From Modestobacter sp. VKM Ac-2984 (GTDB lineage: Bacteria; Actinomycetota; Actinomycetes; Mycobacteriales; Geodermatophilaceae), in assembly GCF_026967985.1 (NCBI RefSeq), contig NZ_JAPVBJ010000003.1:433101-497100 (forward strand): a stretch of DNA of 64,000 nucleotides, written 5' to 3'. Below are positions 1-64,000 of this stretch, in pieces (positions within the stretch are counted from its first letter, which is position 1; every line of letters begins with the position of its first letter). The notes below the pieces were generated by a model that saw only the letters and a list, made by a program, of their open reading frames with translations, was not told the origin of the DNA and did no database searches. Made by a program: the position numbers and the translations under genes.

Positions 1-179
1 CAGGCGTCGGCCAGCGAGGCCAACGAGGAGTGCCCGACCACCTCGAGCATCGCCGCGGTGTCCGCGGCGCGGGGGCCGATGTGCCGGGCCGCGAACGCCC
101 CGCTCGTCGACAACGCGGAGAGTGCGGGGAGCGACCCGGTCAGGGGTGCGGGATCAGAACCAGGAGTCCGGTCGGCCAC
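1..179 (-). CDS. gcvP: Glycine dehydrogenase (P protein of glycine cleavage), N-terminal fragment
   Basis: Reading the minus strand from a GTG at 179 gives about 59 residues that run off the left edge of the window. They contain the segment FAARHIGPRAADTAAMLEVV, followed by GHSSLASL. This is the characteristic N-terminus of the PLP-dependent P protein, which decarboxylates glycine and passes the aminomethyl group to the lipoyl arm of GcvH. gcvH itself lies 3 kb away on the same strand. The roughly 36 residues before the conserved segment are variable. No strong ribosome binding site precedes the GTG; an in-frame TTG further in is an alternative start. The family call rests on the ARHIGP segment; the rest of the protein is not visible. 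Confidence 0.8.
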   Translation of the reverse strand, partial: MADRTPGSDPAPLTGSLPALSALSTSGAFAARHIGPRAADTAAMLEVVGHSSLASLADA

Positions 180-246
180 TGCTGGGACGGTACCAGCGCG
201 TCCTCACCGGTTCGGTCCTCGAGGCAGGGCGGGAGCCGGGGGTGTC

Positions 247-819
247 CTAGGCCGAGGCGGCGCGGCGACGGCGGCGGGCGGACAGCTCGTCGTCAGCGGC
301 GGAACCGCTCCCGTCCAGCCGCTCGGCCGGCAGCTCCGCCAGCTCACCGGAGAGCTCGCGGAGGGCGCCGGAGACCGCGATCCCGAAGACCCCCTGCCCG
401 CCGGCGAGCAGGTCGACGACCTCCTCGGCCGAGGTGCACTCGTACACGGTGGCGCCGTCGGAGAGCAGGGTGATGTTCGAGAGCTCCTTGACCCCGCGGG
501 TGCGCAGGTGGTCGACGGCCTTGCGGATGTTCTGCAGCGAGACGCCGGTGTCCAGCAGCCGCTTCACGACCTTGAGCACCAGGATGTCGCGGAAGGAGTA
601 GAGCCGCTGCGTGCCTGATCCCGTGGCGGTCCGCACCGAGGGTGCGACCAGCCCGGTGCGTGCCCAGTAGTCCAGCTGGCGGTAGGTGATGCCGGCGGCG
701 GCGCACGCCGTGGGGCCGCGGTAGCCGACGACGTCGGTGTCGACCTCGTCGTAGGACGGAGCCCCCACCGCTGCGTCGCTGAACAGCTGACCCTGTGAAC
801 CGTTGTCCTGGTCGCTCAC
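247..819 (-). CDS. mcdR: MerR-family regulator, McdR (Rv1830) type
   Basis: 190 residues with a winged-helix MerR HTH at about residues 25-95 (TACAAAGITYRQLDYWARTG, then a basic wing region ending in RLYSFRDI). A C-terminal segment follows that resembles the one in mycobacterial Rv1830, a regulator linked to cell division. I chose the GTG at 819 because GAGGAG lies just upstream; the open frame extends to 945 but that extension lacks MerR-like sequence. The gene lies downstream of the DUF151 gene and before gcvP, as in M. tuberculosis. A promoter-like pair is visible at 1003-1031. The name is by synteny and similarity; the target genes are not deducible here. Confidence 0.85.
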   Translation of the reverse strand: MSDQDNGSQGQLFSDAAVGAPSYDEVDTDVVGYRGPTACAAAGITYRQLDYWARTGLVAPSVRTATGSGTQRLYSFRDILVLKVVKRLLDTGVSLQNIRKAVDHLRTRGVKELSNITLLSDGATVYECTSAEEVVDLLAGGQGVFGIAVSGALRELSGELAELPAERLDGSGSAADDELSARRRRRAASA

Positions 820-1002
820 GGGCACTCCTCGCTGGCACTGGTCTGCCGCGGTCGCGGCGCTGCTGGGTTCGTGCCGTCGGTCGCGGGCCCGCTCACTCCA
901 GCGCCTCCTCGACTCCGACACCCAGCACCTGGGCCGTTCCCGCACTGTCGCCGGGAGCGGTCACGGGCGCGGCTCAGGGACTTCCACGCACGTGATTCGC
1001 TG

Positions 1003-1031
1003 ACGGTAGGCCGGGGCCGGGACGGGGTCAA
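1003..1031 (-). promoter_or_regulatory. Candidate sigma-70-type promoter for mcdR
   Basis: On the minus strand TTGACC (1031-1026) and TACCGT (1008-1003) are separated by 17 bp, close to the actinobacterial housekeeping consensus. It would give the mcdR mRNA a leader of roughly 175 nt. Seen by eye only. Confidence 0.5.
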
Positions 1032-1102
1032 CCGAGGGGCGCGGCGTGTCGCTGCGCTCACCCGTGCGGGTGGTGGTCCCGGTGCCGCGCAGAGCCGGTG
1101 GC

Positions 1103-1588
1103 TCAGCTGCCGCCGGAGCCGGAGCCGGCGCCGAAGTCCTCGGGGCTGATGTTGTCCAGGAACTCGCGGAACTTCTCCACCTCGTCCTCCTGCTCGTCGG
1201 GGATCTCGATCCCGACCTCGTCGAGCAGGGCCTCGGCGCCGTAGATGGGGGCGCCGGTGCGGACGGCGAGGGCGACGGCGTCGGACGGGCGGGCGCTCAC
1301 CGTGCGCTCGTCGCCGAACTGCAGCTCGGCGAGGTAGATGCCGTCGCGCATCTCGGTGATGTGCACCGCCTCCAGGGTGGCCCCCAGGGCGGTCACGACC
1401 TCACGCAGCAGGTCGTGCGTCATCGGCCGGGCCGGCCGGACGCCCTGCTGCTCGAAGGCGATCGCCGCGGCCTCGGTCGCACCGATCCAGATGGGCAGGT
1501 ACCGCTCCCCCTGGGTCTCCTTGAGCAGCAGGATGGGCTGGTTGCCGGGCAGCTCCACCCGGACGCCGACGACTCTGAGCTCCTGCAC
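1103..1588 (-). CDS. DUF151 / bifunctional nuclease family protein (Rv1829-like)
   Basis: 161 residues covering the whole DUF151 domain, from MQELRVVGVRVELPGNQP through LPIWIGATEAAAIAF to the RPSDAVALAVRTGAPIY segment, with an acidic then Gly/Ser-rich tail. Plant and bacterial members have been reported to have nuclease activity, but the function in actinobacteria is not established. It sits between two MerR genes, the same position as Rv1829. Its length is normal for the family. The first ATG begins the conserved domain directly, so the start is well supported. Confidence 0.88.
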   Translation of the reverse strand: MQELRVVGVRVELPGNQPILLLKETQGERYLPIWIGATEAAAIAFEQQGVRPARPMTHDLLREVVTALGATLEAVHITEMRDGIYLAELQFGDERTVSARPSDAVALAVRTGAPIYGAEALLDEVGIEIPDEQEDEVEKFREFLDNISPEDFGAGSGSGGS

Positions 1589-1705
1589 GTCTGGCTCCCC
1601 TCCGCTGAGTTCCCCGTGGCCGCCCCGCTGGTCCCGAACCGCCCACCGCGAGGCAGCCGACCGGTGTGCCGGGGCGCCCGCACCCCCGCAACGGTACGCC
1701 AGCGG

Positions 1706-2428
1706 TCAGCCGCCGAGGACCTCGCGCAGCCGCGTCTCCAACAGCCCACCGTGCAACTGCGCGGAGAGCTCGGCCAGCTCCTGGAGCTGCTCACCGGCCC
1801 GGGCGCGCGCCTCCTCGGAGCGGGCCAGCAGGACCGGGGCCACCAGCTGCTCCAGCAGGGCGGCCTCCCGCTCCACCGCCGTCCGGTACACCCGCAGGTG
1901 CCGCGGTTCGATGCCGTGCCGGGCCAGCCCCGCCACGGCCCGGCCCACCGGCAGGTCGGTGACCCGGTGCCGGCCCTGGGAGTCGGCGTTGAGCAGCCCG
2001 AACTGCACGCAGTCGGCGAGCTGGGCCGCCGACAGGCCGGCGGCCTCGGCGAACTCGGCGGCCGGCAGGGGCGCGCTCGGGACCGGCCCACCGGCCACCC
2101 CGCCGGCGGGGTGGCCGGTGGGAGGCAGCTCGCCCCGGTCGAGGGCGTCCAGGTGCTCCTTGATGACCCGCAACGGCAGGTACTGGTCCCGCTGGGCGGC
2201 CAGCACGTACCGCAGCCGGTCGACGTCGGCCACGGAGAACTTCCGGTAGCCCGACGGCGTCCGCTGCGGGTGGACCAGCTCCTCGGACTCGAGGTAGCGG
2301 ATCTTGCTGATCGTCACGTCCGGGAAGTCGCCGCGCAGGGCGGACAGCACCTCACCGATGGTGAACCGGGGCGTGGTCTCAGGGGTGTCCCGGTCAGCGC
2401 TGGGGCTGGGCTGGGGCACCGCCGTCAT
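1706..2428 (-). CDS. ftsR: MerR-family regulator FtsR (Rv1828-like)
   Basis: 240 residues. The N-terminal MerR HTH at about 20-90 includes TIGEVLSALRGDFPDVTISK and IRYLESEELVHPQRTPSGYR. After a Pro/Gly-rich linker comes a C-terminal domain of about 120 residues as in Rv1828 and corynebacterial FtsR, reported as a regulator of ftsZ. It lies between garA and the DUF151 gene in the conserved order. The C-terminal half is rich in Arg and Glu and probably forms helical coiled segments for dimerisation. Identification is by sequence pattern plus synteny; regulation of ftsZ in this organism is inferred. Confidence 0.87.
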   Translation of the reverse strand: MTAVPQPSPSADRDTPETTPRFTIGEVLSALRGDFPDVTISKIRYLESEELVHPQRTPSGYRKFSVADVDRLRYVLAAQRDQYLPLRVIKEHLDALDRGELPPTGHPAGGVAGGPVPSAPLPAAEFAEAAGLSAAQLADCVQFGLLNADSQGRHRVTDLPVGRAVAGLARHGIEPRHLRVYRTAVEREAALLEQLVAPVLLARSEEARARAGEQLQELAELSAQLHGGLLETRLREVLGG

Positions 2429-2474
2429 GACCGGCGTCCGCTCTCGGCCCGCTCCTCGGTGCCCGACGCGGCGT

Positions 2475-2993
2475 TCATGCGCCGGCCGGCTCGCCCGTCC
2501 GCGGCCCGGTCAGGTAGACCAGGCGGAACTTGCCGATCTGGACCTCGTCGCCACCGGCGAGGGAGGCCACGTCGACCGGCTCGCGGTTGACGTAGGTGCC
2601 GTTGAGGCTGCCCACGTCGTGCACGGTGAACCCGCCGCCCTCGCGGTGGAACTCCACGTGCCGGCGGCTGACCGTCACGTCGTCGAGGAAGATGTCGCTG
2701 TCGGGGTGCCGACCGGCGGTGGTCACCTCCTGGTCGAGCAGGAAGCGACTGCCCGCGTTGGGGCCGCGCTTCACGACCAGCAGGGCCGACCCGGCCGGCA
2801 GCGACTCGACGGCGCCGGCGTGCGCGTCCGCGGTCGACTCGGCGACCTCGGCCTGCTCGCCGGAGTCCTCACCGCCGACCTTGGGGATGATGCTGGTCGA
2901 CTCACCGACCCGCTCGGGGCTCAGCGCCGCCCCGCACTGCGCGCAGAAGCGGCTGCCCTCTGGGTTCTGGTGGCCACATCGAGTGCAGAGCAC
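2475..2993 (-). CDS. garA: FHA-domain regulator GarA/OdhI with an N-terminal zinc ribbon
   Basis: 172 residues. The FHA domain at about 75-160 shows GRHPDSDIFLDDVTVSRRHV and SLNGTYVNREPV, nearly identical to mycobacterial GarA, which binds 2-oxoglutarate dehydrogenase and glutamate dehydrogenase according to its phosphorylation state. The first 25 residues form a four-cysteine zinc ribbon (CTRCG...FCAQCG) instead of the usual GarA N-terminus. The usual ETTS phosphorylation motif is absent; a GESTSII segment at about residues 29-35 may take its place. The GTG at 2993 is preceded by GGAGGAG and begins the ribbon; the longer open frame upstream is not conserved. It lies upstream of ftsR and downstream of gcvH. 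Confidence 0.88.
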   Translation of the reverse strand: MLCTRCGHQNPEGSRFCAQCGAALSPERVGESTSIIPKVGGEDSGEQAEVAESTADAHAGAVESLPAGSALLVVKRGPNAGSRFLLDQEVTTAGRHPDSDIFLDDVTVSRRHVEFHREGGGFTVHDVGSLNGTYVNREPVDVASLAGGDEVQIGKFRLVYLTGPRTGEPAGA

Positions 2994-3339
2994 GTCGGTC
3001 TCCTCCGGTGCAGGCGGCACCGCCGCGGGCCTGGTGGTACGGGCCGCGGTCGGCCGGCGGACGACGGACCGGTCGGCCCGTCGTAGGTCGGCCGCCGCAG
3101 GATCACGGTCGGGCCGGGGGTCATGGAACCAGCGGCCGACCCGAGGGTCAACCGCACGTACAGGGTGAGGGTCGGACGCCGCCGTGGAGCTCACGGCCCG
3201 ACCGTCGCAGTGATGATAGTGATCGTCGACCACCCCGGCGGGACGGTGGGGGGCAGGTCCCGCGACGCGGGATCCGCCGACCCGGTCCCGGTCGACTCAG
3301 GACGCTGGACGATCGGCTCAGGACGCCTGGACGATCGGC
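2994..3339. other. Intergenic region between gcvH and garA
   Basis: No convincing gene. On the minus strand a weak promoter-like pair, TTGACC (3151-3146) and TTCCAT (3128-3123) spaced 17 bp, could serve garA and the genes after it. The part next to gcvH consists of tandem repeats listed separately. Confidence 0.35.
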
Positions 3340-3361
3340 TCAGGACGCCTGGACGATCGCC
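3297..3361. repeat. Three-copy tandem repeat across the gcvH stop codon
   Basis: Three head-to-tail copies of a 22-bp unit (first copy 21 bp): 3297-3317, 3318-3339 and 3340-3361. Each begins with TCAGGACG, so each carries a TGA stop on the minus strand in the same position relative to the unit. The third copy encodes the last seven codons of gcvH and its stop; the other two lie just behind it. Confidence 0.85.
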
Positions 3362-3744
3362 TCGTAGGCCGCGGCGTCCAGCAGCGCCCCGGTGGGGTCC
3401 CCGTCCTGCCCGGTCACCTGGACCTCGACCAGCCAGCCGGCGCCGTAGGGGTCGCTGTTGACCGTCTCCGGCGCGTCGGTCAGGGCCTCGTTCACGGCCG
3501 TGACGACACCGGCCACCGGCGAGTAGACGTCGGAGACGGACTTGGTGGACTCGACCTCACCGATCGGGTTCCCGGGGGCCACCTGCGCACCCACCTCGGG
3601 CAGCTGGACGAACACGATGTCCCCCAGGGCGTCCTGGGCGTGGTCGGTGATCCCGATCCGGACCACCGACGCGGCACCCTCGGTGCCCTGGACCAGCGCC
3701 CACTCGTGCTGGTCGGTGTAACGGCGGTCATCGGGCGTGGCCAT
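3340..3744 (-). CDS. gcvH: Glycine cleavage system H protein
   Basis: 134 residues, full length for the family. The lipoylation site is in [15 protein letters not shown], with the modified lysine at residue 68. The N-terminal YTDQHEWA and [12 protein letters not shown] segments are typical. The protein carries the aminomethyl group between the P, T and L proteins in the cytoplasm. It is the first gene of the conserved gcvH-garA-ftsR-DUF151-mcdR series. The final codons are part of a tandem duplication, so the extreme C-terminus (AIVQAS) may be strain-variable. Confidence 0.95.
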
Positions 3745-3856
3745 GCGGCATCTCCAGAGATCGGGGTCGGTTCGGTGGCTGCAGTGGTGGCCGCGGCCTC
3801 GGTACAGGGGCCCGGGCCGAGCGCCGGCGAGGTCTGGGGGGCACCGAGGCCCTTCC

Positions 3857-4732
3857 TCAGTCCCCGTCGTCCGGCTCAGCGTATTGAGGCGTGTCCAGTG
3901 GCCGCAACGCGTCCACGACGACGTCCTGGGAGGGCGTGATCTCCACGTCGCCCCGGCGCTGGTTGACCGTCGCAGAGAACCCGCCGGGGATGTCCAGGGC
4001 GGTGGCCATGTCCTGGGGCGAGCCGATGACCCGGATGACGTAGGGGGCCTCCACGGGCTCCCCGTCGATCTCCAGGGCGCCCGGCTCGCCGGTGATGGCG
4101 CTGCTGACGCCGATCCGGACGTCGTCGATCTGCATCGTCTCCGCTCCCGCCCCCCGCAGCTCCTGGATGGCGTTCAGCACGACACCGGCGGTGACCCGGT
4201 CGGCAGGGTCGCGGACGACCACCTCGAGCCCGGGACCGCGGGCGGCCACGGTGCCGTTGAGGATGCCCAGCGCCTCGGCCCGCTGCTCGGCCTCCGCGAG
4301 GGCAGCGGCCGCGGCGCTGTCGGAGCTGCCCAGCTGGGACAGCGCCGTCCGCTGGTCGCTGATCTCCTGGCGGAGCCGGTCCTCCCGGGCGGAGAGGTCG
4401 TCGAGGATGCGGACGAGGTCCTCCTCGCGCAGGCCGGCCAGCTGGGCGTCGGTGTCGGTGCTGCGCACCTGCACCGCGAAGGCGAAGCCCAGCAGCAGGG
4501 TGAGCACGCCGATGAGCACCGCCGCCAGCGGATCACGCCGCCGTCGTCCGCCCGCCGCCATCGCCCCGCCGCCGTCCCCGGCGGCCGGTGGGCCCGCCTC
4601 CGGCTCCCCCACGCCGTCCGCCCCGGCGGGGTCGGCCTGGGCGGTGTGGGCGTCTGGGGTGTGGGTGTCCGGGCTGTCCCCCTCGGGTGGCTCCGCGCCG
4701 GACCGGGGACCCACGGTCGGGTCCTCGCTCAT
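3857..4732 (-). CDS. DUF881 family membrane protein (Rv1825-like)
   Basis: 291 residues. An acidic, Pro/Gly-rich cytoplasmic N-terminus of about 60 residues is followed by one membrane segment near 70-88 ([20 protein letters not shown]), a coiled-coil-prone stretch rich in Leu, Arg and Glu at about 98-150, and the extracytoplasmic DUF881 domain with [10 protein letters not shown] and [10 protein letters not shown]. Members resemble division-associated envelope proteins such as DivIC in topology, but no biochemical function is established. Its ATG overlaps the end of the sbp gene by 4 nt, indicating translational coupling. Confidence 0.85.
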
Positions 4733-5061
4733 GCGCGGAACAGGTGCCGGCGGATCGCCGCGGCGTTGCCGAAGATGCGGATGCCGAGCACCACCACGAC
4801 CGCGGTCGACAGCTGCGCGCCGACCCCGAGCTGGTCACCGAGGAAGACGATCAGCGCGGCGACGACGACGTTGGAGACGAAGGAGACCACGAAGACCTTG
4901 GCGTCGAAGATCCGGTCGAAGCGCGCCCGGACCCCGCCGAACACCGCGTCCAGCGCGGCGACCACCGCGATCGGCAGGTAGGGCTGCAGCCAGAGCGGGA
5001 CGTTGGGGTCCAGCAGCAGCCCCAGCACCACACCGATCGCCAGTCCGATGATCGGGATCAC
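4729..5061 (-). CDS. sbp: Small basic membrane protein, DUF1290 (Sbp)
   Basis: 110 residues with at least three predicted membrane segments (GLAIGVVLGLLL, YLPIAVVAALDAVF, VVSFVSNVVVAALIVFL) and a short basic C-terminus. It matches DUF1290, the small basic protein found between two DUF881 genes in actinobacteria and next to division genes in Firmicutes. It is sandwiched between the DUF881 genes, 3 nt from one and overlapping the other by 4 nt, so the three are probably one complex. Function unknown. Confidence 0.85.
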   Translation of the reverse strand: MIPIIGLAIGVVLGLLLDPNVPLWLQPYLPIAVVAALDAVFGGVRARFDRIFDAKVFVVSFVSNVVVAALIVFLGDQLGVGAQLSTAVVVVLGIRIFGNAAAIRRHLFRA

Positions 5062-5064
5062 GCG

Positions 5065-6030
5065 TCAGCCTCCATCGATGGGTGGTTCGGCGGCGGCGGG
5101 TGGCAGCGCCTCGCCCTGCTCGTCGGTGGCGGCCAGCGGCTCGGCGAACAGCAGCTCCGCGTTGCTGCCGGCCGGCAGTTCGAGCTCATCGGCCCGGGCG
5201 AAGTCGAAGACCACGCCGAAGTCGTTGGTCAGCTCGGCCAGGGCGGTGGCCTCGGGGGTGTTCAGGAAGGCCCGGGCCAGGTCGTCGGGGTCACCGACGG
5301 CGGAGATCTCGTAGGGGTTCATCACCGGGCGGAAGTCGACCAGGATGGCGTCACCGGCCTGGCGGATGGCGGTGGTCGGGCCCACCCGCTGGCCGTTGAT
5401 GCTGACCGCCTCGGCCCCGGAGGCCCACAGCGCGTTGACCGCCAGCTGCAGGTCGCCGTCCTGGACCCGCCCGGCCAGCGCGATCTGGTCGGACCCGCCG
5501 ACCGGGTCGCTGTCGGCGGCCGGCGGGGCGTTGCCGAGCGTCACGCGCAGCCCCGGCCCGGCCACCGCGACCGCTGCCGCGCCGTGCTGGGCTTGTGCGA
5601 GCTGGTTCAGCGCGCGCTGCCCGACCACGCTGGTGTCCAGCGCCTGCTGCCGGGTCTGCGCGACCTCCGCGGTCAGCGCCTCCAGCTGGGCGGCCAGCTC
5701 GTCGCCGACCGAGGACTCCCGGACGATGTCCTCGCGCAGCGCTTCCCGGGCCGCCTCGCGCCCCTGCGCACCGGCCGCCGCCTCCTGGTAGGTCACCGCG
5801 GCCAGCAGCCCGCCCAGCAGCAGCGCGGCGGCCACGAGCAGCTCGCCCCGGTTGCGCTGCAACCAGGAGGGCCGGGCGTCCGGACCGGTGCCCGCGGCCG
5901 CCTCCTCCGCGGCCCGGGCCGCCCTCGCCGCGGACACCTGGGCGTAGGCCGGGTCCAGGGTGTCGGCCAGCACCTGGTCCAGCAGTGAGGCACCCAGCGA
6001 TCGTGGCCGGCTGGGCAGGGGCGCGCTCAC
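5065..6030 (-). CDS. DUF881 family membrane protein (Rv1823-like)
   Basis: 321 residues. The GTG at 6030 overlaps the stop codon of pgsA2 in a GTGA arrangement, which decides the start; the frame is open further but over pgsA2. A cytoplasmic region of about 65 residues precedes one membrane segment (GELLVAAALLLGGLLAAVTY), a coiled-coil-like stretch, and the DUF881 domain with GPGLRVTLGN and LWASGAEAVSINGQRV. It is a paralogue of the DUF881 protein encoded at 3857-4732. Presumed envelope or division role by analogy only. Confidence 0.85.
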   Translation of the reverse strand: MSAPLPSRPRSLGASLLDQVLADTLDPAYAQVSAARAARAAEEAAAGTGPDARPSWLQRNRGELLVAAALLLGGLLAAVTYQEAAAGAQGREAAREALREDIVRESSVGDELAAQLEALTAEVAQTRQQALDTSVVGQRALNQLAQAQHGAAAVAVAGPGLRVTLGNAPPAADSDPVGGSDQIALAGRVQDGDLQLAVNALWASGAEAVSINGQRVGPTTAIRQAGDAILVDFRPVMNPYEISAVGDPDDLARAFLNTPEATALAELTNDFGVVFDFARADELELPAGSNAELLFAEPLAATDEQGEALPPAAAEPPIDGG

Positions 6031-6701
6031 GCCTCCACTCCGGCCCGGTGGCTCCCGGACAGCAGCTGGACGGCCTGGACCACGTAGAGGACCCCCGCGA
6101 GCAGGTAGAGCGCCGCCCCCCAGACCGTGAGCGCGTAGGCGACCGGCTGGACCACCGCGGCCGCCGGCCCTGCGCCGTCGGCCAGCAGCAGGAGGGGGAA
6201 GGCGTAGAGCAACAGGAAGGTGGCCGCCTTGCCCAGGTAGTGCACCTGCAGCGGTGGCCACCCCGCGCGCCGGAGCACCAGCAGGGTCCCGGCCAGCACC
6301 ACCTCGCGCAGCAGCAGGACGACGACCATCCACAGCGGCACCACGTCGCGGATCACGAAGGCGATCAGCGTCGCGACGATGTAGAGCCGGTCGGCGGCCG
6401 GGTCCAGCAGCGCGCCGAGCCGGCTGGACTGCCCCAGCGCCCGGGCGAGCTTGCCGTCGAGCCAGTCGGTGGCGCCGGAGACGGCGAGCACCACGATCGC
6501 CCAGCCGTCGGCGTGCGGGCCCAGCAGCAGCCACAGGAACAGCGGCACGCCCAGCAGCCGGACGACCGACAGCAGGTTGGGCAGCGTGAACACGCGGTCG
6601 CCGAGCTCGTCCCGGTTCGGCAGCGCACGGCGGCGCCGCGTCGGACCGTCGGCCGCACCGTCGGCCGGGATGCCGGCCGCCCGGTCGTCCGCCGTCGTCA
6701 T
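6027..6701 (-). CDS. pgsA2: CDP-alcohol phosphatidyltransferase (PgsA2-like)
   Basis: 224 residues, integral membrane. The complete family motif D-x2-DG-x2-AR-x8-G-x3-D-x3-D is present (from DWLDGKLAR to LDPAADR, about residues 90-115), which binds Mg2+ and the CDP-lipid. Six or so hydrophobic segments are visible. The enzyme condenses a CDP-activated lipid with an alcohol phosphate, probably glycerol-3-phosphate, but the acceptor cannot be told from sequence. I chose the ATG at 6701, preceded by GGTGGAG, over a longer frame. It is the first gene of the DUF881-sbp-DUF881 operon, as at Rv1822. Confidence 0.88.
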   Translation of the reverse strand: MTTADDRAAGIPADGAADGPTRRRRALPNRDELGDRVFTLPNLLSVVRLLGVPLFLWLLLGPHADGWAIVVLAVSGATDWLDGKLARALGQSSRLGALLDPAADRLYIVATLIAFVIRDVVPLWMVVVLLLREVVLAGTLLVLRRAGWPPLQVHYLGKAATFLLLYAFPLLLLADGAGPAAAVVQPVAYALTVWGAALYLLAGVLYVVQAVQLLSGSHRAGVEA

Positions 6702-6762
6702 CGCAGCTCCACCTCGCCGTCCACCGCGGGTCAGGCTAGTGCCCGACGTCCATGGTGCCCCC

Positions 6763-6780
6763 GGCGACCGGCCGGTCGCC
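6763..6780. promoter_or_regulatory. Perfect 18-bp palindrome between pgsA2 and the racemase gene
   Basis: GGCGACCGGCCGGTCGCC is its own reverse complement. It lies in the 143-bp divergent intergenic region, 64 bp before the racemase ATG. It may be an operator. No regulator gene is directly adjacent except the AraC gene downstream. Confidence 0.45.
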
Positions 6781-6844
6781 TGGCGCACCGTCAGCAGGAG
6801 GCCGGCCCTTGACGACGGGCGCCCCGGTGCCGTCAGGTTCGGGG

Positions 6845-7996
6845 ATGACCACCGGACCCCTCGCCGGGCTGCGCGTCGTGGAGCTCACCGGCCTCGGCCC
6901 GGCACCGTTCGCGGCGATGCTGCTGGCCGACCTGGGCGCCGACGTGCTGCGGGTCGACCGCCCCGGCGCCCGGCCCCCCACGCCGGCCGCCGAGCACGAC
7001 CTGCTGGCCCGGGGCCGGCGGTCGGTGGCCGTCGACCTCAAGGACCCGGACGGCGCGGAGCTGGTCCGGCGCCTCGCCGAGCGTGCCGACGTGCTGCTCG
7101 AGGGCTTCCGGCCCGGGGTCGCCGAGCGGCTGGGCATCGGACCGCAGGAGTGCCTCGCCCGCAACCCGCGCCTGGTGTACGGCCGGATGACCGGGTGGGG
7201 CCAGGACGGCCCGCTGGCGGCGACGGCCGGGCACGACCTCGGCTACATCGCGGTCACCGGCGTCCTGCACGCCATCGGCCGGGCGGGCGGGCCCCCGCAG
7301 GTCCCGCTGAACCTGGTCGGCGACTTCGGCGGCGGGGCGATGTACCTGGTGGTCGGGGTGCTCGCCGCGCTGCTGGAGGCCCGCACGAGCGGCCGGGGCC
7401 AGGTGGTGGACGCCGCGATCGTCGACGGCACCGCGCACCTGGCGACGATGGTCCTCGGCATGCTGGCCGGCGGGGTCTGGCAGGACGCCCGGGGCGTGAA
7501 CCTGCTGGACTCCGGCGTCCCCTGGTACGACGTCCACGAGACCGCCGACGGCCGGCACCTGGCCGTCGCGGCGCTGGAGCCGCAGTTCTACGCCGAACTG
7601 GTCGACCGGCTCGGCCTGACCGATCGCGCACCCGACCGGGCCGACGCAGACCCCGAGGTGCTGCGCGGCTTGTTCGCCGACACGATCCGCCGGCGCACGC
7701 GGGACGAGTGGGTCGAGGTGTTCGCCGGCAGCGACGCCTGCGTGGCCCCGGTGCTGTCCTTCGCCGAGGCCCGCGACCACCCCCAGCTGGCGACCCGGCA
7801 GACCTACGTCGAGCGGGACGGCGTCGTCCAGCCGGCGCCCGCGCCGCGGTTCTCCCGGACGCCGGCCACCCTCGGCCGGCCGCCGTCCCGCGCCGGTGAG
7901 CACACCCGGGCGGCGCTGTCGGACTGGGGCATCACCGACGTCGACGCGCTGCTGGCCGCCGGCACGGTCGTCCAGGCCCCGACTCGCCACAGCTGA
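6845..7996 (+). CDS. mcr: Alpha-methylacyl-CoA racemase, CaiB/BaiF family
   Basis: 383 residues, type III CoA-transferase fold. The residues that define M. tuberculosis MCR are in equivalent positions with an offset of four: His130 (AGHDLGYIAV), Asp160 (NLVGDFGGG) and Glu245 (ALEPQFY). The enzyme would epimerise 2-methylacyl-CoA thioesters, as needed for beta-oxidation of branched-chain or sterol side-chain acids. I start at the ATG at 6845, where similarity begins; the frame is open from 6752. The ribosome binding site is weak (GGGG). It is divergent from pgsA2 and followed by a hairpin at 8004. Close relatives include CoA-transferases, but the catalytic triad favours a racemase. Confidence 0.85.
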   Translation: MTTGPLAGLRVVELTGLGPAPFAAMLLADLGADVLRVDRPGARPPTPAAEHDLLARGRRSVAVDLKDPDGAELVRRLAERADVLLEGFRPGVAERLGIGPQECLARNPRLVYGRMTGWGQDGPLAATAGHDLGYIAVTGVLHAIGRAGGPPQVPLNLVGDFGGGAMYLVVGVLAALLEARTSGRGQVVDAAIVDGTAHLATMVLGMLAGGVWQDARGVNLLDSGVPWYDVHETADGRHLAVAALEPQFYAELVDRLGLTDRAPDRADADPEVLRGLFADTIRRRTRDEWVEVFAGSDACVAPVLSFAEARDHPQLATRQTYVERDGVVQPAPAPRFSRTPATLGRPPSRAGEHTRAALSDWGITDVDALLAAGTVVQAPTRHS

Positions 7997-8003
7997 CGGT
8001 CGA

Positions 8004-8024
8004 CCGGGAGGAGAACACTCCCGG
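8004..8024 (+). terminator. Hairpin after the racemase gene
   Basis: CCGGGAG and CTCCCGG, 7-bp arms with a 7-nt loop, start 8 nt after the stop codon. No U-tract. Confidence 0.5.
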
Positions 8025-8038
8025 CACACCTCTCGTCG

Positions 8039-8068
8039 TTGTGCGGCGGGTCACACATGGCCTAGCGT
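8039..8068 (+). promoter_or_regulatory. Candidate promoter of the AraC-type gene
   Basis: TTGTGC (8039-8044) and TAGCGT (8063-8068) with an 18-bp spacer, 51 bp before the ATG at 8120. Confidence 0.5.
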
Positions 8069-8119
8069 TCCCCTCTTACCGGACATGTCGTTCGTTTATC
8101 GAGCGGGACGAGGGAGCTC

Positions 8120-9148
8120 ATGGTCACAACGCCCTGCACCCCCGCGGCCGCCCCGGCGTCCGCAGCCGGCTGGCCCGACGCGGTGAGCGACCCGGCCGAC
8201 CGGGCCGGTCCCGCCCCGGTGGACGCCGAGGCAGCCCTCGGGTGCTTCGAGGCGGCGGTGTCCTCCGCGTGCGCACCGGTCCGGGTCCGGCCGGTGGAGG
8301 GCGTCGCCTTCCGCGGCCGGCTGCGCAGTGCCGCCGCCGACGGGCTGCTGGTCACCGCACTGCGGACCAGCCCCAACTCGGTGTCCCGCACCGGCCGCCT
8401 GCTCAGCTCCACCGATCCCGAGTTCGTCAAGCTGATCTGGCAGCGCCAGGGCGTCAGCCGGCTCAGCCAGGACGGCCGCCGGGGCGAAGTGCGACCCAAC
8501 GACCTGGTGGTCTACGAGACGACCCGGGCATACCAGCTGGACAGCGCGGGCCCGGACTGGGCGGCGGTCGTCGTCGCCGTCCCGCGGGCCCGGCTCCAGC
8601 CGCACCTCCGGCCCTTCAGCGAGCGCACCGCGGTGCCGGTGCCCGCGACGGGCGGACCGGCACGGGCGCTGGCGTTGATGCTGGCGGAACTGGCCCGGTG
8701 CGAGGACGCCGGGGTGGGCGACTCCCCCGCGGCCTGCCACCTCGGTGATGCCCTGGTGTCGATGGTGCTCGCGGTCTACGCCGGCCTCCCCGAGCTCCCC
8801 GGCGGCAGCGGACCGACCCTCGCCGACCGGGTGCGCACGTACGCGCTGGCACACCTCGGCGATCCCGACCTCGGTGTCGAGTCGATCGCGGTGGCGCTCG
8901 GCGTCTCGGTGCGCCAGGTGCACAAGATGTGCGCCCAGGAGGGGTTCACCGCCGCCGCGTGGATCCGGCGCCGCCGCCTCGAGCGGATCCGCCGCGACCT
9001 GCTCGACCCGACGCTCGCCGGCCGCAGCACCGCGTCGATCGCCGCCCGCTGGGGGATCCTCGACGTCACCCATCTCGCCCGGCAGTTCCGCTCGGCCTTC
9101 GGCGAGCCCCCCGCCGAGCTCCGCCGCCGGCAGACGACCGCGGCCTGA
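8120..9148 (+). CDS. AraC-family transcriptional activator
   Basis: 342 residues. The N-terminal two-thirds resembles the AraC-like ligand-binding domain (PF14525 type), including the RRGEVRPNDLVVYETTRAY segment at about 120-140. The C-terminal domain at about 240-342 has two HTH units, the first in ESIAVALGVSVRQVHKMCAQ and the second in IAARWGILDVTHLARQFRSA. GAGGGAG precedes the ATG. It lies between the racemase and a co-directional amidohydrolase/SDR pair, which are plausible targets. The ligand is unknown. Confidence 0.85.
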   Translation: MVTTPCTPAAAPASAAGWPDAVSDPADRAGPAPVDAEAALGCFEAAVSSACAPVRVRPVEGVAFRGRLRSAAADGLLVTALRTSPNSVSRTGRLLSSTDPEFVKLIWQRQGVSRLSQDGRRGEVRPNDLVVYETTRAYQLDSAGPDWAAVVVAVPRARLQPHLRPFSERTAVPVPATGGPARALALMLAELARCEDAGVGDSPAACHLGDALVSMVLAVYAGLPELPGGSGPTLADRVRTYALAHLGDPDLGVESIAVALGVSVRQVHKMCAQEGFTAAAWIRRRRLERIRRDLLDPTLAGRSTASIAARWGILDVTHLARQFRSAFGEPPAELRRRQTTAA

Positions 9149-9370
9149 CCCGCCGCGCTCCGGCCGCGCCGCGCTCCGGCCGGCGCCGTGCACGAAATGG
9201 CGGCAGGGCGTGCGCGCGATGGTCACCCCTTCCCGCTGCGCCGTCGTGGACTGGCCGGTGTCGGCAACGGCCGGTCGCCGGTCGACCGGTCCACACGCGT
9301 TCGGCAGGCCGTCCAACCCGTGGCCCCGGGCGTTGCGTGTCCCCATCCGCCCACGCCGCTCGGAGGCCTG

Positions 9371-11047
9371 ATGTCCCCCACCCCGCTCGCCGCTGACCTC
9401 CTCGTCACCGGAGGCCGCATCTGGACGTCGGACCCGGCGCGCCCGTGGGCCGAGGCGCTGGCGGCCCGCGACGGGGTGCTGCTGGCGGTCGGGACGGTCG
9501 AGGAGGTCGCACGGCACCGCGGTCCGGACACCGAGGTGCACGACCTGGCCGGGTCGCTGGTGCTGCCGGGGCTGGTCGACGGGCACGTGCACCTGAACCT
9601 GGCCGGGGCCCAGGCGGCGTTCGAGTTGCCGCTGCTGCCGAGCGACTCGCTGGAGGAGGTGCTGGCGAAGGTGCGTGCCTGGGCCGACCGGCTGGAGCCG
9701 GACGCCTGGGTCGTCGGCGGGATCCTCGGCAGCACGCTGGTCGGGCAACTGGCCGAGGAACGTCACCGGCTCGCCCTCGACGAGGCCAGCGGCGGGCGAC
9801 CGGTGCTGCTGCGCGACGACACGATGCACAACCGCTGGGTCAGCTCCCGGGCGCTCGAGCTGATGGGCGTGGGTCCGGACACCCCGGACGTCGAGGGCGG
9901 CCGCTACGTCCGGGACGACGCCGGCCGGCTCACCGGCGTGCTGCACGAGCTGGCCTCCGCGCGGGCTGAGTCGGCCTTCGCCGCCTCGGTCGCCGACCCG
10001 CAGGCCCGCATCCGGGAGGCGGTCGCCACTGCGGTCCGCGTGCTGAACTCCTACGGCATCACCAGCGTGCAGGAGGCCGCCACCATGGGCGCGCCCCTGG
10101 CCGCGCTCCGCGAGCTCGAGGCGCAGGGCGGGCTGACGCTGCGCGTGGTCGCCTCCCTCCCGGTGCGGCCCTTCCTCGAGGACGGCCCGGTGGGCGGGGA
10201 GCTGATCGCCGAGGCGCGGGCGCAGCGCAGCGACCTGGTCCGGCCGGACTTCGTGAAGATCGTGCTGGACGGGGTCCCGATGACCCGGACGACGGCGCTG
10301 CTGGAGCCCTACCTGTGCCGGCACGGCGAGCCGGCCACGACCGGCGACCTCTACTACGACCTGCCCGACCTGGTCGCGGAGGTCGAGCGGTGCCACGACC
10401 TCGGCCTGGGCGCGAAGTTCCACGCGACCGGGGACGCCTCCGTGCGGCTCGTGCTGGACGCCGTCGAGCAGGTGCGCTCCCGCCGGGGGCCCGGCCCGCG
10501 GTTCCAGATCGCGCACGCCGAGTACGTGCACCCCGACGACCTGCGCCGCTTCGCCGCGCTCGACGTGGTCGCCGACGCCTCCCCGTACATCTGGTTCCCC
10601 GGGGTGATCCAGGACAGCATCGCCGCCCACGTGCCCGAGGACGTCGTCGCCGCCTCCTGGCCGTTCCGCGACTTCATCGACTCGGGGGCGCTGGTGGCCG
10701 CGGGGTCGGACTGGCCGTGCGCCGCACCCACCCCGGACCCGTGGACCGGGCTGGAGGCGATGGTCACCCGGCGCAACCCCGATCCCGCGGTGCCCGGTGC
10801 GCTCAACCCGGGGCAGGCGCTGACCGTGCAGGAGGCGGTCACCGCCTTCACCACGCACCCGGCCGAGGCGATGGGCCTCGGCGAGGTGGCCGGGCGGCTC
10901 ACCCCGGGCCGGTCGGCGGACTTCATCGTCCTGGACCGCGACGTCTTCACCGTGGCCCCGGCGCAGGTGCACGCCACCCAGGTGCTGCGCACCTGGTTCG
11001 CCGGCCGCCTGGTGCACACCGCCGACGCCCCGGCTGCGCAGGCATGA
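9371..11047 (+). CDS. Amidohydrolase, YtcJ / N-substituted formamide deformylase-like
   Basis: 558 residues, typical for the YtcJ group. The metal-binding HxH is at 72-74 (LVDGHVHLNLAG). Further signatures are KIVLDGVPM, KFHATGD, FQIAHAEYV, and the Asp of GSDWPCAAPTPDPW. Near the C-terminus is the GRLTPGRSADFIVLDRD segment that ends this superfamily. The enzyme hydrolyses an amide- or ring-type bond, but the substrate cannot be predicted. The ATG at 9371 follows CGGAGG by 4 nt; the frame opens earlier at 9188 but without family sequence. The SDR gene follows after 43 nt and is likely in the same operon. Confidence 0.82.
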   Translation: MSPTPLAADLLVTGGRIWTSDPARPWAEALAARDGVLLAVGTVEEVARHRGPDTEVHDLAGSLVLPGLVDGHVHLNLAGAQAAFELPLLPSDSLEEVLAKVRAWADRLEPDAWVVGGILGSTLVGQLAEERHRLALDEASGGRPVLLRDDTMHNRWVSSRALELMGVGPDTPDVEGGRYVRDDAGRLTGVLHELASARAESAFAASVADPQARIREAVATAVRVLNSYGITSVQEAATMGAPLAALRELEAQGGLTLRVVASLPVRPFLEDGPVGGELIAEARAQRSDLVRPDFVKIVLDGVPMTRTTALLEPYLCRHGEPATTGDLYYDLPDLVAEVERCHDLGLGAKFHATGDASVRLVLDAVEQVRSRRGPGPRFQIAHAEYVHPDDLRRFAALDVVADASPYIWFPGVIQDSIAAHVPEDVVAASWPFRDFIDSGALVAAGSDWPCAAPTPDPWTGLEAMVTRRNPDPAVPGALNPGQALTVQEAVTAFTTHPAEAMGLGEVAGRLTPGRSADFIVLDRDVFTVAPAQVHATQVLRTWFAGRLVHTADAPAAQA

Positions 11048-11090
11048 CCCGCGCGACGACCCCGGAGGCGCAGCCACCGGTCAGCACCCC

Positions 11091-11894
11091 GTGAGCTCCG
11101 ACCGGGTCACGCTCGTCACCGGCGGCGGCGCCGGCATCGGCGCGGCGACTGCTCGCACGCTGGTGAGCGCCGGGTCCCGCGTCGCCGTCTGCGGTCGCCG
11201 CCCCGAGCCGCTGCAGCGGACGGCGCAGGAGACCGGCGGGTTCGCCGTGACCGGCGACGTCGCCGACCCGGTCGACGCCGCCCGGGTCGTCGAGCGCACC
11301 GTCGAGCACTTCGGCCGGCTCGACGGCCTGGTGCTCAACGCCGGGGTGATGCACCCCGGGGCGCTGCTGGACGTCTCCCCCGAGGCGTTCGAGGCGACGC
11401 TGCGGGTCAACGTCGGCGGTCTGTACCACGTGCTCCGGGCAGCGCTGCCGCACCTGCTGGCGGCCCGGGGGGCGGTGGTCACCGTGGCCTCGGTGGCCGG
11501 CCTGCGCGCCAGCGCGGAGATGTCGGTCTACGCCGCCTCGAAGGCGGCCGCCACCGCGCTCACCCAGTCCCTGGCCGTCGACTACGGCCCCCAGGGGCTG
11601 CGGGCGAACGTGGTCTGCCCCGGCTGGACGGCGACCGAGATGGCGGACGCGGAGATGGCGGAGTTCGGCGGTCCCCGCGGCCTCGACGGCGACGCCGCCT
11701 ACGCACTCGTGACCTCACTGGTCCCCGCGCGCCGGCCGGCCGGCGCCGACGAGGTCGCCGCGTGCATCGCCTGGCTGCTGTCGGAGCAGGCGCGCTACGT
11801 CAACGCGGCGGTCATCCCGGTCGACGGCGGGCAGGTGGCCGTGGACGTGGGCACGGTGCCCTTCGACCCGCGGGTCTCCGTCGACCGGTCCTGA
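11091..11894 (+). CDS. Short-chain dehydrogenase/reductase
   Basis: 267 residues, classical SDR. The nucleotide-binding TGGGAGIG is at residues 10-17, NAG after the fourth strand, and the catalytic Tyr-Lys in YAASK. The C-terminus GGQVAVDVG is typical. A GTG start at 11091 puts the glycine motif at the expected distance from the N-terminus; no good ribosome binding site is visible. The gene follows the amidohydrolase and may oxidise or reduce its product. Substrate unknown. Confidence 0.8.
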   Translation: MSSDRVTLVTGGGAGIGAATARTLVSAGSRVAVCGRRPEPLQRTAQETGGFAVTGDVADPVDAARVVERTVEHFGRLDGLVLNAGVMHPGALLDVSPEAFEATLRVNVGGLYHVLRAALPHLLAARGAVVTVASVAGLRASAEMSVYAASKAAATALTQSLAVDYGPQGLRANVVCPGWTATEMADAEMAEFGGPRGLDGDAAYALVTSLVPARRPAGADEVAACIAWLLSEQARYVNAAVIPVDGGQVAVDVGTVPFDPRVSVDRS

Positions 11895-11924
11895 CCCGCC
11901 CCCGGCCCGCCCGCCAGCCGAGGT

Positions 11925-11953
11925 CCCGGCCGGGGCACCAGCCCCCGGCCGGG
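11925..11953. terminator. Bidirectional terminator hairpin
   Basis: CCCGGCCGGGG and CCCCGGCCGGG form an 11-bp stem with a 7-nt loop, placed between the convergent SDR gene and the ABC permease gene. Confidence 0.6.
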
Positions 11954-11962
11954 GTCGCCGGC

Positions 11963-13036
11963 TCAGCCGGTCGCGGCCGCCTCGTCGGGCCGATGGGCCT
12001 CCCGGGCCTGCATCTTCCCGCGGACGACGTGGGTGCCGGCGGCGATGGCGATCGCCGCGACCAGCGCGAGGCCGCTGGCGACGTTCTGCCAGAAGGTGGT
12101 GACGCCCAGCAGCGTGAGGCCGTTGCGCAGCAGCCCCATGAACAGCACCCCGACCAGGACGTCGACCATGCTGCCCTCGCCGCCGGTGAGCGCGATGCCG
12201 CCGAGCAGCACGGCGGTGATCACCGACAGCTCGAAACCGGCGCCCAGCTGGCCGGCCGGGGCGCTGTTGAGCCGGGCGACGGTGATGGCGCCGGCCAGTC
12301 CGGCCGCGGCCCCGCTGGTGACGAACAGCAGGAACGGGATGCGCCGCACGTCGACCCCCGACAGGTAGGCGGCCTCCCGGTTCACCCCGATCGCGTAGAC
12401 GTGCCGCCCGGCCGGCGTGCGGGTGAGGAACACCCCGGCGGCCAGGAGCACGGCCACCGCCAGCAGCGCCGGCAGCGGGATCCCGGCGACGTTGCCGATG
12501 CCCAGGAAGCCGAAGGCCTCCCCGAAGTTGCTCAGCGGCAACGGGCTGACCAGCTGGGCGACGCCGCGGACTGCGGTGAGCATGCCCAGGGTCACGATGA
12601 AGGAGGAGAGCCCGAACACGGTGGCCAGCACGGCGTTGACCACCCCGACCGCGGCACCGGCCAGCAGCGCACACCCGACGGCGACCAGCGGGGATGCGCC
12701 GGACTGCACCACCTTGCCGGCCACCACGCCGCCCAGGGCGAGGGTCGACCCGACCGACAGGTCGATGTAGCCGGCGATCACCAGCATCGCGACCGGGGCG
12801 GCGACGATCGCGATGACCGCCGCGTCCAGGAAGACCCCGCGCAGGTTGCCCCAACCCAGCTGTGACCCGGTGGCCAGCTGGACGCCGGCCACCATCACCA
12901 CCAGCAGCACGAGCAGCGGGTTCTTCACCAGCCAGCCCGCGGCGGCGGCCACCGGGGAGGGTGCCGCGGCAGCGCGCCCGGTGGACGGGGGACGACGGTC
13001 GGCACCGTCGACGGTGGGAGGTGAGGCGGTCGTCAT
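11963..13036 (-). CDS. Sugar ABC transporter permease, RbsC family
   Basis: 357 residues with eight or more hydrophobic segments and the BPD_transp_2 signatures of ribose-type importers (IDLSVGSTLALGGVV, GLSSFIVTLGMLTAVRG, TGGEGSMVDVLVGVLFMGLL). About 30 disordered residues lead. Its ATG at 13036 shares one base with the TGA of the ATPase gene, so the two are translationally coupled. It forms the membrane channel of the importer with the ATPase and binding protein upstream. Substrate probably a sugar, not identified. Confidence 0.88.
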   Translation of the reverse strand: MTTASPPTVDGADRRPPSTGRAAAAPSPVAAAAGWLVKNPLLVLLVVMVAGVQLATGSQLGWGNLRGVFLDAAVIAIVAAPVAMLVIAGYIDLSVGSTLALGGVVAGKVVQSGASPLVAVGCALLAGAAVGVVNAVLATVFGLSSFIVTLGMLTAVRGVAQLVSPLPLSNFGEAFGFLGIGNVAGIPLPALLAVAVLLAAGVFLTRTPAGRHVYAIGVNREAAYLSGVDVRRIPFLLFVTSGAAAGLAGAITVARLNSAPAGQLGAGFELSVITAVLLGGIALTGGEGSMVDVLVGVLFMGLLRNGLTLLGVTTFWQNVASGLALVAAIAIAAGTHVVRGKMQAREAHRPDEAAATG

Positions 13037-14535
13037 CAGGAGGGCTCCAGCTCGGTGTGGATGAGGTCGAGCAGCTGCTCTTCGCCGGTGTGGCGCATGT
13101 CGAGGTCGTCGACGACCCGGCCCCGGCGCATCACCAGGCAGCGCTGGGCCAGCGCGACCACCTCGTCGGGGTCGTTGCTGGCGAACAGCACCGCCAGGCC
13201 GCGCTCTGCGGCCACCTGCCGCAGCACCTCGTAGATCTCGGCCCGGGCGCCGACGTCGACGCCCTGGGTCGGGTCGTCCAGCAGGAGCACCCGGGTGCCG
13301 GCCCGGTCGTTGACCCAGCGGGCGATGAGCACCTTCTGCTGGTTGCCGCCGGACAGCCGGGACACCGGCACCTCCGGGTCCGCCGGGCGCAGGCCGAACG
13401 CGGCGGCGGTGTTCCGGAAGACCTCCTGCTCGGCCCGGGGGCGGCGCCACCCGGCGCGCGCGGTGAGCGACATGACCCGCAGCACGGTGTTCTCCCCGGA
13501 GGACAGGGAGCCGAAGAGCCCCTGCCGGAGCCGGTCACCGGGGACCAGCGCGAGCCCGGCGCGGAGCGCGTCGTCGGGACGGCGGACCCGCACCGTGCGC
13601 CCGTCCACGGCGACCGTGCCGGAGGTGACCGGCCGGCGACCGAAGAGCGTCTCCAGCAGCCGCGACCGGCCTGACCCGACGAGCCCGTAGAGGCCGACGA
13701 TCTCGCCCGGGCGCACCACCAGGGAGACGTCGTGCAGGCCCGGTGCCTCCAGGTGGTCGACGGCCAGCGCCGGGGGCGTGTCCGGGTCCACCGGCCGCGG
13801 CGCCACGGCCGCCCCGTGCGCACGGCCGCTCACCGCGGTCACCAGGTCGGTCTTGCTGACCCCCGCCATCGGCTGGGACCACACGACCCGCCCGTCCCGC
13901 ATCACGGTGGTGCGATCGGCGAGCTCGACGACCTCGTTGAGCAGGTGGGTCACGTACAGGACGGCGATCCCCTCGGCCTTGAGCAGTCGCACCAGGTCGG
14001 CCAGCCGGCGTGACTCCACCGGGGACAGCGCGGCGCTCGGCTCGTCCAGGACGAGCAGCCGCGCGTCCCGGCTCAGCGCCTTCGCGATCTCCACCAGCTG
14101 CCGCTGGCCGATGGTCAGCTGCCGGACCGGGGTGTCCGGGGAGACGTCCAGGCCCACCCGCTCCAGCAGGCGCACCGCCCGCGACCGCTGGTCGGCCCGG
14201 CGCAGGAAGACCCCCGCCGTCGTCGTCTCCTGGCCGAGGAAGAGGTTCTCGGTGACGTCGAGCCGGTCGATGAGGCTCAGGTGCTGGTAGATCACCGCGA
14301 TCCCCGCGGCGATGGAGGACCGGGGGTCCAGTGCGTCGTACGTCGTCCCGCCGATCGTGATGGAGCCGGCGCTGGGTGCGGTCCCACCGCCGAGGCACTT
14401 GATCACCGTGGACTTGCCGGCGCCGTTGTGGCCGAGCAGGGCGTGCACCTCACCGGCGGCGATGTCCAGGTCGACGTCGTCGAGCGCCAGGGTCGGGCCG
14501 TACCTCTTGGTGAGGCCACGGATGGAGACGGTCAT
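13036..14535 (-). CDS. Sugar ABC transporter ATP-binding protein, RbsA family (two ATPase domains)
   Basis: 499 residues with tandem nucleotide-binding domains. Domain 1 has Walker A GHNGAGKST and Walker B LLVLDEPSAAL, and in place of the canonical LSGGQ signature it reads LTIGQRQLVEIAKAL. Domain 2 has a degenerate Walker A (GLVGSGRSRL), an intact LSGGNQQKVLIARW and VLLLDDPTQGVD. Such asymmetry is normal for RbsA and MglA proteins. I use the ATG at 14535 because AGGA precedes it; two in-frame ATGs upstream (14550, 14586) are alternatives. The binding-protein gene lies 107 bp upstream with a hairpin in the gap. Confidence 0.88.
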   Translation of the reverse strand: MTVSIRGLTKRYGPTLALDDVDLDIAAGEVHALLGHNGAGKSTVIKCLGGGTAPSAGSITIGGTTYDALDPRSSIAAGIAVIYQHLSLIDRLDVTENLFLGQETTTAGVFLRRADQRSRAVRLLERVGLDVSPDTPVRQLTIGQRQLVEIAKALSRDARLLVLDEPSAALSPVESRRLADLVRLLKAEGIAVLYVTHLLNEVVELADRTTVMRDGRVVWSQPMAGVSKTDLVTAVSGRAHGAAVAPRPVDPDTPPALAVDHLEAPGLHDVSLVVRPGEIVGLYGLVGSGRSRLLETLFGRRPVTSGTVAVDGRTVRVRRPDDALRAGLALVPGDRLRQGLFGSLSSGENTVLRVMSLTARAGWRRPRAEQEVFRNTAAAFGLRPADPEVPVSRLSGGNQQKVLIARWVNDRAGTRVLLLDDPTQGVDVGARAEIYEVLRQVAAERGLAVLFASNDPDEVVALAQRCLVMRRGRVVDDLDMRHTGEEQLLDLIHTELEPS

Positions 14536-14600
14536 GCGGGGTCCTGTCATCCGGGGTGCAGGGGTGCAGTCGCGCGGGTCGGTCACGCACGGGGCAGGGA

Positions 14601-14638
14601 CCGGGAACGGCGGCCAGGGGGCCGGCCGCCGCTCCCGG
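14601..14638 (-). terminator. Intercistronic hairpin after the binding-protein gene
   Basis: Arms 14601-14615 and 14624-14638 give a 15-bp stem with one G-U-type mismatch and an 8-nt loop. It starts 4 nt after the binding-protein stop codon and before the ATPase gene on the same strand. Such hairpins often attenuate downstream genes or stabilise binding-protein mRNA. Confidence 0.6.
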
Positions 14639-14642
14639 CGGC

Positions 14643-15644
14643 TCAGCCGCCGAAGGCGGTGATGTACTCCTGCAGGTCGGGGCTGTCCGGGGTGACCAGG
14701 TACACCGGGACATCGGTCTCCGGCTCCTCCCCGCGGCCCAGGGCCAGCGGGATGTCGATGGTCGCCTTCACGATGTCCTCGGACTTGACGGTGACGACGC
14801 CGCGCACGAAGTTCCCCTGCTGCATCTCCTGGAACAGCGAGAGGTTGCCGTCCAGCCCCCCGACGTAGGTCTCCGGGTCGTCCGCGGCCCGGCCGGCGGA
14901 CAGCAGGGCCTGGTAGGCGCCCTGGGCGGCGTCACCGACGGCGGCCAGCACGATGTCCACGTCGGGGTTCGAGGCCAGCACCGAGTTGGTGACCGTGAGC
15001 GCCTCCTGCGGGGTGACGGCCTGCTGCTGGGCGACGATCTCGGCGTCCGGGGCGGCGGCGCGCAGACCCTCGAGGATCCCGTTGGTCCGCTCCTGCCCGA
15101 TCTGGGTCAGCTGGTCCTCCAGCACCAGCACCGTGGGGGCCTCGCCGAGGTTCTCCTGCGCCCACTGGCCGGCGTCCTCGCCGAGCATCCGCCCGGACTC
15201 GGTGAAGCTGAACTGCAGCGTGCTGCTCTGGTTCTCCAGGTCGCCGCCGTAGGTGACCCAGTACTTGCCGGCGTCCATGTACTGCTGCGCGAGGGAGTCG
15301 ACGCTGGCCGGGTCCATCGGGAAGGACACCACCGCGTCCACGTCGCTGTTGAGGTAGGTGGTCAGGTTCGACACCTGCGTCGACAGGTCGCTGTTGTCGT
15401 TGGTGAACTCGACGGTCACGCCCTGTTCCGCGGCGTAGTCCTGCATCTGCTGGCTCAGCACCGCGTAGATCGGCAGGGACGTGAAGGGGAAGTCGAAGAG
15501 GATCGTGTCGACCTCGGTGTCGCCACCGTCGGGAGCGGGCGCGGCGCTGCCGCTCTCGGTCGTGGTGCTGCAACCGGTGAGGGCCAGGGTCACCGCGAGC
15601 GGCGCGACGACGGCGGCGGTGGCTCGATGACGGCGTGCGGACAT
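14643..15644 (-). CDS. Sugar ABC transporter substrate-binding lipoprotein
   Basis: 333 residues. A signal sequence ends in the lipobox LTGC at about residues 22-25, after which the mature Cys would be lipidated. The rest fits the periplasmic binding protein type-I fold (Peripla_BP_4): TNDNSDLSTQVSNLTTYL, VVSFPMDPASV, VGGLDGNLS and an exported C-terminus rich in acidic residues. It delivers substrate to the permease/ATPase encoded downstream. The ATG at 15644 is preceded by GGAGAG and GAGG; the longer open frame has no signal-peptide character. Confidence 0.88.
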   Translation of the reverse strand: MSARRHRATAAVVAPLAVTLALTGCSTTTESGSAAPAPDGGDTEVDTILFDFPFTSLPIYAVLSQQMQDYAAEQGVTVEFTNDNSDLSTQVSNLTTYLNSDVDAVVSFPMDPASVDSLAQQYMDAGKYWVTYGGDLENQSSTLQFSFTESGRMLGEDAGQWAQENLGEAPTVLVLEDQLTQIGQERTNGILEGLRAAAPDAEIVAQQQAVTPQEALTVTNSVLASNPDVDIVLAAVGDAAQGAYQALLSAGRAADDPETYVGGLDGNLSLFQEMQQGNFVRGVVTVKSEDIVKATIDIPLALGRGEEPETDVPVYLVTPDSPDLQEYITAFGG

Positions 15645-15962
15645 GAGGGCCTCGTTCTCTCCAGCGCGGGACGGGGGCGGGCCCCGGTCTCGACGGGCGA
15701 GCCGGGTCCGCCGAGTGGTGACCGGGCCGAACTGCTCCGCCCGGCACCACCCGGCGGCTGTGCGCTGTCCGGTAGACCCTCGGGCCGGACCGCACCCGTC
15801 GACGACCATCGCGCGCACCCGATCTCGCCCTTTCGCGCACCGTGGGCCGCTCCGCCCGGCGGCGCGCACGCCACAGCCAGCCGCACGGGGACGGGTCCGG
15901 TGAGCGTGCTGTCCCGGCACGTCCCGGCTCGGCCGAGGGACGCGTGGACCGTCCCGGGCTGC
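15645..15962. other. Intergenic region upstream of the sugar transporter operon
   Basis: 318 bp without a recognisable gene. It must contain the operon promoter, but no clear -35/-10 pair is visible. A weak 6-bp hairpin at 15937-15955, just after the exporter gene, may be a terminator. Confidence 0.4.
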
Positions 15963-17366
15963 TCAGTGGGTCGTGGTCGCCTGCCGGCGCACCCGCCGGT
16001 CGAAACGGTCGCCCCGGGCGCCCAGCGGCCGGCCGAAGAACCTGCCCAGCACGACGCCGGCGGCGAGCGCCAGCCCGATCGCCGCGGCGCCGACGAGCCC
16101 GTTCACCCCACCGCCGACGTCTCCCTCGACGACGACCGCGAACAGCCCGCGGTAGATGGTCAGGCCGGGCAGCAGCGGGACGATGCCGCAGATCGCGACG
16201 AGCAGCGGCGGGATCCGGAGCCGTTCGGTCAGCGACTCCCCGCAGAACCCGGCGACGATGGCCGCGGCCGCACTCGCCACCGCGGGGCCGGCACCGAACG
16301 CGGCGGTCGCCGACGCGGTCGCCCACGCCAGCGCACCGGCCATCGTGGCGACGGCGATGGCCGCCGGGCGCGCGTAGGAGGCCAGTGCCCACGCCCCGGC
16401 CATCCCGGCGGCCGCGGCCAGCGTCACGGCGAACGGCACGCCGTACGCCGACGGGTCGAGCACGGCCAACGGGACCGCAGCCCGCTGCGCCAGGTCCAGG
16501 ACCGCGGCGATGCCGACGACGATCCCGGTGGTCAGGGTGAGCACCTCGAATCCCCGCGCCGCAGCGGTGACCGGGAAGCCGCTGATCGCGTCCTCGGCGG
16601 CGCCCACGAAGGAGAGGCCTGCCAGGAGCACCACGATCCCGGCGGCGACGACCAGCGAGGTGCGGACCTGGACCTCCCAGACGACGAGCAGGACGGCCGT
16701 CGCCGTGGCCACCGCCGCACCGGCGACCTGCTGGAAGAACATCGGCAGCCCGCGCCGGTCGAGCGCGCGGATCGTCTGCTCGATCGCGGCCGTGGTCACC
16801 GATGCCACCAGGGCCACCAGCCAGCCACCACCGAGCAGGAAGGCGACGCAGCCCGCCACGCCCGACCAGCCGAGTGCGTGGATGGACCGGCGGTAGGGGT
16901 GCGGCGCAGCCAGGACCTCGTCCAGCTGGCGGTGCGCGTCCTCCAGCGCGAGCCCCTTCGCCTTGATCGCTGCCGCCAGGTCCGTGACCCCCTGCAGCCG
17001 GGTGTAGTCCAGCCCCCGAGGTCGGACGATGCGCATCAGCATCAGCGGCGGGACGTCGTCCGGGTCCCAGCTGATGGTCAGCGACGTGAAGGTGATGTCG
17101 ACCTGGCAGTCGGTCAACCCGTAGGCCGCCGCCACGCGCAGGACCGTGGCGGTCACGTCGGCCGCCGAGGCCCCGACCGCCATCATCGACTCCCCGATGC
17201 GGAGGGCCAGACCCAGCGCCGACCGGGCGGTGCCCGAGTCGACCGGGCTGGGCCGGGCGCGCAGCGCGAAGGGCGCCGTCGGCGGCCCGGATCCCGAGAT
17301 CGCCTTCCTCGCGCGGTCCGGCAGGCGGGAGAAGAGCTGCCTGCGGCCGCGGGTCGAGGAGGGCAC
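15963..17366 (-). CDS. thrE: ThrE-type threonine/serine exporter
   Basis: 467 residues. The N-terminal cytoplasmic ThrE domain at about 45-190 contains RIGESMMAVGASAADVTATV and the QVDITFTSLTISW segment. Then come about ten membrane segments, including the second ThrE-like membrane domain. The architecture and length match Corynebacterium ThrE, a proton-dependent exporter of threonine and serine. The GTG start at 17366 has only a weak GGCGGA ribosome binding site. No catabolic neighbour is functionally linked, so the exported solute is inferred from family only. Confidence 0.82.
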   Translation of the reverse strand: MPSSTRGRRQLFSRLPDRARKAISGSGPPTAPFALRARPSPVDSGTARSALGLALRIGESMMAVGASAADVTATVLRVAAAYGLTDCQVDITFTSLTISWDPDDVPPLMLMRIVRPRGLDYTRLQGVTDLAAAIKAKGLALEDAHRQLDEVLAAPHPYRRSIHALGWSGVAGCVAFLLGGGWLVALVASVTTAAIEQTIRALDRRGLPMFFQQVAGAAVATATAVLLVVWEVQVRTSLVVAAGIVVLLAGLSFVGAAEDAISGFPVTAAARGFEVLTLTTGIVVGIAAVLDLAQRAAVPLAVLDPSAYGVPFAVTLAAAAGMAGAWALASYARPAAIAVATMAGALAWATASATAAFGAGPAVASAAAAIVAGFCGESLTERLRIPPLLVAICGIVPLLPGLTIYRGLFAVVVEGDVGGGVNGLVGAAAIGLALAAGVVLGRFFGRPLGARGDRFDRRVRRQATTTH

Positions 17367-17548
17367 TCCGCCAGGCTACGGATCACGGGCGGCGTGCACC
17401 GCCGCTGATGACGGGGCGGCTCGTGGCCTTGCCCACACAGCTCCCGGGTCACCGCCGCCGGCCAGCGCACGGGCCCTTCCTCACCGTACGAACCGACGCG
17501 CGCACACCGACCGAGCGTCCGTCGACCGGCCGTACCGGCTCCGTTTAC

Positions 17549-17564
17549 CGGACGGATCCGTCCG
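17549..17564. promoter_or_regulatory. Perfect 16-bp palindrome upstream of the alkaline phosphatase gene
   Basis: CGGACGGATCCGTCCG is self-complementary. It ends 16 bp before TAGCGT (17581-17586), a candidate -10 box, so it would overlap the -35 region, as an operator would. Confidence 0.5.
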
Positions 17565-17638
17565 ATTCACTCGGGCTCCCTAGCGTCGAGGAGCGCCGCC
17601 GGTCCCGGCGGACAGGCCCACCGCTCACTGGGAGAGTC

Positions 17639-19126
17639 ATGCAGCAGACAGATCCGTCCGGAGCGCGCCGCTGGCCGCTGGCCATCGCCGTCGGTGCACT
17701 GTCAGCGACCGTCGCGTTCACGGCCAGCGGGGTCAGCACCGCGGCCGCCGGCGACGACGACCGTGGCCAGGGACCACGCGACCAGGACGAGGCACGGAAC
17801 GCCATCCTGTTCATCGGCGACGGCATGGGCGCGGCCGCGCGCAACGCCGGGGCGCTCGCAACCGTCGGCCTCGAGGGCTCGCTGGTCATGGACAGTCTGC
17901 CCTACGCCGGCCTGGTGAAGACCGACTCCGCCGACCCGGAGGGCTTCGTCACCGACTCCGCCGCCTCGGCGACCTCCTACGCCACCGGCGTGAAGACCTA
18001 CAACGGGGCGATCGGCCTGGACGCCGCCGGCAACGAGGTCGAGACCCTCATCGAGCAGGCCGAGGCGGCCGGGCTGTCCACCGGCCTGGTCACCACCGGT
18101 GAGATCACCGACGCCTCCACCGCTGCCTTCGGTGCCCATGTCGAGGACCGGGACATGCAGACGGAGATCGCCCGCCAGTACATCGAGGAGACCGGTGTCG
18201 ACGTGCTCCTCGGCGGCGGGGAGGACTTCTGGTATCCCGCTGGGAACGAGGGCGCGATCGAGGGCGGCGAGGGCCTGAGCGACCAGGGCAACCTGGTGGA
18301 GCGGGCGGAGGAGCTCGGCTACCAGTACGTGAGCGACGCCGAGGGCCTCGCCACCGCCGAGAGCGACCAGCTGCTGGGCCTCTTCGCCAACCGCACGATG
18401 TTCGTCTCCGAGCCCGAGCCGGTCGGCACCAACGACCGCATCGTCTCGCTGGAGGAGATGACCCAGAAGGCCATCGACGTCCTGTCGCAGAACGAGAAGG
18501 GCTTCCTCCTGATCGTGGAGGAGGAGGCGGTCGACGAGCAGGGTCACGCCAACAACGCCGAGAAGACGATCGAGGCCGTCGCCCTGATGGACCAGGCCGT
18601 GGCGGTCGCCGAGGAGTTCGCCGAGCAGGACGGCGACACGCTGCTGGTCACCACCGCCGATCACGAGACCGGCGGCATGGCGGTCGAGGACGTCGGCACC
18701 GAGGACGAGAGCGGCATCCCGCCGTCGACCGAGGACGGGCCCTTCGACGTCGCCGACTCCGAGTTCCAGTTCGTCGTCGACTGGACGACGAGCGGGCACA
18801 CGAACGTCGACGTCCCGCTGACCGCGATGGGACCGGGCGCCGAGCGGCTCTCGGGCTACTACGAGAACACCTTCGTGCACCAGGTCATCCAGGAGTCGCT
18901 GTTCTCGGGTGAGGTCGACGGTGGTGCGCACCCCAGCCCGGTCGTCTCCCGTGACCAGGTGATGCGCTGGCTCGACCGCGTCGACTTCCCCGTCGCAGGG
19001 TCCGACCTGGTGCAGGCGGTGCGCGACCGCGGAGCCCCGGAGGCCGTCGTCGCCGAGCTGGAGCGACGCCTGGGAGACACGACCTTCGCAGAGATCGGCG
19101 ACGTGACCCGCGCACTGGGTCGCTGA
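17639..19126 (+). CDS. Secreted alkaline phosphatase, PhoA superfamily
   Basis: 495 residues. A signal peptide spans about 1-37 (basic RR, hydrophobic core, AAAG). Metal and catalytic signatures are LFIGDGMG (Asp61), TDSAASATSYATG with nucleophile Ser107, VDEQGHANN, and TTADHETGG. The enzyme would hydrolyse phosphomonoesters outside the membrane to release phosphate. GGAGAG precedes the ATG at 17639. A palindrome lies 75 bp upstream, and two strong hairpins follow the stop. Acidic residues are frequent, giving a negatively charged secreted protein. Confidence 0.9.
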   Translation: MQQTDPSGARRWPLAIAVGALSATVAFTASGVSTAAAGDDDRGQGPRDQDEARNAILFIGDGMGAAARNAGALATVGLEGSLVMDSLPYAGLVKTDSADPEGFVTDSAASATSYATGVKTYNGAIGLDAAGNEVETLIEQAEAAGLSTGLVTTGEITDASTAAFGAHVEDRDMQTEIARQYIEETGVDVLLGGGEDFWYPAGNEGAIEGGEGLSDQGNLVERAEELGYQYVSDAEGLATAESDQLLGLFANRTMFVSEPEPVGTNDRIVSLEEMTQKAIDVLSQNEKGFLLIVEEEAVDEQGHANNAEKTIEAVALMDQAVAVAEEFAEQDGDTLLVTTADHETGGMAVEDVGTEDESGIPPSTEDGPFDVADSEFQFVVDWTTSGHTNVDVPLTAMGPGAERLSGYYENTFVHQVIQESLFSGEVDGGAHPSPVVSRDQVMRWLDRVDFPVAGSDLVQAVRDRGAPEAVVAELERRLGDTTFAEIGDVTRALGR

Positions 19127-19131
19127 CCCGG

Positions 19132-19163
19132 ACCGGCTCCGGTGCCCACACGCCGGAGCCGGT
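19132..19163 (+). terminator. First hairpin after the phosphatase gene
   Basis: ACCGGCTCCGG and CCGGAGCCGGT form an 11-bp stem with a 10-nt loop, 6 nt after the stop codon. Confidence 0.65.
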
Positions 19164-19180
19164 GGACAGGATCGATCCCC

Positions 19181-19214
19181 GCGCGGGCGACGGTGCAGCT
19201 GCCGTCGCCCGCGC
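19181..19214 (+). terminator. Second hairpin after the phosphatase gene
   Basis: GCGCGGGCGACGG and CCGTCGCCCGCGC form a perfect 13-bp stem with an 8-nt loop. It separates phosphatase transcription from the riboswitch-controlled gene. Confidence 0.65.
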
Positions 19215-19375
19215 GGCCGCATCCGGGCCGCCCCTCGGCCGCCTGGGACCCCAGTTCCGGCCCCGGGTCGGCGTGCCGCCGGCGGCGCGCCGACGGCGTG
19301 AGATGCGTCACGAGGACAGCCCGGTCTCTTTTCCATAACGTGCCCGTCGCGCCGACTCAGTGGGCGTGGCGCCGG

Positions 19376-19533
19376 CCCGCCCAACCCTGCCTGCCGACCG
19401 TCATCCGCAACTCGTCAAGGCAGGGGTGGGGGAACCACCGCACACGACGCGCCGACGACCAGTCGGCTCGTCTCGGGGTGAAGCCGGCATCGCCGGCCGG
19501 GCACCGATCGCCCGAACCCGACAGCTAACCCCT
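19376..19533 (+). promoter_or_regulatory. Cyclic di-AMP riboswitch, ydaO-yuaA class
   Basis: The conserved blocks of this class appear in order: the 5' CGCCCAACCCTGCC at about 19378-19391, GGGGGAACCACCG near 19428-19440, CTCGGGGTGAAGCCGGC at about 19472-19488, and the highly conserved 3' end CCCGAACCCGACAGCTAACC (19511-19530). In actinobacteria this RNA often precedes secreted cell-wall hydrolases and is reported to turn genes off when c-di-AMP is abundant. The gene downstream is a secreted protein of that type. Exact 5' boundary is approximate. Confidence 0.85.
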
Positions 19534-19538
19534 CAGGC

Positions 19539-19555
19539 GGTGATCGGAGATCACC
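19539..19555 (+). promoter_or_regulatory. Hairpin enclosing the ribosome binding site
   Basis: GGTGATC and GATCACC are perfect 7-nt complements around a GGA loop, ending one base before the ATG at 19556. The only Shine-Dalgarno-like sequence, CGGAG, is inside the hairpin. It could be part of the riboswitch expression platform. Confidence 0.6.
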
Positions 19556-20512
<957 letters not shown>

Positions 20513-20544
20513 CCCGCCCGGGTCCAGCCACGAGGGTCCAGACC

Positions 20545-20577
20545 GTGCCCCCTGTCCGCGCCGCGGGCAGGGGGCAC
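20545..20577 (+). terminator. Terminator hairpin in the 352-bp gap before the P450 gene
   Basis: Arms 20545-20559 and 20563-20577 (GTGCCCCCTG pairs with CAGGGGGCAC) form a 15-bp stem with one G-U pair and a 3-nt loop, 33 nt after the stop of the secreted protein gene. The rest of the gap to 20864 shows no gene; it must hold the P450 promoter, which I could not pin down. Confidence 0.65.
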
Positions 20578-20864
20578 GTCCCGTCTCCCCCGGCACGTCC
20601 CGTCGGCGGCGCCGGAGGCCCGCCGACCACCTCCGGTCCCAGACGTGGGAGGGTCGGTGGCAACCAGCTGTTGCGGGACGGCGCGCCCCGGCGCGGGCAC
20701 CGTCGAGGTCGACCGCCTGCGGCCCGTGAGCCGAACGAGGTCCCCGGACCCGGTGCGCGGGAGGTGCAGCGCAGTCAGCACTCGGCGCCGGCCCAGGGCA
20801 TCGCCGGCCGGTGGGCCCGATGAGGCCCGTCGCCGCGCCGGTGCCCCGACGACGACGAGGGATC

Positions 20865-22256
20865 ATGTCCACGACCGACTTCTCACCACCCAGGCCCGGG
20901 CGTCGCCGCCTGCGTCGGCCCGTTGCGCTCACCGACCGCCCGGCGACCCGCGGGTCGCGCCGGCGGCCGCGCCGCCAGCGCAGCGCCCGAGCCCTGGCCC
21001 AGGCCTGGCTGGGACGCCTCGTGGAGCGGCGGGTCCGCCGGAAGGGCATCGACCTCACCGAGCTGACGTTCTTCCCGGAGAGCGCCCGGCTGCCCCTGCT
21101 GCGGAACGGCGTGGACCCCGTCCCGGAGCTCGCCGAGCAGCGCGCCCGGTGTCCGGTGGCGCGGCTCGACCTGCCCATGGGGCTCGCCGTGCACCTCGTG
21201 ACCGGCTACGAGCAGGCCCGCGCCGTCCTCACCGACCGGGACTCCTACAGCAACGACATCCGGCATCTGTTCCGCGACGCCGGACCGGGCTCGACGGCCG
21301 ACGTCGGCGGCCTCGGCTTCACCGACCCGCCGGTGCACACCCGGCTGCGCAAGCTCGTGGCCCCGGAGTTCACCCGGCGCCGGCTGGACCGACTGGAGCC
21401 CACGGTCCAGGCGATCGTCGACCGCCGGCTGGACGAGCTCGCGGCCGCCGGATCACCGGCGGACCTGGCCGAGCACGTCTCCTGGCGGGTCCCCATGGAC
21501 GTGATCTGCGGGCTGCTCGGGCTGGACGACGCCGACCACGAGGCCTTCGTCCGGCTGGGCACCCAACGGTTCGACGCGACCGGCGGCGCCGCAGCGGCCC
21601 TCGGCGCGGTCTCCGAACAGAAGCGGATCCTCCTGGACGTGGTGGCCCGGCAGCGGCTCGCACCGGGAGACGGCCTGATCGGGCGCATCCTGCAGGCCGA
21701 GGGCGACGGCATCTCCGACGACGACCTCGCGGGCCTGGTCGACGGGATCGTCACCGGCGGGTACGAGACCACCGCCAGCTCCATCTCCCTGGGCACCATG
21801 GTGCTGCTGCGGGACCCCGCGCACGCCGCGCTCGTCCGGGACGGGTCACCGGCCGACGTCGACGGCCTGGTGGAGGAGCTGCTGCGCCACCTGTCGGTGG
21901 TCCAGGTGGCCTTCCCGCGGTTCGCCAAGCAGGACCTGGAGCTGTCCGGCTGCCCGGTCCGGCAGGGCGACCTCGTCGCCGTCTCGCTCAGCGGGGCCGA
22001 CCGCGACCCCGCCTGGGCGGGCTCCGAGCCCGACCGGTTCCAGCCGGGGCGGTCGACCGACGGGGGGCACCTGGCGTTCGGCCACGGGATGCACCGCTGC
22101 GTCGGTGCCGAGCTCGCCCGGATGGAGCTGCGGATCGTGCTCCCCGCCCTGTTCCGCCGGTTCCCCGACCTCGCCGTCGCCGTCCCGGAGGAGCAGCTCC
22201 CCTGGCGCGGGCTGTCCTTCGTGTACGGCGTCGAGCAGCTGCCGGTCACCTTCTGA
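20865..22256 (+). CDS. Cytochrome P450
   Basis: 463 residues. The heme-binding loop is FGHGMHRCVG with proximal Cys412. ExxR is Glu338-Arg341. The I-helix reads GGYETT (298-303) rather than the common AGxDTT, so the acid before the conserved Thr is Glu. The FTDPPVHTRLRKLVAPEFT segment is typical of bacterial class I enzymes. A 45-residue Arg/Pro-rich N-terminus is longer than usual for soluble bacterial P450s. GAGGG precedes the ATG. No ferredoxin or reductase gene is adjacent. Substrate unknown. Confidence 0.9.
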   Translation: MSTTDFSPPRPGRRRLRRPVALTDRPATRGSRRRPRRQRSARALAQAWLGRLVERRVRRKGIDLTELTFFPESARLPLLRNGVDPVPELAEQRARCPVARLDLPMGLAVHLVTGYEQARAVLTDRDSYSNDIRHLFRDAGPGSTADVGGLGFTDPPVHTRLRKLVAPEFTRRRLDRLEPTVQAIVDRRLDELAAAGSPADLAEHVSWRVPMDVICGLLGLDDADHEAFVRLGTQRFDATGGAAAALGAVSEQKRILLDVVARQRLAPGDGLIGRILQAEGDGISDDDLAGLVDGIVTGGYETTASSISLGTMVLLRDPAHAALVRDGSPADVDGLVEELLRHLSVVQVAFPRFAKQDLELSGCPVRQGDLVAVSLSGADRDPAWAGSEPDRFQPGRSTDGGHLAFGHGMHRCVGAELARMELRIVLPALFRRFPDLAVAVPEEQLPWRGLSFVYGVEQLPVTF

Positions 22257-22333
22257 CCGCCTCCCGGACGCCGGCGCTGGGGAGTCTGGGACCTGCCCGC
22301 GTCGGAGCCGGTCGACCGGGGTAGCGAGGCCCC

Positions 22334-23998
22334 ATGTTCGATCCTGCGGTCAGTGACCAGTGGTGGAGGAACGCCGTCGTCTACTGCGTGGACGTCGAGC
22401 GGTTCATGGACTCCGACGGCGACGGGGTCGGGGACTTCCGCGGCCTGACCCGGCGATTGCCCTACCTCAGCGGCCTGGGGGTGACCTGCCTCTGGCTGCT
22501 GCCGTTCTACCCCTCCCCCGGGCGGGACGACGGGTACGACGTGGCCGACTACTACTCCGTCGACCCCCGGCTGGGCAGCCTCGGGGAGTTCGTGGAGTTC
22601 GTCCGGACCGCCCGCGACCTCGGCATCCGGGTGGTCACCGACCTGGTGGTCAACCACACCTCCAGCGACCACCCGTGGTTCCGCGACGCACGCCGCAGCC
22701 GCGACTCCCGGTACCGCGACTGGTACGTCTGGTCCGACGAGGAGCCCGCAGAGCAGGGGAAGGTCATCTTCCCCGACCAGGAGGACAGCAACTGGGCCTG
22801 GGACGGGGAGGCCGGCCAGTACTACCTGCACCGCTTCTACTCCGCCGAGCCCGACCTCAACATCGCCAACCCCGACGTCCGGGACGAGATCAACCGGATC
22901 ATGGGGTTCTGGCTGGAGCTCGGCGTCTCCGGCTTCCGGATCGATGCGGCGCCCTACCTCATCGGCGGCACCGGTATCGAGAACGCGATGCCCCAGGACC
23001 CGCACGTCATCCTGCAGGGCATGCGCGGCTTCCTCTCCCGGCGCCGCGGCGACGCCGTCCTCCTGGGCGAGGTGAACCTGGACCCCGGCGAGCGCGAGAC
23101 GTTCTTCGGCGCGGACGGCGACGAGCTGACGTGCCTGTTCGACTTCATCATGTCCGGCGCGGTCTTCGCGGCGCTGGCCCGTGGCGAGGCCGGCCCGTTG
23201 GCCGAGCAGCTCCGCCGGACCCCCACCCCGCCGCGGACGTCGCAGTGGCTGAACTTCCTGCGCAACCACGACGAGCTGAACCTCTCCCGCGTCCCCGAGG
23301 ACCAGAAGGTCGACGTCATGGCGAGCTTCGCGCCGGAGGAGGAGATGCGGATCTACGGCCGGGGCATCCGCCGCCGGCTGCCGCCGATGGTCGGCGGCGA
23401 CCGTCGGCAGGTCGAGCTGTCGATCAGCCTGCTGCTGACGCTGCCCGGCACGCCGGTGCTGCTCTACGGCGAGGAGATCGGGATGGGCGACGACCTGTCC
23501 GCGCCGGGCCGCCTCAGCGTCCGGACGATCATGCAGTGGAACGACGGCCCCAACGGCGGCTTCTCCACCTCCGCCGACGACCTCACTGCACCGCTGGTGG
23601 ACGGCGGGCCCTTCGGCTACCGCGAGGTGAACGTCGCCGAGCAGCGCCGGCATGAGGACTCCCTGCTCAACCGCGTGGAACGGGCGATCCGGGTGCGCAA
23701 GGAGTCACCCGAGTTCGGCTGGGGCTCCCCTGCCGTCCTGGAGACCGGCGACCACCGGGTGCTCGCCCACCGGTGCCAATGGCTCGAGGGCGCGGCGCTG
23801 GCGGTGCACAACCTGTCCGGCGACGAGGTCGAGGTCCGGCTGGACCCGCAGGAGCTCCAGCAGTTCGACCAGTTCGCCGACGTCTTCGGCAACGACCGCT
23901 TCGACCCGCTCGACCCGGCGGAGCCGGTGTTCCGGCTCTCCCCCTACGGCTACCGGTGGCTGCGCGGCCGGGTGGCCGGCAGCGAGGTGGCGCTGTGA
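22334..23998 (+). CDS. GH13 alpha-glucan enzyme, trehalose-synthase (TreS)-like
   Basis: 554 residues, TIM barrel plus C-terminal beta domain. Catalytic residues by motif are Asp204 (GFRIDAAPYL), Glu246 (LLGEVNL) and transition-state Asp313 (FLRNHDEL). Several stretches follow TreS closely: WLLPFYPSPGRDDGYDV, SNWAWD, RIYGRGIRRRLPPM and MQWNDGPNGGFS. TreS interconverts maltose and trehalose; hydrolysis of a related glucoside is the alternative. It overlaps the next GH13 gene by 4 nt in a GTGA arrangement, so both are made together. Confidence 0.82.
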   Translation: MFDPAVSDQWWRNAVVYCVDVERFMDSDGDGVGDFRGLTRRLPYLSGLGVTCLWLLPFYPSPGRDDGYDVADYYSVDPRLGSLGEFVEFVRTARDLGIRVVTDLVVNHTSSDHPWFRDARRSRDSRYRDWYVWSDEEPAEQGKVIFPDQEDSNWAWDGEAGQYYLHRFYSAEPDLNIANPDVRDEINRIMGFWLELGVSGFRIDAAPYLIGGTGIENAMPQDPHVILQGMRGFLSRRRGDAVLLGEVNLDPGERETFFGADGDELTCLFDFIMSGAVFAALARGEAGPLAEQLRRTPTPPRTSQWLNFLRNHDELNLSRVPEDQKVDVMASFAPEEEMRIYGRGIRRRLPPMVGGDRRQVELSISLLLTLPGTPVLLYGEEIGMGDDLSAPGRLSVRTIMQWNDGPNGGFSTSADDLTAPLVDGGPFGYREVNVAEQRRHEDSLLNRVERAIRVRKESPEFGWGSPAVLETGDHRVLAHRCQWLEGAALAVHNLSGDEVEVRLDPQELQQFDQFADVFGNDRFDPLDPAEPVFRLSPYGYRWLRGRVAGSEVAL

Positions 23999-25572
23999 CC
24001 GGCCCTCACCCCGGCGAGCCGGGAGCAGCCAACCCGGGGACGCCGCCGTGGTGGCGCACCGACGTCGTCTACCAGCTCTACCCGCGGTCCTTCGCCGACG
24101 CCTCCGGCGACGGCGTCGGGGACCTGGAGGGGATCCGGGCACACCTGGACCACCTCAGCTGGCTCGGCGTCGACGCGCTGTGGCTGTCCCCGATCTACCC
24201 CTCCCCCATGGCCGACGCCGGTTACGACGTGAGCGATCACCGCGACGTCGACCCGGTGTTCGGCGACCTGGAGACCTTCGACCGGCTGCTCGCCGAGGTC
24301 CACGCCCGGGGGATGCGGCTGATGCTGGACTGGGTGCCGAACCACACCAGCGACCAGCACCCGTGGTTCCTGGACTCCCGCAGCTCCCGGGACTCCCCGC
24401 GCCGGAGCTGGTACCTGTGGCGCAACGGCACGCCGGACGCGCCGCCGAACAACTGGCTGGCCCAGTTCACCGGCGGCCCGGCCTGGACCTGGGACGAGCG
24501 CACCGGCCAGTGGTACCTGCACCTGTTCCTGCCCGAGCAGCCGGACCTGGACTGGAGCGAGCCGGCGGTGCGGGAGGCGATGCACGAGGTGCTGCGGTTC
24601 TGGTTGCGCCGCGGGGTGGACGGCTTCCGCGCTGACGTCGTCCACCTCATCGGCAAGGACCCCGCCCTGCCCGACCACCCGCCGGAGCTGGTCGGCACGA
24701 ACATCGTGCACAGCCACGACCTGCCGGTGACCCACGAGCTGCTCCGCGGGATCCGCGCGGTGCTCGACGAGTTCCCCGGGGACCGCGCGATGGTCGGCGA
24801 GGTCAACCTGCGGTCGCCGGCCCTGGTCGCCCCCTACCACGGGGTCGGCGACGAGCTGCACCTCGCGTTCAACTTCCTGCCCATGCTCGGGCCCTGGGAC
24901 GCGGACTTCTGGCGGTCCACCATCTCCGACACCCTCGCCGCGCTGAGCGCCGTCGAGGCCTGGCCGACCTGGGTGCTGTCCAACCACGACAACCCCCGGC
25001 ACCGCACCCGGTACGGCGGGTCGGAGGAGCGGGCGCGCGCCGCCGCGGTGCTGCTCCTCACCCTCCCGGGGACCCCGTTCCTGTACGCGGGCGAGGAGCT
25101 GGGCCTGGAGGACGCCGTCGTCAGCCCGGAACAGCGGGTGGACCCGGGCGGCCGGGACGGGTGCCGGGCACCGGTGCCGTGGACGCCGGACGCCGGCCAC
25201 GGCTGGCCGACGCAGCCGTGGCTGCCCTTCCCCCCGGACGCCGCGGCCCGCAACGCAGCGACCCAGCGCGCGGACCCGACGTCGGTGCTCCACCTCTACC
25301 GGCGGCTGCTGTCGGCCCGCCGCGGCTCACCGGCGCTGCACCGGGGTTCGTGGACGGCGGTGCCCGCCCCGGACGGCGTCCTGGCCTACGAGCGGCGCGC
25401 GGACGGCGATCGCCGGGTCGTCGCGGTCAACTTCCGGGACGCACCCGCCGACCTGCCGCTGGCCGAGCCGGCGACGGTGCAGGTCGCCTCGACGGGCCGG
25501 GACGAGGGCGCAGCGTGGTCGGGGACCCTGCTGCCGTCGGAGGCGGTCGTCCTCGTCCCGACGCCGACCTGA
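23995..25572 (+). CDS. GH13 alpha-glucosidase
   Basis: 525 residues. Catalytic residues by motif are Asp214 (GFRADVVHLI), Glu269 (MVGEVNL) and Asp332 (VLSNHDNPRH). The N-terminal WWRTDVVYQLYPRSFADASG and WVPNHTSDQHPWF segments match bacterial alpha-glucosidases and oligo-1,6-glucosidases, which release glucose from maltose- or isomaltose-type oligosaccharides in the cytoplasm. No signal peptide. The GTG at 23995 overlaps the preceding stop codon. Linkage specificity cannot be decided. Confidence 0.88.
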   Translation: MTGPHPGEPGAANPGTPPWWRTDVVYQLYPRSFADASGDGVGDLEGIRAHLDHLSWLGVDALWLSPIYPSPMADAGYDVSDHRDVDPVFGDLETFDRLLAEVHARGMRLMLDWVPNHTSDQHPWFLDSRSSRDSPRRSWYLWRNGTPDAPPNNWLAQFTGGPAWTWDERTGQWYLHLFLPEQPDLDWSEPAVREAMHEVLRFWLRRGVDGFRADVVHLIGKDPALPDHPPELVGTNIVHSHDLPVTHELLRGIRAVLDEFPGDRAMVGEVNLRSPALVAPYHGVGDELHLAFNFLPMLGPWDADFWRSTISDTLAALSAVEAWPTWVLSNHDNPRHRTRYGGSEERARAAAVLLLTLPGTPFLYAGEELGLEDAVVSPEQRVDPGGRDGCRAPVPWTPDAGHGWPTQPWLPFPPDAAARNAATQRADPTSVLHLYRRLLSARRGSPALHRGSWTAVPAPDGVLAYERRADGDRRVVAVNFRDAPADLPLAEPATVQVASTGRDEGAAWSGTLLPSEAVVLVPTPT

Positions 25573-25603
25573 CCGCTCCCCCGACGTCGAGGCGGCGGCA
25601 GCG

Positions 25604-25804
25604 TCAGCGCCGCTGCTGCCGGCGGGCGACGACGACCAGACCGCCGAGCACCACCGCGATGGGCAGCCAGGGCGGCAGCCCGAACGGGCCCAGCAGCAGT
25701 GACGCCACGAACAGCAGCAGCTGGAAGGCCACGAAGAAGCCGACCAGCACGACAGCGAAGAAGACCACAGGCCGCTCGACCTGCAGACGGCGCAAGTACT
25801 CCAT
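25604..25804 (-). CDS. Small two-helix membrane protein
   Basis: 66 residues: a basic start (MEYLRRLQVERP), a hydrophobic helix of about 25 residues, a short GPFGLPPW turn, a second helix and a basic RRQQRR tail. The ATG follows GAGGGG. I do not recognise a family. It sits tail-to-tail with the GH13 pair and downstream of the GH3 gene, separated from it by a terminator, so it is probably transcribed alone. Confidence 0.6.
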   Translation of the reverse strand: MEYLRRLQVERPVVFFAVVLVGFFVAFQLLLFVASLLLGPFGLPPWLPIAVVLGGLVVVARRQQRR

Positions 25805-25933
25805 CCCACATCCCCTCGTCGGTGTACGTCCCGCAGGGGACACCAGGCACATCGGCAGGCACGGCCCGAAGTCCAGCCGACCCCGCCCCGCCCCAGCTTC
25901 CCGCGCGGGGTCCGCGGTCGTCCACCTCGGTCA

Positions 25934-25978
25934 GGCAGTCAGCGGCGAGGACGCGCGTGGTCCCCGCCGCTGACTGCC
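25934..25978 (-). terminator. Long terminator hairpin after the GH3 gene
   Basis: GGCAGTCAGCGGCG and CGCCGCTGACTGCC form a perfect 14-bp outer stem that continues inward through GGAC/GTCC after one mismatch. It begins 7 nt beyond the GH3 stop codon. Confidence 0.75.
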
Positions 25979-25985
25979 TCCCGGC

Positions 25986-28859
25986 TCAGTCCTCGGCCAA
26001 CGTCTGCACCACGGCCGCGGCCCCGCTGCCCAGCCGCTCCTTGGCCTCGGCGCTGACCGTGAGCTGCCGGGCCGGGCTGTCGAGCCGGACGATGAACCGC
26101 TCGAGCTGCCGGACGGCCTGGTCGGGACGCCCCTGCTCCGCATGCCGGGCGGCGGCATCGAGCGCCGCGGCCAGCTGCCTGGCCAGCGGCCCCGACACGT
26201 GCTCCCGGTCGAGGTACCGCTGGAAGGTCTGGCGGAGACCGTCCAGGTCGACCACGTCACCGCTCAGCTCGGTGGAGGCGGAGAACGGCAGGGCGGCGGG
26301 GTCGAGGGCCCGGGTGGTGTTCTCCGTCGAGCCGAGGACCGCCGAGAACGCGGGGGTGGTCATGACGAAGGTCAGGACCCGTCGGGCGTTGGCCTCCAGC
26401 GCGGCTCGCGTGCTCTCGTGGTCCTCGGTGAGTGCACGGGAGAAGTCGGCGAGCCCCTGCCGGTCGTAGCCCGGGACCGGGATGTTGAGCATGAGGTCCG
26501 TCCCGGCCGCGGAGGCGCTCACGGCGTTCATGTAGGGCGAGATCCAGATGTCGGAGACCACGAACCCGTCGAAGCCCCACTCGCCGCGGGCGACGCCCTG
26601 GAGGAGTTCGGGAGTCGCACCGACCCACGTCTCACCGAGTCGGTTGAACGACGCCATGATCCCCAGTGAGCCGGCCTTGACGCCGTACTCGAACGGCTTG
26701 AGGTAGATCTCCCGCAGGGCACGCTCGGAGATGTAGGTCTCCACACCCTGCCGGTTCTGCTCCTGCTCGTTGCCCACGAAGTGCTTGACGACCGTGGTGA
26801 CGCCCTGCTGGCCGGCTCCGACGACGACGTTGGCCATCATCCCGGCGCCCAGCAGCGGGTCCTCCGAGTAGTACTCGAAGTTCCGGCCGCCCATCGGGTT
26901 GCGGTGGGTGTTGGCGCCGGGGGCGTACCAGGCGTCGACCCCGAGGGCGCGGGCCTCCGCGGCGGCGGCGGCGCCGTAGCGATGGGCGAGCTCGGTGTTC
27001 CACGTCGCCGCGAGCATCGAGGCCGCCGGGAACCCGGTTCCGTTCGGCTGGCCGCTGCCCGCGGGCGCCTTCACCTGCGCGGGTCCGTCCGTCGCGGCGG
27101 TCGCGGGGATGCCGAGGCGGTCCAGACCGATGGTCTTGAACCCGCCCTGCAGCTGCATCGCCACGAGCTCGGCGTCGGTGAACTGGGCGAGGAAGGCGTC
27201 CATGCGCGTCGGGTCCGCGTGGACGTCGGTGAGCTGGACCTCCGCCGGGCTCTGCCCCGGGGCCAGCGCGATCCGGTTCCCGTCGACCAGCGCCGGCATG
27301 GCGTCGGGTTCGTTGAGGAAGCCGGGCGGGTTCCCGGAGCCCTGGGCGTTGAAGCCGGAGCCGCGCGGGCTGGTGTTCGGGACCGTCCGCGTGCCGGTGG
27401 CCGGCGCGGTCGGGGCGGTCGCCTCGGGGTCCGTCTGGGACAGGACCGTCAGGCCCTCCCCTGCCTCGGCGAAGCGGTTCTCCAACGGAGCGCCCGTCGT
27501 CGGGTCCTCCTCGATGACGACCGGCTCGCTCAGCCGGAAGCTCCCGGTGACCTCGACGTCCTGCACGGAGGCACCGGAGTGGACCGTGTACTCGCCGGCG
27601 TCGAGCAGGTAGGCGCCCCGCTCCTCGCTCCAGGAACTCAGACCGTAGGCGTCGACGGTCGTGGTGACGACCTGTGACTGGCCGGGCTCGAGCAGGTCGG
27701 TCTTGCCGAAGGCCCGCAGCTCCTTGGCCGGCTTCTCCAGCTCACCGGCGGGAGCCTCGACGTAGACCTGGACGACCTCCTTGCCCGGCACGTCGCCGGT
27801 GTTGGTGACCCGGGTCGCCACGGACAGCCCGTCGGGACCGTGCTCGACGTCGAGGACGTCGTGCTCGAAGTCGGTGTAGGACAGGCCGTGCCCGAAGGGG
27901 AACTGCACCGGCACGTCGAAGGTCTCGAAGTAGCGGTAGCCGACGTAGATGCCCTCCTCGTACTGGACGTAGTACTCGTCCAGTCCCGGCTCGCTCCCGG
28001 GCTTGACGAAGTCGCCGAAGTTCACCGTCGAGGGGTGGTCCTCGGTCCGGTGGGCGATCGTGTGCGGCAGCTTGCCCGACGGGTTCACGTCACCGGAGAG
28101 CATGTCGGCGACGGACAGCATGCCGGCCTGCCCCGGGGTCCAGACGACCGCGGCGGCCTTGATGGACTCGTGCTCCTCGAGGAAGCCCATCTCCAGTGCG
28201 ACACCGGTGTTGAACAGCACGACGACCTCGTCGAAGTTCGACGCGACGGCGTCGATCATCTCCCGCTCGTCCGGGTAGAGCTCGAGGTCACCCAGGCCCG
28301 GGTCGTGGACCTCGCTGCCGTTGCGACCGATCATGACGACGGCCGTCCCGGAGAAGTCGCCGGCCTGCGCCAGGACGTCGCTGGGGAGGTCCATCTCCGC
28401 TCGCGCGACGGAGTTGATCCCGAACTCGTCGAACGTGCCGCCGGTGTCGCTGACGGGCCGGTAGTCCTGCTCCTTGCCCGGCACGCCGCCGTCGAGCCCT
28501 TCGTTCCACCACGTCTCGTAGCGCTGTGCGAGTGGCTCGTTGACCTGGAAGCCCTCGCCGCGCAGAGCGTCGAGCAGCCCCACGCCGCCGGCGTCGATGA
28601 CCGAACCGGAACCGCCGCCGCCGAGGAAGGGCGCGACCTGGGTGGAACCGAAGACCGACAGCTGGGTCCCCCGGCTCAACGGCAGCGCAGCGTCGTTCGC
28701 CAGCAGGACGATGCCCTCGTCGGAGACCGCCTTCGCCACCGTCCCGCCCTCGTCGCTGGGGGCGGCTGCGGCGGGAGTGGCCGCCAGGCCGAGGGCGAGC
28801 CCCGTGGCGGTCAGCACAGCGGCAGACCTCCGTGCCCGGCCGGTGGACGTCTGTGTCAT
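25986..28859 (-). CDS. Secreted GH3 beta-glucosidase-type enzyme with permuted domain order
   Basis: 957 residues with a twin-arginine-like signal peptide (RARRSAAVL...ATPAAAA). The GH3 C-terminal alpha/beta domain comes first (about 45-280, EGIVLLANDAALPL), then an FnIII-like domain (about 340-440, VTNTGDVPGKEVVQVYV). The TIM-barrel catalytic domain is last (about 590-860), with KHFVGNEQEQNR and the nucleophile Asp770 in GFDGFVVSDIW. This reversed order is known in a minority of GH3 enzymes such as that of Ruminococcus albus. About 100 extra residues end the protein. It would cleave glycosides outside the cell. A divergent TetR gene lies upstream with an operator-like palindrome. Confidence 0.87.
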   Translation of the reverse strand: MTQTSTGRARRSAAVLTATGLALGLAATPAAAAPSDEGGTVAKAVSDEGIVLLANDAALPLSRGTQLSVFGSTQVAPFLGGGGSGSVIDAGGVGLLDALRGEGFQVNEPLAQRYETWWNEGLDGGVPGKEQDYRPVSDTGGTFDEFGINSVARAEMDLPSDVLAQAGDFSGTAVVMIGRNGSEVHDPGLGDLELYPDEREMIDAVASNFDEVVVLFNTGVALEMGFLEEHESIKAAAVVWTPGQAGMLSVADMLSGDVNPSGKLPHTIAHRTEDHPSTVNFGDFVKPGSEPGLDEYYVQYEEGIYVGYRYFETFDVPVQFPFGHGLSYTDFEHDVLDVEHGPDGLSVATRVTNTGDVPGKEVVQVYVEAPAGELEKPAKELRAFGKTDLLEPGQSQVVTTTVDAYGLSSWSEERGAYLLDAGEYTVHSGASVQDVEVTGSFRLSEPVVIEEDPTTGAPLENRFAEAGEGLTVLSQTDPEATAPTAPATGTRTVPNTSPRGSGFNAQGSGNPPGFLNEPDAMPALVDGNRIALAPGQSPAEVQLTDVHADPTRMDAFLAQFTDAELVAMQLQGGFKTIGLDRLGIPATAATDGPAQVKAPAGSGQPNGTGFPAASMLAATWNTELAHRYGAAAAAEARALGVDAWYAPGANTHRNPMGGRNFEYYSEDPLLGAGMMANVVVGAGQQGVTTVVKHFVGNEQEQNRQGVETYISERALREIYLKPFEYGVKAGSLGIMASFNRLGETWVGATPELLQGVARGEWGFDGFVVSDIWISPYMNAVSASAAGTDLMLNIPVPGYDRQGLADFSRALTEDHESTRAALEANARRVLTFVMTTPAFSAVLGSTENTTRALDPAALPFSASTELSGDVVDLDGLRQTFQRYLDREHVSGPLARQLAAALDAAARHAEQGRPDQAVRQLERFIVRLDSPARQLTVSAEAKERLGSGAAAVVQTLAED

Positions 28860-28943
28860 GAGCGTGTTCTTCCTCAGGGTGTGAGTCGACGGCTGAGGCC
28901 TCGACGGGCGACCACGTGCTCGCGCGCGCTGACCGGGTCAGAG

Positions 28944-28959
28944 CTAACCACGTGGTCAG
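28944..28959. promoter_or_regulatory. Near-perfect palindrome between the GH3 and TetR genes
   Basis: CTAACCACGTGGTCAG is a 16-bp palindrome with one mismatched pair, lying 85 bp before the GH3 start and 149 bp before the divergent TetR gene. It is a candidate operator for that regulator. Confidence 0.5.
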
Positions 28960-29107
28960 CACTAGCAGTGTCGCGCGGGTCACATGTGGTGTCGAGTCGT
29001 CGCCGTCGTGACCTCGGCGGTCGGTCCGGATCCGGAGCGAGGCCCTGCCACTACCCTGCTGTTCGCCGACCGGGTCCGGTGGGCGCAGCGCGACGCGAGG
29101 AGTCACC

Positions 29108-29770
29108 GTGGGACGGCAGCGGGGGCCCAACGTGCGCACCCCCGAGCGACGACAGGCCATCCTGCGCGCGGCTCGCGACAGCTTCGTCGAACACGGCGTC
29201 GACGCAGCGTCCCTCCGCGACATCGCCGCTCGCGCCGGGATGACCCACGCCGGACTGCTCCACCACTACCGGAGCAAGGACGAACTGGTCGTGGCGCTGC
29301 TGCAACAGCGCGATGCCGAAGAGGTCGCGCGCGACCGGGCTCGACGACCGGCCGCGGGCGAGGAGGACGCGCTGGCACCGCTGCTCGCCGAACTGCTCAC
29401 CGAGCGCCAAGCCGCACCCGAGCTCGTCCGGCTGTGGCTGGAGATGACCGCTGCCGCTGCACGCCCCGCCCATCCGGCCCACGACTACTTCGCCGAGCGC
29501 TATGCCGGGGCCCGCAGCGCCATGGCCGCGCACCTGCGGTCCCGCCTCGTCGCCGGCGCGGTGCCCGACGACATCGACTCCGAACGCCTCGCAGCTCTCC
29601 TGGCCGCCGTGCTCGACGGCCTGCAACTGCAGTGGCTGCACGACCGCGACCTGCCGGTCGTCGACATCCTCGGCCACTTCCTCGAACTGGTCACCACCCC
29701 TCCTGCGGCACCACCGGCAGCAGCAGCGGACCGCGGCCGCGACGCCAGGTCAGCAACGCGCGTCACCTGA
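29108..29770 (+). CDS. TetR-family regulator, probably of the GH3 gene
   Basis: 220 residues. The HTH is at about 18-60 (RAARDSFVEHGVDAASLRDI, MTHAGLLHHYRSKDEL). An all-helical C-terminal ligand domain follows, with an Ala/Pro-rich tail. A GTG start follows GAGGAG. It is transcribed divergently from the GH3 gene with a palindrome between them, the usual arrangement for local repression. The ligand is presumably a glycoside or sugar if the GH3 gene is its target. Confidence 0.82.
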   Translation: MGRQRGPNVRTPERRQAILRAARDSFVEHGVDAASLRDIAARAGMTHAGLLHHYRSKDELVVALLQQRDAEEVARDRARRPAAGEEDALAPLLAELLTERQAAPELVRLWLEMTAAAARPAHPAHDYFAERYAGARSAMAAHLRSRLVAGAVPDDIDSERLAALLAAVLDGLQLQWLHDRDLPVVDILGHFLELVTTPPAAPPAAAADRGRDARSATRVT

Positions 29771-29796
29771 TCCGACTCACGGCGGGGCCTGGTGGG

Positions 29797-30417
29797 TCAG
29801 AGACCGACGCTCGCTCCCCCGGACACCGAGATCCCTGTTGCAGTGCCTGCCGCAGCCAGCGCGAACGCGTCTCGCAAGGACGAGGTGAACTCCTCCGGCC
29901 CTGCCGCGGCGTCCCACGACATGAACGTCTCCCGCACACAGGCGAGGGCGATGCCGGCGACGACCCGCGCAGGGAAGGGGGCGAGCCCCTGCTCCCGCAG
30001 CCACTGGTGCAACACCACCTCGAACTTCGCGTTCGCGACGACGTGGTGCCGGTCCAGCTCCGGTTCGTTGGCCAGGATCTGCCGCCGGGCCGCGACGACC
30101 CGGTGCTCCGCGACGAGGTGCTCCTCCAGCGCCGTCGTGAGCCCGGTCCATGCCCCGCCGCCGGCGTGCTCGGCCAGGCGAGAGGCCAGCACTGCCTGTT
30201 CGGTCGGGTCAGGGTCGAAGAGCGCGGCGGCCTTGGAGTCGAAGTGGTTGAAGAAGGTGCGGCGTGAGACCCCGGCGCGCCCGGCGATGTCGTCGATCGA
30301 CACCTCGGCGAAGCCCCGCTCGGCGAACAGGTCGATGGCAGCGGATCTCAGCCGGCGCCACCGATCGGTCTTGGCGCCGTCAGTGGGCGCGGCTGGGACG
30401 ACGGGGGCCGAGGACAC
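29797..30417 (-). CDS. TetR-family regulator beside the GMC oxidoreductase gene
   Basis: 206 residues. The HTH at about 22-65 reads AIDLFAERGFAEVSIDDIAG and VSRRTFFNHFDSK. The C-terminal domain is helical. It starts at a GTG at 30417 with CGAGGG immediately upstream. It is divergent from the GMC oxidoreductase gene, and a 15-bp inverted repeat lies in the 81-bp gap, so it is the first candidate to bind the TKGCAC-N3-GTGCMA sites of this region. Confidence 0.82.
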   Translation of the reverse strand: MSSAPVVPAAPTDGAKTDRWRRLRSAAIDLFAERGFAEVSIDDIAGRAGVSRRTFFNHFDSKAAALFDPDPTEQAVLASRLAEHAGGGAWTGLTTALEEHLVAEHRVVAARRQILANEPELDRHHVVANAKFEVVLHQWLREQGLAPFPARVVAGIALACVRETFMSWDAAAGPEEFTSSLRDAFALAAAGTATGISVSGGASVGL

Positions 30418-30456
30418 CCCTCGACATTACGTGTGACCGGGGTAACCTCCGATGGA

Positions 30457-30471
30457 TTGCACTGAGTGCAA
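30457..30471. promoter_or_regulatory. Operator-like inverted repeat at the GMC oxidoreductase promoter
   Basis: TTGCACTGAGTGCAA is a perfect 6-3-6 inverted repeat. It lies 8 bp after a weak promoter-like pair, TCGACA (30421-30426) and TAACCT (30443-30448), 16 bp apart, so it would cover the transcription start. It resembles the repeats at 36826-36887. Confidence 0.6.
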
Positions 30472-30498
30472 GTGGTGCCACCGACGATGGAGTTGAGT

Positions 30499-32100
30499 GT
30501 GAGCGAACAGTCCTGCGACGTCCTGATCATCGGAGCCGGCTCGTCCGGTTGCGTGCTGGCGAACCGACTGAGCGAGGACCCGGGGTTGGAGGTGCTCGTC
30601 CTCGAGGCGGGGGGTCCCGATCGACATCCGATGGTCTCGATCCCCAAGGGCATCGCCTTCACGCTGAAGAACCCCAAGTACGCGTGGTACTACCCGACCG
30701 AGCCGTTCGGCCCGTTCGGCCAGACGGAGTACTGGCTGCGCGGCAAGATGGTCGGCGGCTCCAGCTCGGTGAACGGGATGGTCTACAACCGCGGCTCGCA
30801 GGCGGACTTCGACGGCCTGGAGGCCGCGGGCAACCCGGGCTGGGGGTGGGCCGAGATGCTGCGGGTGTACCGGTCGATGGAGGACCACTCGCTGGGCGGC
30901 TCGGACACCCGGGGTGCGGGCGGCCCGCTGCAGGTGGGGGTCCGACCGGACACCGAGGAGGTCGGCGAGCTGCTCATGGAGTCCGCGGGACACCTGGGCA
31001 TCAAGAAGGTCGCGGACCTGAACGCCAGCGACGAGGAGCGGATCGGGTACACCCCTGCGACGATCCGCAACGGGCTCCGGGTGAGCGCAGCGCGAGCGTT
31101 CCTGCGACCGGCGCTCAAGCGCCCGAACGTCACGCTGCACACCGACACCCGGGTCACCAGGCTGCTGATCGAGAACGGCCGGGCCGTCGGCGTCGAAGCG
31201 GTGTCCGACGGTTCGACCGTCACCATCCGGGCCCGACGAGAGGTGATCCTGGCGGCCGGGGCGATCGCCAGCCCGCAGCTGCTGGAGCTCTCCGGCATCG
31301 GTTCCCCCGAGGTGCTGGGCGCGGCCGGCATCGACGTCAAGGTCGAGCACGAACGCATCGGCGAGGGGCTGCGTGAGCACCGCTGCTTCCCGCTGCAGGT
31401 GCGCCTGAAGAAGGACACCGGCTACAACCGGCTGCTCTCCAGCCGGCCGCGCCAGGGACTCAGCGGCGCCCGCTGGATGCTCACCCGGCGCGGCCCGATC
31501 GGGACGCCGGCGTACGACATGCTCTCCTTCTTCCGGACCTCCCCCGAGGTGGACCGGCCGAACGCCCAGGTGCTGCTCACCCCGTACTCGATGGGCCTGG
31601 GTGCCGCGAGCGTCGGCGTGGAGAACCGTCCCGGTTTCTCCCTGCTCGGCTTCACCCTCCGGCCCACCAGCACCGGCAGCGTGCACATCCGGTCGGCGGA
31701 CCCGACCGTGCCGCCCCGCATCGTGCCGAACTACCTCTCCACCGAGCACGACCGCTCCGTGTCGATCGCCATGTTCCGGAAGATGCGCGCCCTGGTCGCG
31801 CAGTCGCCGATCGCCGACCTGGTCGACTCCGAGATCCAGCCGGGCCGCGCGGTCGAGGACGACGAGTCGGTCCTGAATGCCGGCTTCCTCTACGGCGGCA
31901 CCGGCTACCACTCCAGTGGAGCTGTCGCGATGGGCCCGGACGACGCGTCACCGGTCGACTCCCGGTTGCGGGTGCGCGGTGTGGACGGCCTGCGGGTCGT
32001 CGACGTGTCGGTGATGCCCGCGATGCTCTCCGGCAACCTGAACGCCCCTGCCATGGCGATGGCCTGGCGGGCCGCGGAGTTGATCCGCGATGACCTCTGA
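30499..32100 (+). CDS. GMC-family FAD-dependent oxidoreductase
   Basis: 533 residues. The FAD-binding GAGSSGCVLANRLSED is near the N-terminus and GKMVGGSSSVNGMVYNRGS follows at about 85-100. The C-terminal GMC_oxred_C domain includes YGGTGYHSSGAVAMG, where the His is the catalytic base, and NLNAPAMAMAWRAAEL. Relatives are alcohol and choline dehydrogenases. I start at the GTG at 30499, preceded by GGAG at 6 nt; an upstream ATG at 30487 lacks a ribosome binding site. It heads an operon with the CMD-like and aldehyde dehydrogenase genes, suggesting alcohol to aldehyde to acid oxidation. Confidence 0.85.
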   Translation: MSEQSCDVLIIGAGSSGCVLANRLSEDPGLEVLVLEAGGPDRHPMVSIPKGIAFTLKNPKYAWYYPTEPFGPFGQTEYWLRGKMVGGSSSVNGMVYNRGSQADFDGLEAAGNPGWGWAEMLRVYRSMEDHSLGGSDTRGAGGPLQVGVRPDTEEVGELLMESAGHLGIKKVADLNASDEERIGYTPATIRNGLRVSAARAFLRPALKRPNVTLHTDTRVTRLLIENGRAVGVEAVSDGSTVTIRARREVILAAGAIASPQLLELSGIGSPEVLGAAGIDVKVEHERIGEGLREHRCFPLQVRLKKDTGYNRLLSSRPRQGLSGARWMLTRRGPIGTPAYDMLSFFRTSPEVDRPNAQVLLTPYSMGLGAASVGVENRPGFSLLGFTLRPTSTGSVHIRSADPTVPPRIVPNYLSTEHDRSVSIAMFRKMRALVAQSPIADLVDSEIQPGRAVEDDESVLNAGFLYGGTGYHSSGAVAMGPDDASPVDSRLRVRGVDGLRVVDVSVMPAMLSGNLNAPAMAMAWRAAELIRDDL

Positions 32101-32569
32101 GACGCCGGACCGGCCCGCGGCGACCGACCGCTGGAGCGCCGGCGGTGAGGTGATGGACGCCGTCTACGGTCCCGGCTTCTCCGCCCGGCTCTCCCCCACC
32201 GAGGCCGACCCCTGGCTGACCGACACCGTCGAGCACCTCTTCGGCGAGGTCTGGGCACGGCCGGGGCTCTCGATCCGGGACCGCCGGCTGCTGGTGATCG
32301 GCGCGACGGCGGCGCTCGGGCGGGAGGACCTGCTCCGGGTGCAGGTGCGCGGCGGCCTGCGGGGCGGGGAGTTCGACGCCGACGGCCTCCAGGAGGTGCT
32401 GCTGCAGCTGGCCTACTACGTCGGCTGGGGCAACGCCACGGCCCTGGCGGCCGGGATCAGGGCGGCGATCGCCGATGTGTCGGCCGAGGCGCCGCCGACG
32501 GACTCACACGCCCAGGACGACGCAGACACCCAGGACGAGGACACCCACGAGCGAGGAGCATCCGCATGA
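32090..32569 (+). CDS. Carboxymuconolactone decarboxylase-like (AhpD fold) protein
   Basis: 159 residues. The core at about 55-125 (PGLSIRDRRLLVIGATAALG, then LQEVLLQLAYYVGWGNATAL) is the all-helical CMD domain; no CxxC pair of AhpD peroxidase type is present. A Ser/Asp/Glu-rich tail ends the protein. It overlaps the GMC gene by 11 nt and the aldehyde dehydrogenase gene by 4 nt. Family members act on lactones in aromatic catabolism, but many are uncharacterised, so activity is open. Confidence 0.78.
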   Translation: MTSETPDRPAATDRWSAGGEVMDAVYGPGFSARLSPTEADPWLTDTVEHLFGEVWARPGLSIRDRRLLVIGATAALGREDLLRVQVRGGLRGGEFDADGLQEVLLQLAYYVGWGNATALAAGIRAAIADVSAEAPPTDSHAQDDADTQDEDTHERGASA

Positions 32570-34065
32570 CCACCACCCTCCCCGAGACCGACACCGGCTC
32601 CGGCCCGCTGGCCGGCGAGCGACGGCTGTTCATCGACGGCGAGCTCGTGCTCGCCTCCGACGGCGGGTTGATCGAGAACATCGACCCGAGCACCGGTGAG
32701 GTCGCCGGCCACGCCGCATCTGCGACCGCGGCGGACATGGAGCGGGCCATCGCCGCGGCACGGCGGGCCTTCGACGACGGCCGCTGGTCCGGTGACCCCG
32801 GGTTCCGCAGCCACTGCCTCCGGCAGCTGCACGAGGCGCTCCTGGAGGAGCGGGAGCGGCTGCGCCGGATCGTCGTCACCGAAGCCGGCAGCCCCATCGC
32901 GCTCACCCACGGCGTCCAGCTGCAGCAGCCGATCGACGAGGCCCTGTACTGGTCGGAGAAGGCGGTGTCGTTCGAGTACGAGGAGGAGTGGCCGGCGCAC
33001 GAGTCGAGGGGGCAGATGCACCGGCGCCGCATCCGGTACGAGCCCACCGGGGTCGTCGCGGCGATCACGCCGTGGAACTACCCGCTCTACCTCAACGTGG
33101 CCGAGTCGCTGCCCGCCCTGGCCGCGGGGAACACCGTCATCCTCAAGCCGGCCTCGCTCACGCCGTGGAGCGGGCTGGAGCTCGGTCGCATCGTCGCGGA
33201 GAAGACCGACATCCCAGCGGGGGTGTTCAACGTCGTCACCACCGACTCGACCGACGTCATCGAGATGCTCACGACCGATCCGCGGGTCGACATGGTGACG
33301 TTGACCGGCTCGACGGCGACCGGCCGCCGGGTGCTGGCCGCCGGCGCCGCCACCATCAAGAAGACCTTCCTCGAGTTGGGTGGCAAGTCCGCCCACGTCG
33401 TGCTCGAGGACGCGGACCTGATGCAGGTGCTGCCGAACACCGCAGCCGTCTGCTCGCACGCCGGGCAGGGGTGCACGCTCTCGACCCGGCTGCTGCTCCC
33501 CCGCAGCCGGTACGACGAGGCGCTGCGCATCCTGCAGGCCGTGTTCGAGCGGGTGCCCGTCGGCGACGTCTGGGACCCGGCGGTCATCCACGGGCCGCAG
33601 GTCAGCGCCCGGCAGCGGGACAACATCGTGGCGGCCATCGACGCTGCGGTGGCCGCGGGCGCTCGGCTGCTCACCGGTGGCCACGCTGTCACCGATCGAC
33701 CGGGGTACCACGTCGAACCGACGGTCCTGGTCGACGTGGACCCGTCGTCGGCAGTCGCGCAGGAGGAGATCTTCGGCCCGGTGCTCTGCGTGATCCCCTA
33801 CGACACCGTGGACGAGGCGGTGGAGATCGCCAACTCGACCATCTACGGCCTCGCCGGGGAGGTCAGCGGCGGTACCGACGAGGGCGCGCTGGAGGTGGCC
33901 CGGCGGCTGCGGGCGGGCAGCATCGCCGTCAACGGCGGGAACTACTTCTCGGTCACCACGCCGCTGGGCGGCTACGGGCAGAGCGGCTTGGGGCGGCGCA
34001 ACGGGGACGAGGGCTTCCGCGAGTACATGGAGCTCAAGGCCATCGGTCTGCCCCAGCGGGCGTGA
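32566..34065 (+). CDS. NAD(P)-dependent aldehyde dehydrogenase
   Basis: 499 residues, full length. The catalytic Cys303 is in AGQGCTLSTR and the general base Glu270 in FLELGGK. The PWN motif has Asn171. The EEIFGPVLCVIPYD and GGYGQSGLGRRNGDEG segments are typical. It oxidises an aldehyde to an acid, presumably the product of the GMC enzyme encoded two genes upstream. The ATG overlaps the preceding stop (ATGA) and follows GAGGAG. A strong terminator follows. Confidence 0.92.
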   Translation: MTTTLPETDTGSGPLAGERRLFIDGELVLASDGGLIENIDPSTGEVAGHAASATAADMERAIAAARRAFDDGRWSGDPGFRSHCLRQLHEALLEERERLRRIVVTEAGSPIALTHGVQLQQPIDEALYWSEKAVSFEYEEEWPAHESRGQMHRRRIRYEPTGVVAAITPWNYPLYLNVAESLPALAAGNTVILKPASLTPWSGLELGRIVAEKTDIPAGVFNVVTTDSTDVIEMLTTDPRVDMVTLTGSTATGRRVLAAGAATIKKTFLELGGKSAHVVLEDADLMQVLPNTAAVCSHAGQGCTLSTRLLLPRSRYDEALRILQAVFERVPVGDVWDPAVIHGPQVSARQRDNIVAAIDAAVAAGARLLTGGHAVTDRPGYHVEPTVLVDVDPSSAVAQEEIFGPVLCVIPYDTVDEAVEIANSTIYGLAGEVSGGTDEGALEVARRLRAGSIAVNGGNYFSVTTPLGGYGQSGLGRRNGDEGFREYMELKAIGLPQRA

Positions 34066-34111
34066 CACCGGCACCGACCGCAGCCGGCACCCGTCGGCAG
34101 CACTGAGGCAA

Positions 34112-34139
34112 GGCCGCCCCGCCGACCGGCGGGGCGGCC
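34112..34139 (+). terminator. Terminator of the GMC-CMD-aldehyde dehydrogenase operon
   Basis: GGCCGCCCCGCC and GGCGGGGCGGCC form a perfect 12-bp stem with a GACC loop, 46 nt after the stop codon. Confidence 0.75.
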
Positions 34140-34207
34140 CCGCTGTCCCGGGTGCGCTCAGGACGGCGGGACTTCCCGAGTACATCGATGACAGCGAGGT
34201 CGACAAC

Positions 34208-35803
34208 ATGAGCACCGTCCGTACGTTCGATGTGATCGTGGTGGGATTCGGCGACGCCGGCGCGGCAGCAGCGATCGAGGCAGCCGACAACGGCGCTCGG
34301 GTGCTGGTCCTGGACCGGAGCTACGGCGGCGGTGCCAGCGCCCTGTCCGGTGGCGTCGTCTACGCCGGCGGCGGGACGCCCCAGCAGCAGGCCAACGGGT
34401 ACTCCGACACCCCGGAGAACCTGTTCGACTACCTCGCGCTCGAGGCCGGCGACGCCGTCGACGAGGCCACCCTGCGGCGGTTCTGCGAGGAGAGCCCTGG
34501 GACGATCCCGTGGCTGGAGGCGCAGGGGGCGAGCTTCGCCAGCTCCCTGGTCCCGTACAAGACCTCCTACCCGACCGACGACTACTACCTCTACTTCTCC
34601 GGGAACGAGAAGGCCCACCCGTACAAGCTGAGCGCCGAGCCGGCGCCGCGGGGGCACCGGACCGTCGCCTCGGGGCTGGCCTCGGGCAAGGTGTTGTGGC
34701 AGCACCTCAGCGCGTCGGCCACGCGCAAGGGCGTCACCTTCCTGCCGCTGGCCCGGGTCCACGACCTCCAGGTCGTGGACGGCAAGGTCGTCGTGAAGTA
34801 CCGCGTCCTCCCCGCCGACGTGGCCGCGCGGGCCGGGCACGCCAAGCACGTCAAGCGCGGCGGCAAGCTCGGCAACTGGTCACCTCCGCTGGGCGAGTTC
34901 TTCAACGGCAAGGCCGATGCGATCTGGGACGAGGGTGCGGTCGACGAGGAGGCCCACGGAAGCGCGGTGGTCCTGGCGGCCGGCGGCTTCGTCTACAACC
35001 CCGAGTGGATGGCCCGCTACGCGCCGGAGTTCGACAGGATCTCCCCCCTGGGCACCCCCGGCGACGACGGCAGCGGCATCCAGCTGGGCCTCGACGTCGG
35101 CGGCACGGTGGCCAAGATGGGCAACGTCACCGCCTGGCGCTTCCTCTCCCCGCCCAGCGCCTTCCTCGAAGGCGTGACGGTCGGCATGGACGGCTCCCGG
35201 ATCGCCAACGAGGACCTCTACGGCGCGACCCACGGCAACGTGATGGTGCGGGAGTTCGCCGGCAAGGGATGGGCCGTCTACGACTCCACCACCTGGAAGA
35301 AGGCCCGGGGGCAGGTCAGGTCGCAGGCCCAGATCTTCCAGAAGCTGCAGCTGATGTACCTGTTCAGCGCCGGACACAAGAAGGCCCAGACCTTGTCCGA
35401 GCTGGCGCGGAAGACCGGCGTCGACGCCCGCGGGCTGCAGGCGACGGTGGACGCGTACAACGCCGGCATCGCCAGCGGGACCGGCGACCCGGCGCACAAG
35501 GACCCCGAGTACTCCACCCCGGTGCTGAACCCGCCGTTCTACGCCGTCGACATCTCCGTCGAGAACGCGCCGTTCTTCCCGGTCCCGGGACTCACGCTGG
35601 GCGGGCTGGTGGTCGACGGTGAGACCGGCCTGGTGGTGCGCGAGGACGGCGGCCTCGTCGACGGGGTCTACGCGGCCGGGCGCAATGCGGTGGGGGTCTG
35701 CTCGAACAGCTACATCAGCGGGCTTGCGCTGGCGGACTGCATCTTCTCCGGTCGCCGGGCCGGCGCCCATGCGGCGAGGACGGCCCGGGTCACCGCCCCC
35801 TGA
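34208..35803 (+). CDS. FAD-binding dehydrogenase, fumarate reductase/KstD family
   Basis: 531 residues. The N-terminal dinucleotide fold reads GFGDAGAAAAIEAADNGARV. The FAD-contacting ASALSGGVVYAGGG and the C-terminal AAGRNAVGVCSNSYISGLAL are characteristic of KstD-like flavoproteins acting on 3-ketosteroids and related ketones. GAGG precedes the ATG. The gene lies between two terminators, so it is probably its own transcript. Substrate unknown; terpenoid- or steroid-type ketones are plausible from the neighbourhood. Confidence 0.82.
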   Translation: MSTVRTFDVIVVGFGDAGAAAAIEAADNGARVLVLDRSYGGGASALSGGVVYAGGGTPQQQANGYSDTPENLFDYLALEAGDAVDEATLRRFCEESPGTIPWLEAQGASFASSLVPYKTSYPTDDYYLYFSGNEKAHPYKLSAEPAPRGHRTVASGLASGKVLWQHLSASATRKGVTFLPLARVHDLQVVDGKVVVKYRVLPADVAARAGHAKHVKRGGKLGNWSPPLGEFFNGKADAIWDEGAVDEEAHGSAVVLAAGGFVYNPEWMARYAPEFDRISPLGTPGDDGSGIQLGLDVGGTVAKMGNVTAWRFLSPPSAFLEGVTVGMDGSRIANEDLYGATHGNVMVREFAGKGWAVYDSTTWKKARGQVRSQAQIFQKLQLMYLFSAGHKKAQTLSELARKTGVDARGLQATVDAYNAGIASGTGDPAHKDPEYSTPVLNPPFYAVDISVENAPFFPVPGLTLGGLVVDGETGLVVREDGGLVDGVYAAGRNAVGVCSNSYISGLALADCIFSGRRAGAHAARTARVTAP

Positions 35804-35870
35804 GCCACGCCTGCCGGTCACGGCGGTCCCCACCTGACGGAGATCCCGAGCGGCGACGACCCGTGGCCCC

Positions 35871-35907
35871 GCGGTGCGTGCTGGCCAGACCGTCCAGCAC
35901 GCACCGC
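35871..35907. terminator. Bidirectional terminator between the flavoprotein and SDR genes
   Basis: GCGGTGCGTGCTGG and CCAGCACGCACCGC form a perfect 14-bp stem with a 9-nt loop between convergent genes. Confidence 0.75.
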
Positions 35908-35920
35908 AGCACCGGACCGG

Positions 35921-36739
35921 TCAGAAGTGCTGGGTGCCGCCGTCGACCGAGAGGTGCTCGGAGGTGATGAAGCTGGCCTCGTCGGAGGCCAGGAACGCCA
36001 CGGCGTTGGCGATCTGGTCCGGGGTCGTGTACGGCGGGTCGGTGAACGTCGTCCCCATGGGGGCGAGCCGCGGGTACGTCTCCCAGGTGCGCCGGATGGC
36101 ACCCATCATGTCCCCGCCGCCCATCGGCGTGGCCACGCCGCCGGGATGGACCGAGTTGACCCGGATGCCGTGCGCGCCGAGCTCGGCCGCGAACCCGCGG
36201 GTCATGCCGGTCACGGCGTGCTTGCTGGTCGTGTAGTGGACCATGAACGGCTGCATCTTCTTGCCCGCCGCGGAGCTGATCAGGATGATCGACCCGCCGT
36301 TGCCGGCGGACACCATGTGCGGCGCGCTCGCCATCACGGTGTTCCACACGCCGGTGACGTTGATGTCCATCGTGTCGCGGAAGATCTCCGGCGTTGCCTC
36401 GTCCCACGCGGCCGGCACGCAGATGCCCGCGTTGGCGACGGCCACGTCCAGCCGGCCGAACTCCGCCACCCCACGCGCCACGAACGCCTTCATGCCCTCC
36501 AGGTCGCGCACGTCGCCCTGGTGGGTGAGCACCCGCCGACCGAGGGCCTCGACGGCAGTGGCCGTCTCGGCCAGCTCATCGGGCGTCGCCGACTCGTAGG
36601 GGACGTGCGGCATGGCGCCGGCGAGGTCCAGGGCCAGGATGTCGGCCCCCTCCTCGGCCAGCCGTACTGCGTGCGCGCGTCCCTGCCCGCGCGCTGCGCC
36701 GGTGATGAACGCGACCTTCCCAACCAGCCGTCCTGCCAA
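35921..36739 (-). CDS. Mycofactocin-coupled SDR-family oxidoreductase
   Basis: 272 residues. The start of the protein, GRLVGKVAFITGAARGQGR, then the family-specific insertion after the second strand (DLAGAMPHVPYESATPDELA) match the SDR subfamily that co-occurs with mycofactocin (TIGR03971 type). These enzymes hold NAD tightly and use mycofactocin as electron acceptor. The catalytic pair is in HYTTSK. A TTG at 36739 is the only sensible start; GAGACGAGG precedes it. It is divergent from the mftD-like gene, sharing a 174-bp control region with three inverted repeats. Confidence 0.87.
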   Translation of the reverse strand: MAGRLVGKVAFITGAARGQGRAHAVRLAEEGADILALDLAGAMPHVPYESATPDELAETATAVEALGRRVLTHQGDVRDLEGMKAFVARGVAEFGRLDVAVANAGICVPAAWDEATPEIFRDTMDINVTGVWNTVMASAPHMVSAGNGGSIILISSAAGKKMQPFMVHYTTSKHAVTGMTRGFAAELGAHGIRVNSVHPGGVATPMGGGDMMGAIRRTWETYPRLAPMGTTFTDPPYTTPDQIANAVAFLASDEASFITSEHLSVDGGTQHF

Positions 36740-36825
36740 CGTCCTCGTCTCCTTCGGTCGGTGAAGCGGTGAGCGCAGGCGTGCGCCGGTCTCCTGCCCC
36801 GGCCCTGACGCGCGTCGGGCCATCG

Positions 36826-36887
36826 TGGCACGGAGTGCCACCAGTTGTGGCAGCCTGTGCCACGAATTGTCTTGGCACTCAGTGCCA
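36826..36887. promoter_or_regulatory. Three operator-like inverted repeats in the SDR/mftD divergent promoter
   Basis: Site 1 at 36826-36840 is TGGCAC-GGA-GTGCCA, perfect. Site 2 at 36848-36862 is TGGCAG-CCT-GTGCCA, with one mismatch. Site 3 at 36873-36887 is TGGCAC-TCA-GTGCCA, perfect. Centre spacings are 22 and 25 bp, so the sites lie on roughly the same side of the helix. Site 3 ends 26 bp before the mftD-like ATG. Confidence 0.75.
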
Positions 36888-36913
36888 TGACCTCGGGACG
36901 ACGGAGGAGTCAG

Positions 36914-38152
36914 ATGGCGAACGCGTGGTTCGAGTCGGTGGCAGAAGCGCAGCGTCGAGCGAAGAAGCGCCTGCCCAAGGGGGTGTACGGCGCCCTGGTG
37001 GCCGGCTCGGAGCGTGGGCTGACCGTGGACGACAACACGGCTGCGTTCGCCGAGCTGGGGTTCGCCCCGCACACGGCGGGGTTGAGCAACGAGCGGCAGC
37101 TGGCCACCACGATCATGGGCCAGCAGGTCTCCATGCCGATCATGATCAGCCCCACCGGGGTGCAGGCGGTCGACCCCGACGGTGAGGTCGCGGTGGCGCG
37201 CGCGGCCGCCTCGCGCGGGGTGGCGATGGGGTTGTCCTCCTTCGCCAGCAAGCCGATCGAGGAGGTCGTGGCGGCCAACCCGCAGACCTTCTTCCAGATG
37301 TACTGGGTCGGCTCCCGGGAGGAGATGCTGGGCCGGATGCAGCGGGCGAAGGACGCCGGTGCGGTCGGCATGATCGCCACCCTGGACTGGTCGTTCGCCT
37401 ACGGCCGGGACTGGGGCAGCCCGTTCATCCCGGAGAAGATCGACTTCGAGGCTGCTCGGAAGTACGCGCCTCAGGTGCTGGCCCGGCCGCGGTGGCTGCT
37501 CGACTTCGCCCGCACCCGCAAGCTCCCCGACCTCACGGTGCCGAACATGGTGGCCAAGCCGGGAGATGAGCCCCCGACGTTCTTCGGGGCCTACGGGCAG
37601 TGGAGCGCCTCCCCGATGCCCTCCTGGGAGGACGTCGCGTGGCTGCGCTCGCAGTGGGACGGGCCGTTCATGCTCAAGGGCGTGATGCGGATCGATGACG
37701 CCAAGCGCGCCGTGGACGCCGGGGTCACCGCGATCTCGGTGTCCAACCACGGGGGCAACAACCTCGACGGCACCCCGGCCGCGATCCGGGCGCTGCCCGC
37801 GGTCGTCGCGGCGGTCGGTGACCAGGTCGAGGTGCTGATGGACGGCGGCATCCGCCGTGGCGGCGACGTCGCCAAGGCCCTCGCCCTGGGCGCCCGGGCG
37901 GTCATGATCGGCCGGGCCTACCTGTGGGGCCTGGCCGCCAACGGCGAGGCCGGGGTGGGCAACGTCCTCGACCTGCTCCGCGACGGCCTCGGGTCGGCCC
38001 TGGTCGGCCTGGGCCACCGCTCGGTCGACCAGCTCAGCCCGGCCGACCTCGTCGTCCCACCGCACTTCGAACGACACCTCGGCGACGACACGACGGCCGA
38101 CGCCCCGGTGGAGAGCACCCCCTCGCGACGACGCCGGTCGACCGGCGTCTGA
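36914..38152 (+). CDS. mftD: MftD-type FMN-dependent alpha-hydroxy-acid dehydrogenase family protein
   Basis: 412 residues. It follows M. tuberculosis Rv0694 (MftD) closely over its length: MANAWFESVAEAQRRAKKRL, SPTGVQAVDPDGEVAVARAA, GPFMLKGVMRIDDAKRAVDA. The catalytic His279 is in SNHGGNNLDG, with Asn282 where lactate-oxidising relatives have a substrate-binding Arg; MftD has the same Asn. FMN-contacting Lys255 and Arg314 are present. MftD oxidatively deaminates the mycofactocin precursor. GGAGGAG precedes the ATG. About 25 C-terminal residues are extra. No other maturation gene is nearby, so it may be a paralogue with a changed role. Confidence 0.82.
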   Translation: MANAWFESVAEAQRRAKKRLPKGVYGALVAGSERGLTVDDNTAAFAELGFAPHTAGLSNERQLATTIMGQQVSMPIMISPTGVQAVDPDGEVAVARAAASRGVAMGLSSFASKPIEEVVAANPQTFFQMYWVGSREEMLGRMQRAKDAGAVGMIATLDWSFAYGRDWGSPFIPEKIDFEAARKYAPQVLARPRWLLDFARTRKLPDLTVPNMVAKPGDEPPTFFGAYGQWSASPMPSWEDVAWLRSQWDGPFMLKGVMRIDDAKRAVDAGVTAISVSNHGGNNLDGTPAAIRALPAVVAAVGDQVEVLMDGGIRRGGDVAKALALGARAVMIGRAYLWGLAANGEAGVGNVLDLLRDGLGSALVGLGHRSVDQLSPADLVVPPHFERHLGDDTTADAPVESTPSRRRRSTGV

Positions 38153-38171
38153 CCCCGGGACCTGCACACCC

Positions 38172-38202
38172 GCTGAGCCGACCGGTGGCCGGTCGGCTCA
38201 GC
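38172..38202. terminator. Bidirectional terminator between mftD-like and TetR genes
   Basis: GCTGAGCCGACCGG and CCGGTCGGCTCAGC form a perfect 14-bp stem with a TGG loop; the end overlaps the TetR stop codon. Confidence 0.75.
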
Positions 38203-38791
38203 GGGCGGCGAGCACCTCGTCGAGGTGCCCGAGCGGATCGGGCAGCTCGCCGGTGACCACGTCGTCGAGCCACACCCGGAACGTGGCGACCGCACGGGCG
38301 ACGACCAGCCGGGTGCGCCAGCCCACCGGGGGCAACGCCCCGCGCCGAGCCAGCAGCCGCACGGCCACGTCACGCTCCCGGTCGGCCAGCTGCAGGAACG
38401 GGCTCGGCCGGGAGGCCGCGGACTCCTCCGCCACCCGCAGGAAGAGAGCCAGTCGCTCCCGGTGGTCGACGACGTAGCCGGCCAACGTGCGCAACGCGTG
38501 GTCGAGCGCCGCGGCGTCGTCCAGCTGCTGCGGGGCGGCGGTGATCGCCGAGGTCAGTCGGGCAGCCATCTGCCGTGCGGGCTCGGCGAGGACGTCCTCC
38601 CGGCTGGGGAAGTACCGGAAGAAGGTGCGGGGCGCGATCTGGGCCGCCTCGCAGATGTCGGCCACGGTCACCTCGTCGTAGCCGCGCTCGGCGAACAGGG
38701 TCAACGCCGCGTCGACCGTCGTCGCGCGACTGTGCGCCCGCTTGCGCTCTCGGACGCCCACGATGCCGGCGTCGTCGTTCTCGGCTGCCAT
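38198..38791 (-). CDS. TetR-family regulator divergent from the MFS exporter
   Basis: 197 residues. The HTH at about 20-65 reads DAALTLFAERGYDEVTVADI and IAPRTFFRYFPSREDV. A helical ligand domain follows. The ATG at 38791 has GGAGG at 9 nt; an earlier ATG at 38815 is possible. Its promoter region contains the inverted repeat at 38922. With the TetR gene at 29797 it is one of two candidates for the factor that reads the shared repeats of this region. Confidence 0.82.
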   Translation of the reverse strand: MAAENDDAGIVGVRERKRAHSRATTVDAALTLFAERGYDEVTVADICEAAQIAPRTFFRYFPSREDVLAEPARQMAARLTSAITAAPQQLDDAAALDHALRTLAGYVVDHRERLALFLRVAEESAASRPSPFLQLADRERDVAVRLLARRGALPPVGWRTRLVVARAVATFRVWLDDVVTGELPDPLGHLDEVLAAR

Positions 38792-38921
38792 CCTCCCCGC
38801 CCTCCACCTCGCCACCGTCCCGCCGCCGCGATGCGGTTGCAGTGACCAACCACACCCCGCAAGTCGGGTGACCGCCGCCGGAGCGGCTCGCCACCACCAT
38901 CTCAGCGCCTAGTCTGCCTGG

Positions 38922-38936
38922 TGGCACAAACTGCCA
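38922..38936. promoter_or_regulatory. Operator-like inverted repeat at the MFS exporter promoter
   Basis: TGGCACAAACTGCCA has perfect 5-bp outer arms, TGGCA-N5-TGCCA, matching the outer bases of the SDR/mftD sites. It lies 7 bp after TAGTCT (38910-38915), a candidate -10 box for the MFS gene. Confidence 0.55.
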
Positions 38937-39003
38937 TCGCCTTCCCGGACGCCACTGCCGTCGCCACCGGGCTCCTGCACCCCTCCTCCGCGACGGAGAA
39001 CCC

Positions 39004-40485
39004 ATGGCACCCCCACCCACCACGGCCGCCCGGGCCTCGTCCCCCGACGCCGCAGCTGCCCCGGACACCGGATGGGACGCCCGCCAGGTCACCGCGGTCG
39101 CCATCGTCGCGACCTGCGGCGTCCTGGTGTCGTTGACCCAGACGCTGCTGGTGCCGGTGCTGCCGCAGATCCAGGCCAGCCTGGGGAGCTCGACCAGCGG
39201 AACCCAGTGGCTGCTGACCTCCACGCTGCTGGTCGCCGCCGTCGCCGTCCCGGTCTTCGGGCGGCTGGGCGACCTCTACGGCAAGCGGCTGATGCTCACC
39301 GTCGCCGCCGCCGCCCTCACCGTCGGCTCGCTGATCTGTGCGTTCAGCGACTCCCTCGGCTGGCTCATCGCCGGCCGGGCCGTCACCGGCATGTCCGCCG
39401 CGGCCATCCCGCTGGGCATCAGCCTGATCGGCTCCGTCCTCCCCGCCCACCGGGCGGGCGCGGGCATCGCCCTGGTCAGCGCCACGCTGGGCATCGGTGG
39501 CGCCCTCGGCCTGCCACTGGCCGCGCTGGTCGCCGAGAACGCCGACTACCACGCCCTGTTCTGGATCTGCGTCGTCGGCGGCGTGATCGCCATGGTCGGC
39601 GTCCTGCTCGCGGTGAAGGAACCCCCACGGATCGCCACCGGCCGGATGGACCACCTCGGTGCCGTCCTGCTCGCCGCGGCGCTCGTCTGCCTGCTCTACC
39701 CCCTGGCCCAGGCCACGACGTGGGGCTGGGACGACCCCAGGACGGTCGGCCTGCTGATGGCCGCCGCCGTCCTGCTGGTGGTGTTCGTGCTCGTCGAGCG
39801 GAGGGTGGCCTCGCCGCTGGTGGACATGGTGGTCAACGCCCGGCCGTCCCTGCTGCTGACCAACATCGCCTCGGTGTGCGTCGGGTTCGCCCTGTTCGCC
39901 ATGCTGATCGGCACCGCCTCCTACGTGCAGGCCCCCGAGGCCACCGGCTACGGCTTCGGCTCCTCGGTGCTGGCCAGTGGGCTGGCGATGCTGCCCAGCG
40001 GTGTCGCGATGCTGCTGCTGTCGCCGGTGTCGGCCAAGCTGTCCGAGCGGTTCGGCCCCAAGACCACCCTCGCCCTCGGGGCCACGGTCGTCGCCCTGGG
40101 TTTCCTCTGCCGCATCGTGTTCACCGGCTCGTTCACCCAGATCGTGATCGGGACGACCGTCGTCGGAGCCGGGACCGGCATCGCCTACGCCGCCATGCCC
40201 GCGCTCGTCCTGCGCGCCGCCCCCCGGTCCGAGCTCGCCGCGGCCAACGGGCTCAACGCCCTGGCCCGCAGTTTCGGCAGTTCGCTGGCCAGCGCCATCG
40301 GCGGCACGGTCCTCGCCGCCTCCACCCTCACCCTCGGCGCGTTCGAGCTGCCCTCGCTGAGCTCCTACCGACTGCTCTTCGGCATGTGCGCCGGCGCCGC
40401 CCTGCTCGGTGCCCTGATCGCACTGGTCATCCCCACCGCCCCGCAGGACGCGGAACGTGCTCCGGCGCACGCCCATGCGGCCTGA
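39004..40485 (+). CDS. MFS drug/metabolite exporter, EmrB/QacA (DHA2) type
   Basis: 493 residues with about 14 membrane segments. Family motifs are GRLGDLYGKRLML (motif A), the LPQIQASLGSSTSGTQWLLT segment, and SATLGIGGALGLPLA (motif C, antiporter signature). It probably exports an organic compound by proton antiport. GGAG precedes the ATG. The divergent TetR gene and the palindrome at 38922 suggest induction by a toxic substrate or intermediate of the neighbouring pathway. Confidence 0.9.
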   Translation: MAPPPTTAARASSPDAAAAPDTGWDARQVTAVAIVATCGVLVSLTQTLLVPVLPQIQASLGSSTSGTQWLLTSTLLVAAVAVPVFGRLGDLYGKRLMLTVAAAALTVGSLICAFSDSLGWLIAGRAVTGMSAAAIPLGISLIGSVLPAHRAGAGIALVSATLGIGGALGLPLAALVAENADYHALFWICVVGGVIAMVGVLLAVKEPPRIATGRMDHLGAVLLAAALVCLLYPLAQATTWGWDDPRTVGLLMAAAVLLVVFVLVERRVASPLVDMVVNARPSLLLTNIASVCVGFALFAMLIGTASYVQAPEATGYGFGSSVLASGLAMLPSGVAMLLLSPVSAKLSERFGPKTTLALGATVVALGFLCRIVFTGSFTQIVIGTTVVGAGTGIAYAAMPALVLRAAPRSELAAANGLNALARSFGSSLASAIGGTVLAASTLTLGAFELPSLSSYRLLFGMCAGAALLGALIALVIPTAPQDAERAPAHAHAA

Positions 40486-40504
40486 GCCGACCGGCGCGCA
40501 GCTG

Positions 40505-41632
40505 ATGACAGCCGACCAGCAGGGCGCGCCGGGCGACGACCGGCAACGGCCGGGTCCCACCGACCCGACTGACGGCGACACCTCCCAGCCCGGTGGTGGC
40601 CGCCCGACGGCGCGGGCGGCCGCCACCGCCTCGCCGAGGCGTCGGCTCGGCCGGTTCGCGATCGTCCTCACCTGTCTGGCGCTGGCGGTCTGGGCCCTGA
40701 CCTCGGTGCCGTGGACGGACACCTGGCGCGTCGTCTCCCGAGCCCAGTGGCCCTGGCTGCTCGTGGCGGCCGCAGGGACGCACCAGTCGGCAGCGAGCTG
40801 GGCCGTCGCCACCCGCCCCCTCCAGCCGGCGCACGCGCGGGTCACCCACCGGAAGCTGCTCGCGGTCAGCTACAGCAGCACCGCCATGACCCAGGCCCTG
40901 CCCGGAGGCAGCGTCGTCGGCGCCGCCTACGCGGTCTCGCGGCTGCGCTCCTGGGGAGCCAGCACGGGCGAGGCGCTCTGGATCACCTCCATGACCGCCC
41001 TGCTCAGCGGCGTGGTCCTCGCCGCAGCGGGCCTGGTCGGCCTCCTCAGCACCGGAGAGGGATCCGCCGGCACCGTGCTGACCGGCGGGGTCGCCCTGCT
41101 GGCCGTGACCGCGCTCGCCAGGCCCGCGGCGACGTTGAGCGTCCTGGGTGCCGGCGTCACGCGCGGCATCGGCGCGTTCCAGCGGCTCCCCGGCCGCGCC
41201 TCCCGCGCCGCGGACGCAGCCCGGGGCGGCTGGCGGCGGATGCTCGACCAGCTGCTGGCACAGCGGCTGTCCCCGGTCGCCGGGGCGCAGGCGGCGGCAT
41301 GGACGGTCGCCACCGTCCTCGGCGGCCTGCTCACGCTGTGGGGCTGCAGCCAGGCGGTGGGCGCCGAGCTCGGACCCACGCTGCTGCTCGCGGCCTACCT
41401 GACCGTCCGCGCCACCTCGCTCGTCCAGGTCACGCCGGGCGGACTCGGGGTCACCGACACCGCGCTGATCGCCGTCCTCAGCGCCGGCGGCGTCGACCTG
41501 GCCACCGCGACCGCACTGACCCTCGTCCACCGGGGGCTCACGATGGGCCTGAACGCGGTCATCGGCTGGACCGCGCTCGCCGTGGCCCGTCGTCCGCCCG
41601 GGACGGCCCCGGCCGGAGCGGCCACCGGTTGA
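40505..41632 (+). CDS. Lysylphosphatidylglycerol-synthase-like transmembrane protein (UPF0104/YbhN)
   Basis: 375 residues. A polar N-terminus of about 55 residues precedes some eight membrane segments. LPGGSVVGAAYAVSRLRSWG and the C-terminal VTPGGLGVTDTALIAVLSAG match the LPG_synthase_TM family, members of which are flippase-like. No catalytic aminoacyl-transfer domain is attached. I start at the ATG at 40505; an ATG at 40475 overlapping the MFS gene is possible. It lies directly behind the MFS gene and may be co-transcribed. Confidence 0.78.
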   Translation: MTADQQGAPGDDRQRPGPTDPTDGDTSQPGGGRPTARAAATASPRRRLGRFAIVLTCLALAVWALTSVPWTDTWRVVSRAQWPWLLVAAAGTHQSAASWAVATRPLQPAHARVTHRKLLAVSYSSTAMTQALPGGSVVGAAYAVSRLRSWGASTGEALWITSMTALLSGVVLAAAGLVGLLSTGEGSAGTVLTGGVALLAVTALARPAATLSVLGAGVTRGIGAFQRLPGRASRAADAARGGWRRMLDQLLAQRLSPVAGAQAAAWTVATVLGGLLTLWGCSQAVGAELGPTLLLAAYLTVRATSLVQVTPGGLGVTDTALIAVLSAGGVDLATATALTLVHRGLTMGLNAVIGWTALAVARRPPGTAPAGAATG

Positions 41633-41640
41633 CCGACCGG

Positions 41641-41668
41641 GCACCACGGCCGGGTGCGACCGTGGTGC
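41641..41668. terminator. Bidirectional terminator hairpin
   Basis: GCACCACGG and CCGTGGTGC form a 9-bp stem with a 10-nt loop between the convergent membrane protein and MarR genes. Confidence 0.6.
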
Positions 41669-41675
41669 TGCGAGC

Positions 41676-42245
41676 TCAGCGTGCGGAGAACTCCTGCTCG
41701 TGCACCGCTCCGACCTGGTTCAACCGCTCCAGCAGCGTGGCCAGCGCGGCCACCTCCTCGGCGTCCCAGTCGCTCAGGTCGGCCTCCCAGCGCGACCGCC
41801 GGGCCGCTCGCGACCCGCTCACCCGACGGTGACCCTCCGCCGAGATGGAGAGGAGCTGCGCCCGACCGTCGTCCTGGTCCGGCGCCCGCTCGACGAGCCC
41901 CAGGTCCACCAACGACGTGACCTGCCGGCTGACCGTGCTCTTGTCCATGCCGAGCCGGGCGACCAGGTCACCGGCGCGCAGGGGTCCGGCGTCGTCCAGC
42001 AACAGCATCAGGGCGTGGACGGCGCCGTCCAGGCCATCGTGGAGCTGACCGCCCAACCGGCCCTGCACCGTGCGCGACCGGCGGATGAGGAGCGTCAGCT
42101 CCCACTCCAGTGCCGCGAAGGCCGCCACGTCCTCGGTGCTGCGGGGACGACCGGGCGTGGTCCTCCCCTGCGGCTGGTCGGCCGGCCCCCGCGGCACGAC
42201 AGGACGGCCGCCTCCCCCGCCGTCGGAGGCAGCTGCTGCCCTCAT
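41676..42245 (-). CDS. MarR-family regulator
   Basis: 189 residues. The winged HTH at about 85-140 reads LRAGDLVARLGMDKSTVSRQ and then VERAPDQDDGRAQLLSIS, the wing with its conserved Asp-Arg. The first 40 residues are Gly/Pro-rich and disordered. AGGAG precedes the ATG at 42245. It follows the KstD-like gene on the same strand with a 70-bp gap, so it may belong to that operon. Ligand unknown. Confidence 0.85.
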   Translation of the reverse strand: MRAAAASDGGGGGRPVVPRGPADQPQGRTTPGRPRSTEDVAAFAALEWELTLLIRRSRTVQGRLGGQLHDGLDGAVHALMLLLDDAGPLRAGDLVARLGMDKSTVSRQVTSLVDLGLVERAPDQDDGRAQLLSISAEGHRRVSGSRAARRSRWEADLSDWDAEEVAALATLLERLNQVGAVHEQEFSAR

Positions 42246-42315
42246 GCGAGCTCCTGTCGTGCAGCGGGACCGGCGCACGGACGTGCGCCGGCAGGGCGGT
42301 CGGACCCGGACCGGC

Positions 42316-43968
42316 TCAGCCGGCCAGGCGGGCCATGTGCCGGGCGGCGCGCACGCCGAACACCGCAGCCGGACCGATGGTCGAGCCGGGTCCGGGGTAG
42401 GTGCGGCCCATCACGGACGCGGAGTTGTTGCCCGCCGAGTACAGGCCCTCGATGACCGAGCCGTCCTCACGCAGGGCCCGGCCGTCGCCGTCGGTGACCA
42501 CCCCGCCCTTGGTGCCCAGGTCGCCGATCACGACCCGGAACGCCGTGAACGGCGGCTTCTCCAGCGGGCCGAGACACGGGTTGGGCCGGACGGTCGGGTC
42601 GCCGTAGTACCGGTCGTAGGCGGAGTCACCTCGACCGAAGTCGCCGTCCTTGCCGGCGCGGGCGTAGCCGTTGAACCGTTCGAGGGTGGCGCGCAGCCGA
42701 GCCGGCTGCACACCCAGCCCGCTGGCGAGCTCGTCCACGCTGTCCGCCTTGACCATGATGCCGGCCTTGCGCATCGCCTTGTTGGCCCGCGGGTCCAGGG
42801 CGTACGTGCGCAGGTACCGGCGGGCGTGCCGGGTCTCGGCCACGAGCCAGTACGGGCCGTCCTTGTCATGGGCGAGCATGTGGTGACCCAGGTCGACGTA
42901 GGACTCGGACTCGTTGGTGAACCGGTCCCCGTTCGCGTCGAGCAAGACCGAGTACGGCATCGAGCGCTCGCCCACGATGAAGGCCGGCGCAGCCCCGGGG
43001 AGGGGTGCGATCGACCCTCCCCACCACGCCTCGTCCATGAGCTCGACGGCTGCCCCGGCACGCTGGGCGACCGCGATGGGGCCCCCGACGTTGCCCGGGT
43101 TGCCGGACGGCGCCCCGTCGATGCCGTGGTGCTTCTGCCGCCAGTCCACGTTGTGCTCGAAGCCCCCACCGGCCAGCATCACGCCCCGCCGGGCGCGGAC
43201 GGTCACCTGTCGGCCGTCGCGGCGGACCCGGACGCCCACCACGCGGTCGTCCTCGACGACCAGGTCCTCCAGCGGCGAGTTGAGCCGCAACGGCACCCCC
43301 TGGTCCACCACCACGGCCTTGCAGAACGAGGTGGCCAGGCCGACGCCGATGCCGGCCAGCCGCTGGCCGCGCAGCACCCCGCCGAGCGCCCGGAACACGA
43401 ACTGCGCCCCACGGACGAACCCACCCGGCGTGGACCAGGCCCGGCCGAGCAGCCACACGTCGTCGGTCTTCGCCGGCAGGGGCACCGCGTTGCGCAGGGT
43501 GCGCCACCACTCCCCGATGACCTTGGAGTCCAGCGGCTCGACCTCCATCGAGCGCCCGACCTTGCCGCCCGGGCGCTCCGGGTAGTAGTCGGGGTAGTCG
43601 GTGGCGCGGGCGAAGCGCATGCCGTGCCGCTCGGCCGTCGTGACGAAGTCCGCCACCCCGTCCACGAAGGCCTCCTGCCGCGCCCAGGAGGCGGCCGCGC
43701 CCTCCTCGCCGACCGTCGCCGCGAGGTAGGTCAGTGCTTCCTCCCGGGAGTCCCCCACGCCGTCACGCGCCATGAGCGGGTTGTCCGGCAGCCACATGCC
43801 ACCCCCGGACATCGCGGTGCTGCCGCCCCACTTGTCGGTGCTCTCGAGCAGCACCACGCTGAGCCCCTCGTCGACCGCCCCGAGCGCGGTGGCGAACGCG
43901 GCAGCACCGCTGCCCACCACCACGACGTCGAAGGTCTCGTCCTGCGTCGCTCCGTCGGTCATGGCCAT
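42316..43968 (-). CDS. 3-ketosteroid delta-1-dehydrogenase-like flavoprotein
   Basis: 550 residues. FAD binding is shown by GSGAAAFATALGAVDEGLSV and WGGSTAMSGGGMWLPDNPLM. The C-terminal ASVMGRTYPGPGSTIGPAAV is the KstD signature. The family introduces a 1,2 double bond in 3-keto ring systems. GGGAGGGAG precedes the ATG at 43968. It is divergent from a TetR gene, with the palindrome at 43986-44003 between them. A related flavoprotein is encoded at 34208-35803. A steroid substrate is not certain. Confidence 0.85.
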   Translation of the reverse strand: MAMTDGATQDETFDVVVVGSGAAAFATALGAVDEGLSVVLLESTDKWGGSTAMSGGGMWLPDNPLMARDGVGDSREEALTYLAATVGEEGAAASWARQEAFVDGVADFVTTAERHGMRFARATDYPDYYPERPGGKVGRSMEVEPLDSKVIGEWWRTLRNAVPLPAKTDDVWLLGRAWSTPGGFVRGAQFVFRALGGVLRGQRLAGIGVGLATSFCKAVVVDQGVPLRLNSPLEDLVVEDDRVVGVRVRRDGRQVTVRARRGVMLAGGGFEHNVDWRQKHHGIDGAPSGNPGNVGGPIAVAQRAGAAVELMDEAWWGGSIAPLPGAAPAFIVGERSMPYSVLLDANGDRFTNESESYVDLGHHMLAHDKDGPYWLVAETRHARRYLRTYALDPRANKAMRKAGIMVKADSVDELASGLGVQPARLRATLERFNGYARAGKDGDFGRGDSAYDRYYGDPTVRPNPCLGPLEKPPFTAFRVVIGDLGTKGGVVTDGDGRALREDGSVIEGLYSAGNNSASVMGRTYPGPGSTIGPAAVFGVRAARHMARLAG

Positions 43969-43985
43969 GCAGTCACTCCCTCCCA

Positions 43986-44003
43986 CCGGACAATGTTGTC
44001 CGG
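43986..44003. promoter_or_regulatory. Operator-like palindrome between the KstD-like and TetR genes
   Basis: CCGGACAA-TG-TTGTCCGG has perfect 8-bp arms with a 2-bp spacer. It is 18 bp from each start codon, so bound protein would block both genes. Confidence 0.7.
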
Positions 44004-44020
44004 ATGCTTAGGGTGTGAGC

Positions 44021-44575
44021 ATGGTCATACGTCCTGGCGCCGTCAACCGCGGTCCCGCGGCGGCTGTCGACAACCGCCGGGCGATCCTCGTGGCGGCACG
44101 CCGGGTGATGGCCGAACGCGGCTACCGGGTCCCGCTGAGCACGATCGTGCGCGAGGCAGGGGTGAGCCAGGGCGTGCTGTACCGCCACTTCCCCACCCGG
44201 CTGCACCTGGCCCTCGCCGTCTTCGAGGACAACTTCACCGAGCTGGCGGCCGTGGCCGCCGATCCCGGGCCGGACGCCTTCGCCCGGTTGTGGACCCGGT
44301 TGGTGGAGCTGACGGTCGAGTCGTCCGCGTTCGTGGAGATGGCACTGGACGCGCGGGAGGACCTACCGGGGTACCGCGGCAACGTCCGGCTCCTGGAGCT
44401 GGTCCAGGCCACCCTGCCGCGGGCGCAGGAGTCGGGCTCCGTGGACGCCGGACTCACCCCGGACGACGTCCTGCTGGCGTGGCGGATGGTCTTCGGCGTG
44501 GTGGTCACCACCACCGATCCCCGCGAGGTCGCGCCGGCCGTCGAGCGCGTGCGCGCCCTGCTGCCCCTGCCCTGA
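44021..44575 (+). CDS. TetR-family regulator of the KstD-like gene
   Basis: 184 residues. The HTH at about 20-60 reads AARRVMAERGYRVPLSTIVR and VSQGVLYRHFPTR. A helical ligand-binding domain follows. The ATG at 44021 has AGGG at 7 nt; a GTG two codons earlier is an alternative. The palindrome at 43986-44003 lies in the divergent promoter, so autoregulation and repression of the KstD-like gene are likely. Confidence 0.83.
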   Translation: MVIRPGAVNRGPAAAVDNRRAILVAARRVMAERGYRVPLSTIVREAGVSQGVLYRHFPTRLHLALAVFEDNFTELAAVAADPGPDAFARLWTRLVELTVESSAFVEMALDAREDLPGYRGNVRLLELVQATLPRAQESGSVDAGLTPDDVLLAWRMVFGVVVTTTDPREVAPAVERVRALLPLP

Positions 44576-44621
44576 CACCGGCGCCGCCGGCACCCCGGGG
44601 GGTGCTGGGGCGGCGCCGGTG
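44576..44621. terminator. Bidirectional terminator hairpin
   Basis: CACCGGCGCCGCC and GGCGGCGCCGGTG form a perfect 13-bp stem; GCACCCC/GGGGTGC can extend it inside. It lies between the convergent TetR and chemoreceptor genes. Confidence 0.7.
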
Positions 44622-44632
44622 CGACCCGTCCG

Positions 44633-46267
44633 TCAGATGGTGAAGCGGCGGACGGCGTCCTGGAGCTCGTCGCTCATCCGGGCCAGGTCCGCCGCCGAGC
44701 GCTGCGCCTCCGCCACGCCCTCGTTGGTCTGCTGGGTGCCCGCGGCCAGCCCGGTGATCGCGATGGCGATGCTCCGCGAGCTGCCCGCCGCCTCGGCGAC
44801 GTTGCGGTTCATCTCGTTCGTGGTCGCAGTCTGCTCCTCCACCGCCGCGGCGATGGTCGCCTGGTAGTCGTTGATCTCGCCGATCACCGAGCTGATCTCC
44901 CCGATCGCCGAGACCGCCCCGGCGGTGTCGGCCTGGATCGCTTCCACGCGGCGGGAGATGTCCTCGGTCGCCCGCGCCGTCTCCTGCGCCAGCTCCTTCA
45001 CCTCGCTGGCCACCACCGCGAAGCCCTTGCCCGCCTCACCCGCGCGGGCCGCCTCGATCGTGGCGTTCAGCGCCAGCAGGTTCGTCTGCTCGGCGATCCC
45101 GTTGATCAGCTTCACCACCGTGGCGATCTCCTGCGAGGAGTCACCCAGCTTCCCCACCGTGCGCGTCGTGTTCTCCGCGACGTTCACCGCCTGGCCCGCC
45201 ACCCGGCTGGCCTCGCTGGCGTTCCGGCTGATCTCCCGGATCGCCGCCTCCATCTGCTGCGACCCCGTCGCCACCGTGTCCACGCTGGCGGCCACCTCAC
45301 CGGCCGAGGCCACCACCACGTCGGCCTGCCCGGTGGCGGTCCGCGCACTGGCGGCCATGCCGGCCGCACCGGCGTTCAGCGCCTGCGAGGCGTCGGCCAG
45401 CCGGCCGGCGGAACCACTGACCAGGGCGAGGACGCCGGTCAGCGAGTCCAGGGTGGCGTCCAGCGACCGGGCGACGTCCCCCAGCTCCGCACCGCCGGTC
45501 TCCCCCGCCCGGACGCTCAGGTCACCGGCGGCGACCTGCGCCAGCACCTCCCGGACCCGCCGCACGGGGGTCATGACCGACCGCAGGATGAGCACTGCGA
45601 GTACCACGGAGACGAGCAGCCCGAGGGCGATGATCGCCAGCGTGATGGCGCGCGCCGAGGTGTATGCGTCCTCGGCTTCGCCCGCGGTCGCCGCCGCAGA
45701 TGCGCTCGCCGCGGCGGTGGCCTCCTCGATGGAGGACGAGATGACCTGCTGCAGGTCCGACAGCTGACCCACGAGCGCCAACTTGGCCGCGTTGTCCTGG
45801 ACCGCGACGAGCTGGGCCCGCGTGTCCAGGTACTCCCCGGTCGCCGACTCGAACGTGTCGAACGGCGCGCTGACCTCCGGGGGGAGATCGGCATCGCGCA
45901 GGTCGGCGCTCCCCTCCTGCAGACCCGCGGTCACGTCCGCGACGTTCGCGGTGGCTTCGTCCACCATGCTCTGCGGGATGCGGGGGATGCTGAGCATGTT
46001 GATGTTGCTCTGCAGCTGCCACCACTGCGCCTGCAGGGTGCGGAGTGCGTCGAGCGGGACGGCGCCCTCGTCGTAGACCTCGTGCGCCTTGTCGTTCAGC
46101 ACGGCCATCCGCTGGATGCCGACACCTCCGACGGTCAGCGTGGTCACCGCCACGAGCAGGATGGCCGTCAGCAGCCGCCCGCGGAGCCCGACACGTCGCG
46201 CGAGAGACCGGCGCCCGTCTCCTGCCTCGACGCCGATGTCCGGTCCGCTCTCCGTGCTGGTGTCCAT
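44633..46267 (-). CDS. Methyl-accepting chemotaxis protein
   Basis: 544 residues. The first membrane helix is at about 32-52; a four-helix-bundle type extracellular sensor of about 150 residues (MCP 4HB-like) follows, then the second helix at about 212-232 and a HAMP domain (about 233-285). The signalling domain has the conserved hairpin tip EQTNLLALNATIEAARAGEA and GKGFAVVASEVKELA. It would signal to CheA/CheW; no che genes are in the window. GGGAG precedes the ATG. Chemoreceptors indicate a motile organism. Confidence 0.93.
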   Translation of the reverse strand: MDTSTESGPDIGVEAGDGRRSLARRVGLRGRLLTAILLVAVTTLTVGGVGIQRMAVLNDKAHEVYDEGAVPLDALRTLQAQWWQLQSNINMLSIPRIPQSMVDEATANVADVTAGLQEGSADLRDADLPPEVSAPFDTFESATGEYLDTRAQLVAVQDNAAKLALVGQLSDLQQVISSSIEEATAAASASAAATAGEAEDAYTSARAITLAIIALGLLVSVVLAVLILRSVMTPVRRVREVLAQVAAGDLSVRAGETGGAELGDVARSLDATLDSLTGVLALVSGSAGRLADASQALNAGAAGMAASARTATGQADVVVASAGEVAASVDTVATGSQQMEAAIREISRNASEASRVAGQAVNVAENTTRTVGKLGDSSQEIATVVKLINGIAEQTNLLALNATIEAARAGEAGKGFAVVASEVKELAQETARATEDISRRVEAIQADTAGAVSAIGEISSVIGEINDYQATIAAAVEEQTATTNEMNRNVAEAAGSSRSIAIAITGLAAGTQQTNEGVAEAQRSAADLARMSDELQDAVRRFTI

Positions 46268-46407
46268 GCCTGCTCCCAGGGTCGACGGCCCGCCCGTGCG
46301 AGCCGTTCACCTGGTCATCGGCGAGGCGTGGTGGGTCTCACGTCCAACGCCGCGACAACTCATGGCAACTGCCGCAACGGTGTGGACCAGCACCGTCCGC
46401 GCGGGTC

Positions 46408-46427
46408 GCTGCTGCGATCGCAGTAGC
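46408..46427. promoter_or_regulatory. Near-perfect 20-bp palindrome upstream of the MMPL transporter
   Basis: GCTGCTGCGATCGCAGTAGC has one mismatched pair and a perfect CTGCGATCGCAG core. It lies 87 bp before the transporter GTG, in the divergent region shared with the chemoreceptor. A partial copy, CTGATCGCAGTTGC, is near 46473. Confidence 0.5.
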
Positions 46428-46513
46428 CGTGATCGGTCCCCGTGGACGACGTCCGGACGGGTCGAGCGGCCGAGGCTGATCGCAGTTGCCCGACCGAACC
46501 CGGAGGACCCGCT

Positions 46514-48718
46514 GTGTCTGCTGTTGCTCGATGGTGTGCGCGAGGACGGTTCGTCGTGCTCGCCCTGTGGTTGGTCGCGCTCGTCGGTCTCGGCGGGGCG
46601 GTGGGTGGGATCGGGTCCACGTTCACCGACTCCACCGACCTGCCCGACAGCGAGTCCAGCACCGCCTACGACCTGCTCGCCCAGGCCGGGGTGGACCCCG
46701 GCGAGGGCGCCACCAGCACCGGCGACCTGGTCTGGCAGACCGACGGCGTCCCGGTCACCGATCCCACCGTGGTCGCCCGGGTCTCCGACGTGCTGGCCCA
46801 GATCGCTGCCCTCCCTGGGGTCGAGTCCGTGGTCAGCCCGTACGACGCCGCCGGCGCCGCACAGGTCTCCGCCGGAGGCGACGTGGCCTACGCGTCACTG
46901 GCGCTGACCGAGGACGCCGACACCGCACAGATCACCGCGCTCGCCGACTCCCTCGACAGCGCGACCCTGCTGGCCGTGACCGGTGGGTCCGCCTTCGACC
47001 CCGGCTTCAGCACCGGCGGCGGGGTGACCGAGGTCATCGGGGTGCTCTGCGCGCTGGTGATCCTGCTGCTGGTGTTCCGGTCGCTGTGGGCCGCCGTGCT
47101 GCCGATCATCACCGGCGTCGCCGGGGTCGGCGTCGCGGCGCTGGTGATCCTGCTCGGCTCCAACGTGATCGACCTGCCCAGCTACTCGATGGCCATGGGC
47201 TCGCTCGTCGGCCTCGGCGTGGGCATCGACTACGCGCTGTTCATCGTCAACCGGCACCGCAAGGCGCTGCTGTCCGGGTTGCCGCTGCGGGACTCCATCG
47301 CCCAGGCCGTGAACACCTCCGGACGGGCCGTCGTCTTCGCCGGGGCCACGGTCGTGGTGGCGCTGCTGGGCATGACCGTGCTGGACATCGGGATCCTCAC
47401 CGGCATGGCGCTGGGTGCGGCGGTCACCGTGCTGCTGACCGTGGTGTCCGCCCTGACCCTGCTGCCCGCGCTGCTCGCCGTGCTGGGCAACCGCGTGCTG
47501 GGCCGCAGCCAGCGCCGCGCCCTGGCCGCCGGTGGGCCGGTCACCGAGCCCGGCGGGGGGCTGTGGAGCCGCTGGGCCACCGCCGTCCAGCGCCGTCCCG
47601 GCGTGCTGGGCATCGTCGCGGCCGCCTTGGTCGTCCTGCTCGCCGCGCCGGCGCTCAGCATGCGGCTGGGCTCCGCCGACGCCAGCAGCGACCCGGCGGA
47701 CTCGGTGACCCAGCAGTACCACCAGGTGATGACCGAGGGCTTCGGTCCCGGGTTCGACGCCCAGCTGCTGCTGGTCGGTCAGACCCCCGACGACGCCTCG
47801 CGCGCCGCCTTCACCGCCCTGGCCGGGGAGCTCTCCGCCGTCGACGACGTGGCCGCGGTGAGCACCGCACCGCCGGCCGCCGGGCAGGAGATCGGCGTGA
47901 TCACCGTGACCCCGGCGTCCACCGCGCAGGCCGAGGAGACCGCCGACCTGGTCACCGCGCTGCGCGGGAACGTGGTCCCGGCCGCCGAGGGCGGCACCGA
48001 CCTGCAGGTGTACGTCGGCGGCAGCACCGCCAGCGGCATCGACTTCGCCCAGGCGCTGACCTCGAAACTGCCGGTCTACCTGGCGATCATCGCCGTGCTG
48101 GGCTTCGTGCTGCTGGCGCTGGCGTTCCGCAGCGTGCTGGTGCCGCTGATCGGCGCGGTCACCAACCTGCTGTCCATCGCCGCGGGCCTGGGCATCGTCA
48201 CCGCGGTCTTCCAGTTCGGCTGGGGCTCCGCCCTGTTCGGGGTGGGCTCGGCGGCACCGGTGGAGCCGTTCGTGTCGGTGATGGTGGTCGGGATCGTGTT
48301 CGGGCTGTCGATGGACTACCAGGTCTTCCTGGTCAGCCGGATGCACGAGGAGTGGGCGCACACCCGCGACAACCGCCGCGCCGTCCGGGTCGGCATGGCC
48401 GAGACGGGCCGGGTGATCGCCACCGCGGCCGCCATCATGGCCTGCGTGTTCGCCTCCTTCGGGTTCACCGGCGAGCGGATCATCGCCGAGCTGGGCGTGG
48501 GCATGGGGGCCGCCGTCCTGGTCGACGCCTTCCTCGTCCGGCTGGTGCTGGTGCCCGCGGTGATGCACCGCATCGGCGCACGCACCTGGTGGTACCCGCG
48601 CTGGGCCGAGCGGATCACCCCCCGGGTGTCCGTCGAAGGGGAGCCGGCCGCACCGACCGAGGACACGCCGGCCGAGGACCCGGCGGTCCCGGAGCTCGAG
48701 ACCACCGGTCGGCGCTGA
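46514..48718 (+). CDS. MMPL/RND-family transporter
   Basis: 734 residues. Two repeats each have one membrane helix, a large extracellular domain and five or six helices. LVGLGVGIDYALFIVNRHRK and VFGLSMDYQVFLVSRMHEEW carry the paired Asp-Tyr proton-relay residues of MMPL proteins. Relatives move lipids or lipophilic toxins. The GTG at 46514 follows CGGAGG; the frame is open from 46442. The two-component operon behind the terminator at 48739 could regulate it. Confidence 0.92.
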   Translation: MSAVARWCARGRFVVLALWLVALVGLGGAVGGIGSTFTDSTDLPDSESSTAYDLLAQAGVDPGEGATSTGDLVWQTDGVPVTDPTVVARVSDVLAQIAALPGVESVVSPYDAAGAAQVSAGGDVAYASLALTEDADTAQITALADSLDSATLLAVTGGSAFDPGFSTGGGVTEVIGVLCALVILLLVFRSLWAAVLPIITGVAGVGVAALVILLGSNVIDLPSYSMAMGSLVGLGVGIDYALFIVNRHRKALLSGLPLRDSIAQAVNTSGRAVVFAGATVVVALLGMTVLDIGILTGMALGAAVTVLLTVVSALTLLPALLAVLGNRVLGRSQRRALAAGGPVTEPGGGLWSRWATAVQRRPGVLGIVAAALVVLLAAPALSMRLGSADASSDPADSVTQQYHQVMTEGFGPGFDAQLLLVGQTPDDASRAAFTALAGELSAVDDVAAVSTAPPAAGQEIGVITVTPASTAQAEETADLVTALRGNVVPAAEGGTDLQVYVGGSTASGIDFAQALTSKLPVYLAIIAVLGFVLLALAFRSVLVPLIGAVTNLLSIAAGLGIVTAVFQFGWGSALFGVGSAAPVEPFVSVMVVGIVFGLSMDYQVFLVSRMHEEWAHTRDNRRAVRVGMAETGRVIATAAAIMACVFASFGFTGERIIAELGVGMGAAVLVDAFLVRLVLVPAVMHRIGARTWWYPRWAERITPRVSVEGEPAAPTEDTPAEDPAVPELETTGRR

Positions 48719-48738
48719 CCTCGAACACCTCCCGACCA

Positions 48739-48769
48739 CCGGCCCGGTCGCGCCCTGCGACCGGGCCGG
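48739..48769 (+). terminator. Terminator of the MMPL gene
   Basis: CCGGCCCGGTCGC and GCGACCGGGCCGG form a perfect 13-bp stem with a 5-nt loop, 20 nt after the stop codon. Confidence 0.75.
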
Positions 48770-48804
48770 CCCGCCGATGACGTGCCCCTGCTGAGAGGAC
48801 CGAC

Positions 48805-49287
48805 GTGCTGCCGGAACCGCTTCCGTCCGAGGACCCCGGCGCCGGGTGGCTCGGCGGGCTGCTGACCCGGTTCCGCGCGGGCGGCGCGGCGCTTCGCATC
48901 TCGGTGGTGGGCCAAGGGCGACCGCTCTCCGCCGCCGGCGAGCTGGCGATCCAGCAGCTGGCGCAGGAGACGCTGACCACCGTGACTGCCCGCTCCCCCG
49001 GTGCTGCTCTCTCGCTGTCGCTCACCTGGTCCGCGCAGCACCTGGACGTGCTCGTGGTGGTCGGGGTCCCCGACGGCGGCCCCGGGCCCCGACCGGCGGT
49101 CTCCCCCGACCGGTGCTTCCGCCGCACCCGCGACCAGGTCCTGGCGGCGGACGGGGCGTTGCGGGTGGACACCCCGTCGGCCGGCGGGTTCGTGGTCGTC
49201 GCGACCCTCCCCGCTGGAGATGGGCGGGATGCGCTGCCGCCTGTCGGACGAAGGCGTGACCCGGCCGGTGCGAGGATCGACCGGTGA
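48805..49287 (+). CDS. Degenerate histidine-kinase ATPase-domain protein
   Basis: 160 residues. The sequence resembles only the C-terminal ATPase half of a NarL-type kinase: LAIQQLAQETLTTVTARSPG corresponds to the N-box region, and ADGALRVDTPSAGGFVVVAT to the final strand/helix. The phospho-acceptor His domain and membrane part are missing, and the N-box Asn is replaced by Thr (QETLTTV), so ATP binding is doubtful. GAGAGG precedes the GTG, and its TGA overlaps the GTG of the complete kinase gene (GTGA). It is therefore probably translated, either as a kinase partner or as a decaying remnant. Confidence 0.6.
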   Translation: MLPEPLPSEDPGAGWLGGLLTRFRAGGAALRISVVGQGRPLSAAGELAIQQLAQETLTTVTARSPGAALSLSLTWSAQHLDVLVVVGVPDGGPGPRPAVSPDRCFRRTRDQVLAADGALRVDTPSAGGFVVVATLPAGDGRDALPPVGRRRDPAGARIDR

Positions 49288-50459
49288 CCGGGTCGTCCTC
49301 GCGTGCGAGGGACATGCCACGGCCCCCGGTGTGGATGCGCCGCCCCCGGCTGCTCGAGGTGAGCACCCCGATCGTCATCGGGGCGACGATCGCGGCCGGC
49401 TTCGCCACCGTGCCGTTCGACGACCACGGCGCCGGCGGCCTGGCGGCCCTGCTGATCAGCACCGCCGGCGTCGTCCTGGGCCACCGCTGGCCGCTGCTCG
49501 GCATCGGCCTGCTCGCCCTCGGTCCCCTGGCCGCCCACGCCACCGGGGCCGAGCCGCTCGTGATGTGGCAGGTCGCGGTGTTCGGGACGTTCCTGTTCAC
49601 CCTGCGTGGCGTGTCCGGTCTGCTCAGCGGGCCGGTGGTCGGTGCCGCGAACCTCCTCGCCGTCGGGCTTGCTGCAGGCACGTTCGGCTCCACCGACCCG
49701 CTCGCCTGGATCGCCGGGGGGACCGCCCTCGCCGCGGCGGCCACCGGGAGCGCGATCCGGGGGCAGCGGGAGTACTGGGGGGCGCTGCAGGAGCGGACCC
49801 ACGAGGCGGTCGCCGGTCGGGACGCCGCCGTGCAGCGCAGCGTCGTGGAGGAGCGGCTGCGGATCGCCCGGGACCTGCACGACACCCTCGGCCACGAGAT
49901 CGCCGTGGTGAGCATGCACCTGGGTGCGGCCGAGGTGCAGCTGCCCGCATCGGCCGCTCCCGCCCGGGAGCACCTCGGCGCCGCCCGGTGCAGTGTGAAG
50001 TCGCTGCTGGCCGAGACCCAGGAGATCCTCCGGGTGCTGCACACCGGTGACGACGGCGCGATGCCGAGTCCGGTCGCCAGCCACCGGGACGTCCCCGACC
50101 TGGTGGAGAAGGTCCGGGCGGCGGGCCTGGAGGTGGATGCCGTGCTCGGCGACCTGTCCCGCGAGTTGCCGCCGCAGATCAGCGCGGCCGCCTACCGGAT
50201 CACCCAGGAGGCACTGACCAACGCCCAGCGGCACGGCCGCGGACGGGTACGGCTGACCGTCGACGTCTCCGGTGCCGCGGTCACCGTGGAGTCGGTGAAC
50301 GAGGTCGGCCCGCAGGCCGATGTCGACAGGGCCGGGCAGGGGCTGATCGGGATGCGGGAGCGGGCGTCCGCCGCGGGTGGCCGGCTCGACGTGGCCGTGC
50401 AGAGCGGGCACTTCCGGGTCCGGGCCGAGCTGCCCGTCGTCGACGGGGTGCTGCGGTGA
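49284..50459 (+). CDS. Two-component sensor histidine kinase, NarL/DesK type
   Basis: 391 residues. Four or five membrane helices lie between about 25 and 160. The HisKA_3 dimerisation domain has the phospho-acceptor His199 in RIARDLHDTLGHEIAVV. The ATPase domain has ITQEALTNAQRHG (N-box) and GQGLIGMRERASAAGG (G2-box); the usual Asp box is altered to VNEVGP, a variant seen in this family. Start GTG overlaps the preceding stop, and its own stop overlaps the response-regulator GTG. Signal unknown. Confidence 0.9.
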   Translation: MTGSSSRARDMPRPPVWMRRPRLLEVSTPIVIGATIAAGFATVPFDDHGAGGLAALLISTAGVVLGHRWPLLGIGLLALGPLAAHATGAEPLVMWQVAVFGTFLFTLRGVSGLLSGPVVGAANLLAVGLAAGTFGSTDPLAWIAGGTALAAAATGSAIRGQREYWGALQERTHEAVAGRDAAVQRSVVEERLRIARDLHDTLGHEIAVVSMHLGAAEVQLPASAAPAREHLGAARCSVKSLLAETQEILRVLHTGDDGAMPSPVASHRDVPDLVEKVRAAGLEVDAVLGDLSRELPPQISAAAYRITQEALTNAQRHGRGRVRLTVDVSGAAVTVESVNEVGPQADVDRAGQGLIGMRERASAAGGRLDVAVQSGHFRVRAELPVVDGVLR

Positions 50460-51118
50460 TCCGGGTGATGCTGGTCGACGACCAGGAGATGATCCGGGCC
50501 GGGCTGCGCGCCATCATCAGCGCCCATCCCGAGCTCGAGGTGGTGGCGGAGGCCGGTGACGGGCTCGCCGTGCTGCGGCAGCTGGACGAGGCGCGTCCCG
50601 ACGTCGTCCTGATGGACATCCGCATGCCCGGCATCGACGGGGTGGAGGCCACCCGGCGGATCCGGTTCACCCGGTCCGCCGAGCAGCTGCGGATCCTGGT
50701 GCTGACCACCTTCGACCAGGACGAGAACGTGCTGCAGGCGCTGCGGGCCGGCGCCGACGGCTTCCTCAGCAAGGGCGCCGGCCCGACCGAGCTGACCGAC
50801 GCCATCGTGTCCGTGGCCGCCGGCGGCCGGGCGCTCTCCCCCAGCGCGGTCAGCGCCGTGGTCGACCACGTCGTGCAGCAGCGGGCGGTCGACGTCGACC
50901 CGGCGCTGGCCGCCCGGTTCGCCGCACTCACGCCGCGGGAACGGGAGGTCGTCGCCGCGATCGCCGCCGGCTTCGACGCCGCCGAGATCGCCGAGCGGTT
51001 CTTCCTCTCCCCGTTCACCGTCAAGACCCATGCCAACCGGGCGATGACCAAGGTGGGGGCCCGGGACCGGGCGCAGCTGGTCGCCTTCGCCATCCGGGCG
51101 GGCATCACCCCGCGGTAG
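50456..51118 (+). CDS. Two-component response regulator, NarL/LuxR family
   Basis: 220 residues. The receiver domain has the acidic pair Asp8-Asp9, phosphorylated Asp54 (VLMDIRMPG) and the conserved Lys in FLSKGA. The C-terminal LuxR HTH at about 155-215 includes LTPREREVVAAIAAGFDAAE and VKTHANRAMTKVGARDR. The GTG overlaps the kinase stop by 4 nt. Targets are unknown; the MMPL gene just upstream of this operon is a reasonable guess. Confidence 0.93.
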   Translation: MIRVMLVDDQEMIRAGLRAIISAHPELEVVAEAGDGLAVLRQLDEARPDVVLMDIRMPGIDGVEATRRIRFTRSAEQLRILVLTTFDQDENVLQALRAGADGFLSKGAGPTELTDAIVSVAAGGRALSPSAVSAVVDHVVQQRAVDVDPALAARFAALTPREREVVAAIAAGFDAAEIAERFFLSPFTVKTHANRAMTKVGARDRAQLVAFAIRAGITPR

Positions 51119-51245
51119 CCGGCTACTGCGGACGCAGCAGCCCAGCACGGTCCCGCAGGACGACGTGCGGCGTCACCGGGCCGGGCAGGCTCAGCGGTGT
51201 CCGACCGGCGACAGACGCCGGTCCACCCGGAGGCAGGCCCACACG

Positions 51246-51740
51246 GTGACCGACACGAGCGACCAGCGGACGACCACTCGCGGGAACGGGTCGCCGGCCC
51301 GCCGTGCCGTGGAGCGGCTGGTGCATCGTGCCGGGCGGGACGACGGCGCCGGCCAGTTCCTCCGGTTCCTGGCCGTCGGCGGGCTGGCGAACGTCCTGTA
51401 CGCCCTGGCCTTCCTGCTCACCGCGGAGGCCGGTGCGCAGGTGGCCAATCTCGTGGGGGCGTTCGTCTCCTCGGTCGTGGCCAACGAGCTCCACCGCCGG
51501 CGCACCTTCCGGGCCGGTGGGCGGGTGAGCTGGCACGCCGCCCAGTGGGAGGGGGGCGGCCTGGCGCTCGGCGGGATGGTGGCGACCTCGGTGGCCCTGG
51601 GATGGGTCGACACGGTGGCTCCCGGCAGCGGTGCGGTCACCCAGCTCGCCACCGTGGCCCTGGTCACCGGTGTGATCGGCCTGGGCCGGTTCGTCGCCCT
51701 GCGTTGGGCCTTCGGTGCCCGGACCCCGCGCTGCGCCTGA
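51246..51740 (+). CDS. GtrA-family membrane protein
   Basis: 164 residues with four membrane segments, starting at FLRFLAVGGLANVLYALAFL and including NELHRRRTFRAGG, both typical of GtrA. Relatives help move lipid-linked sugars for wall or surface polysaccharide modification. The GTG at 51246 has GGAGG upstream at a rather long distance. No glycosyltransferase is adjacent. Confidence 0.8.
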   Translation: MTDTSDQRTTTRGNGSPARRAVERLVHRAGRDDGAGQFLRFLAVGGLANVLYALAFLLTAEAGAQVANLVGAFVSSVVANELHRRRTFRAGGRVSWHAAQWEGGGLALGGMVATSVALGWVDTVAPGSGAVTQLATVALVTGVIGLGRFVALRWAFGARTPRCA

Positions 51741-51763
51741 GCGCACCGGGCCGTCCGGTCGGC

Positions 51764-52657
51764 TCAGCGGTAGCGCACCGGGTCCGGCAGCAGCTCGTTC
51801 ATCGCCCCCGACCGGAAGCCACGCGGGTCCAGCTCCACCCGGTCGAAGCCGGTCACCACGGCCAGCAGCTCCGGCCCGACCACCGGCACCAGCGCGGCAT
51901 CGACCTCCACCCGCGCCACGTCGCCCCCCATGTCCCGCACCCGCAGGTCCCGCACCACGTGCCCCGCCCCGGTCAACGCCGCCCGCAGCGCCGCCTCCGC
52001 CGCCTCCACCCGGGCCAGCCCCACCGCCGACACCGGCACCCCGTAGGCGATCCGGCTGGCCAGGCACGCCGCCGCCGGCTTCTCCGCCAACGGCAGACCC
52101 CACAACCGGGCCGCCGCCCGCACGTCGTCCTTGCCCATCCCCGCCCGGGCCAGCGGCGCCCACGCCCCCCGCGCCGCCGCCGCCGCGATCCCCGGCCGGA
52201 ACCCCGCCCGCAGGTCATCGGCGTTCGTCCCCGTCACCACATCAGCGATCCCCAACTCCACGGCCAACGGCGTCAACACGTCCACCAGCTCGGACTTGCA
52301 GAACGCACACCGGTCCCCGGCATTGGCCACGTACCCCGGCCGCGACAGCTCATCGGTGCCCGGCTGCTCGTGCCGCACCCCCAGACCCACCACGAACTCG
52401 TGCGCCGCCACCCGCTCCGCCGCCGGCAGGCTCGGCGACACCGCCGTCGCCGCCACCACCCGCTCCACCCCCAGCGCCCGCACCGCCGCAGCCAGCACCA
52501 CCCCGGAGTCCACCCCACCGGAGAACGCCACCAGCACCCCCGGCACGGCGGCCAGCTCGGCGTCCAGCAGGGCCAGCCGGCGCGCCAGCGCCCGCTCGTC
52601 CCGGCGTGAGCGGCCGGGCCCGAGAGAGTCGGTGTCGACGTCCGGCAGCTGCGCCAC
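51764..52657 (-). CDS. larE: ATP-dependent sacrificial sulfur transferase LarE
   Basis: 297 residues. The PP-loop is SGGVDS at 46-51. RCAFCKSEL at 116-124 and the sulfur-donating Cys198 in EKPAAACLASRIAYG match LarE, which gives up a cysteine sulfur during synthesis of the nickel-pincer cofactor of lactate racemase-type enzymes. I prefer the GTG at 52657, with GAGGA 6 nt upstream; the GTG at 52663 lacks room for a ribosome binding site. LarB, LarC and LarA are not in the window. Confidence 0.87.
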   Translation of the reverse strand: MAQLPDVDTDSLGPGRSRRDERALARRLALLDAELAAVPGVLVAFSGGVDSGVVLAAAVRALGVERVVAATAVSPSLPAAERVAAHEFVVGLGVRHEQPGTDELSRPGYVANAGDRCAFCKSELVDVLTPLAVELGIADVVTGTNADDLRAGFRPGIAAAAARGAWAPLARAGMGKDDVRAAARLWGLPLAEKPAAACLASRIAYGVPVSAVGLARVEAAEAALRAALTGAGHVVRDLRVRDMGGDVARVEVDAALVPVVGPELLAVVTGFDRVELDPRGFRSGAMNELLPDPVRYR

Positions 52658-52796
52658 GATCACTCCTCACCCGGCGACGTGGCCGGGCCGGGCGGCCCGG
52701 ACCGACGCCCCGACCATGGTGCGCGGCCGCGGCCGGGCGAGCGCAGCGGATGCCAGGAGTTGCCTCCACCCGCCCGGCCCCGACCCGGGCGTGGCC

Positions 52797-52827
52797 CGGG
52801 CTGGACGGCGAGTGGCCGTCCAGCCCG
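52797..52827 (-). terminator. Terminator of the duplicated permease gene
   Basis: CGGGCTGGACGGC and GCCGTCCAGCCCG form a perfect 13-bp stem with a 5-nt loop, 5 nt beyond the stop codon. Confidence 0.75.
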
Positions 52828-52832
52828 CCTCT

Positions 52833-55076
52833 TCAGCGAGACCCGGCGCCTTCCAGCTGTCGGCGTCGTCCCGGTCGGGGTCGTGCCGATCGGTGCCGTC
52901 CCGGTCGATGCCGTCCCTGATCCGTGTCCTCGGCCGCCGTCCCGGAGGGCGAGGGACGGCCGTCCGGCCCGGGGATGCCGACCCCGTCTTCCCGGCGCCG
53001 CAGCCACCGGTCCACGACGAGGTTCAGCAGCACGCCGACGACGCCCCAGATCGCGATGACCAGGAGGTCCCGGCCGACCCCGGCGTCGTCGAAGTAGACC
53101 AGCGACCTCGCCGCGTCCACCGCCGCGGGCAGGGGCAGCACGCCCGACAGGCCCCGGAAGACCTCGGGGACCATGTACAGCGACAGGCCACCCCCCGAGG
53201 CCGGCACCCCGGCCAGCATCAGCACGACCATCACCGGGACGATCGCGGCCAGCCCGAGGGTCCGGGTGAAGACGCCGGTCACCGCCGCCATGGCGAAGAT
53301 GGTCGCCGCCCCGAAACCGATCATCTGCCAGGCGTTCCCGTTGACCGCGCCGATGATCACGTCGAAGAGGAACCACAGCCAGAAGGCCATCCCGAGCGAC
53401 CAGCCGGCGAGGTGCGGCAGGAACTGGCGCGACCTGGTCAGCTCGGGAGCACCCCCGCGGAACACGGCCATGATCAGGAAGCCGGCCATGATCCAGGCCA
53501 TGCCGACGTACATGCTGTTGCTGCCCATGGAGTCGGAGTCGCGCAGCGGCGTCAGGTCGGTCTCCGTGAGCGGGACCTGCTGCCCGGCAGCGACCTGGCC
53601 GAACACCGCACGCACCACGTTCTGCTGGCTGACGCCGGCGCCCGCGGAGGTGTAGAGGGTGGCCTCACCACCCGCGCTCGACGGGAGCACGTAGGCGGCG
53701 ACGACCTCCCCGTCGAGGACGGCGTCGGTGGCCTCGTCCACCGAGCCGGCCACCTGGACGTCGACCATCGACCCCAGGCTCGACTGGAGACCGTCGGCGA
53801 CCTGCGCCGCCTGCTGCTCCGTCGACGCGACCACCGCGACCGGGAGGTCACGCACCGTCGGTTCGTGCATGGAGAAGCTCATCAGGCCGACCACCATGAC
53901 CAGGATGGACAGCGGGAACACCGCCGCGGTCACGTAGCGGAAGCGCAAGGACCGCAGCGGGCCGCCGGCCAGCGCGGGGAGCGGCGCGTCCGGGTCGGTG
54001 ACCGGCGGGGCACCGGGGACCGCCAGGCCGCTCGCGCGCTCCTTGAGCAGCGACAGCCCCAGCGAGACCACCACCCAGAGGGTCAGCGTGAGCAGGTGCC
54101 TGCCGATCCCGTCGCCGTCGAAGTACACCAGCGCGCGCAGGGCCTCCCCCGCTGCCGGGAGCGGCAGCACGCCGTGCAGGAAGGAGAAGAAGCCCGGCAT
54201 GACGTCGACCGACAGCGCCAGGCCCGAGGCCGGCATGCCCAGCACGACGTAGAGCAGCATGCCGATGAGGACGGCGAGGGGACCCATCAGCTTGGTGAAC
54301 AGCAGCTGGGCCGCCCCGACCGCGGCGACGGCCAGCATGCCGACGCCGAAGAAGCCGAGGAAGTGCCCGTCCACGGCCCCGACGATCGGCCCCAGGATGA
54401 GCCAGATGAGCGCGCTGGTCCCGGCCGCCCAGCCGAGGAGGACGGGCACGAACCGCCGGACCGCCAGCAGGTGTGGCACGCCCAGCAGGATCACGCTGAG
54501 CGGCACGTACCCGGCCAGCATCATGCCCATCGCGGCGAAGAGCACCGCCGTGCCCGACGAGTCACCCGCAGGCAGCGGGGCGACGTCCCGGGGCTCGATG
54601 GTCCAGCCCTGCTGCACGGCGACCGGTGCGAGCAGCTGCTGGACCGTCTGGGCCTGCGAGGGCCCTGCCGCGCTCGCGGTGTAGACCGTCGCTGCGTCGG
54701 CCCCCGGCCGCGGGACCTCCAGCGCGCCGACGACCTCCCGGCTCTCCAGCAGCGCGACCGCCTCGTCGGCCGACCGGACCAGACGCGGGTCCACGGCGTC
54801 GTCCGGGACGGCGGCGAGCGAGTCGACGACCCTCTCGGCCTCGGCTCCGACCCCGACCACGGCGACCGGCATGTCCCGCGGCTGCGGCGAGTGCATGGTC
54901 CCGACGTACGTCGCGTACATCATCGTGACCATGAGGAAGGGGATGAGGAACAGGAAGACGTAGCGCGCGATGCGGGTCTTCCGGTCCTCCTCCGGCGGGA
55001 CGACCGCGGCGGGGCCACCGGTGGCGGGACCGGCTGCGGCGGGACTCGCTGCGGTCGAGGCGGCGAACGGCTCCAT
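52833..55076 (-). CDS. Internally duplicated membrane permease (YhgE/Pip- or DUF3533-like)
   Basis: 747 residues made of two similar halves of about 350. Each half has one N-terminal helix (ARYVFLFLIPFLMVTMMY; RYVTAAVFPLSILVMVVGL) and then an extracellular domain beginning RDMPVAVVG or RDLPVAVVA. Five or six helices follow, including GMPASGLALSVDVMP and GVPASGGGLSLYMVP, and a segment LPLPAAGEALRALVYFD or LPLPAAVDAARSLVYFD. The layout resembles YhgE/Pip and ABC-2-type permeases, usually single copies. No ATPase gene is adjacent. The C-terminal 50 residues are Arg/Pro-rich. Function unknown; export is a guess. Confidence 0.7.
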   Translation of the reverse strand: MEPFAASTAASPAAAGPATGGPAAVVPPEEDRKTRIARYVFLFLIPFLMVTMMYATYVGTMHSPQPRDMPVAVVGVGAEAERVVDSLAAVPDDAVDPRLVRSADEAVALLESREVVGALEVPRPGADAATVYTASAAGPSQAQTVQQLLAPVAVQQGWTIEPRDVAPLPAGDSSGTAVLFAAMGMMLAGYVPLSVILLGVPHLLAVRRFVPVLLGWAAGTSALIWLILGPIVGAVDGHFLGFFGVGMLAVAAVGAAQLLFTKLMGPLAVLIGMLLYVVLGMPASGLALSVDVMPGFFSFLHGVLPLPAAGEALRALVYFDGDGIGRHLLTLTLWVVVSLGLSLLKERASGLAVPGAPPVTDPDAPLPALAGGPLRSLRFRYVTAAVFPLSILVMVVGLMSFSMHEPTVRDLPVAVVASTEQQAAQVADGLQSSLGSMVDVQVAGSVDEATDAVLDGEVVAAYVLPSSAGGEATLYTSAGAGVSQQNVVRAVFGQVAAGQQVPLTETDLTPLRDSDSMGSNSMYVGMAWIMAGFLIMAVFRGGAPELTRSRQFLPHLAGWSLGMAFWLWFLFDVIIGAVNGNAWQMIGFGAATIFAMAAVTGVFTRTLGLAAIVPVMVVLMLAGVPASGGGLSLYMVPEVFRGLSGVLPLPAAVDAARSLVYFDDAGVGRDLLVIAIWGVVGVLLNLVVDRWLRRREDGVGIPGPDGRPSPSGTAAEDTDQGRHRPGRHRSARPRPGRRRQLEGAGSR

Positions 55077-55166
55077 GCGAGTGCTCCAGGTGAGGGTCAG
55101 GCGGCGGTGCGGGGCACGCACGCGGGGTCCCGGGGCGAGGTGACTCCCCATGTACGGGACGGGGCT

Positions 55167-55196
55167 ACAGTAAGTCACATGACTTATGGGCACCAA
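55167..55196 (-). promoter_or_regulatory. Promoter with embedded operator for the duplicated permease
   Basis: On the minus strand TTGGTG (55196-55191) and TACTGT (55172-55167) are 18 bp apart. Inside the spacer lies the inverted repeat TAAGTCA-CA-TGACTTA (55171-55186), unusually AT-rich for this region. A repressor bound there would block the promoter. Confidence 0.6.
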
Positions 55197-55256
55197 GAAG
55201 GGCGGCGGATGAGGCCCGTCACATCCGCCGCCCCGGACAGAGAGCTCGGTCGATGA
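55179..55256 (+). CDS. Possible leader ORF 1 upstream of the alarmone synthetase
   Basis: 25 codons (MTYGHQEGRRMRPV...) from the ATG at 55179; a second in-frame ATG at 55209 gives 15 codons. Its TGA overlaps the ATG of the next small ORF (ATGA). No family is recognisable. Supported only by the chained overlaps. Confidence 0.3.
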   Translation: MTYGHQEGRRMRPVTSAAPDRELGR

Positions 55257-55342
55257 CCCGGTCCGACGCCGCACCTCGCACGCCCTACGAGCCTGGCGGG
55301 CAACGGACCACGACCGTGGCCCCGCGCGGAGGCACCCGGTGA
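55253..55342 (+). CDS. Possible leader ORF 2 upstream of the alarmone synthetase
   Basis: 29 codons (MTRSDAAPRTPYEPGGQRTT...). Its ATG overlaps the stop of leader ORF 1, and its TGA overlaps the GTG of the synthetase gene. The peptide is polar and matches nothing I know. It could couple ribosome flow to synthetase translation. Confidence 0.35.
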   Translation: MTRSDAAPRTPYEPGGQRTTTVAPRGGTR

Positions 55343-56145
55343 GTGCGCTCGCGCACGACGGTCACTGGGTCCCCAACGTCGGCTACTGGCCCCTCGCTGT
55401 GGTGAGCGTGCCGGCCACCGGATCACCGGACCAGGAGCCGGCACCGAGGACCGCCACCGGTGTCCTCTCCGACGACCCCGCCCCGGACCTGAGCATCCTC
55501 GAACGCCTCGGGCCCGCCCGGGCGGAGGTGAACCGGTTCCTGCTGGAGTACCGGTCCGGCATCGAGGCGGTCCGGACGAAGATCACGATCCTGCAGCAGG
55601 AGTTCCTCACCCTGCACGACCACAACCCCATCGAGCACGTGGGTTCCCGGCTCAAGACCCCCGAGTCGATCATCGCCAAGGCAGCGCGCAAGGACCTGCC
55701 CCTGTCACTGCCGGCCATCCGCGCCGGCATCACCGACATCGCGGGCGTGCGGGTCACGTGCAGCTTCGTCTCCGACGTGCACGGCTTGGCCGAGACGCTG
55801 ACGCAACAGCCCGATCTCACCGTGGTGCGGGTCAAGGACTACATCGCCACCCCCAAGGCCAACGGCTACCGGAGCCTGCACCTCCAGGTCACCGTCCCGG
55901 TCTTCCTGTCCACCTCGGTGGTCCACGTACCGGTGGAGATCCAGCTGCGGACCACGGCCATGGACTTCTGGGCCAGCCTCGAACACAAGATCCACTACAA
56001 GTACGACGCCGCCGTGCCCGCAGACGTGCGGCAGCACCTGCGCGAGGCCGCCGAGACCGCCCACCACCTGGACTCCCTGATGGAGCACCTGCACCGACGG
56101 GTCCACACACCGCCGGACGACGTCTCCCCGACGAGCTCCGCTTGA
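55339..56145 (+). CDS. Small alarmone synthetase, (p)ppGpp synthetase RelA/SpoT domain only
   Basis: 268 residues. The synthetase domain at about 65-240 has KTPESIIAKAARK, DIAGVRVTCSF, VKDYIATPKANGYRSLH and VEIQLRTTAMDFWASLEHKI, all typical of RelQ/YjbM-like enzymes that transfer pyrophosphate from ATP to GTP or GDP. No hydrolase, TGS or ACT domain is present. The first 60 residues are an extra, poorly conserved extension. GGAGG precedes the GTG at 55339. No tRNA-ribosome sensing is expected, so control is probably transcriptional. Confidence 0.88.
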   Translation: MSALAHDGHWVPNVGYWPLAVVSVPATGSPDQEPAPRTATGVLSDDPAPDLSILERLGPARAEVNRFLLEYRSGIEAVRTKITILQQEFLTLHDHNPIEHVGSRLKTPESIIAKAARKDLPLSLPAIRAGITDIAGVRVTCSFVSDVHGLAETLTQQPDLTVVRVKDYIATPKANGYRSLHLQVTVPVFLSTSVVHVPVEIQLRTTAMDFWASLEHKIHYKYDAAVPADVRQHLREAAETAHHLDSLMEHLHRRVHTPPDDVSPTSSA

Positions 56146-56191
56146 TCCTCGACGACGGACGCGTGCACCCGAACACGAGACGATGTGGACG

Positions 56192-56207
56192 TGAGCCACG
56201 CGGCTCA
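56192..56207. promoter_or_regulatory. Operator-like inverted repeat before a TetR gene
   Basis: TGAGCC-ACGC-GGCTCA has perfect 6-bp arms. It lies 67 bp before the TetR GTG, so it may serve autoregulation. Confidence 0.45.
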
Positions 56208-56273
56208 TACAGTCAGCGTCCAGCCAGCGTGACCCGGGTCCCGCCGGATGCGGTCGACGGAGGAGGTACTCGG

Positions 56274-56933
56274 GTGGCACGGTCCGATGCTGCGCGCACG
56301 GCTCTGCTGGACGCGGCCGAGCGCCTGTTCGCCGAGTCCGGCATCGCCCAGGTCTCCGACCGCAAGGTCGCCGAGGGCGCGGGCAACACCAACCACTCCG
56401 CCGTGCGGTACTACTTCGACGGCCGGGTGGGGCTGCTCCACGCGCTGATCACCCGCCACCTCACCCCCCTCGAGGGGCCGCGGCAGGCGATGTCCGCCCG
56501 TTCCGACTCCGTCCTGGGCGACGTCCGCAGCCTGGTGGTCCCGTTCACCGACGCGCTGGCCGCACTGCCGCAGCCCAGCAGCCGGGCCCGGTTCCTGGTC
56601 CAGGCGCTGCACGACCCGACGGCCGCGGGCCTGCTGCGCGAATCGGCCGACCTGGCACCGTCCGCCTCGGCGATCACCCACTCCGTGGTCGCGCGTCTGC
56701 ACCACCTGGACCGGGACGTCACCATGGGGAGAGCCAGGCTGATGACCCGGATCGTCTCGACGACGTGCGCCGACGTCGAGGCCCTGTCCGAGCGGGACGG
56801 CACGGCGCCCTCCTGGCAGGCGGTGGGCGACTTCCTCGCCGACGCGATCGCCGGGATGCTGTCGGCCCCGGTCACCCACCGGTCCGGCGTCCCGCTGGGC
56901 GTGACCGACCACCCGGCCGCCCTGCTGCTGTGA
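56274..56933 (+). CDS. TetR-family regulator
   Basis: 219 residues. The N-terminal HTH at about 8-50 reads LLDAAERLFAESGIAQVSDR, then NTNHSAVRYYFDGR. A helical domain follows with ALPQPSSRARFLVQALHDP. A very good AGGAGGT precedes the GTG at 56274. It lies between the alarmone synthetase and the YihY gene, all on the plus strand; the target is unclear. Confidence 0.82.
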   Translation: MARSDAARTALLDAAERLFAESGIAQVSDRKVAEGAGNTNHSAVRYYFDGRVGLLHALITRHLTPLEGPRQAMSARSDSVLGDVRSLVVPFTDALAALPQPSSRARFLVQALHDPTAAGLLRESADLAPSASAITHSVVARLHHLDRDVTMGRARLMTRIVSTTCADVEALSERDGTAPSWQAVGDFLADAIAGMLSAPVTHRSGVPLGVTDHPAALLL

Positions 56934-56995
56934 CAGCCTGCGTGATCGCGTGCCCCTGACGTGCACCGCCGGCCCGCGGGCCCGGGGCGGCGCCC

Positions 56996-58213
56996 GTGCC
57001 TGACGTCCTCGAGCGCGCCAAGACGGCGTTCGCCGAGCAGCGCTCCCGGCGTCGCTGGTTGGACCACCTGGTGGGCATGGTGGAGCACTACAACGGGATG
57101 CTGGGGAAGGACCTGGCCGGAGCGGTCTCCTACTTCGGCTTCCTCTCCCTCTTCCCGCTCATCGCCATCCCCTACGCCGCCCTCGACTTCTTCCCCGAGG
57201 TGCGGGAGCTTTTCACCTCCTGGCTGGCGGGGAACCTGCCCGGGCTGACCGGCCCCGGCGGCCTGGACCTGGCGGCGGTCGCTGCCGGCGGATCGGACCG
57301 CCTGGCGGCGAGCCTGGCCGGGGCCGCGGGCCTGGTGTACTCCGGGCTCGGGGTGCTGAGCGCGTTGCGCACCTCGCTGCGGCGGATGTGGGCGGTGGCC
57401 CCCAGGGACGCCAACATCGTCGTCAAGAAGACCTCCGACCTGCTCGGGCTCCTCCTGCTGGGCACCACGCTGCTGCTGGCCACGGCCACCTCCAGCCTGA
57501 CCACCGCCTTCACCGACCAGGTCCTGGAGCTCCTCGGCGTGGCCACCAGCACCGCGGCCGCCGTCGGTGTGCAACTCCTGGCGATCAGCCTGGCCGTGCT
57601 GGTCGACACCGCGGTGCTCCTGGTGGTCTTCGCCCGCCTGCCCGGTCACCGGATGCCCTGGCGCAACACCTGGACCGGCGCCCTCCTGGGTGCCGTCGGC
57701 ATCGAGGTCCTCAAGCAGCTCGCCACCGTGTTCCTGTCCGGCACCAGCAACAACCCGGTCTACGGCGCCTTCACGGCGGTGGTCACCGTGCTGGTGTGGA
57801 TCAACCTGGTCTGCCGCGTGGTGATGTACGCCGCCGCCTGGGTCGTCACCGGCCCGGTCCCCACCGTCGAAGCAGAGCTCGCCATGCAGGGAGAACGACT
57901 CGACGCGACGGCGGCCGACGCCATCACCCAGGCCCGCAAGGACGATGCCGGCCTGGTCTACGAGCCGGTGACCACGCAGCACCACACGACGGCCGGGTCC
58001 GTTGCGGTGAGCACCGCGGGCGTCGAGGACGATCCGGCCCCGCCGCACCCCTCCGTCAGCGCCACCGGCAGACCGGCGGACGGCGCGGCGGGAGCCGGCA
58101 GGCGCAGCCGCCGCCGTCGTGCCGGTTCCGTGCTGGCCGCCGCGGTGGTCCTCCTGGCCGCCCGCGCCCGGGCCGCCACGCGGACGCGACGGAGGACGCG
58201 CCACTCGTCGTGA
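56996..58213 (+). CDS. YihY/virulence factor BrkB-family membrane protein
   Basis: 405 residues. Six membrane segments lie between about 45 and 285, with DLAGAVSYFGFLSLFPLIAI and ASLAGAAGLVYSGLGVLSAL followed by LWINL-like and AAAWV segments, as in YihY (once mislabelled RNase BN). The last 110 residues are a polar tail ending in a short hydrophobic helix and a run of Arg. The GTG start has only a weak ribosome binding site. Function of the family is unsettled. Confidence 0.82.
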   Translation: MPDVLERAKTAFAEQRSRRRWLDHLVGMVEHYNGMLGKDLAGAVSYFGFLSLFPLIAIPYAALDFFPEVRELFTSWLAGNLPGLTGPGGLDLAAVAAGGSDRLAASLAGAAGLVYSGLGVLSALRTSLRRMWAVAPRDANIVVKKTSDLLGLLLLGTTLLLATATSSLTTAFTDQVLELLGVATSTAAAVGVQLLAISLAVLVDTAVLLVVFARLPGHRMPWRNTWTGALLGAVGIEVLKQLATVFLSGTSNNPVYGAFTAVVTVLVWINLVCRVVMYAAAWVVTGPVPTVEAELAMQGERLDATAADAITQARKDDAGLVYEPVTTQHHTTAGSVAVSTAGVEDDPAPPHPSVSATGRPADGAAGAGRRSRRRRAGSVLAAAVVLLAARARAATRTRRRTRHSS

Positions 58214-58289
58214 CCCGGATCGCGGTCGGGGCGCCGGCGGCATCGGGGCGGGATCCCGGTCGGGTCGCTCCGAGTCGGGTCGACCCGCC

Positions 58290-58319
58290 TTGACAGCGTT
58301 TGTAAACGGCGTTTACTCA
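58290..58319 (+). promoter_or_regulatory. Promoter with embedded operator for the SDR gene
   Basis: TTGACA (58290-58295) and TACTCA (58314-58319) are 18 bp apart. GTAAAC-GGC-GTTTAC, a perfect 6-3-6 inverted repeat at 58302-58316, lies across the spacer and -10 box. Repressor binding would exclude RNA polymerase; the TetR gene at 59184 is the likely source. Confidence 0.65.
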
Positions 58320-58374
58320 TGGTCGTGACACGGGCGGGTCCTGACCTGCCCGACCGCCGAGCAGAGGAGCAGCC

Positions 58375-59115
58375 ATGTCGTTGAACGGAAGAGTCGCAGT
58401 CGTCACCGGCGGGAGCCGGGGAATCGGTCGCGCGATCGCCACGGTCCTCGCTGCCCAGGGAGCTGCGGTCGCCGTGTGGGACCTCAACGCCGAGGGTGCC
58501 GAGGAGACGGTCGCGGCTATCCGGGCCGCCGGCGGGACGGCGATCGCATGCGCGGGGGACGCGTCCGATCGGGCAACGGTCGCCGCATCCGCGGCCCGCA
58601 CGCGAGCGGAGCTCGGTCAGGTCGCGATCCTGGTGAACAACGCGGGCATCAGCGGGTTCGTGCCGTTCCTCGACATCACCGAGGACTCCTGGGACCGCAT
58701 GATGACGATCAACCTCAAGGGCCCCTTCCTCTGCACCCAGGAACTCGTGCCCGACATGCTGGCCGAGAAGTGGGGGCGCATCATCAACATCTCGTCCTCG
58801 TCGGCGCAGACCGGCGCACCCGCGATGGGCCACTACGCCGCGTCCAAGGGTGGCGTCATCGGGTTCACCAAGGCGCTGGCGATGGAGTACGCCCCAGCGG
58901 GCATCACCGTCAACAACGTGCCCCCGGGCTTCGTGGACACCCCGATGCTGCGCGAGTCGCCGGTCGACGTCGACGACCACGCGGTGACCACTCCCATGCG
59001 CCGAGCGGGCAAGCCGGAGGACATCGCCTTCGCGGTCGCCTACCTGGCGTCGGACGAGGCCGGCTACGTCACCGGGCAGACGATCAGCGTGAACGGCGGC
59101 CGATACCTGGTCTGA
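58375..59115 (+). CDS. Short-chain dehydrogenase/reductase
   Basis: 246 residues, classical SDR. TGGSRGIG at 11-18 binds the nucleotide; NNAG at about 88-91; catalytic Tyr-Lys in HYAASKGG. The Asp in the VWDLNAEG segment after strand 2 favours NAD(H). The C-terminus SVNGGRYLV is typical of FabG-like enzymes. The operator at 58302 and the TetR gene 68 bp downstream suggest an inducible SDR/regulator operon. Substrate unknown. Confidence 0.87.
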   Translation: MSLNGRVAVVTGGSRGIGRAIATVLAAQGAAVAVWDLNAEGAEETVAAIRAAGGTAIACAGDASDRATVAASAARTRAELGQVAILVNNAGISGFVPFLDITEDSWDRMMTINLKGPFLCTQELVPDMLAEKWGRIINISSSSAQTGAPAMGHYAASKGGVIGFTKALAMEYAPAGITVNNVPPGFVDTPMLRESPVDVDDHAVTTPMRRAGKPEDIAFAVAYLASDEAGYVTGQTISVNGGRYLV

Positions 59116-59183
59116 GCTGCTCCGGTGGACGGGCGCGTGCACCCCGGTACCGTGGCGCGCCACCGACGATCGGAGTCGTGCAG

Positions 59184-59771
59184 ATGACTGCGCCGCCGAC
59201 GGTCCCGCCGGAGCCGGGCCGGCCGGACCGTTCCGCCGCCGTGAAGGCCCGGATCCGCGGGTCGGCCCGGGAGCGGTTCAACCGGGACGGCTTCGAGGCG
59301 ACCGGCATCCGCGACATCGCCGCGGATGCCGGCGTCAACCCCGCCCTGGTGATCCGGCACTTCCGGAGCAAGGAACACCTCTTCATCGAGACGGTGGGCG
59401 CCGACGCGAGCTGGGGCGACGTGCTGGACGGCCCGCTCGACCAGATCGGCGCCCGCGCCGTGCGGGCCATCCTCGACGGGCACCGGCACGGCCATCGCGC
59501 CTTCGGCGCGATCGTGCGCGCCTCGGGTCGGCCCGACATCCACGCCACGCTCAAGAACTCCATCACCAGGCAGCTGTCCGAGCCGCTGGAAGCAGCCCTC
59601 CCCGGCCCCGACGCTGCGCTGCGCGCCCACCTCTTCTGCGCGCAGTTCATCGGACTGATGGTGGCGCTCTCGGTCTACGACGACGAGTACCTCCAGACGG
59701 CACCGGCCGAGAGCATCATCGCGCGGTACGGCGAAGCCCTGCAGCGCACGCTGGCACCCCAACACCCCTAG
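59184..59771 (+). CDS. TetR-family regulator
   Basis: 195 residues. The HTH at about 24-66 reads RFNRDGFEATGIRDIAADAG and NPALVIRHFRSKEHLF. The C-terminal domain resembles the TetR_C type of AcrR-like proteins, ending AESIIARYGEAL. CGGAG lies 9 nt before the ATG at 59184; a GTG at 59178 is possible. It follows the SDR gene on the same strand and probably controls the GTAAAC-N3-GTTTAC site upstream of it. Confidence 0.83.
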   Translation: MTAPPTVPPEPGRPDRSAAVKARIRGSARERFNRDGFEATGIRDIAADAGVNPALVIRHFRSKEHLFIETVGADASWGDVLDGPLDQIGARAVRAILDGHRHGHRAFGAIVRASGRPDIHATLKNSITRQLSEPLEAALPGPDAALRAHLFCAQFIGLMVALSVYDDEYLQTAPAESIIARYGEALQRTLAPQHP

Positions 59772-59848
59772 ACCCCCGCCGCACGGTGCGCTCCTCGCGG
59801 GTCGCGCACGGCGCAGCGAGCCGCGGCGCCATCGGCACCGGGGACCGA

Positions 59849-59919
59849 GGACGAGATCCACCGTGCCGACGTCCGGCGGGGGCCACCCCGCCGGGGAGCC
59901 GGGACGGAGGATCTCGTCC
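59849..59919. terminator. Two-tier hairpin between convergent TetR and gnd genes
   Basis: Outer arms GGACGAGATCC (59849-59859) and GGATCTCGTCC (59909-59919) are perfect complements. Inside, CCGGCGGGG and CCCCGCCGG (59873-59894) form a second perfect 9-bp stem with a 4-nt loop. Confidence 0.6.
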
Positions 59920-59923
59920 GGCG

Positions 59924-61405
59924 TCAGTGGCTGGACGGCTCCGTGGCGATCTCGCTGCGGTCGGCGGACCACAGCGTGTGGAAGACGCCCTCGGCGTCGA
60001 TCCGCCGGTAGGTGTGCGCCCCGAAGAAGTCCCGCTGGCCCTGGATGAGGGCGGCCGGCAGACGCTCGGAGCAGAGCGCGTCGTAGTAGGCCAGCGCGGA
60101 CGAGAAGCCGGGCGCCGGCACACCGGACAGCGCCGCGGTCGAGACGATGCGGCGCCACGCGTCCTCGCCCCGGGCGACGGCCTCGGCGAAGTAGTCGTCC
60201 GCGAGCAGGGTCTCCAGGTCGGGGTTGCGGGCGTAGGCCTCCACGATGCGGTTCAGGAAGCGGGCCCGGATGATGCAGCCGCCCCGCCAGATGGTGGCGA
60301 CCGCGCCCAGGTCGATGTCCCAGCCGTACTGCCGTGCGCCGGCGACGATGGCGTCGAAGCCCTGCGCGTAGGCGACCACCTTGGAGGCGTAGAGAGCGGC
60401 GCGCACGTCGTCCTCGAAGCTCTCGGGTGCCTGCTGCACCGCCGGTCGGCTGTGCACGACCCGGCGGACCGCCGCCCGCTGCGCGGACTTGCTCGACACC
60501 GCGCGGGCGAAGACGGCCTCGCCGATGCCCGAGACCGGGACGCCGAGCCCGACCGCGTTCTGCACCGTCCAGACGCCGGTGCCCTTGGAGCCGGCCTCGT
60601 CCACGATGACGTCCACGAGCGGGAGACCGGTGCGGTCGTCGGTCTGACGGAGCACCTCGGCGGTGATCTCGATGAGGTAGGACTCGAGGTCCCCCCGGTT
60701 CCAGGCGGCGAAGACGTCGGCGATGGCCTTCACGTCGTGCCCGCCCACCCGGCGCAGCAGGTCGAAGGACTCGGCGATGAGCTGCATGTCGGCGTACTCG
60801 ATGCCGTTGTGGATCATCTTGACGAAGTGGCCGGCGCCGTCGGTGCCCACGTGGGTGACGCAGGGCTCTCCCTCGGCGACCGCCGCGATCGAGGCCAGGA
60901 TGGGCCCGAGCGTGCGGTAGGCCTCGGCCGACCCGCCCGGCATGATCGACGGCCCCCGCAGCGCCCCCTCCTCGCCGCCGGAGATCCCGGCACCGACGAA
61001 GTCCAGCCCGCGCTCCCGCAGTTCGCGCTCGCGGCGGATGGTGTCGACGAAGTTGGCGTTGCCGCCGTCGACGATGATGTCGCCCGGCTCGAACCGCGCG
61101 GCGAGCTGCGCGATGACCGCATCGGTCCCGGCCCCGGCCTGCACCATGATGATCGCGGTCCGTGGCCGCGCCAGGGACGCGACGAAGTCGTCGATCGACT
61201 CCGCCGCGACGAACCCCGCCTCCGGGTGTTCGGCCACCAGGAGCTGCGTCCGCTCCGGGGAGCGGTTCCACACCGCCACCGTGTTGCCCGCCCGGCTGGC
61301 GAGGTTGCGGGCCAGGTTCGAGCCCATGACGGCCAGACCCACCACTCCGATGTTGGCCCGGCCGCCGGTCTCTCGTCCGCCGTCCGGCGCTGCTGCGTCG
61401 CTCAT
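59924..61405 (-). CDS. gnd: 6-phosphogluconate dehydrogenase, decarboxylating
   Basis: 493 residues, full length. GLAVMGSNLARNLA binds NADP, GGNANFVDT and GAGISGGEEGALRGPSIMPG hold substrate, and VKMIHNGIEYADMQLIAE contains the catalytic Lys and Asn. The C-terminal helical half has IWRGGCIIRARFL. The enzyme makes ribulose-5-phosphate, CO2 and NADPH in the oxidative pentose phosphate pathway. The ATG at 61405 has AGGA at 6 nt; the open frame beyond it is not conserved. Confidence 0.94.
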   Translation of the reverse strand: MSDAAAPDGGRETGGRANIGVVGLAVMGSNLARNLASRAGNTVAVWNRSPERTQLLVAEHPEAGFVAAESIDDFVASLARPRTAIIMVQAGAGTDAVIAQLAARFEPGDIIVDGGNANFVDTIRRERELRERGLDFVGAGISGGEEGALRGPSIMPGGSAEAYRTLGPILASIAAVAEGEPCVTHVGTDGAGHFVKMIHNGIEYADMQLIAESFDLLRRVGGHDVKAIADVFAAWNRGDLESYLIEITAEVLRQTDDRTGLPLVDVIVDEAGSKGTGVWTVQNAVGLGVPVSGIGEAVFARAVSSKSAQRAAVRRVVHSRPAVQQAPESFEDDVRAALYASKVVAYAQGFDAIVAGARQYGWDIDLGAVATIWRGGCIIRARFLNRIVEAYARNPDLETLLADDYFAEAVARGEDAWRRIVSTAALSGVPAPGFSSALAYYDALCSERLPAALIQGQRDFFGAHTYRRIDAEGVFHTLWSADRSEIATEPSSH

Positions 61406-61628
61406 CGTCGTCCTGCCTGTCGCGGGTGGAACCGGCCGGGATGGGACCGGTGTCGGGGAGCTCCGGCCCGGGTCGGCACAAGGCCGGTCCGACAGACGTC
61501 GGGGGGCTCGGGGAGAGCCTCGGTCAGCCCACGCGCGAGCGCGGTCAGCCGGGGCCGGGGGCTTAGCATAGCGGCGTGGCCACCGGTTGCCAGACCTTCT
61601 CACGACCGCACTCCCCCGGGGTCCGGCC

Positions 61629-62693
61629 ATGACGGGCACTGTCGACGACGGCCGCCAGCCCGTCACCATCTACGACGTTGCACGGGCAGCGGGGGTGGCA
61701 CCGTCGACCGTCTCCCGGGCCTTCTCCCGCCCCGGCCGGGTCAACTCCGAGACCGCGGCACGCATCCGCCGGATCGCCGACGAGCTCGGCTACCGGACCG
61801 CGCCCCCGACTCGTGCGCGGGCGATCTCCCGGACACGGTTGCTGGCGCTGGTGGTGTCGGACGTGGCGAACCCCTTCTACGCGGAGATCATCCACGGCGC
61901 CCAGGCAGCGGCCACCGCGGAGGGCTACGCCCTGCTGCTCATCGACGCGCACGAGTCCGAGCGGCTCGAGCGGTCGACGCTGGAACGCACGTTGCCGTTG
62001 GTCGACGGGGTCCTGCTCGCTGGTACGCGGTTGTCCGACTCGGCGATCCGCATGCTCTCCAAGCAGAAGCCGGTGATCGTGCTCAACCGGACCATCGTCG
62101 ACGTGCCCTCGGTCGTCCCGGACAACGCCCGCGGCATCCGGCTCGCCGTGCAACACCTCGCCGACCTCGGGCACCAGTCGGTCACCTACCTCTCGGGCCC
62201 GGAGGCGTCCTGGGCCGATGGCTCGCGATGGCGCGCCGTGCTCGAGTCGGCGACCGCGCTGTCGTTGCGGGCCCGCCGGGTCGGACCGTTCGCCCCGGAC
62301 CTGACCGGTGGCACACACGCGGCGGAGGAGCTCTCCGTGCGGCTGCCCTCCGCGGTCATCGCCTTCAACGACCAGCTGGCGATCGGCCTCATCCGTGGCC
62401 TCACGGCCCACGGCGTCCGGGTCCCGCGGGACGTCAGCGTGGTCGGCTTCGACAACATCTCCCTCTCCGGCCTGATCACGCCCGGCCTCACCACGGTCGC
62501 GGCACCGCTGCACACGGAGGGCGCGACGGCGACCCGTCACCTGATGACGCTGGTGGCCAGCGGGCAGCGGGGGACGATCCTGTCGGCGGTGCTCCCCGTC
62601 CGCCTCATCGTCCGCGGGTCCACCGGGCGCCGCGGACGTCGCCGCAGCATCCCCGTGCCCCCGGTGCCGCCGACCACCGACGCCCCGGACTGA
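61629..62693 (+). CDS. LacI-family sugar-responsive regulator
   Basis: 354 residues. The HTH and hinge are at about 8-60 (TIYDVARAAGVAPSTVSRAF, SRPGRVNSETAARIRRIADE). The periplasmic-binding-like effector domain follows, with LALVVSDVANPFYAEIIHGA and VVGFDNISLSGLITPGLTTV. The ATG at 61629 is chosen; an in-frame TTG at 61587 is also possible. It converges on the GH3 gene, 4 bp apart, and diverges from gnd. The GH3 glucosidase is a likely target, with a glucoside effector. Confidence 0.88.
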   Translation: MTGTVDDGRQPVTIYDVARAAGVAPSTVSRAFSRPGRVNSETAARIRRIADELGYRTAPPTRARAISRTRLLALVVSDVANPFYAEIIHGAQAAATAEGYALLLIDAHESERLERSTLERTLPLVDGVLLAGTRLSDSAIRMLSKQKPVIVLNRTIVDVPSVVPDNARGIRLAVQHLADLGHQSVTYLSGPEASWADGSRWRAVLESATALSLRARRVGPFAPDLTGGTHAAEELSVRLPSAVIAFNDQLAIGLIRGLTAHGVRVPRDVSVVGFDNISLSGLITPGLTTVAAPLHTEGATATRHLMTLVASGQRGTILSAVLPVRLIVRGSTGRRGRRRSIPVPPVPPTTDAPD

Positions 62694-62697
62694 GCGC

Positions 62698-64000
62698 TCA
62701 GGAGTCCTCCGCCGCCGTCCGGCCGGCGCCGAACGCGCGGAGCCGCCCGATGGGGATGGACGCCATCATCCGGACCATGTCCGTGCCGAGCCCCGCGCCG
62801 GCGTCCCCGCTGCCGAGGGCGCCGAGCATCGGCGCGACCGCCGCCGCGGCCTCCGGGTCGGCCATGAGCTCGCCGAGCGTCGTCTCCTCCGACACCGGCA
62901 ACCGGACCTCCTCGCCCCGGACCTCGACGAGCGCGGTGGCGCGGAGGTCGCGGCTGGAGACGCCGACGTGCACCTCGTACTCGCCGGGCTCCAGGACCCA
63001 GCGCTGCAGCACGGGGTGCCAGTAGGAGAGGTCGCCCCGGCCCAGCAGCACACTCACCGGGCGGCGCTCCCCCGGCTCGAGGGTCACTCCGACGAAGCCC
63101 GTGAGCTCACGCACCGGCCGCTGCACCGCCGACCCGGGGACGCCGACGTAGCACTGCACGACCTCCCGGCCGGCCCGGTCCCCGGTGTTGGTGACGGTCA
63201 CCGTCGCGGTGATCCCCTCCTCGCCGGCGGTGACCTCCAGGCCGGTCACGTCGAAGGTGGTGTAGGACAGACCGTGGCCGAAGGGGAAGGTCACGCCGAG
63301 GTTGCGGGCGTCGTACCAGCGGTGCCCGACGTGCAGCCCCTCGCTGTAGCGGTGGCGGGAGAACTCGCCCGGGAAGTCCAGGTAGGCGGGCACGTCCTGC
63401 AGCTGCAGCGGCACCGTCTCGGCCAGCTTGCCCGCCGGGTTCACCGCACCGACCAGCACGTCGGCCAGCGCCGCTCCCGCTCCCTGGCCCAGCAGCGCGC
63501 CGTCGAGCATCGCCGGCACGACGTCGGCGACCGGCGCCAGCCGGACCACCCCGCCGTGCGACAGCACCAGGACCGTCCGCGGCTGCACGGCCGCGACTTC
63601 GCGGACCAGGTGGACCTGGTCGGCCGGGAGCTCGATGTGCACGCGGTCGAAGCCCTCGGACTCCTGCCGTGCGGCCAGCCCGACGAAGACCACGGCCACC
63701 TGGGCGGCGCCGGCCGCCGCGACGGCCTCGGCACGCAGGGCATCGGCGTCCCCGGAGCCGTCGGTGGTGAACCCGCGGACGAAGGAGACGTCGCCGGTGT
63801 GCCGGTCGCGGAGCTGCTCCACCGGGACGTCCACCTGCGTCGGGGTGACGTGCGAGCTGCCTCCGCCCTGGAAGCGCGGCAGCTCGGCGAACTCGCCGAT
63901 CACCGCGATCGACGCCCCGGGCGCCAGCGGGAGGACCGGAGCACCCCCGACGAGGTCGTTGCGCAGGAGGACGACGCACCGAGCAGCCGCGCGTCGGGCC
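62698..64000 (-). CDS. GH3 beta-glucosidase, C-terminal part (cut by the window edge)
   Basis: About 433 residues visible, reading from beyond 64000. The sequence enters at the GH3 C-terminal domain (AARCVVLLRNDLVGG, then AVIGEFAELPRFQGGGSSHV) and continues through HRYSEGLHVGHRWYDARNLG and FPFGHGLSYTTFDV. It ends with the FnIII-like domain (TNTGDRAGREVVQCYVGVPG) and a typical tail. Because the alpha/beta and FnIII domains are C-terminal here, this enzyme has the normal order, unlike the GH3 protein at 25986-28859. The catalytic barrel lies outside the window. No internal break is seen. Confidence 0.9.
   Translation of the reverse strand, partial: ARRAAARCVVLLRNDLVGGAPVLPLAPGASIAVIGEFAELPRFQGGGSSHVTPTQVDVPVEQLRDRHTGDVSFVRGFTTDGSGDADALRAEAVAAAGAAQVAVVFVGLAARQESEGFDRVHIELPADQVHLVREVAAVQPRTVLVLSHGGVVRLAPVADVVPAMLDGALLGQGAGAALADVLVGAVNPAGKLAETVPLQLQDVPAYLDFPGEFSRHRYSEGLHVGHRWYDARNLGVTFPFGHGLSYTTFDVTGLEVTAGEEGITATVTVTNTGDRAGREVVQCYVGVPGSAVQRPVRELTGFVGVTLEPGERRPVSVLLGRGDLSYWHPVLQRWVLEPGEYEVHVGVSSRDLRATALVEVRGEEVRLPVSEETTLGELMADPEAAAAVAPMLGALGSGDAGAGLGTDMVRMMASIPIGRLRAFGAGRTAAEDS

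Follow-up and report, generated by a model that had tools for sequence, protein, structure and literature searches.

A second mftD gene paired with a mycofactocin-type SDR gene in Modestobacter sp. VKM Ac-2984

Why a gene for a pre-mycofactocin synthase (MftD) should lie beside a dehydrogenase gene, apart from the genes that build the cofactor, is the question raised by this locus. The window, meaning the whole stretch of 64,000 nucleotides analyzed here, carries an mftD gene (mftD2) and an SDR gene that are transcribed divergently from a shared control region, as the preliminary description had reported. That description proposed either a detached mftD or an MftD paralogue in a module fed by mycofactocin made elsewhere.

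Genes of the locus and of the cofactor pathway

The genes concerned are listed below by position in the window.
29797..30417, minus strand: TetR regulator; best NCBIfam model MftR, under the cut-off (67.4 bits, cut-off 224.9)
30499..32100, plus strand: GMC oxidoreductase, start at 30499 or 30466 (PF00732/PF05199; best structure 8b7s)
32090..32569, plus strand: CMD-like protein, overlapping the GMC stop (PF02627)
32566..34065, plus strand: aldehyde dehydrogenase, overlapping the CMD stop (PF00171)
34208..35803, plus strand: FAD-binding flavoprotein, FAD_binding_2 (NF005513, 790.6 bits, cut-off 608)
35921..36739, minus strand: mycofactocin-coupled SDR with a TTG start at 36739 (TIGR03971, 340.6 bits, cut-off 300)
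36914..38152, plus strand: mftD2, pre-mycofactocin synthase, second copy, 412 aa (TIGR03966, 687.6 bits, cut-off 470.85)
38198..38815, minus strand: TetR regulator; best NCBIfam model MftR, under the cut-off (79.8 bits, cut-off 224.9)
39004..40485, plus strand: DHA2-type MFS transporter, under the family cut-off (TIGR00711, 169.2 bits, cut-off 230.2)

The SDR is the only protein of the genome above the TIGR03971 cut-off (1 of 40 matches). The mycofactocin-specific insertion at the NAD site, which the preliminary description had recognized, is missing from four further SDRs that this genome encodes and aligns with 3TSC, the closest solved sequence; 3TSC is on the accession list of PMC5264612, a paper on insertion-bearing mycobacterial SDRs. 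The protein thus resembles the TIGR03971 SDRs of the carveol dehydrogenase type (3TSC, 3PGX), from which it differs in being encoded apart from mftABC and in having its own mftD. SDRs of this kind need an external acceptor (PMC5264612). The NAD of the window SDR is predicted to be non-exchangeable, with turnover through mycofactocin.

The window MftD is full length, its open reading frame is intact, and it carries the MftD-type active site, as previously suggested: SNHGGNN occupies residues 277-283, placing at position 282 an Asn that, in an alignment with L-lactate oxidase, falls on the Arg of that enzyme and stands in place of the Arg of lactate-oxidizing relatives. None of 14 control genomes passed the TIGR03966 cut-off. 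A lactate dehydrogenase was considered and rejected, the LldD model giving 215 bits against a cut-off of 550. The protein therefore does not fall with the ordinary lactate dehydrogenases; had it done so, this would have spoken against the preliminary reading.

The cofactor genes are found elsewhere in the genome; a genome devoid of them would have contradicted the preliminary reading. The genes mftR, mftA, mftB, mftC and mftE lie on another contig (C12, about 411-415 kb), and their five products pass the curated NCBIfam cut-offs; mftF lies at C12:426416 (505.2 bits, cut-off 280), MftG is encoded at C12:649455 (460.4 bits with pieces summed, cut-off 387.45), and a second mftD, mftD1, lies at C15:5078. 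A tblastn search with the organism's own MftA, MftB, MftC, MftE and MftF as queries (E≤1) found a single, short hit in the 64-kb window, to MftE (E 0.55), which bears out the reported absence of these genes; its own MftR matched TetR genes there. The window thus differs from an mft biosynthetic cluster, where mftA, mftB and mftC stand alongside mftD.

The preliminary description also took MftD to lie normally inside the mft cluster, which finds no support in Geodermatophilaceae: in genomes with mftC, 60 of 111 mftD genes lie either over 10 kb away from mftC or on a different contig, and 50 of the 97 genomes having both genes lack any mftD within 10 kb of mftC. A detached mftD is thus common in this family. 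Among the 18 Modestobacter genomes with mftD, 14 have it beside a YceI gene, and only 3 of these 14 have a further mftD. The window gene is such an extra copy.

Two mftD genes with a shared core and different tails

The resident gene and the two parts of mftD2 are as follows.
C15:5078-6307: resident mftD1, beside a YceI gene
36911..38089, plus strand: core alike to mftD1, 1179 bp, 97.9% identical, one long HSP
38084..38149, plus strand: C-terminal tail of mftD2, of another mftD subtype than the mftD1 tail (tail-match test)

The two genes are 97.9% identical from the start codon to codon ~391, and outside these limits identity drops to background level (60-bp identity profile and codon list). 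This bounded likeness, joined to a tail of another subtype, is new here. The tail is most similar to that of a gene in another genome (G092, score 60), whereas the organism's own YceI-locus copy scores 24, and none of 500 shuffles reaches 60. Because codons 2-390 contain one amino-acid difference between the copies, mftD2 is, by its sequence, an extra copy of an ordinary MftD and not a diverged paralogue. Of the earlier alternatives, an additional mftD with cofactor genes elsewhere stands, and the diverged paralogue does not. MftD2 is predicted to convert AHDP to premycofactocin; relative to a usual MftD it shares the full length, the active-site signature and a score above the cut-off, and differs in being an additional copy that lies away from mftABC, next to an SDR gene, and has a tail unlike that of mftD1.

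In a quickly built tree, whose support is SH-aLRT only, mftD1 and mftD2 are sisters (SH-aLRT 100), and mftD2 is 97.9% identical to mftD1 as against at most 91.6% to mftD of other genomes. Each copy is ~91% identical to the orthologues in three congeners (G102, G103 and G086); between our genome and G102, mftD (91.6%) is less conserved than the PF00144 beta-lactamase-family gene (93.4%) and the YceI gene (97.3%). Sister copies occur in none of the 10 other multi-copy genomes with at least two copies in the tree. An alike core next to a tail of another subtype is the pattern that gene conversion would leave; the identities to the congeners would fit conversion in either direction.

Operator-like palindromes

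The SDR/mftD2 intergenic region (174 bp) contains three palindromes TGGCA-N5-TGCCA, which make up 3 of the 10 exact sites in the 4.56-Mb genome, a feature also new here. These and related sites, given without strand, are as follows.
36826..36840: MftR-operator-like palindrome 1, TGGCACGGAGTGCCA (exact-pattern scan)
36848..36862: MftR-operator-like palindrome 2, TGGCAGCCTGTGCCA (exact-pattern scan)
36873..36887: MftR-operator-like palindrome 3, TGGCACTCAGTGCCA, same as the site upstream of mftD1
38922..38936: operator-like palindrome TGGCACAAACTGCCA, in the TetR/MFS intergenic region
30457..30471: related palindrome TTGCACTGAGTGCAA, between the TetR and GMC genes, 2 mismatches to TGGCACNNNGTGCCA

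The published Mycobacterium smegmatis MftR operator, as given in passages of PMC8728441, is GGCA-N5-TGCC. The sites here share this palindrome, and TGGCACTC is common to that operator and site 3; the difference is that the SDR/mftD2 region has three candidate sites one after another.

The window has four exact palindromes against a dinucleotide-shuffle mean of 0.05. The genome-wide total of 10 compares with 11 for a reversed-pattern control, so that only the placement is non-random: three sites lie in the SDR/mftD2 region, one lies upstream of mftD1, and five belong neither to the module nor to the mftD1 promoter (read by their ORFs, with a family search on one of these). The 30457 palindrome was set aside, since by itself it does not exceed chance (6 matches against 4.9 expected). 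No palindrome was found around the organism's own mftF and mftG.

Across genomes, a palindrome with at most one mismatch occurs upstream of 78 of 147 mftD genes, against 1.26 in shuffles, with 73 of 85 in Geodermatophilaceae and 5 of 62 outside; the 147 are 163 mftD rows less repeats and rows with <150 bp upstream. Near matches also occur in 48 of 54 mftR/mftB divergent regions, against 0.54 in shuffles; these regions have MftR and MftB matches of >55% identity, and two loci (L153, L160) are counted twice. Both shuffle sets are single-base shuffles. Two loci labelled Mycolicibacterium, with no mftC match within 10 kb (L067, L098), have mftD without the palindrome, and another stand-alone SDR/mftD pair (G054) has none between its genes at up to one mismatch. 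Free-standing mftD genes are frequent in Geodermatophilaceae, and what ties them to the other pathway genes appears to be an operator-like site in common and not linkage. Should MftR bind such sites, members of the mycofactocin regulon could be predicted from DNA.

Because the SDR and mftD2 share a control region in which three operator-like palindromes lie, they are probably switched by MftR or by a related TetR regulator next door. An MftR-like TetR gene lies on either side of the module, and the repressor may therefore be other than MftR. The palindrome nearest mftD2 is at -41, and in the YceI-locus copies of our genome and of G102, G103, G086, G101 and G090 it is at -106 to -109; other congeners vary (-40 in G089, -68 in G104).

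Reading of the locus

The reading we favour, and consider fairly probable, is that of an accessory mycofactocin-dependent oxidation module under MftR or a related TetR regulator, with a premycofactocin synthase supply of its own. The SDR would hold NAD tightly and hand electrons to mycofactocin, and mftD2, encoding the same enzyme as mftD1, would add premycofactocin-synthase capacity upon SDR induction, both genes being co-switched with the biosynthetic genes on the other contig. The cofactor would come from mftABCEF plus either mftD, with reoxidation by the MftG encoded elsewhere. The module may be substrate-specific. As to descent, the pair may correspond to one that some Blastococcus carry within their mft cluster (mftC, mftB, mftR, SDR, mftD; L033, L042), in which SDR and mftD are likewise divergent, the SDR is 75-78% identical, and one operator-like site lies upstream of mftD; the window differs in lacking mftR, mftA, mftB and mftC and in having three sites. 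The mftD cores would later have been homogenized by gene conversion. Of 10 SDR orthologues with an identity of 70% or more, 6 have mftD as their nearest recognized neighbour, and the 4 without mftD beside them count against this reading.

It is rather unlikely that the SDR/mftD2 pair is a redundant relic, mftD1 being sufficient and mftD2 kept only by recency or by conversion copying: the prevalence of YceI-locus copies, so seldom joined by a further mftD, and the lack of the SDR in G102, G103 and G086 (E≤1e-90) would fit, yet the intact and nearly unchanged frame of mftD2, the three palindromes and the recurrence of the SDR-mftD neighbourhood speak against it. Somewhat less probable still is a plain recent duplication of mftD1 to a place beside the SDR, with no conversion and the tail being sequence already there. 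The core identity and sister placement agree with such a duplicate, which would be a one-off in our sample, but the likeness ends at the start codon and codon ~391 and the tail matches another subtype; the different palindrome offset argues weakly in the same direction, as congeners vary. That MftD2 is a flavin oxidase reoxidizing the SDR/mycofactocin cycle, and not a biosynthetic enzyme, seems very improbable: it is paired with an SDR of a kind needing an external acceptor, and MftD lies within the FMN-dependent alpha-hydroxyacid oxidase family, but its sequence is near-identical to mftD1 and MftG is present for reoxidation.

Returning to the accessory module, the locus is an unusual arrangement of known parts and not a new system. 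Among the open-licence papers listed, we found none that deals with a duplicated mftD or with mycofactocin in Modestobacter. We tentatively suggest, although we think it doubtful, that cofactor supply in Geodermatophilaceae is modular, a mycofactocin-dependent dehydrogenase carrying its own, separately placed mftD, conversion with the housekeeping copy keeping the enzymes identical, and opening of the module raising cofactor formation; if so, the enzymes would stay identical although promoters and tails differ. The two near-identical genes may also be a passing state without function. A homogenized pair under different control regions would make a good natural test of whether MftD is limiting and dosage-sensitive.

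Neighbouring genes and relatives

The GMC, CMD-like and aldehyde dehydrogenase genes are present beside the pair as described earlier; the FAD flavoprotein, the two flanking MftR-like TetR genes and the MFS gene had gone unmentioned. The GMC oxidoreductase was rejected as an MftG (TIGR03970, 304.2 bits, cut-off 387.45), and the best NCBIfam model of the aldehyde dehydrogenase is TIGR04284 (581.9 bits, under the cut-off of 775). For the FAD flavoprotein, the closest solved structure is 4at0, a 3-ketosteroid delta4-(5alpha)-dehydrogenase. Its gene occurs in 1 of 112 Geodermatophilaceae genomes, our own (E≤1e-90), and, among 397 genomes sampled from the order, in 60, our own included (E≤1e-120). 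At 12 of 59 other loci (L288-L299), no mftD, GMC or CMD match to the window proteins surrounds it, so these surroundings gave no substrate hint. All 19 records of plasmid relatives are below 60% identity.

In a sister genome (G101, ~93% DNA identity), the flanks 25982-29754 and 41534-48000 adjoin, ~225 bp apart, so that most of 29755-41533 is missing there. An inserted island was considered and set aside: a 3' piece of the flippase-like gene (window 40457-41632) survives at the G101 junction, suggesting a deletion in G101.

Mycofactocin genes in the window and in the genome

The source genome (4.56 Mb in 21 contigs) carries the following genes, with the window lying on contig C15 (positions 433101-497100) and the first two features given in window coordinates. 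Among named matches, those nearest to mftD come from Modestobacter strains (Geodermatophilaceae).

36914-38152, + strand: mftD2, the window copy of mftD (TIGR03966, 687.6 bits against a cut-off of 470.85)
35921-36739, - strand: SDR gene (TIGR03971, 340.6 bits against a cut-off of 300)
C15:5078-6307: mftD1, the resident copy, flanked by a YceI gene and a PF00144 beta-lactamase-family gene
C12:426416: mftF, about 13 kb beyond the C12 mft genes
C12:649455: mftG (460.4 bits with pieces summed, over the cut-off)

The mftD homologue and mycofactocin-type SDR noticed in the preliminary description are thus both confirmed, and the MftD-type active site is borne out, since the signature SNHGGNN occupies residues 277-283 and Asn282 is aligned with an Arg in L-lactate oxidase. 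Of 40 genome matches to TIGR03971, this SDR alone passes the cut-off. Its insertion, which four further SDRs encoded by this genome lack, is matched in the alignment with structure 3TSC, which appears in the accession list of the paper describing buried NAD (PMC5264612).

Contig C12 encodes MftR, MftA, MftB, MftC, and MftE and, with mftF and mftG on the same contig, the window module would draw on cofactor produced elsewhere in the genome. A search of the genome for mftABCEF and a second mftD recovered all of them, on C12 and at C15:5078-6307. The earlier interpretation therefore holds with respect to maturation genes elsewhere in the genome, but not in treating a detached mftD as unusual. Among the 112 Geodermatophilaceae genomes compared, mftD passes the cut-off in 101 and mftC is present in 100. 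Setting aside four of the 115 mftD genes, whose genomes yielded no mftC, 51 of the remaining 111 are located 10 kb or less from mftC and 60 are farther away or on another contig, contrary to the expectation that MftD normally lies inside the mft cluster. Of the 97 genomes carrying both genes, 50 lack an mftD close to mftC, a count that draft assemblies may inflate, but five genomes listed as one contig (G043, G047, G048, G062, G079) are among these 50. A detached mftD is not odd in this family.

Within Modestobacter, a YceI-adjoining mftD is found in 14 of the 18 mftD-bearing genomes, including the source genome, and the other four (G085, G087, G088, G093) have mftD near mft genes. More than one mftD occurs in 12 of the 101 mftD-bearing family genomes; in the window genome, mftD2 is the extra copy and mftD1 the resident one. 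Two congeners, G087 (L163, L164, L165) and G105 (L179, L180, L181), have three mftD genes each, with three and two mftC genes, respectively, pointing to more than one mft cluster per genome. Four loci (G105:C3, G089:C53, G012:C29, and G081:C225) carry a divergent mftD subtype with about 61% identity to mftD2; several SDR matches surround this gene at three of them and one at the fourth. Tandem mftD pairs are seen in 15 Rhodococcus-group mft loci (L073, L076, L081-L084, L087, L089-L096).

Operator-like sites

The palindrome TGGCAN5TGCCA includes GGCA-N5-TGCC, the MftR operator core reported in PMC8728441. The number of exact matches in 4.56 Mb is at chance level (10, against 11 for a reversed-pattern control) but their placement is not. 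Four lie in the window, where 0.05 are expected: three within 62 bp inside the 174-bp SDR/mftD2 intergenic region, and one between the neighboring TetR and MFS genes. Another lies upstream of mftD1 and is identical to the third SDR/mftD2 site.

With at most one mismatch, the site is found upstream of 78 of 147 distinct mftD genes (56 exact; 1.26 in shuffles), comprising 73 of 85 family rows and 5 of 62 outside the family. No such site precedes mftD in the Rhodococcus rows examined, where mftD mostly follows mftC directly. The site is tied to MftR by position, since it occurs in 48 of 54 mftR/mftB divergent regions (0.54 in shuffles), that of the source genome having one mismatch. On this basis we infer that MftR may bind these sites. 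Counting against this are the stand-alone SDR/mftD pair of G054, with no site between the two genes, and the retrieved stretches around mftF and mftG of the source genome, also with no site. An exact site is also located 45 bp ahead of a gene for an acyl-CoA dehydrogenase (L222, C12:353635); acyl-CoA is a signal to which MftR reportedly responds.

Likeness of mftD1 and mftD2

The two copies share 97.9% base identity from the start codon to about codon 391, with a single amino-acid difference in codons 2-390 (I76V), and identity drops to background on both sides of this core. The compared genes of other genomes are at most 91.6% identical to either copy. In a quick tree of 85 sequences, mftD1 and mftD2 are sisters (SH-aLRT 100). 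Multiple copies occur in 11 further genomes, of which 10 are represented in the tree by at least two (one G012 copy was left out), and in none of these are the copies sisters.

After codon 391, the mftD1 tail matches exactly or almost exactly those of the YceI copies in the closest congeners, and the mftD2 tail belongs to another mftD subtype, scoring best with G092 (60, versus 24 with mftD1; 0 of 500 shuffles reach 60). The nearest operator-like site is at -41 for mftD2 and at -106 to -109 in the YceI copies of the source genome, G102, G103, G086, G101, and G090; this spacing is weak evidence, since other YceI copies differ (-40 in G089, -68 in G104). Most probably, then, an mftD already possessing a promoter and tail of its own pre-dated the likeness of the cores, which were probably homogenized by ectopic gene conversion, in either direction.

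The YceI-adjoining mftD genes of G101 and G090 have a patchy identity profile, low from about +60 to +780 and higher on both sides, which suggests that mftD recombination may be more general in the genus. These genes (L175 and L169) are 84-85% identical to that of the source genome overall, most flanking and 3' windows being higher, and represent mosaic alleles.

Origin and surroundings of the module

Relatives of the SDR occur in 17 of the 112 family genomes at E<=1e-90, with 10 places at 70% identity or more. Judged only by where the chosen query proteins match, its nearest recognized neighbor is mftD in six of these 10 places (the window, G025, G026, G014, G054, G016), divergently oriented in five. 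The genes mftR, mftB, and mftC adjoin the pair in four of the six and are absent there in the window and G054, so the pair looks like a piece of the mft cluster layout able to stand alone, and we infer that it descended from such a cluster.

MftD is described as converting AHDP to premycofactocin (PMC11778925), TIGR03971 SDRs as appearing to retain NAD and depend on an external acceptor (PMC5264612), and mft genes as induced by long-chain acyl-CoA via MftR (PMC8728441). The simplest reading is a module in which the SDR and additional MftD would be switched on along with the rest of the pathway. The overlapping GMC, CMD-like, and ALDH genes have the look of a single operon; the GMC protein is nearest by sequence to a chloramphenicol-inactivating oxidoreductase (structure 8b7s) and the FAD flavoprotein to 3-ketosteroid dehydrogenase (structure 4at0). 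A route in which a secondary alcohol would become a ketone, with desaturation beside it, and a primary alcohol an acid is a tentative guess, which we consider rather doubtful.

The stretch 29755-41533 is mostly missing in the sister genome G101, likely by deletion in G101, and the junction there retains a 3' remnant of a flippase-like gene. Next to the module, a gene at 25986-28859 (- strand) encodes a 957-aa GH3-family protein bearing Fn3-like and FIMAH domains, and its DNA is shared with G101 and G090.
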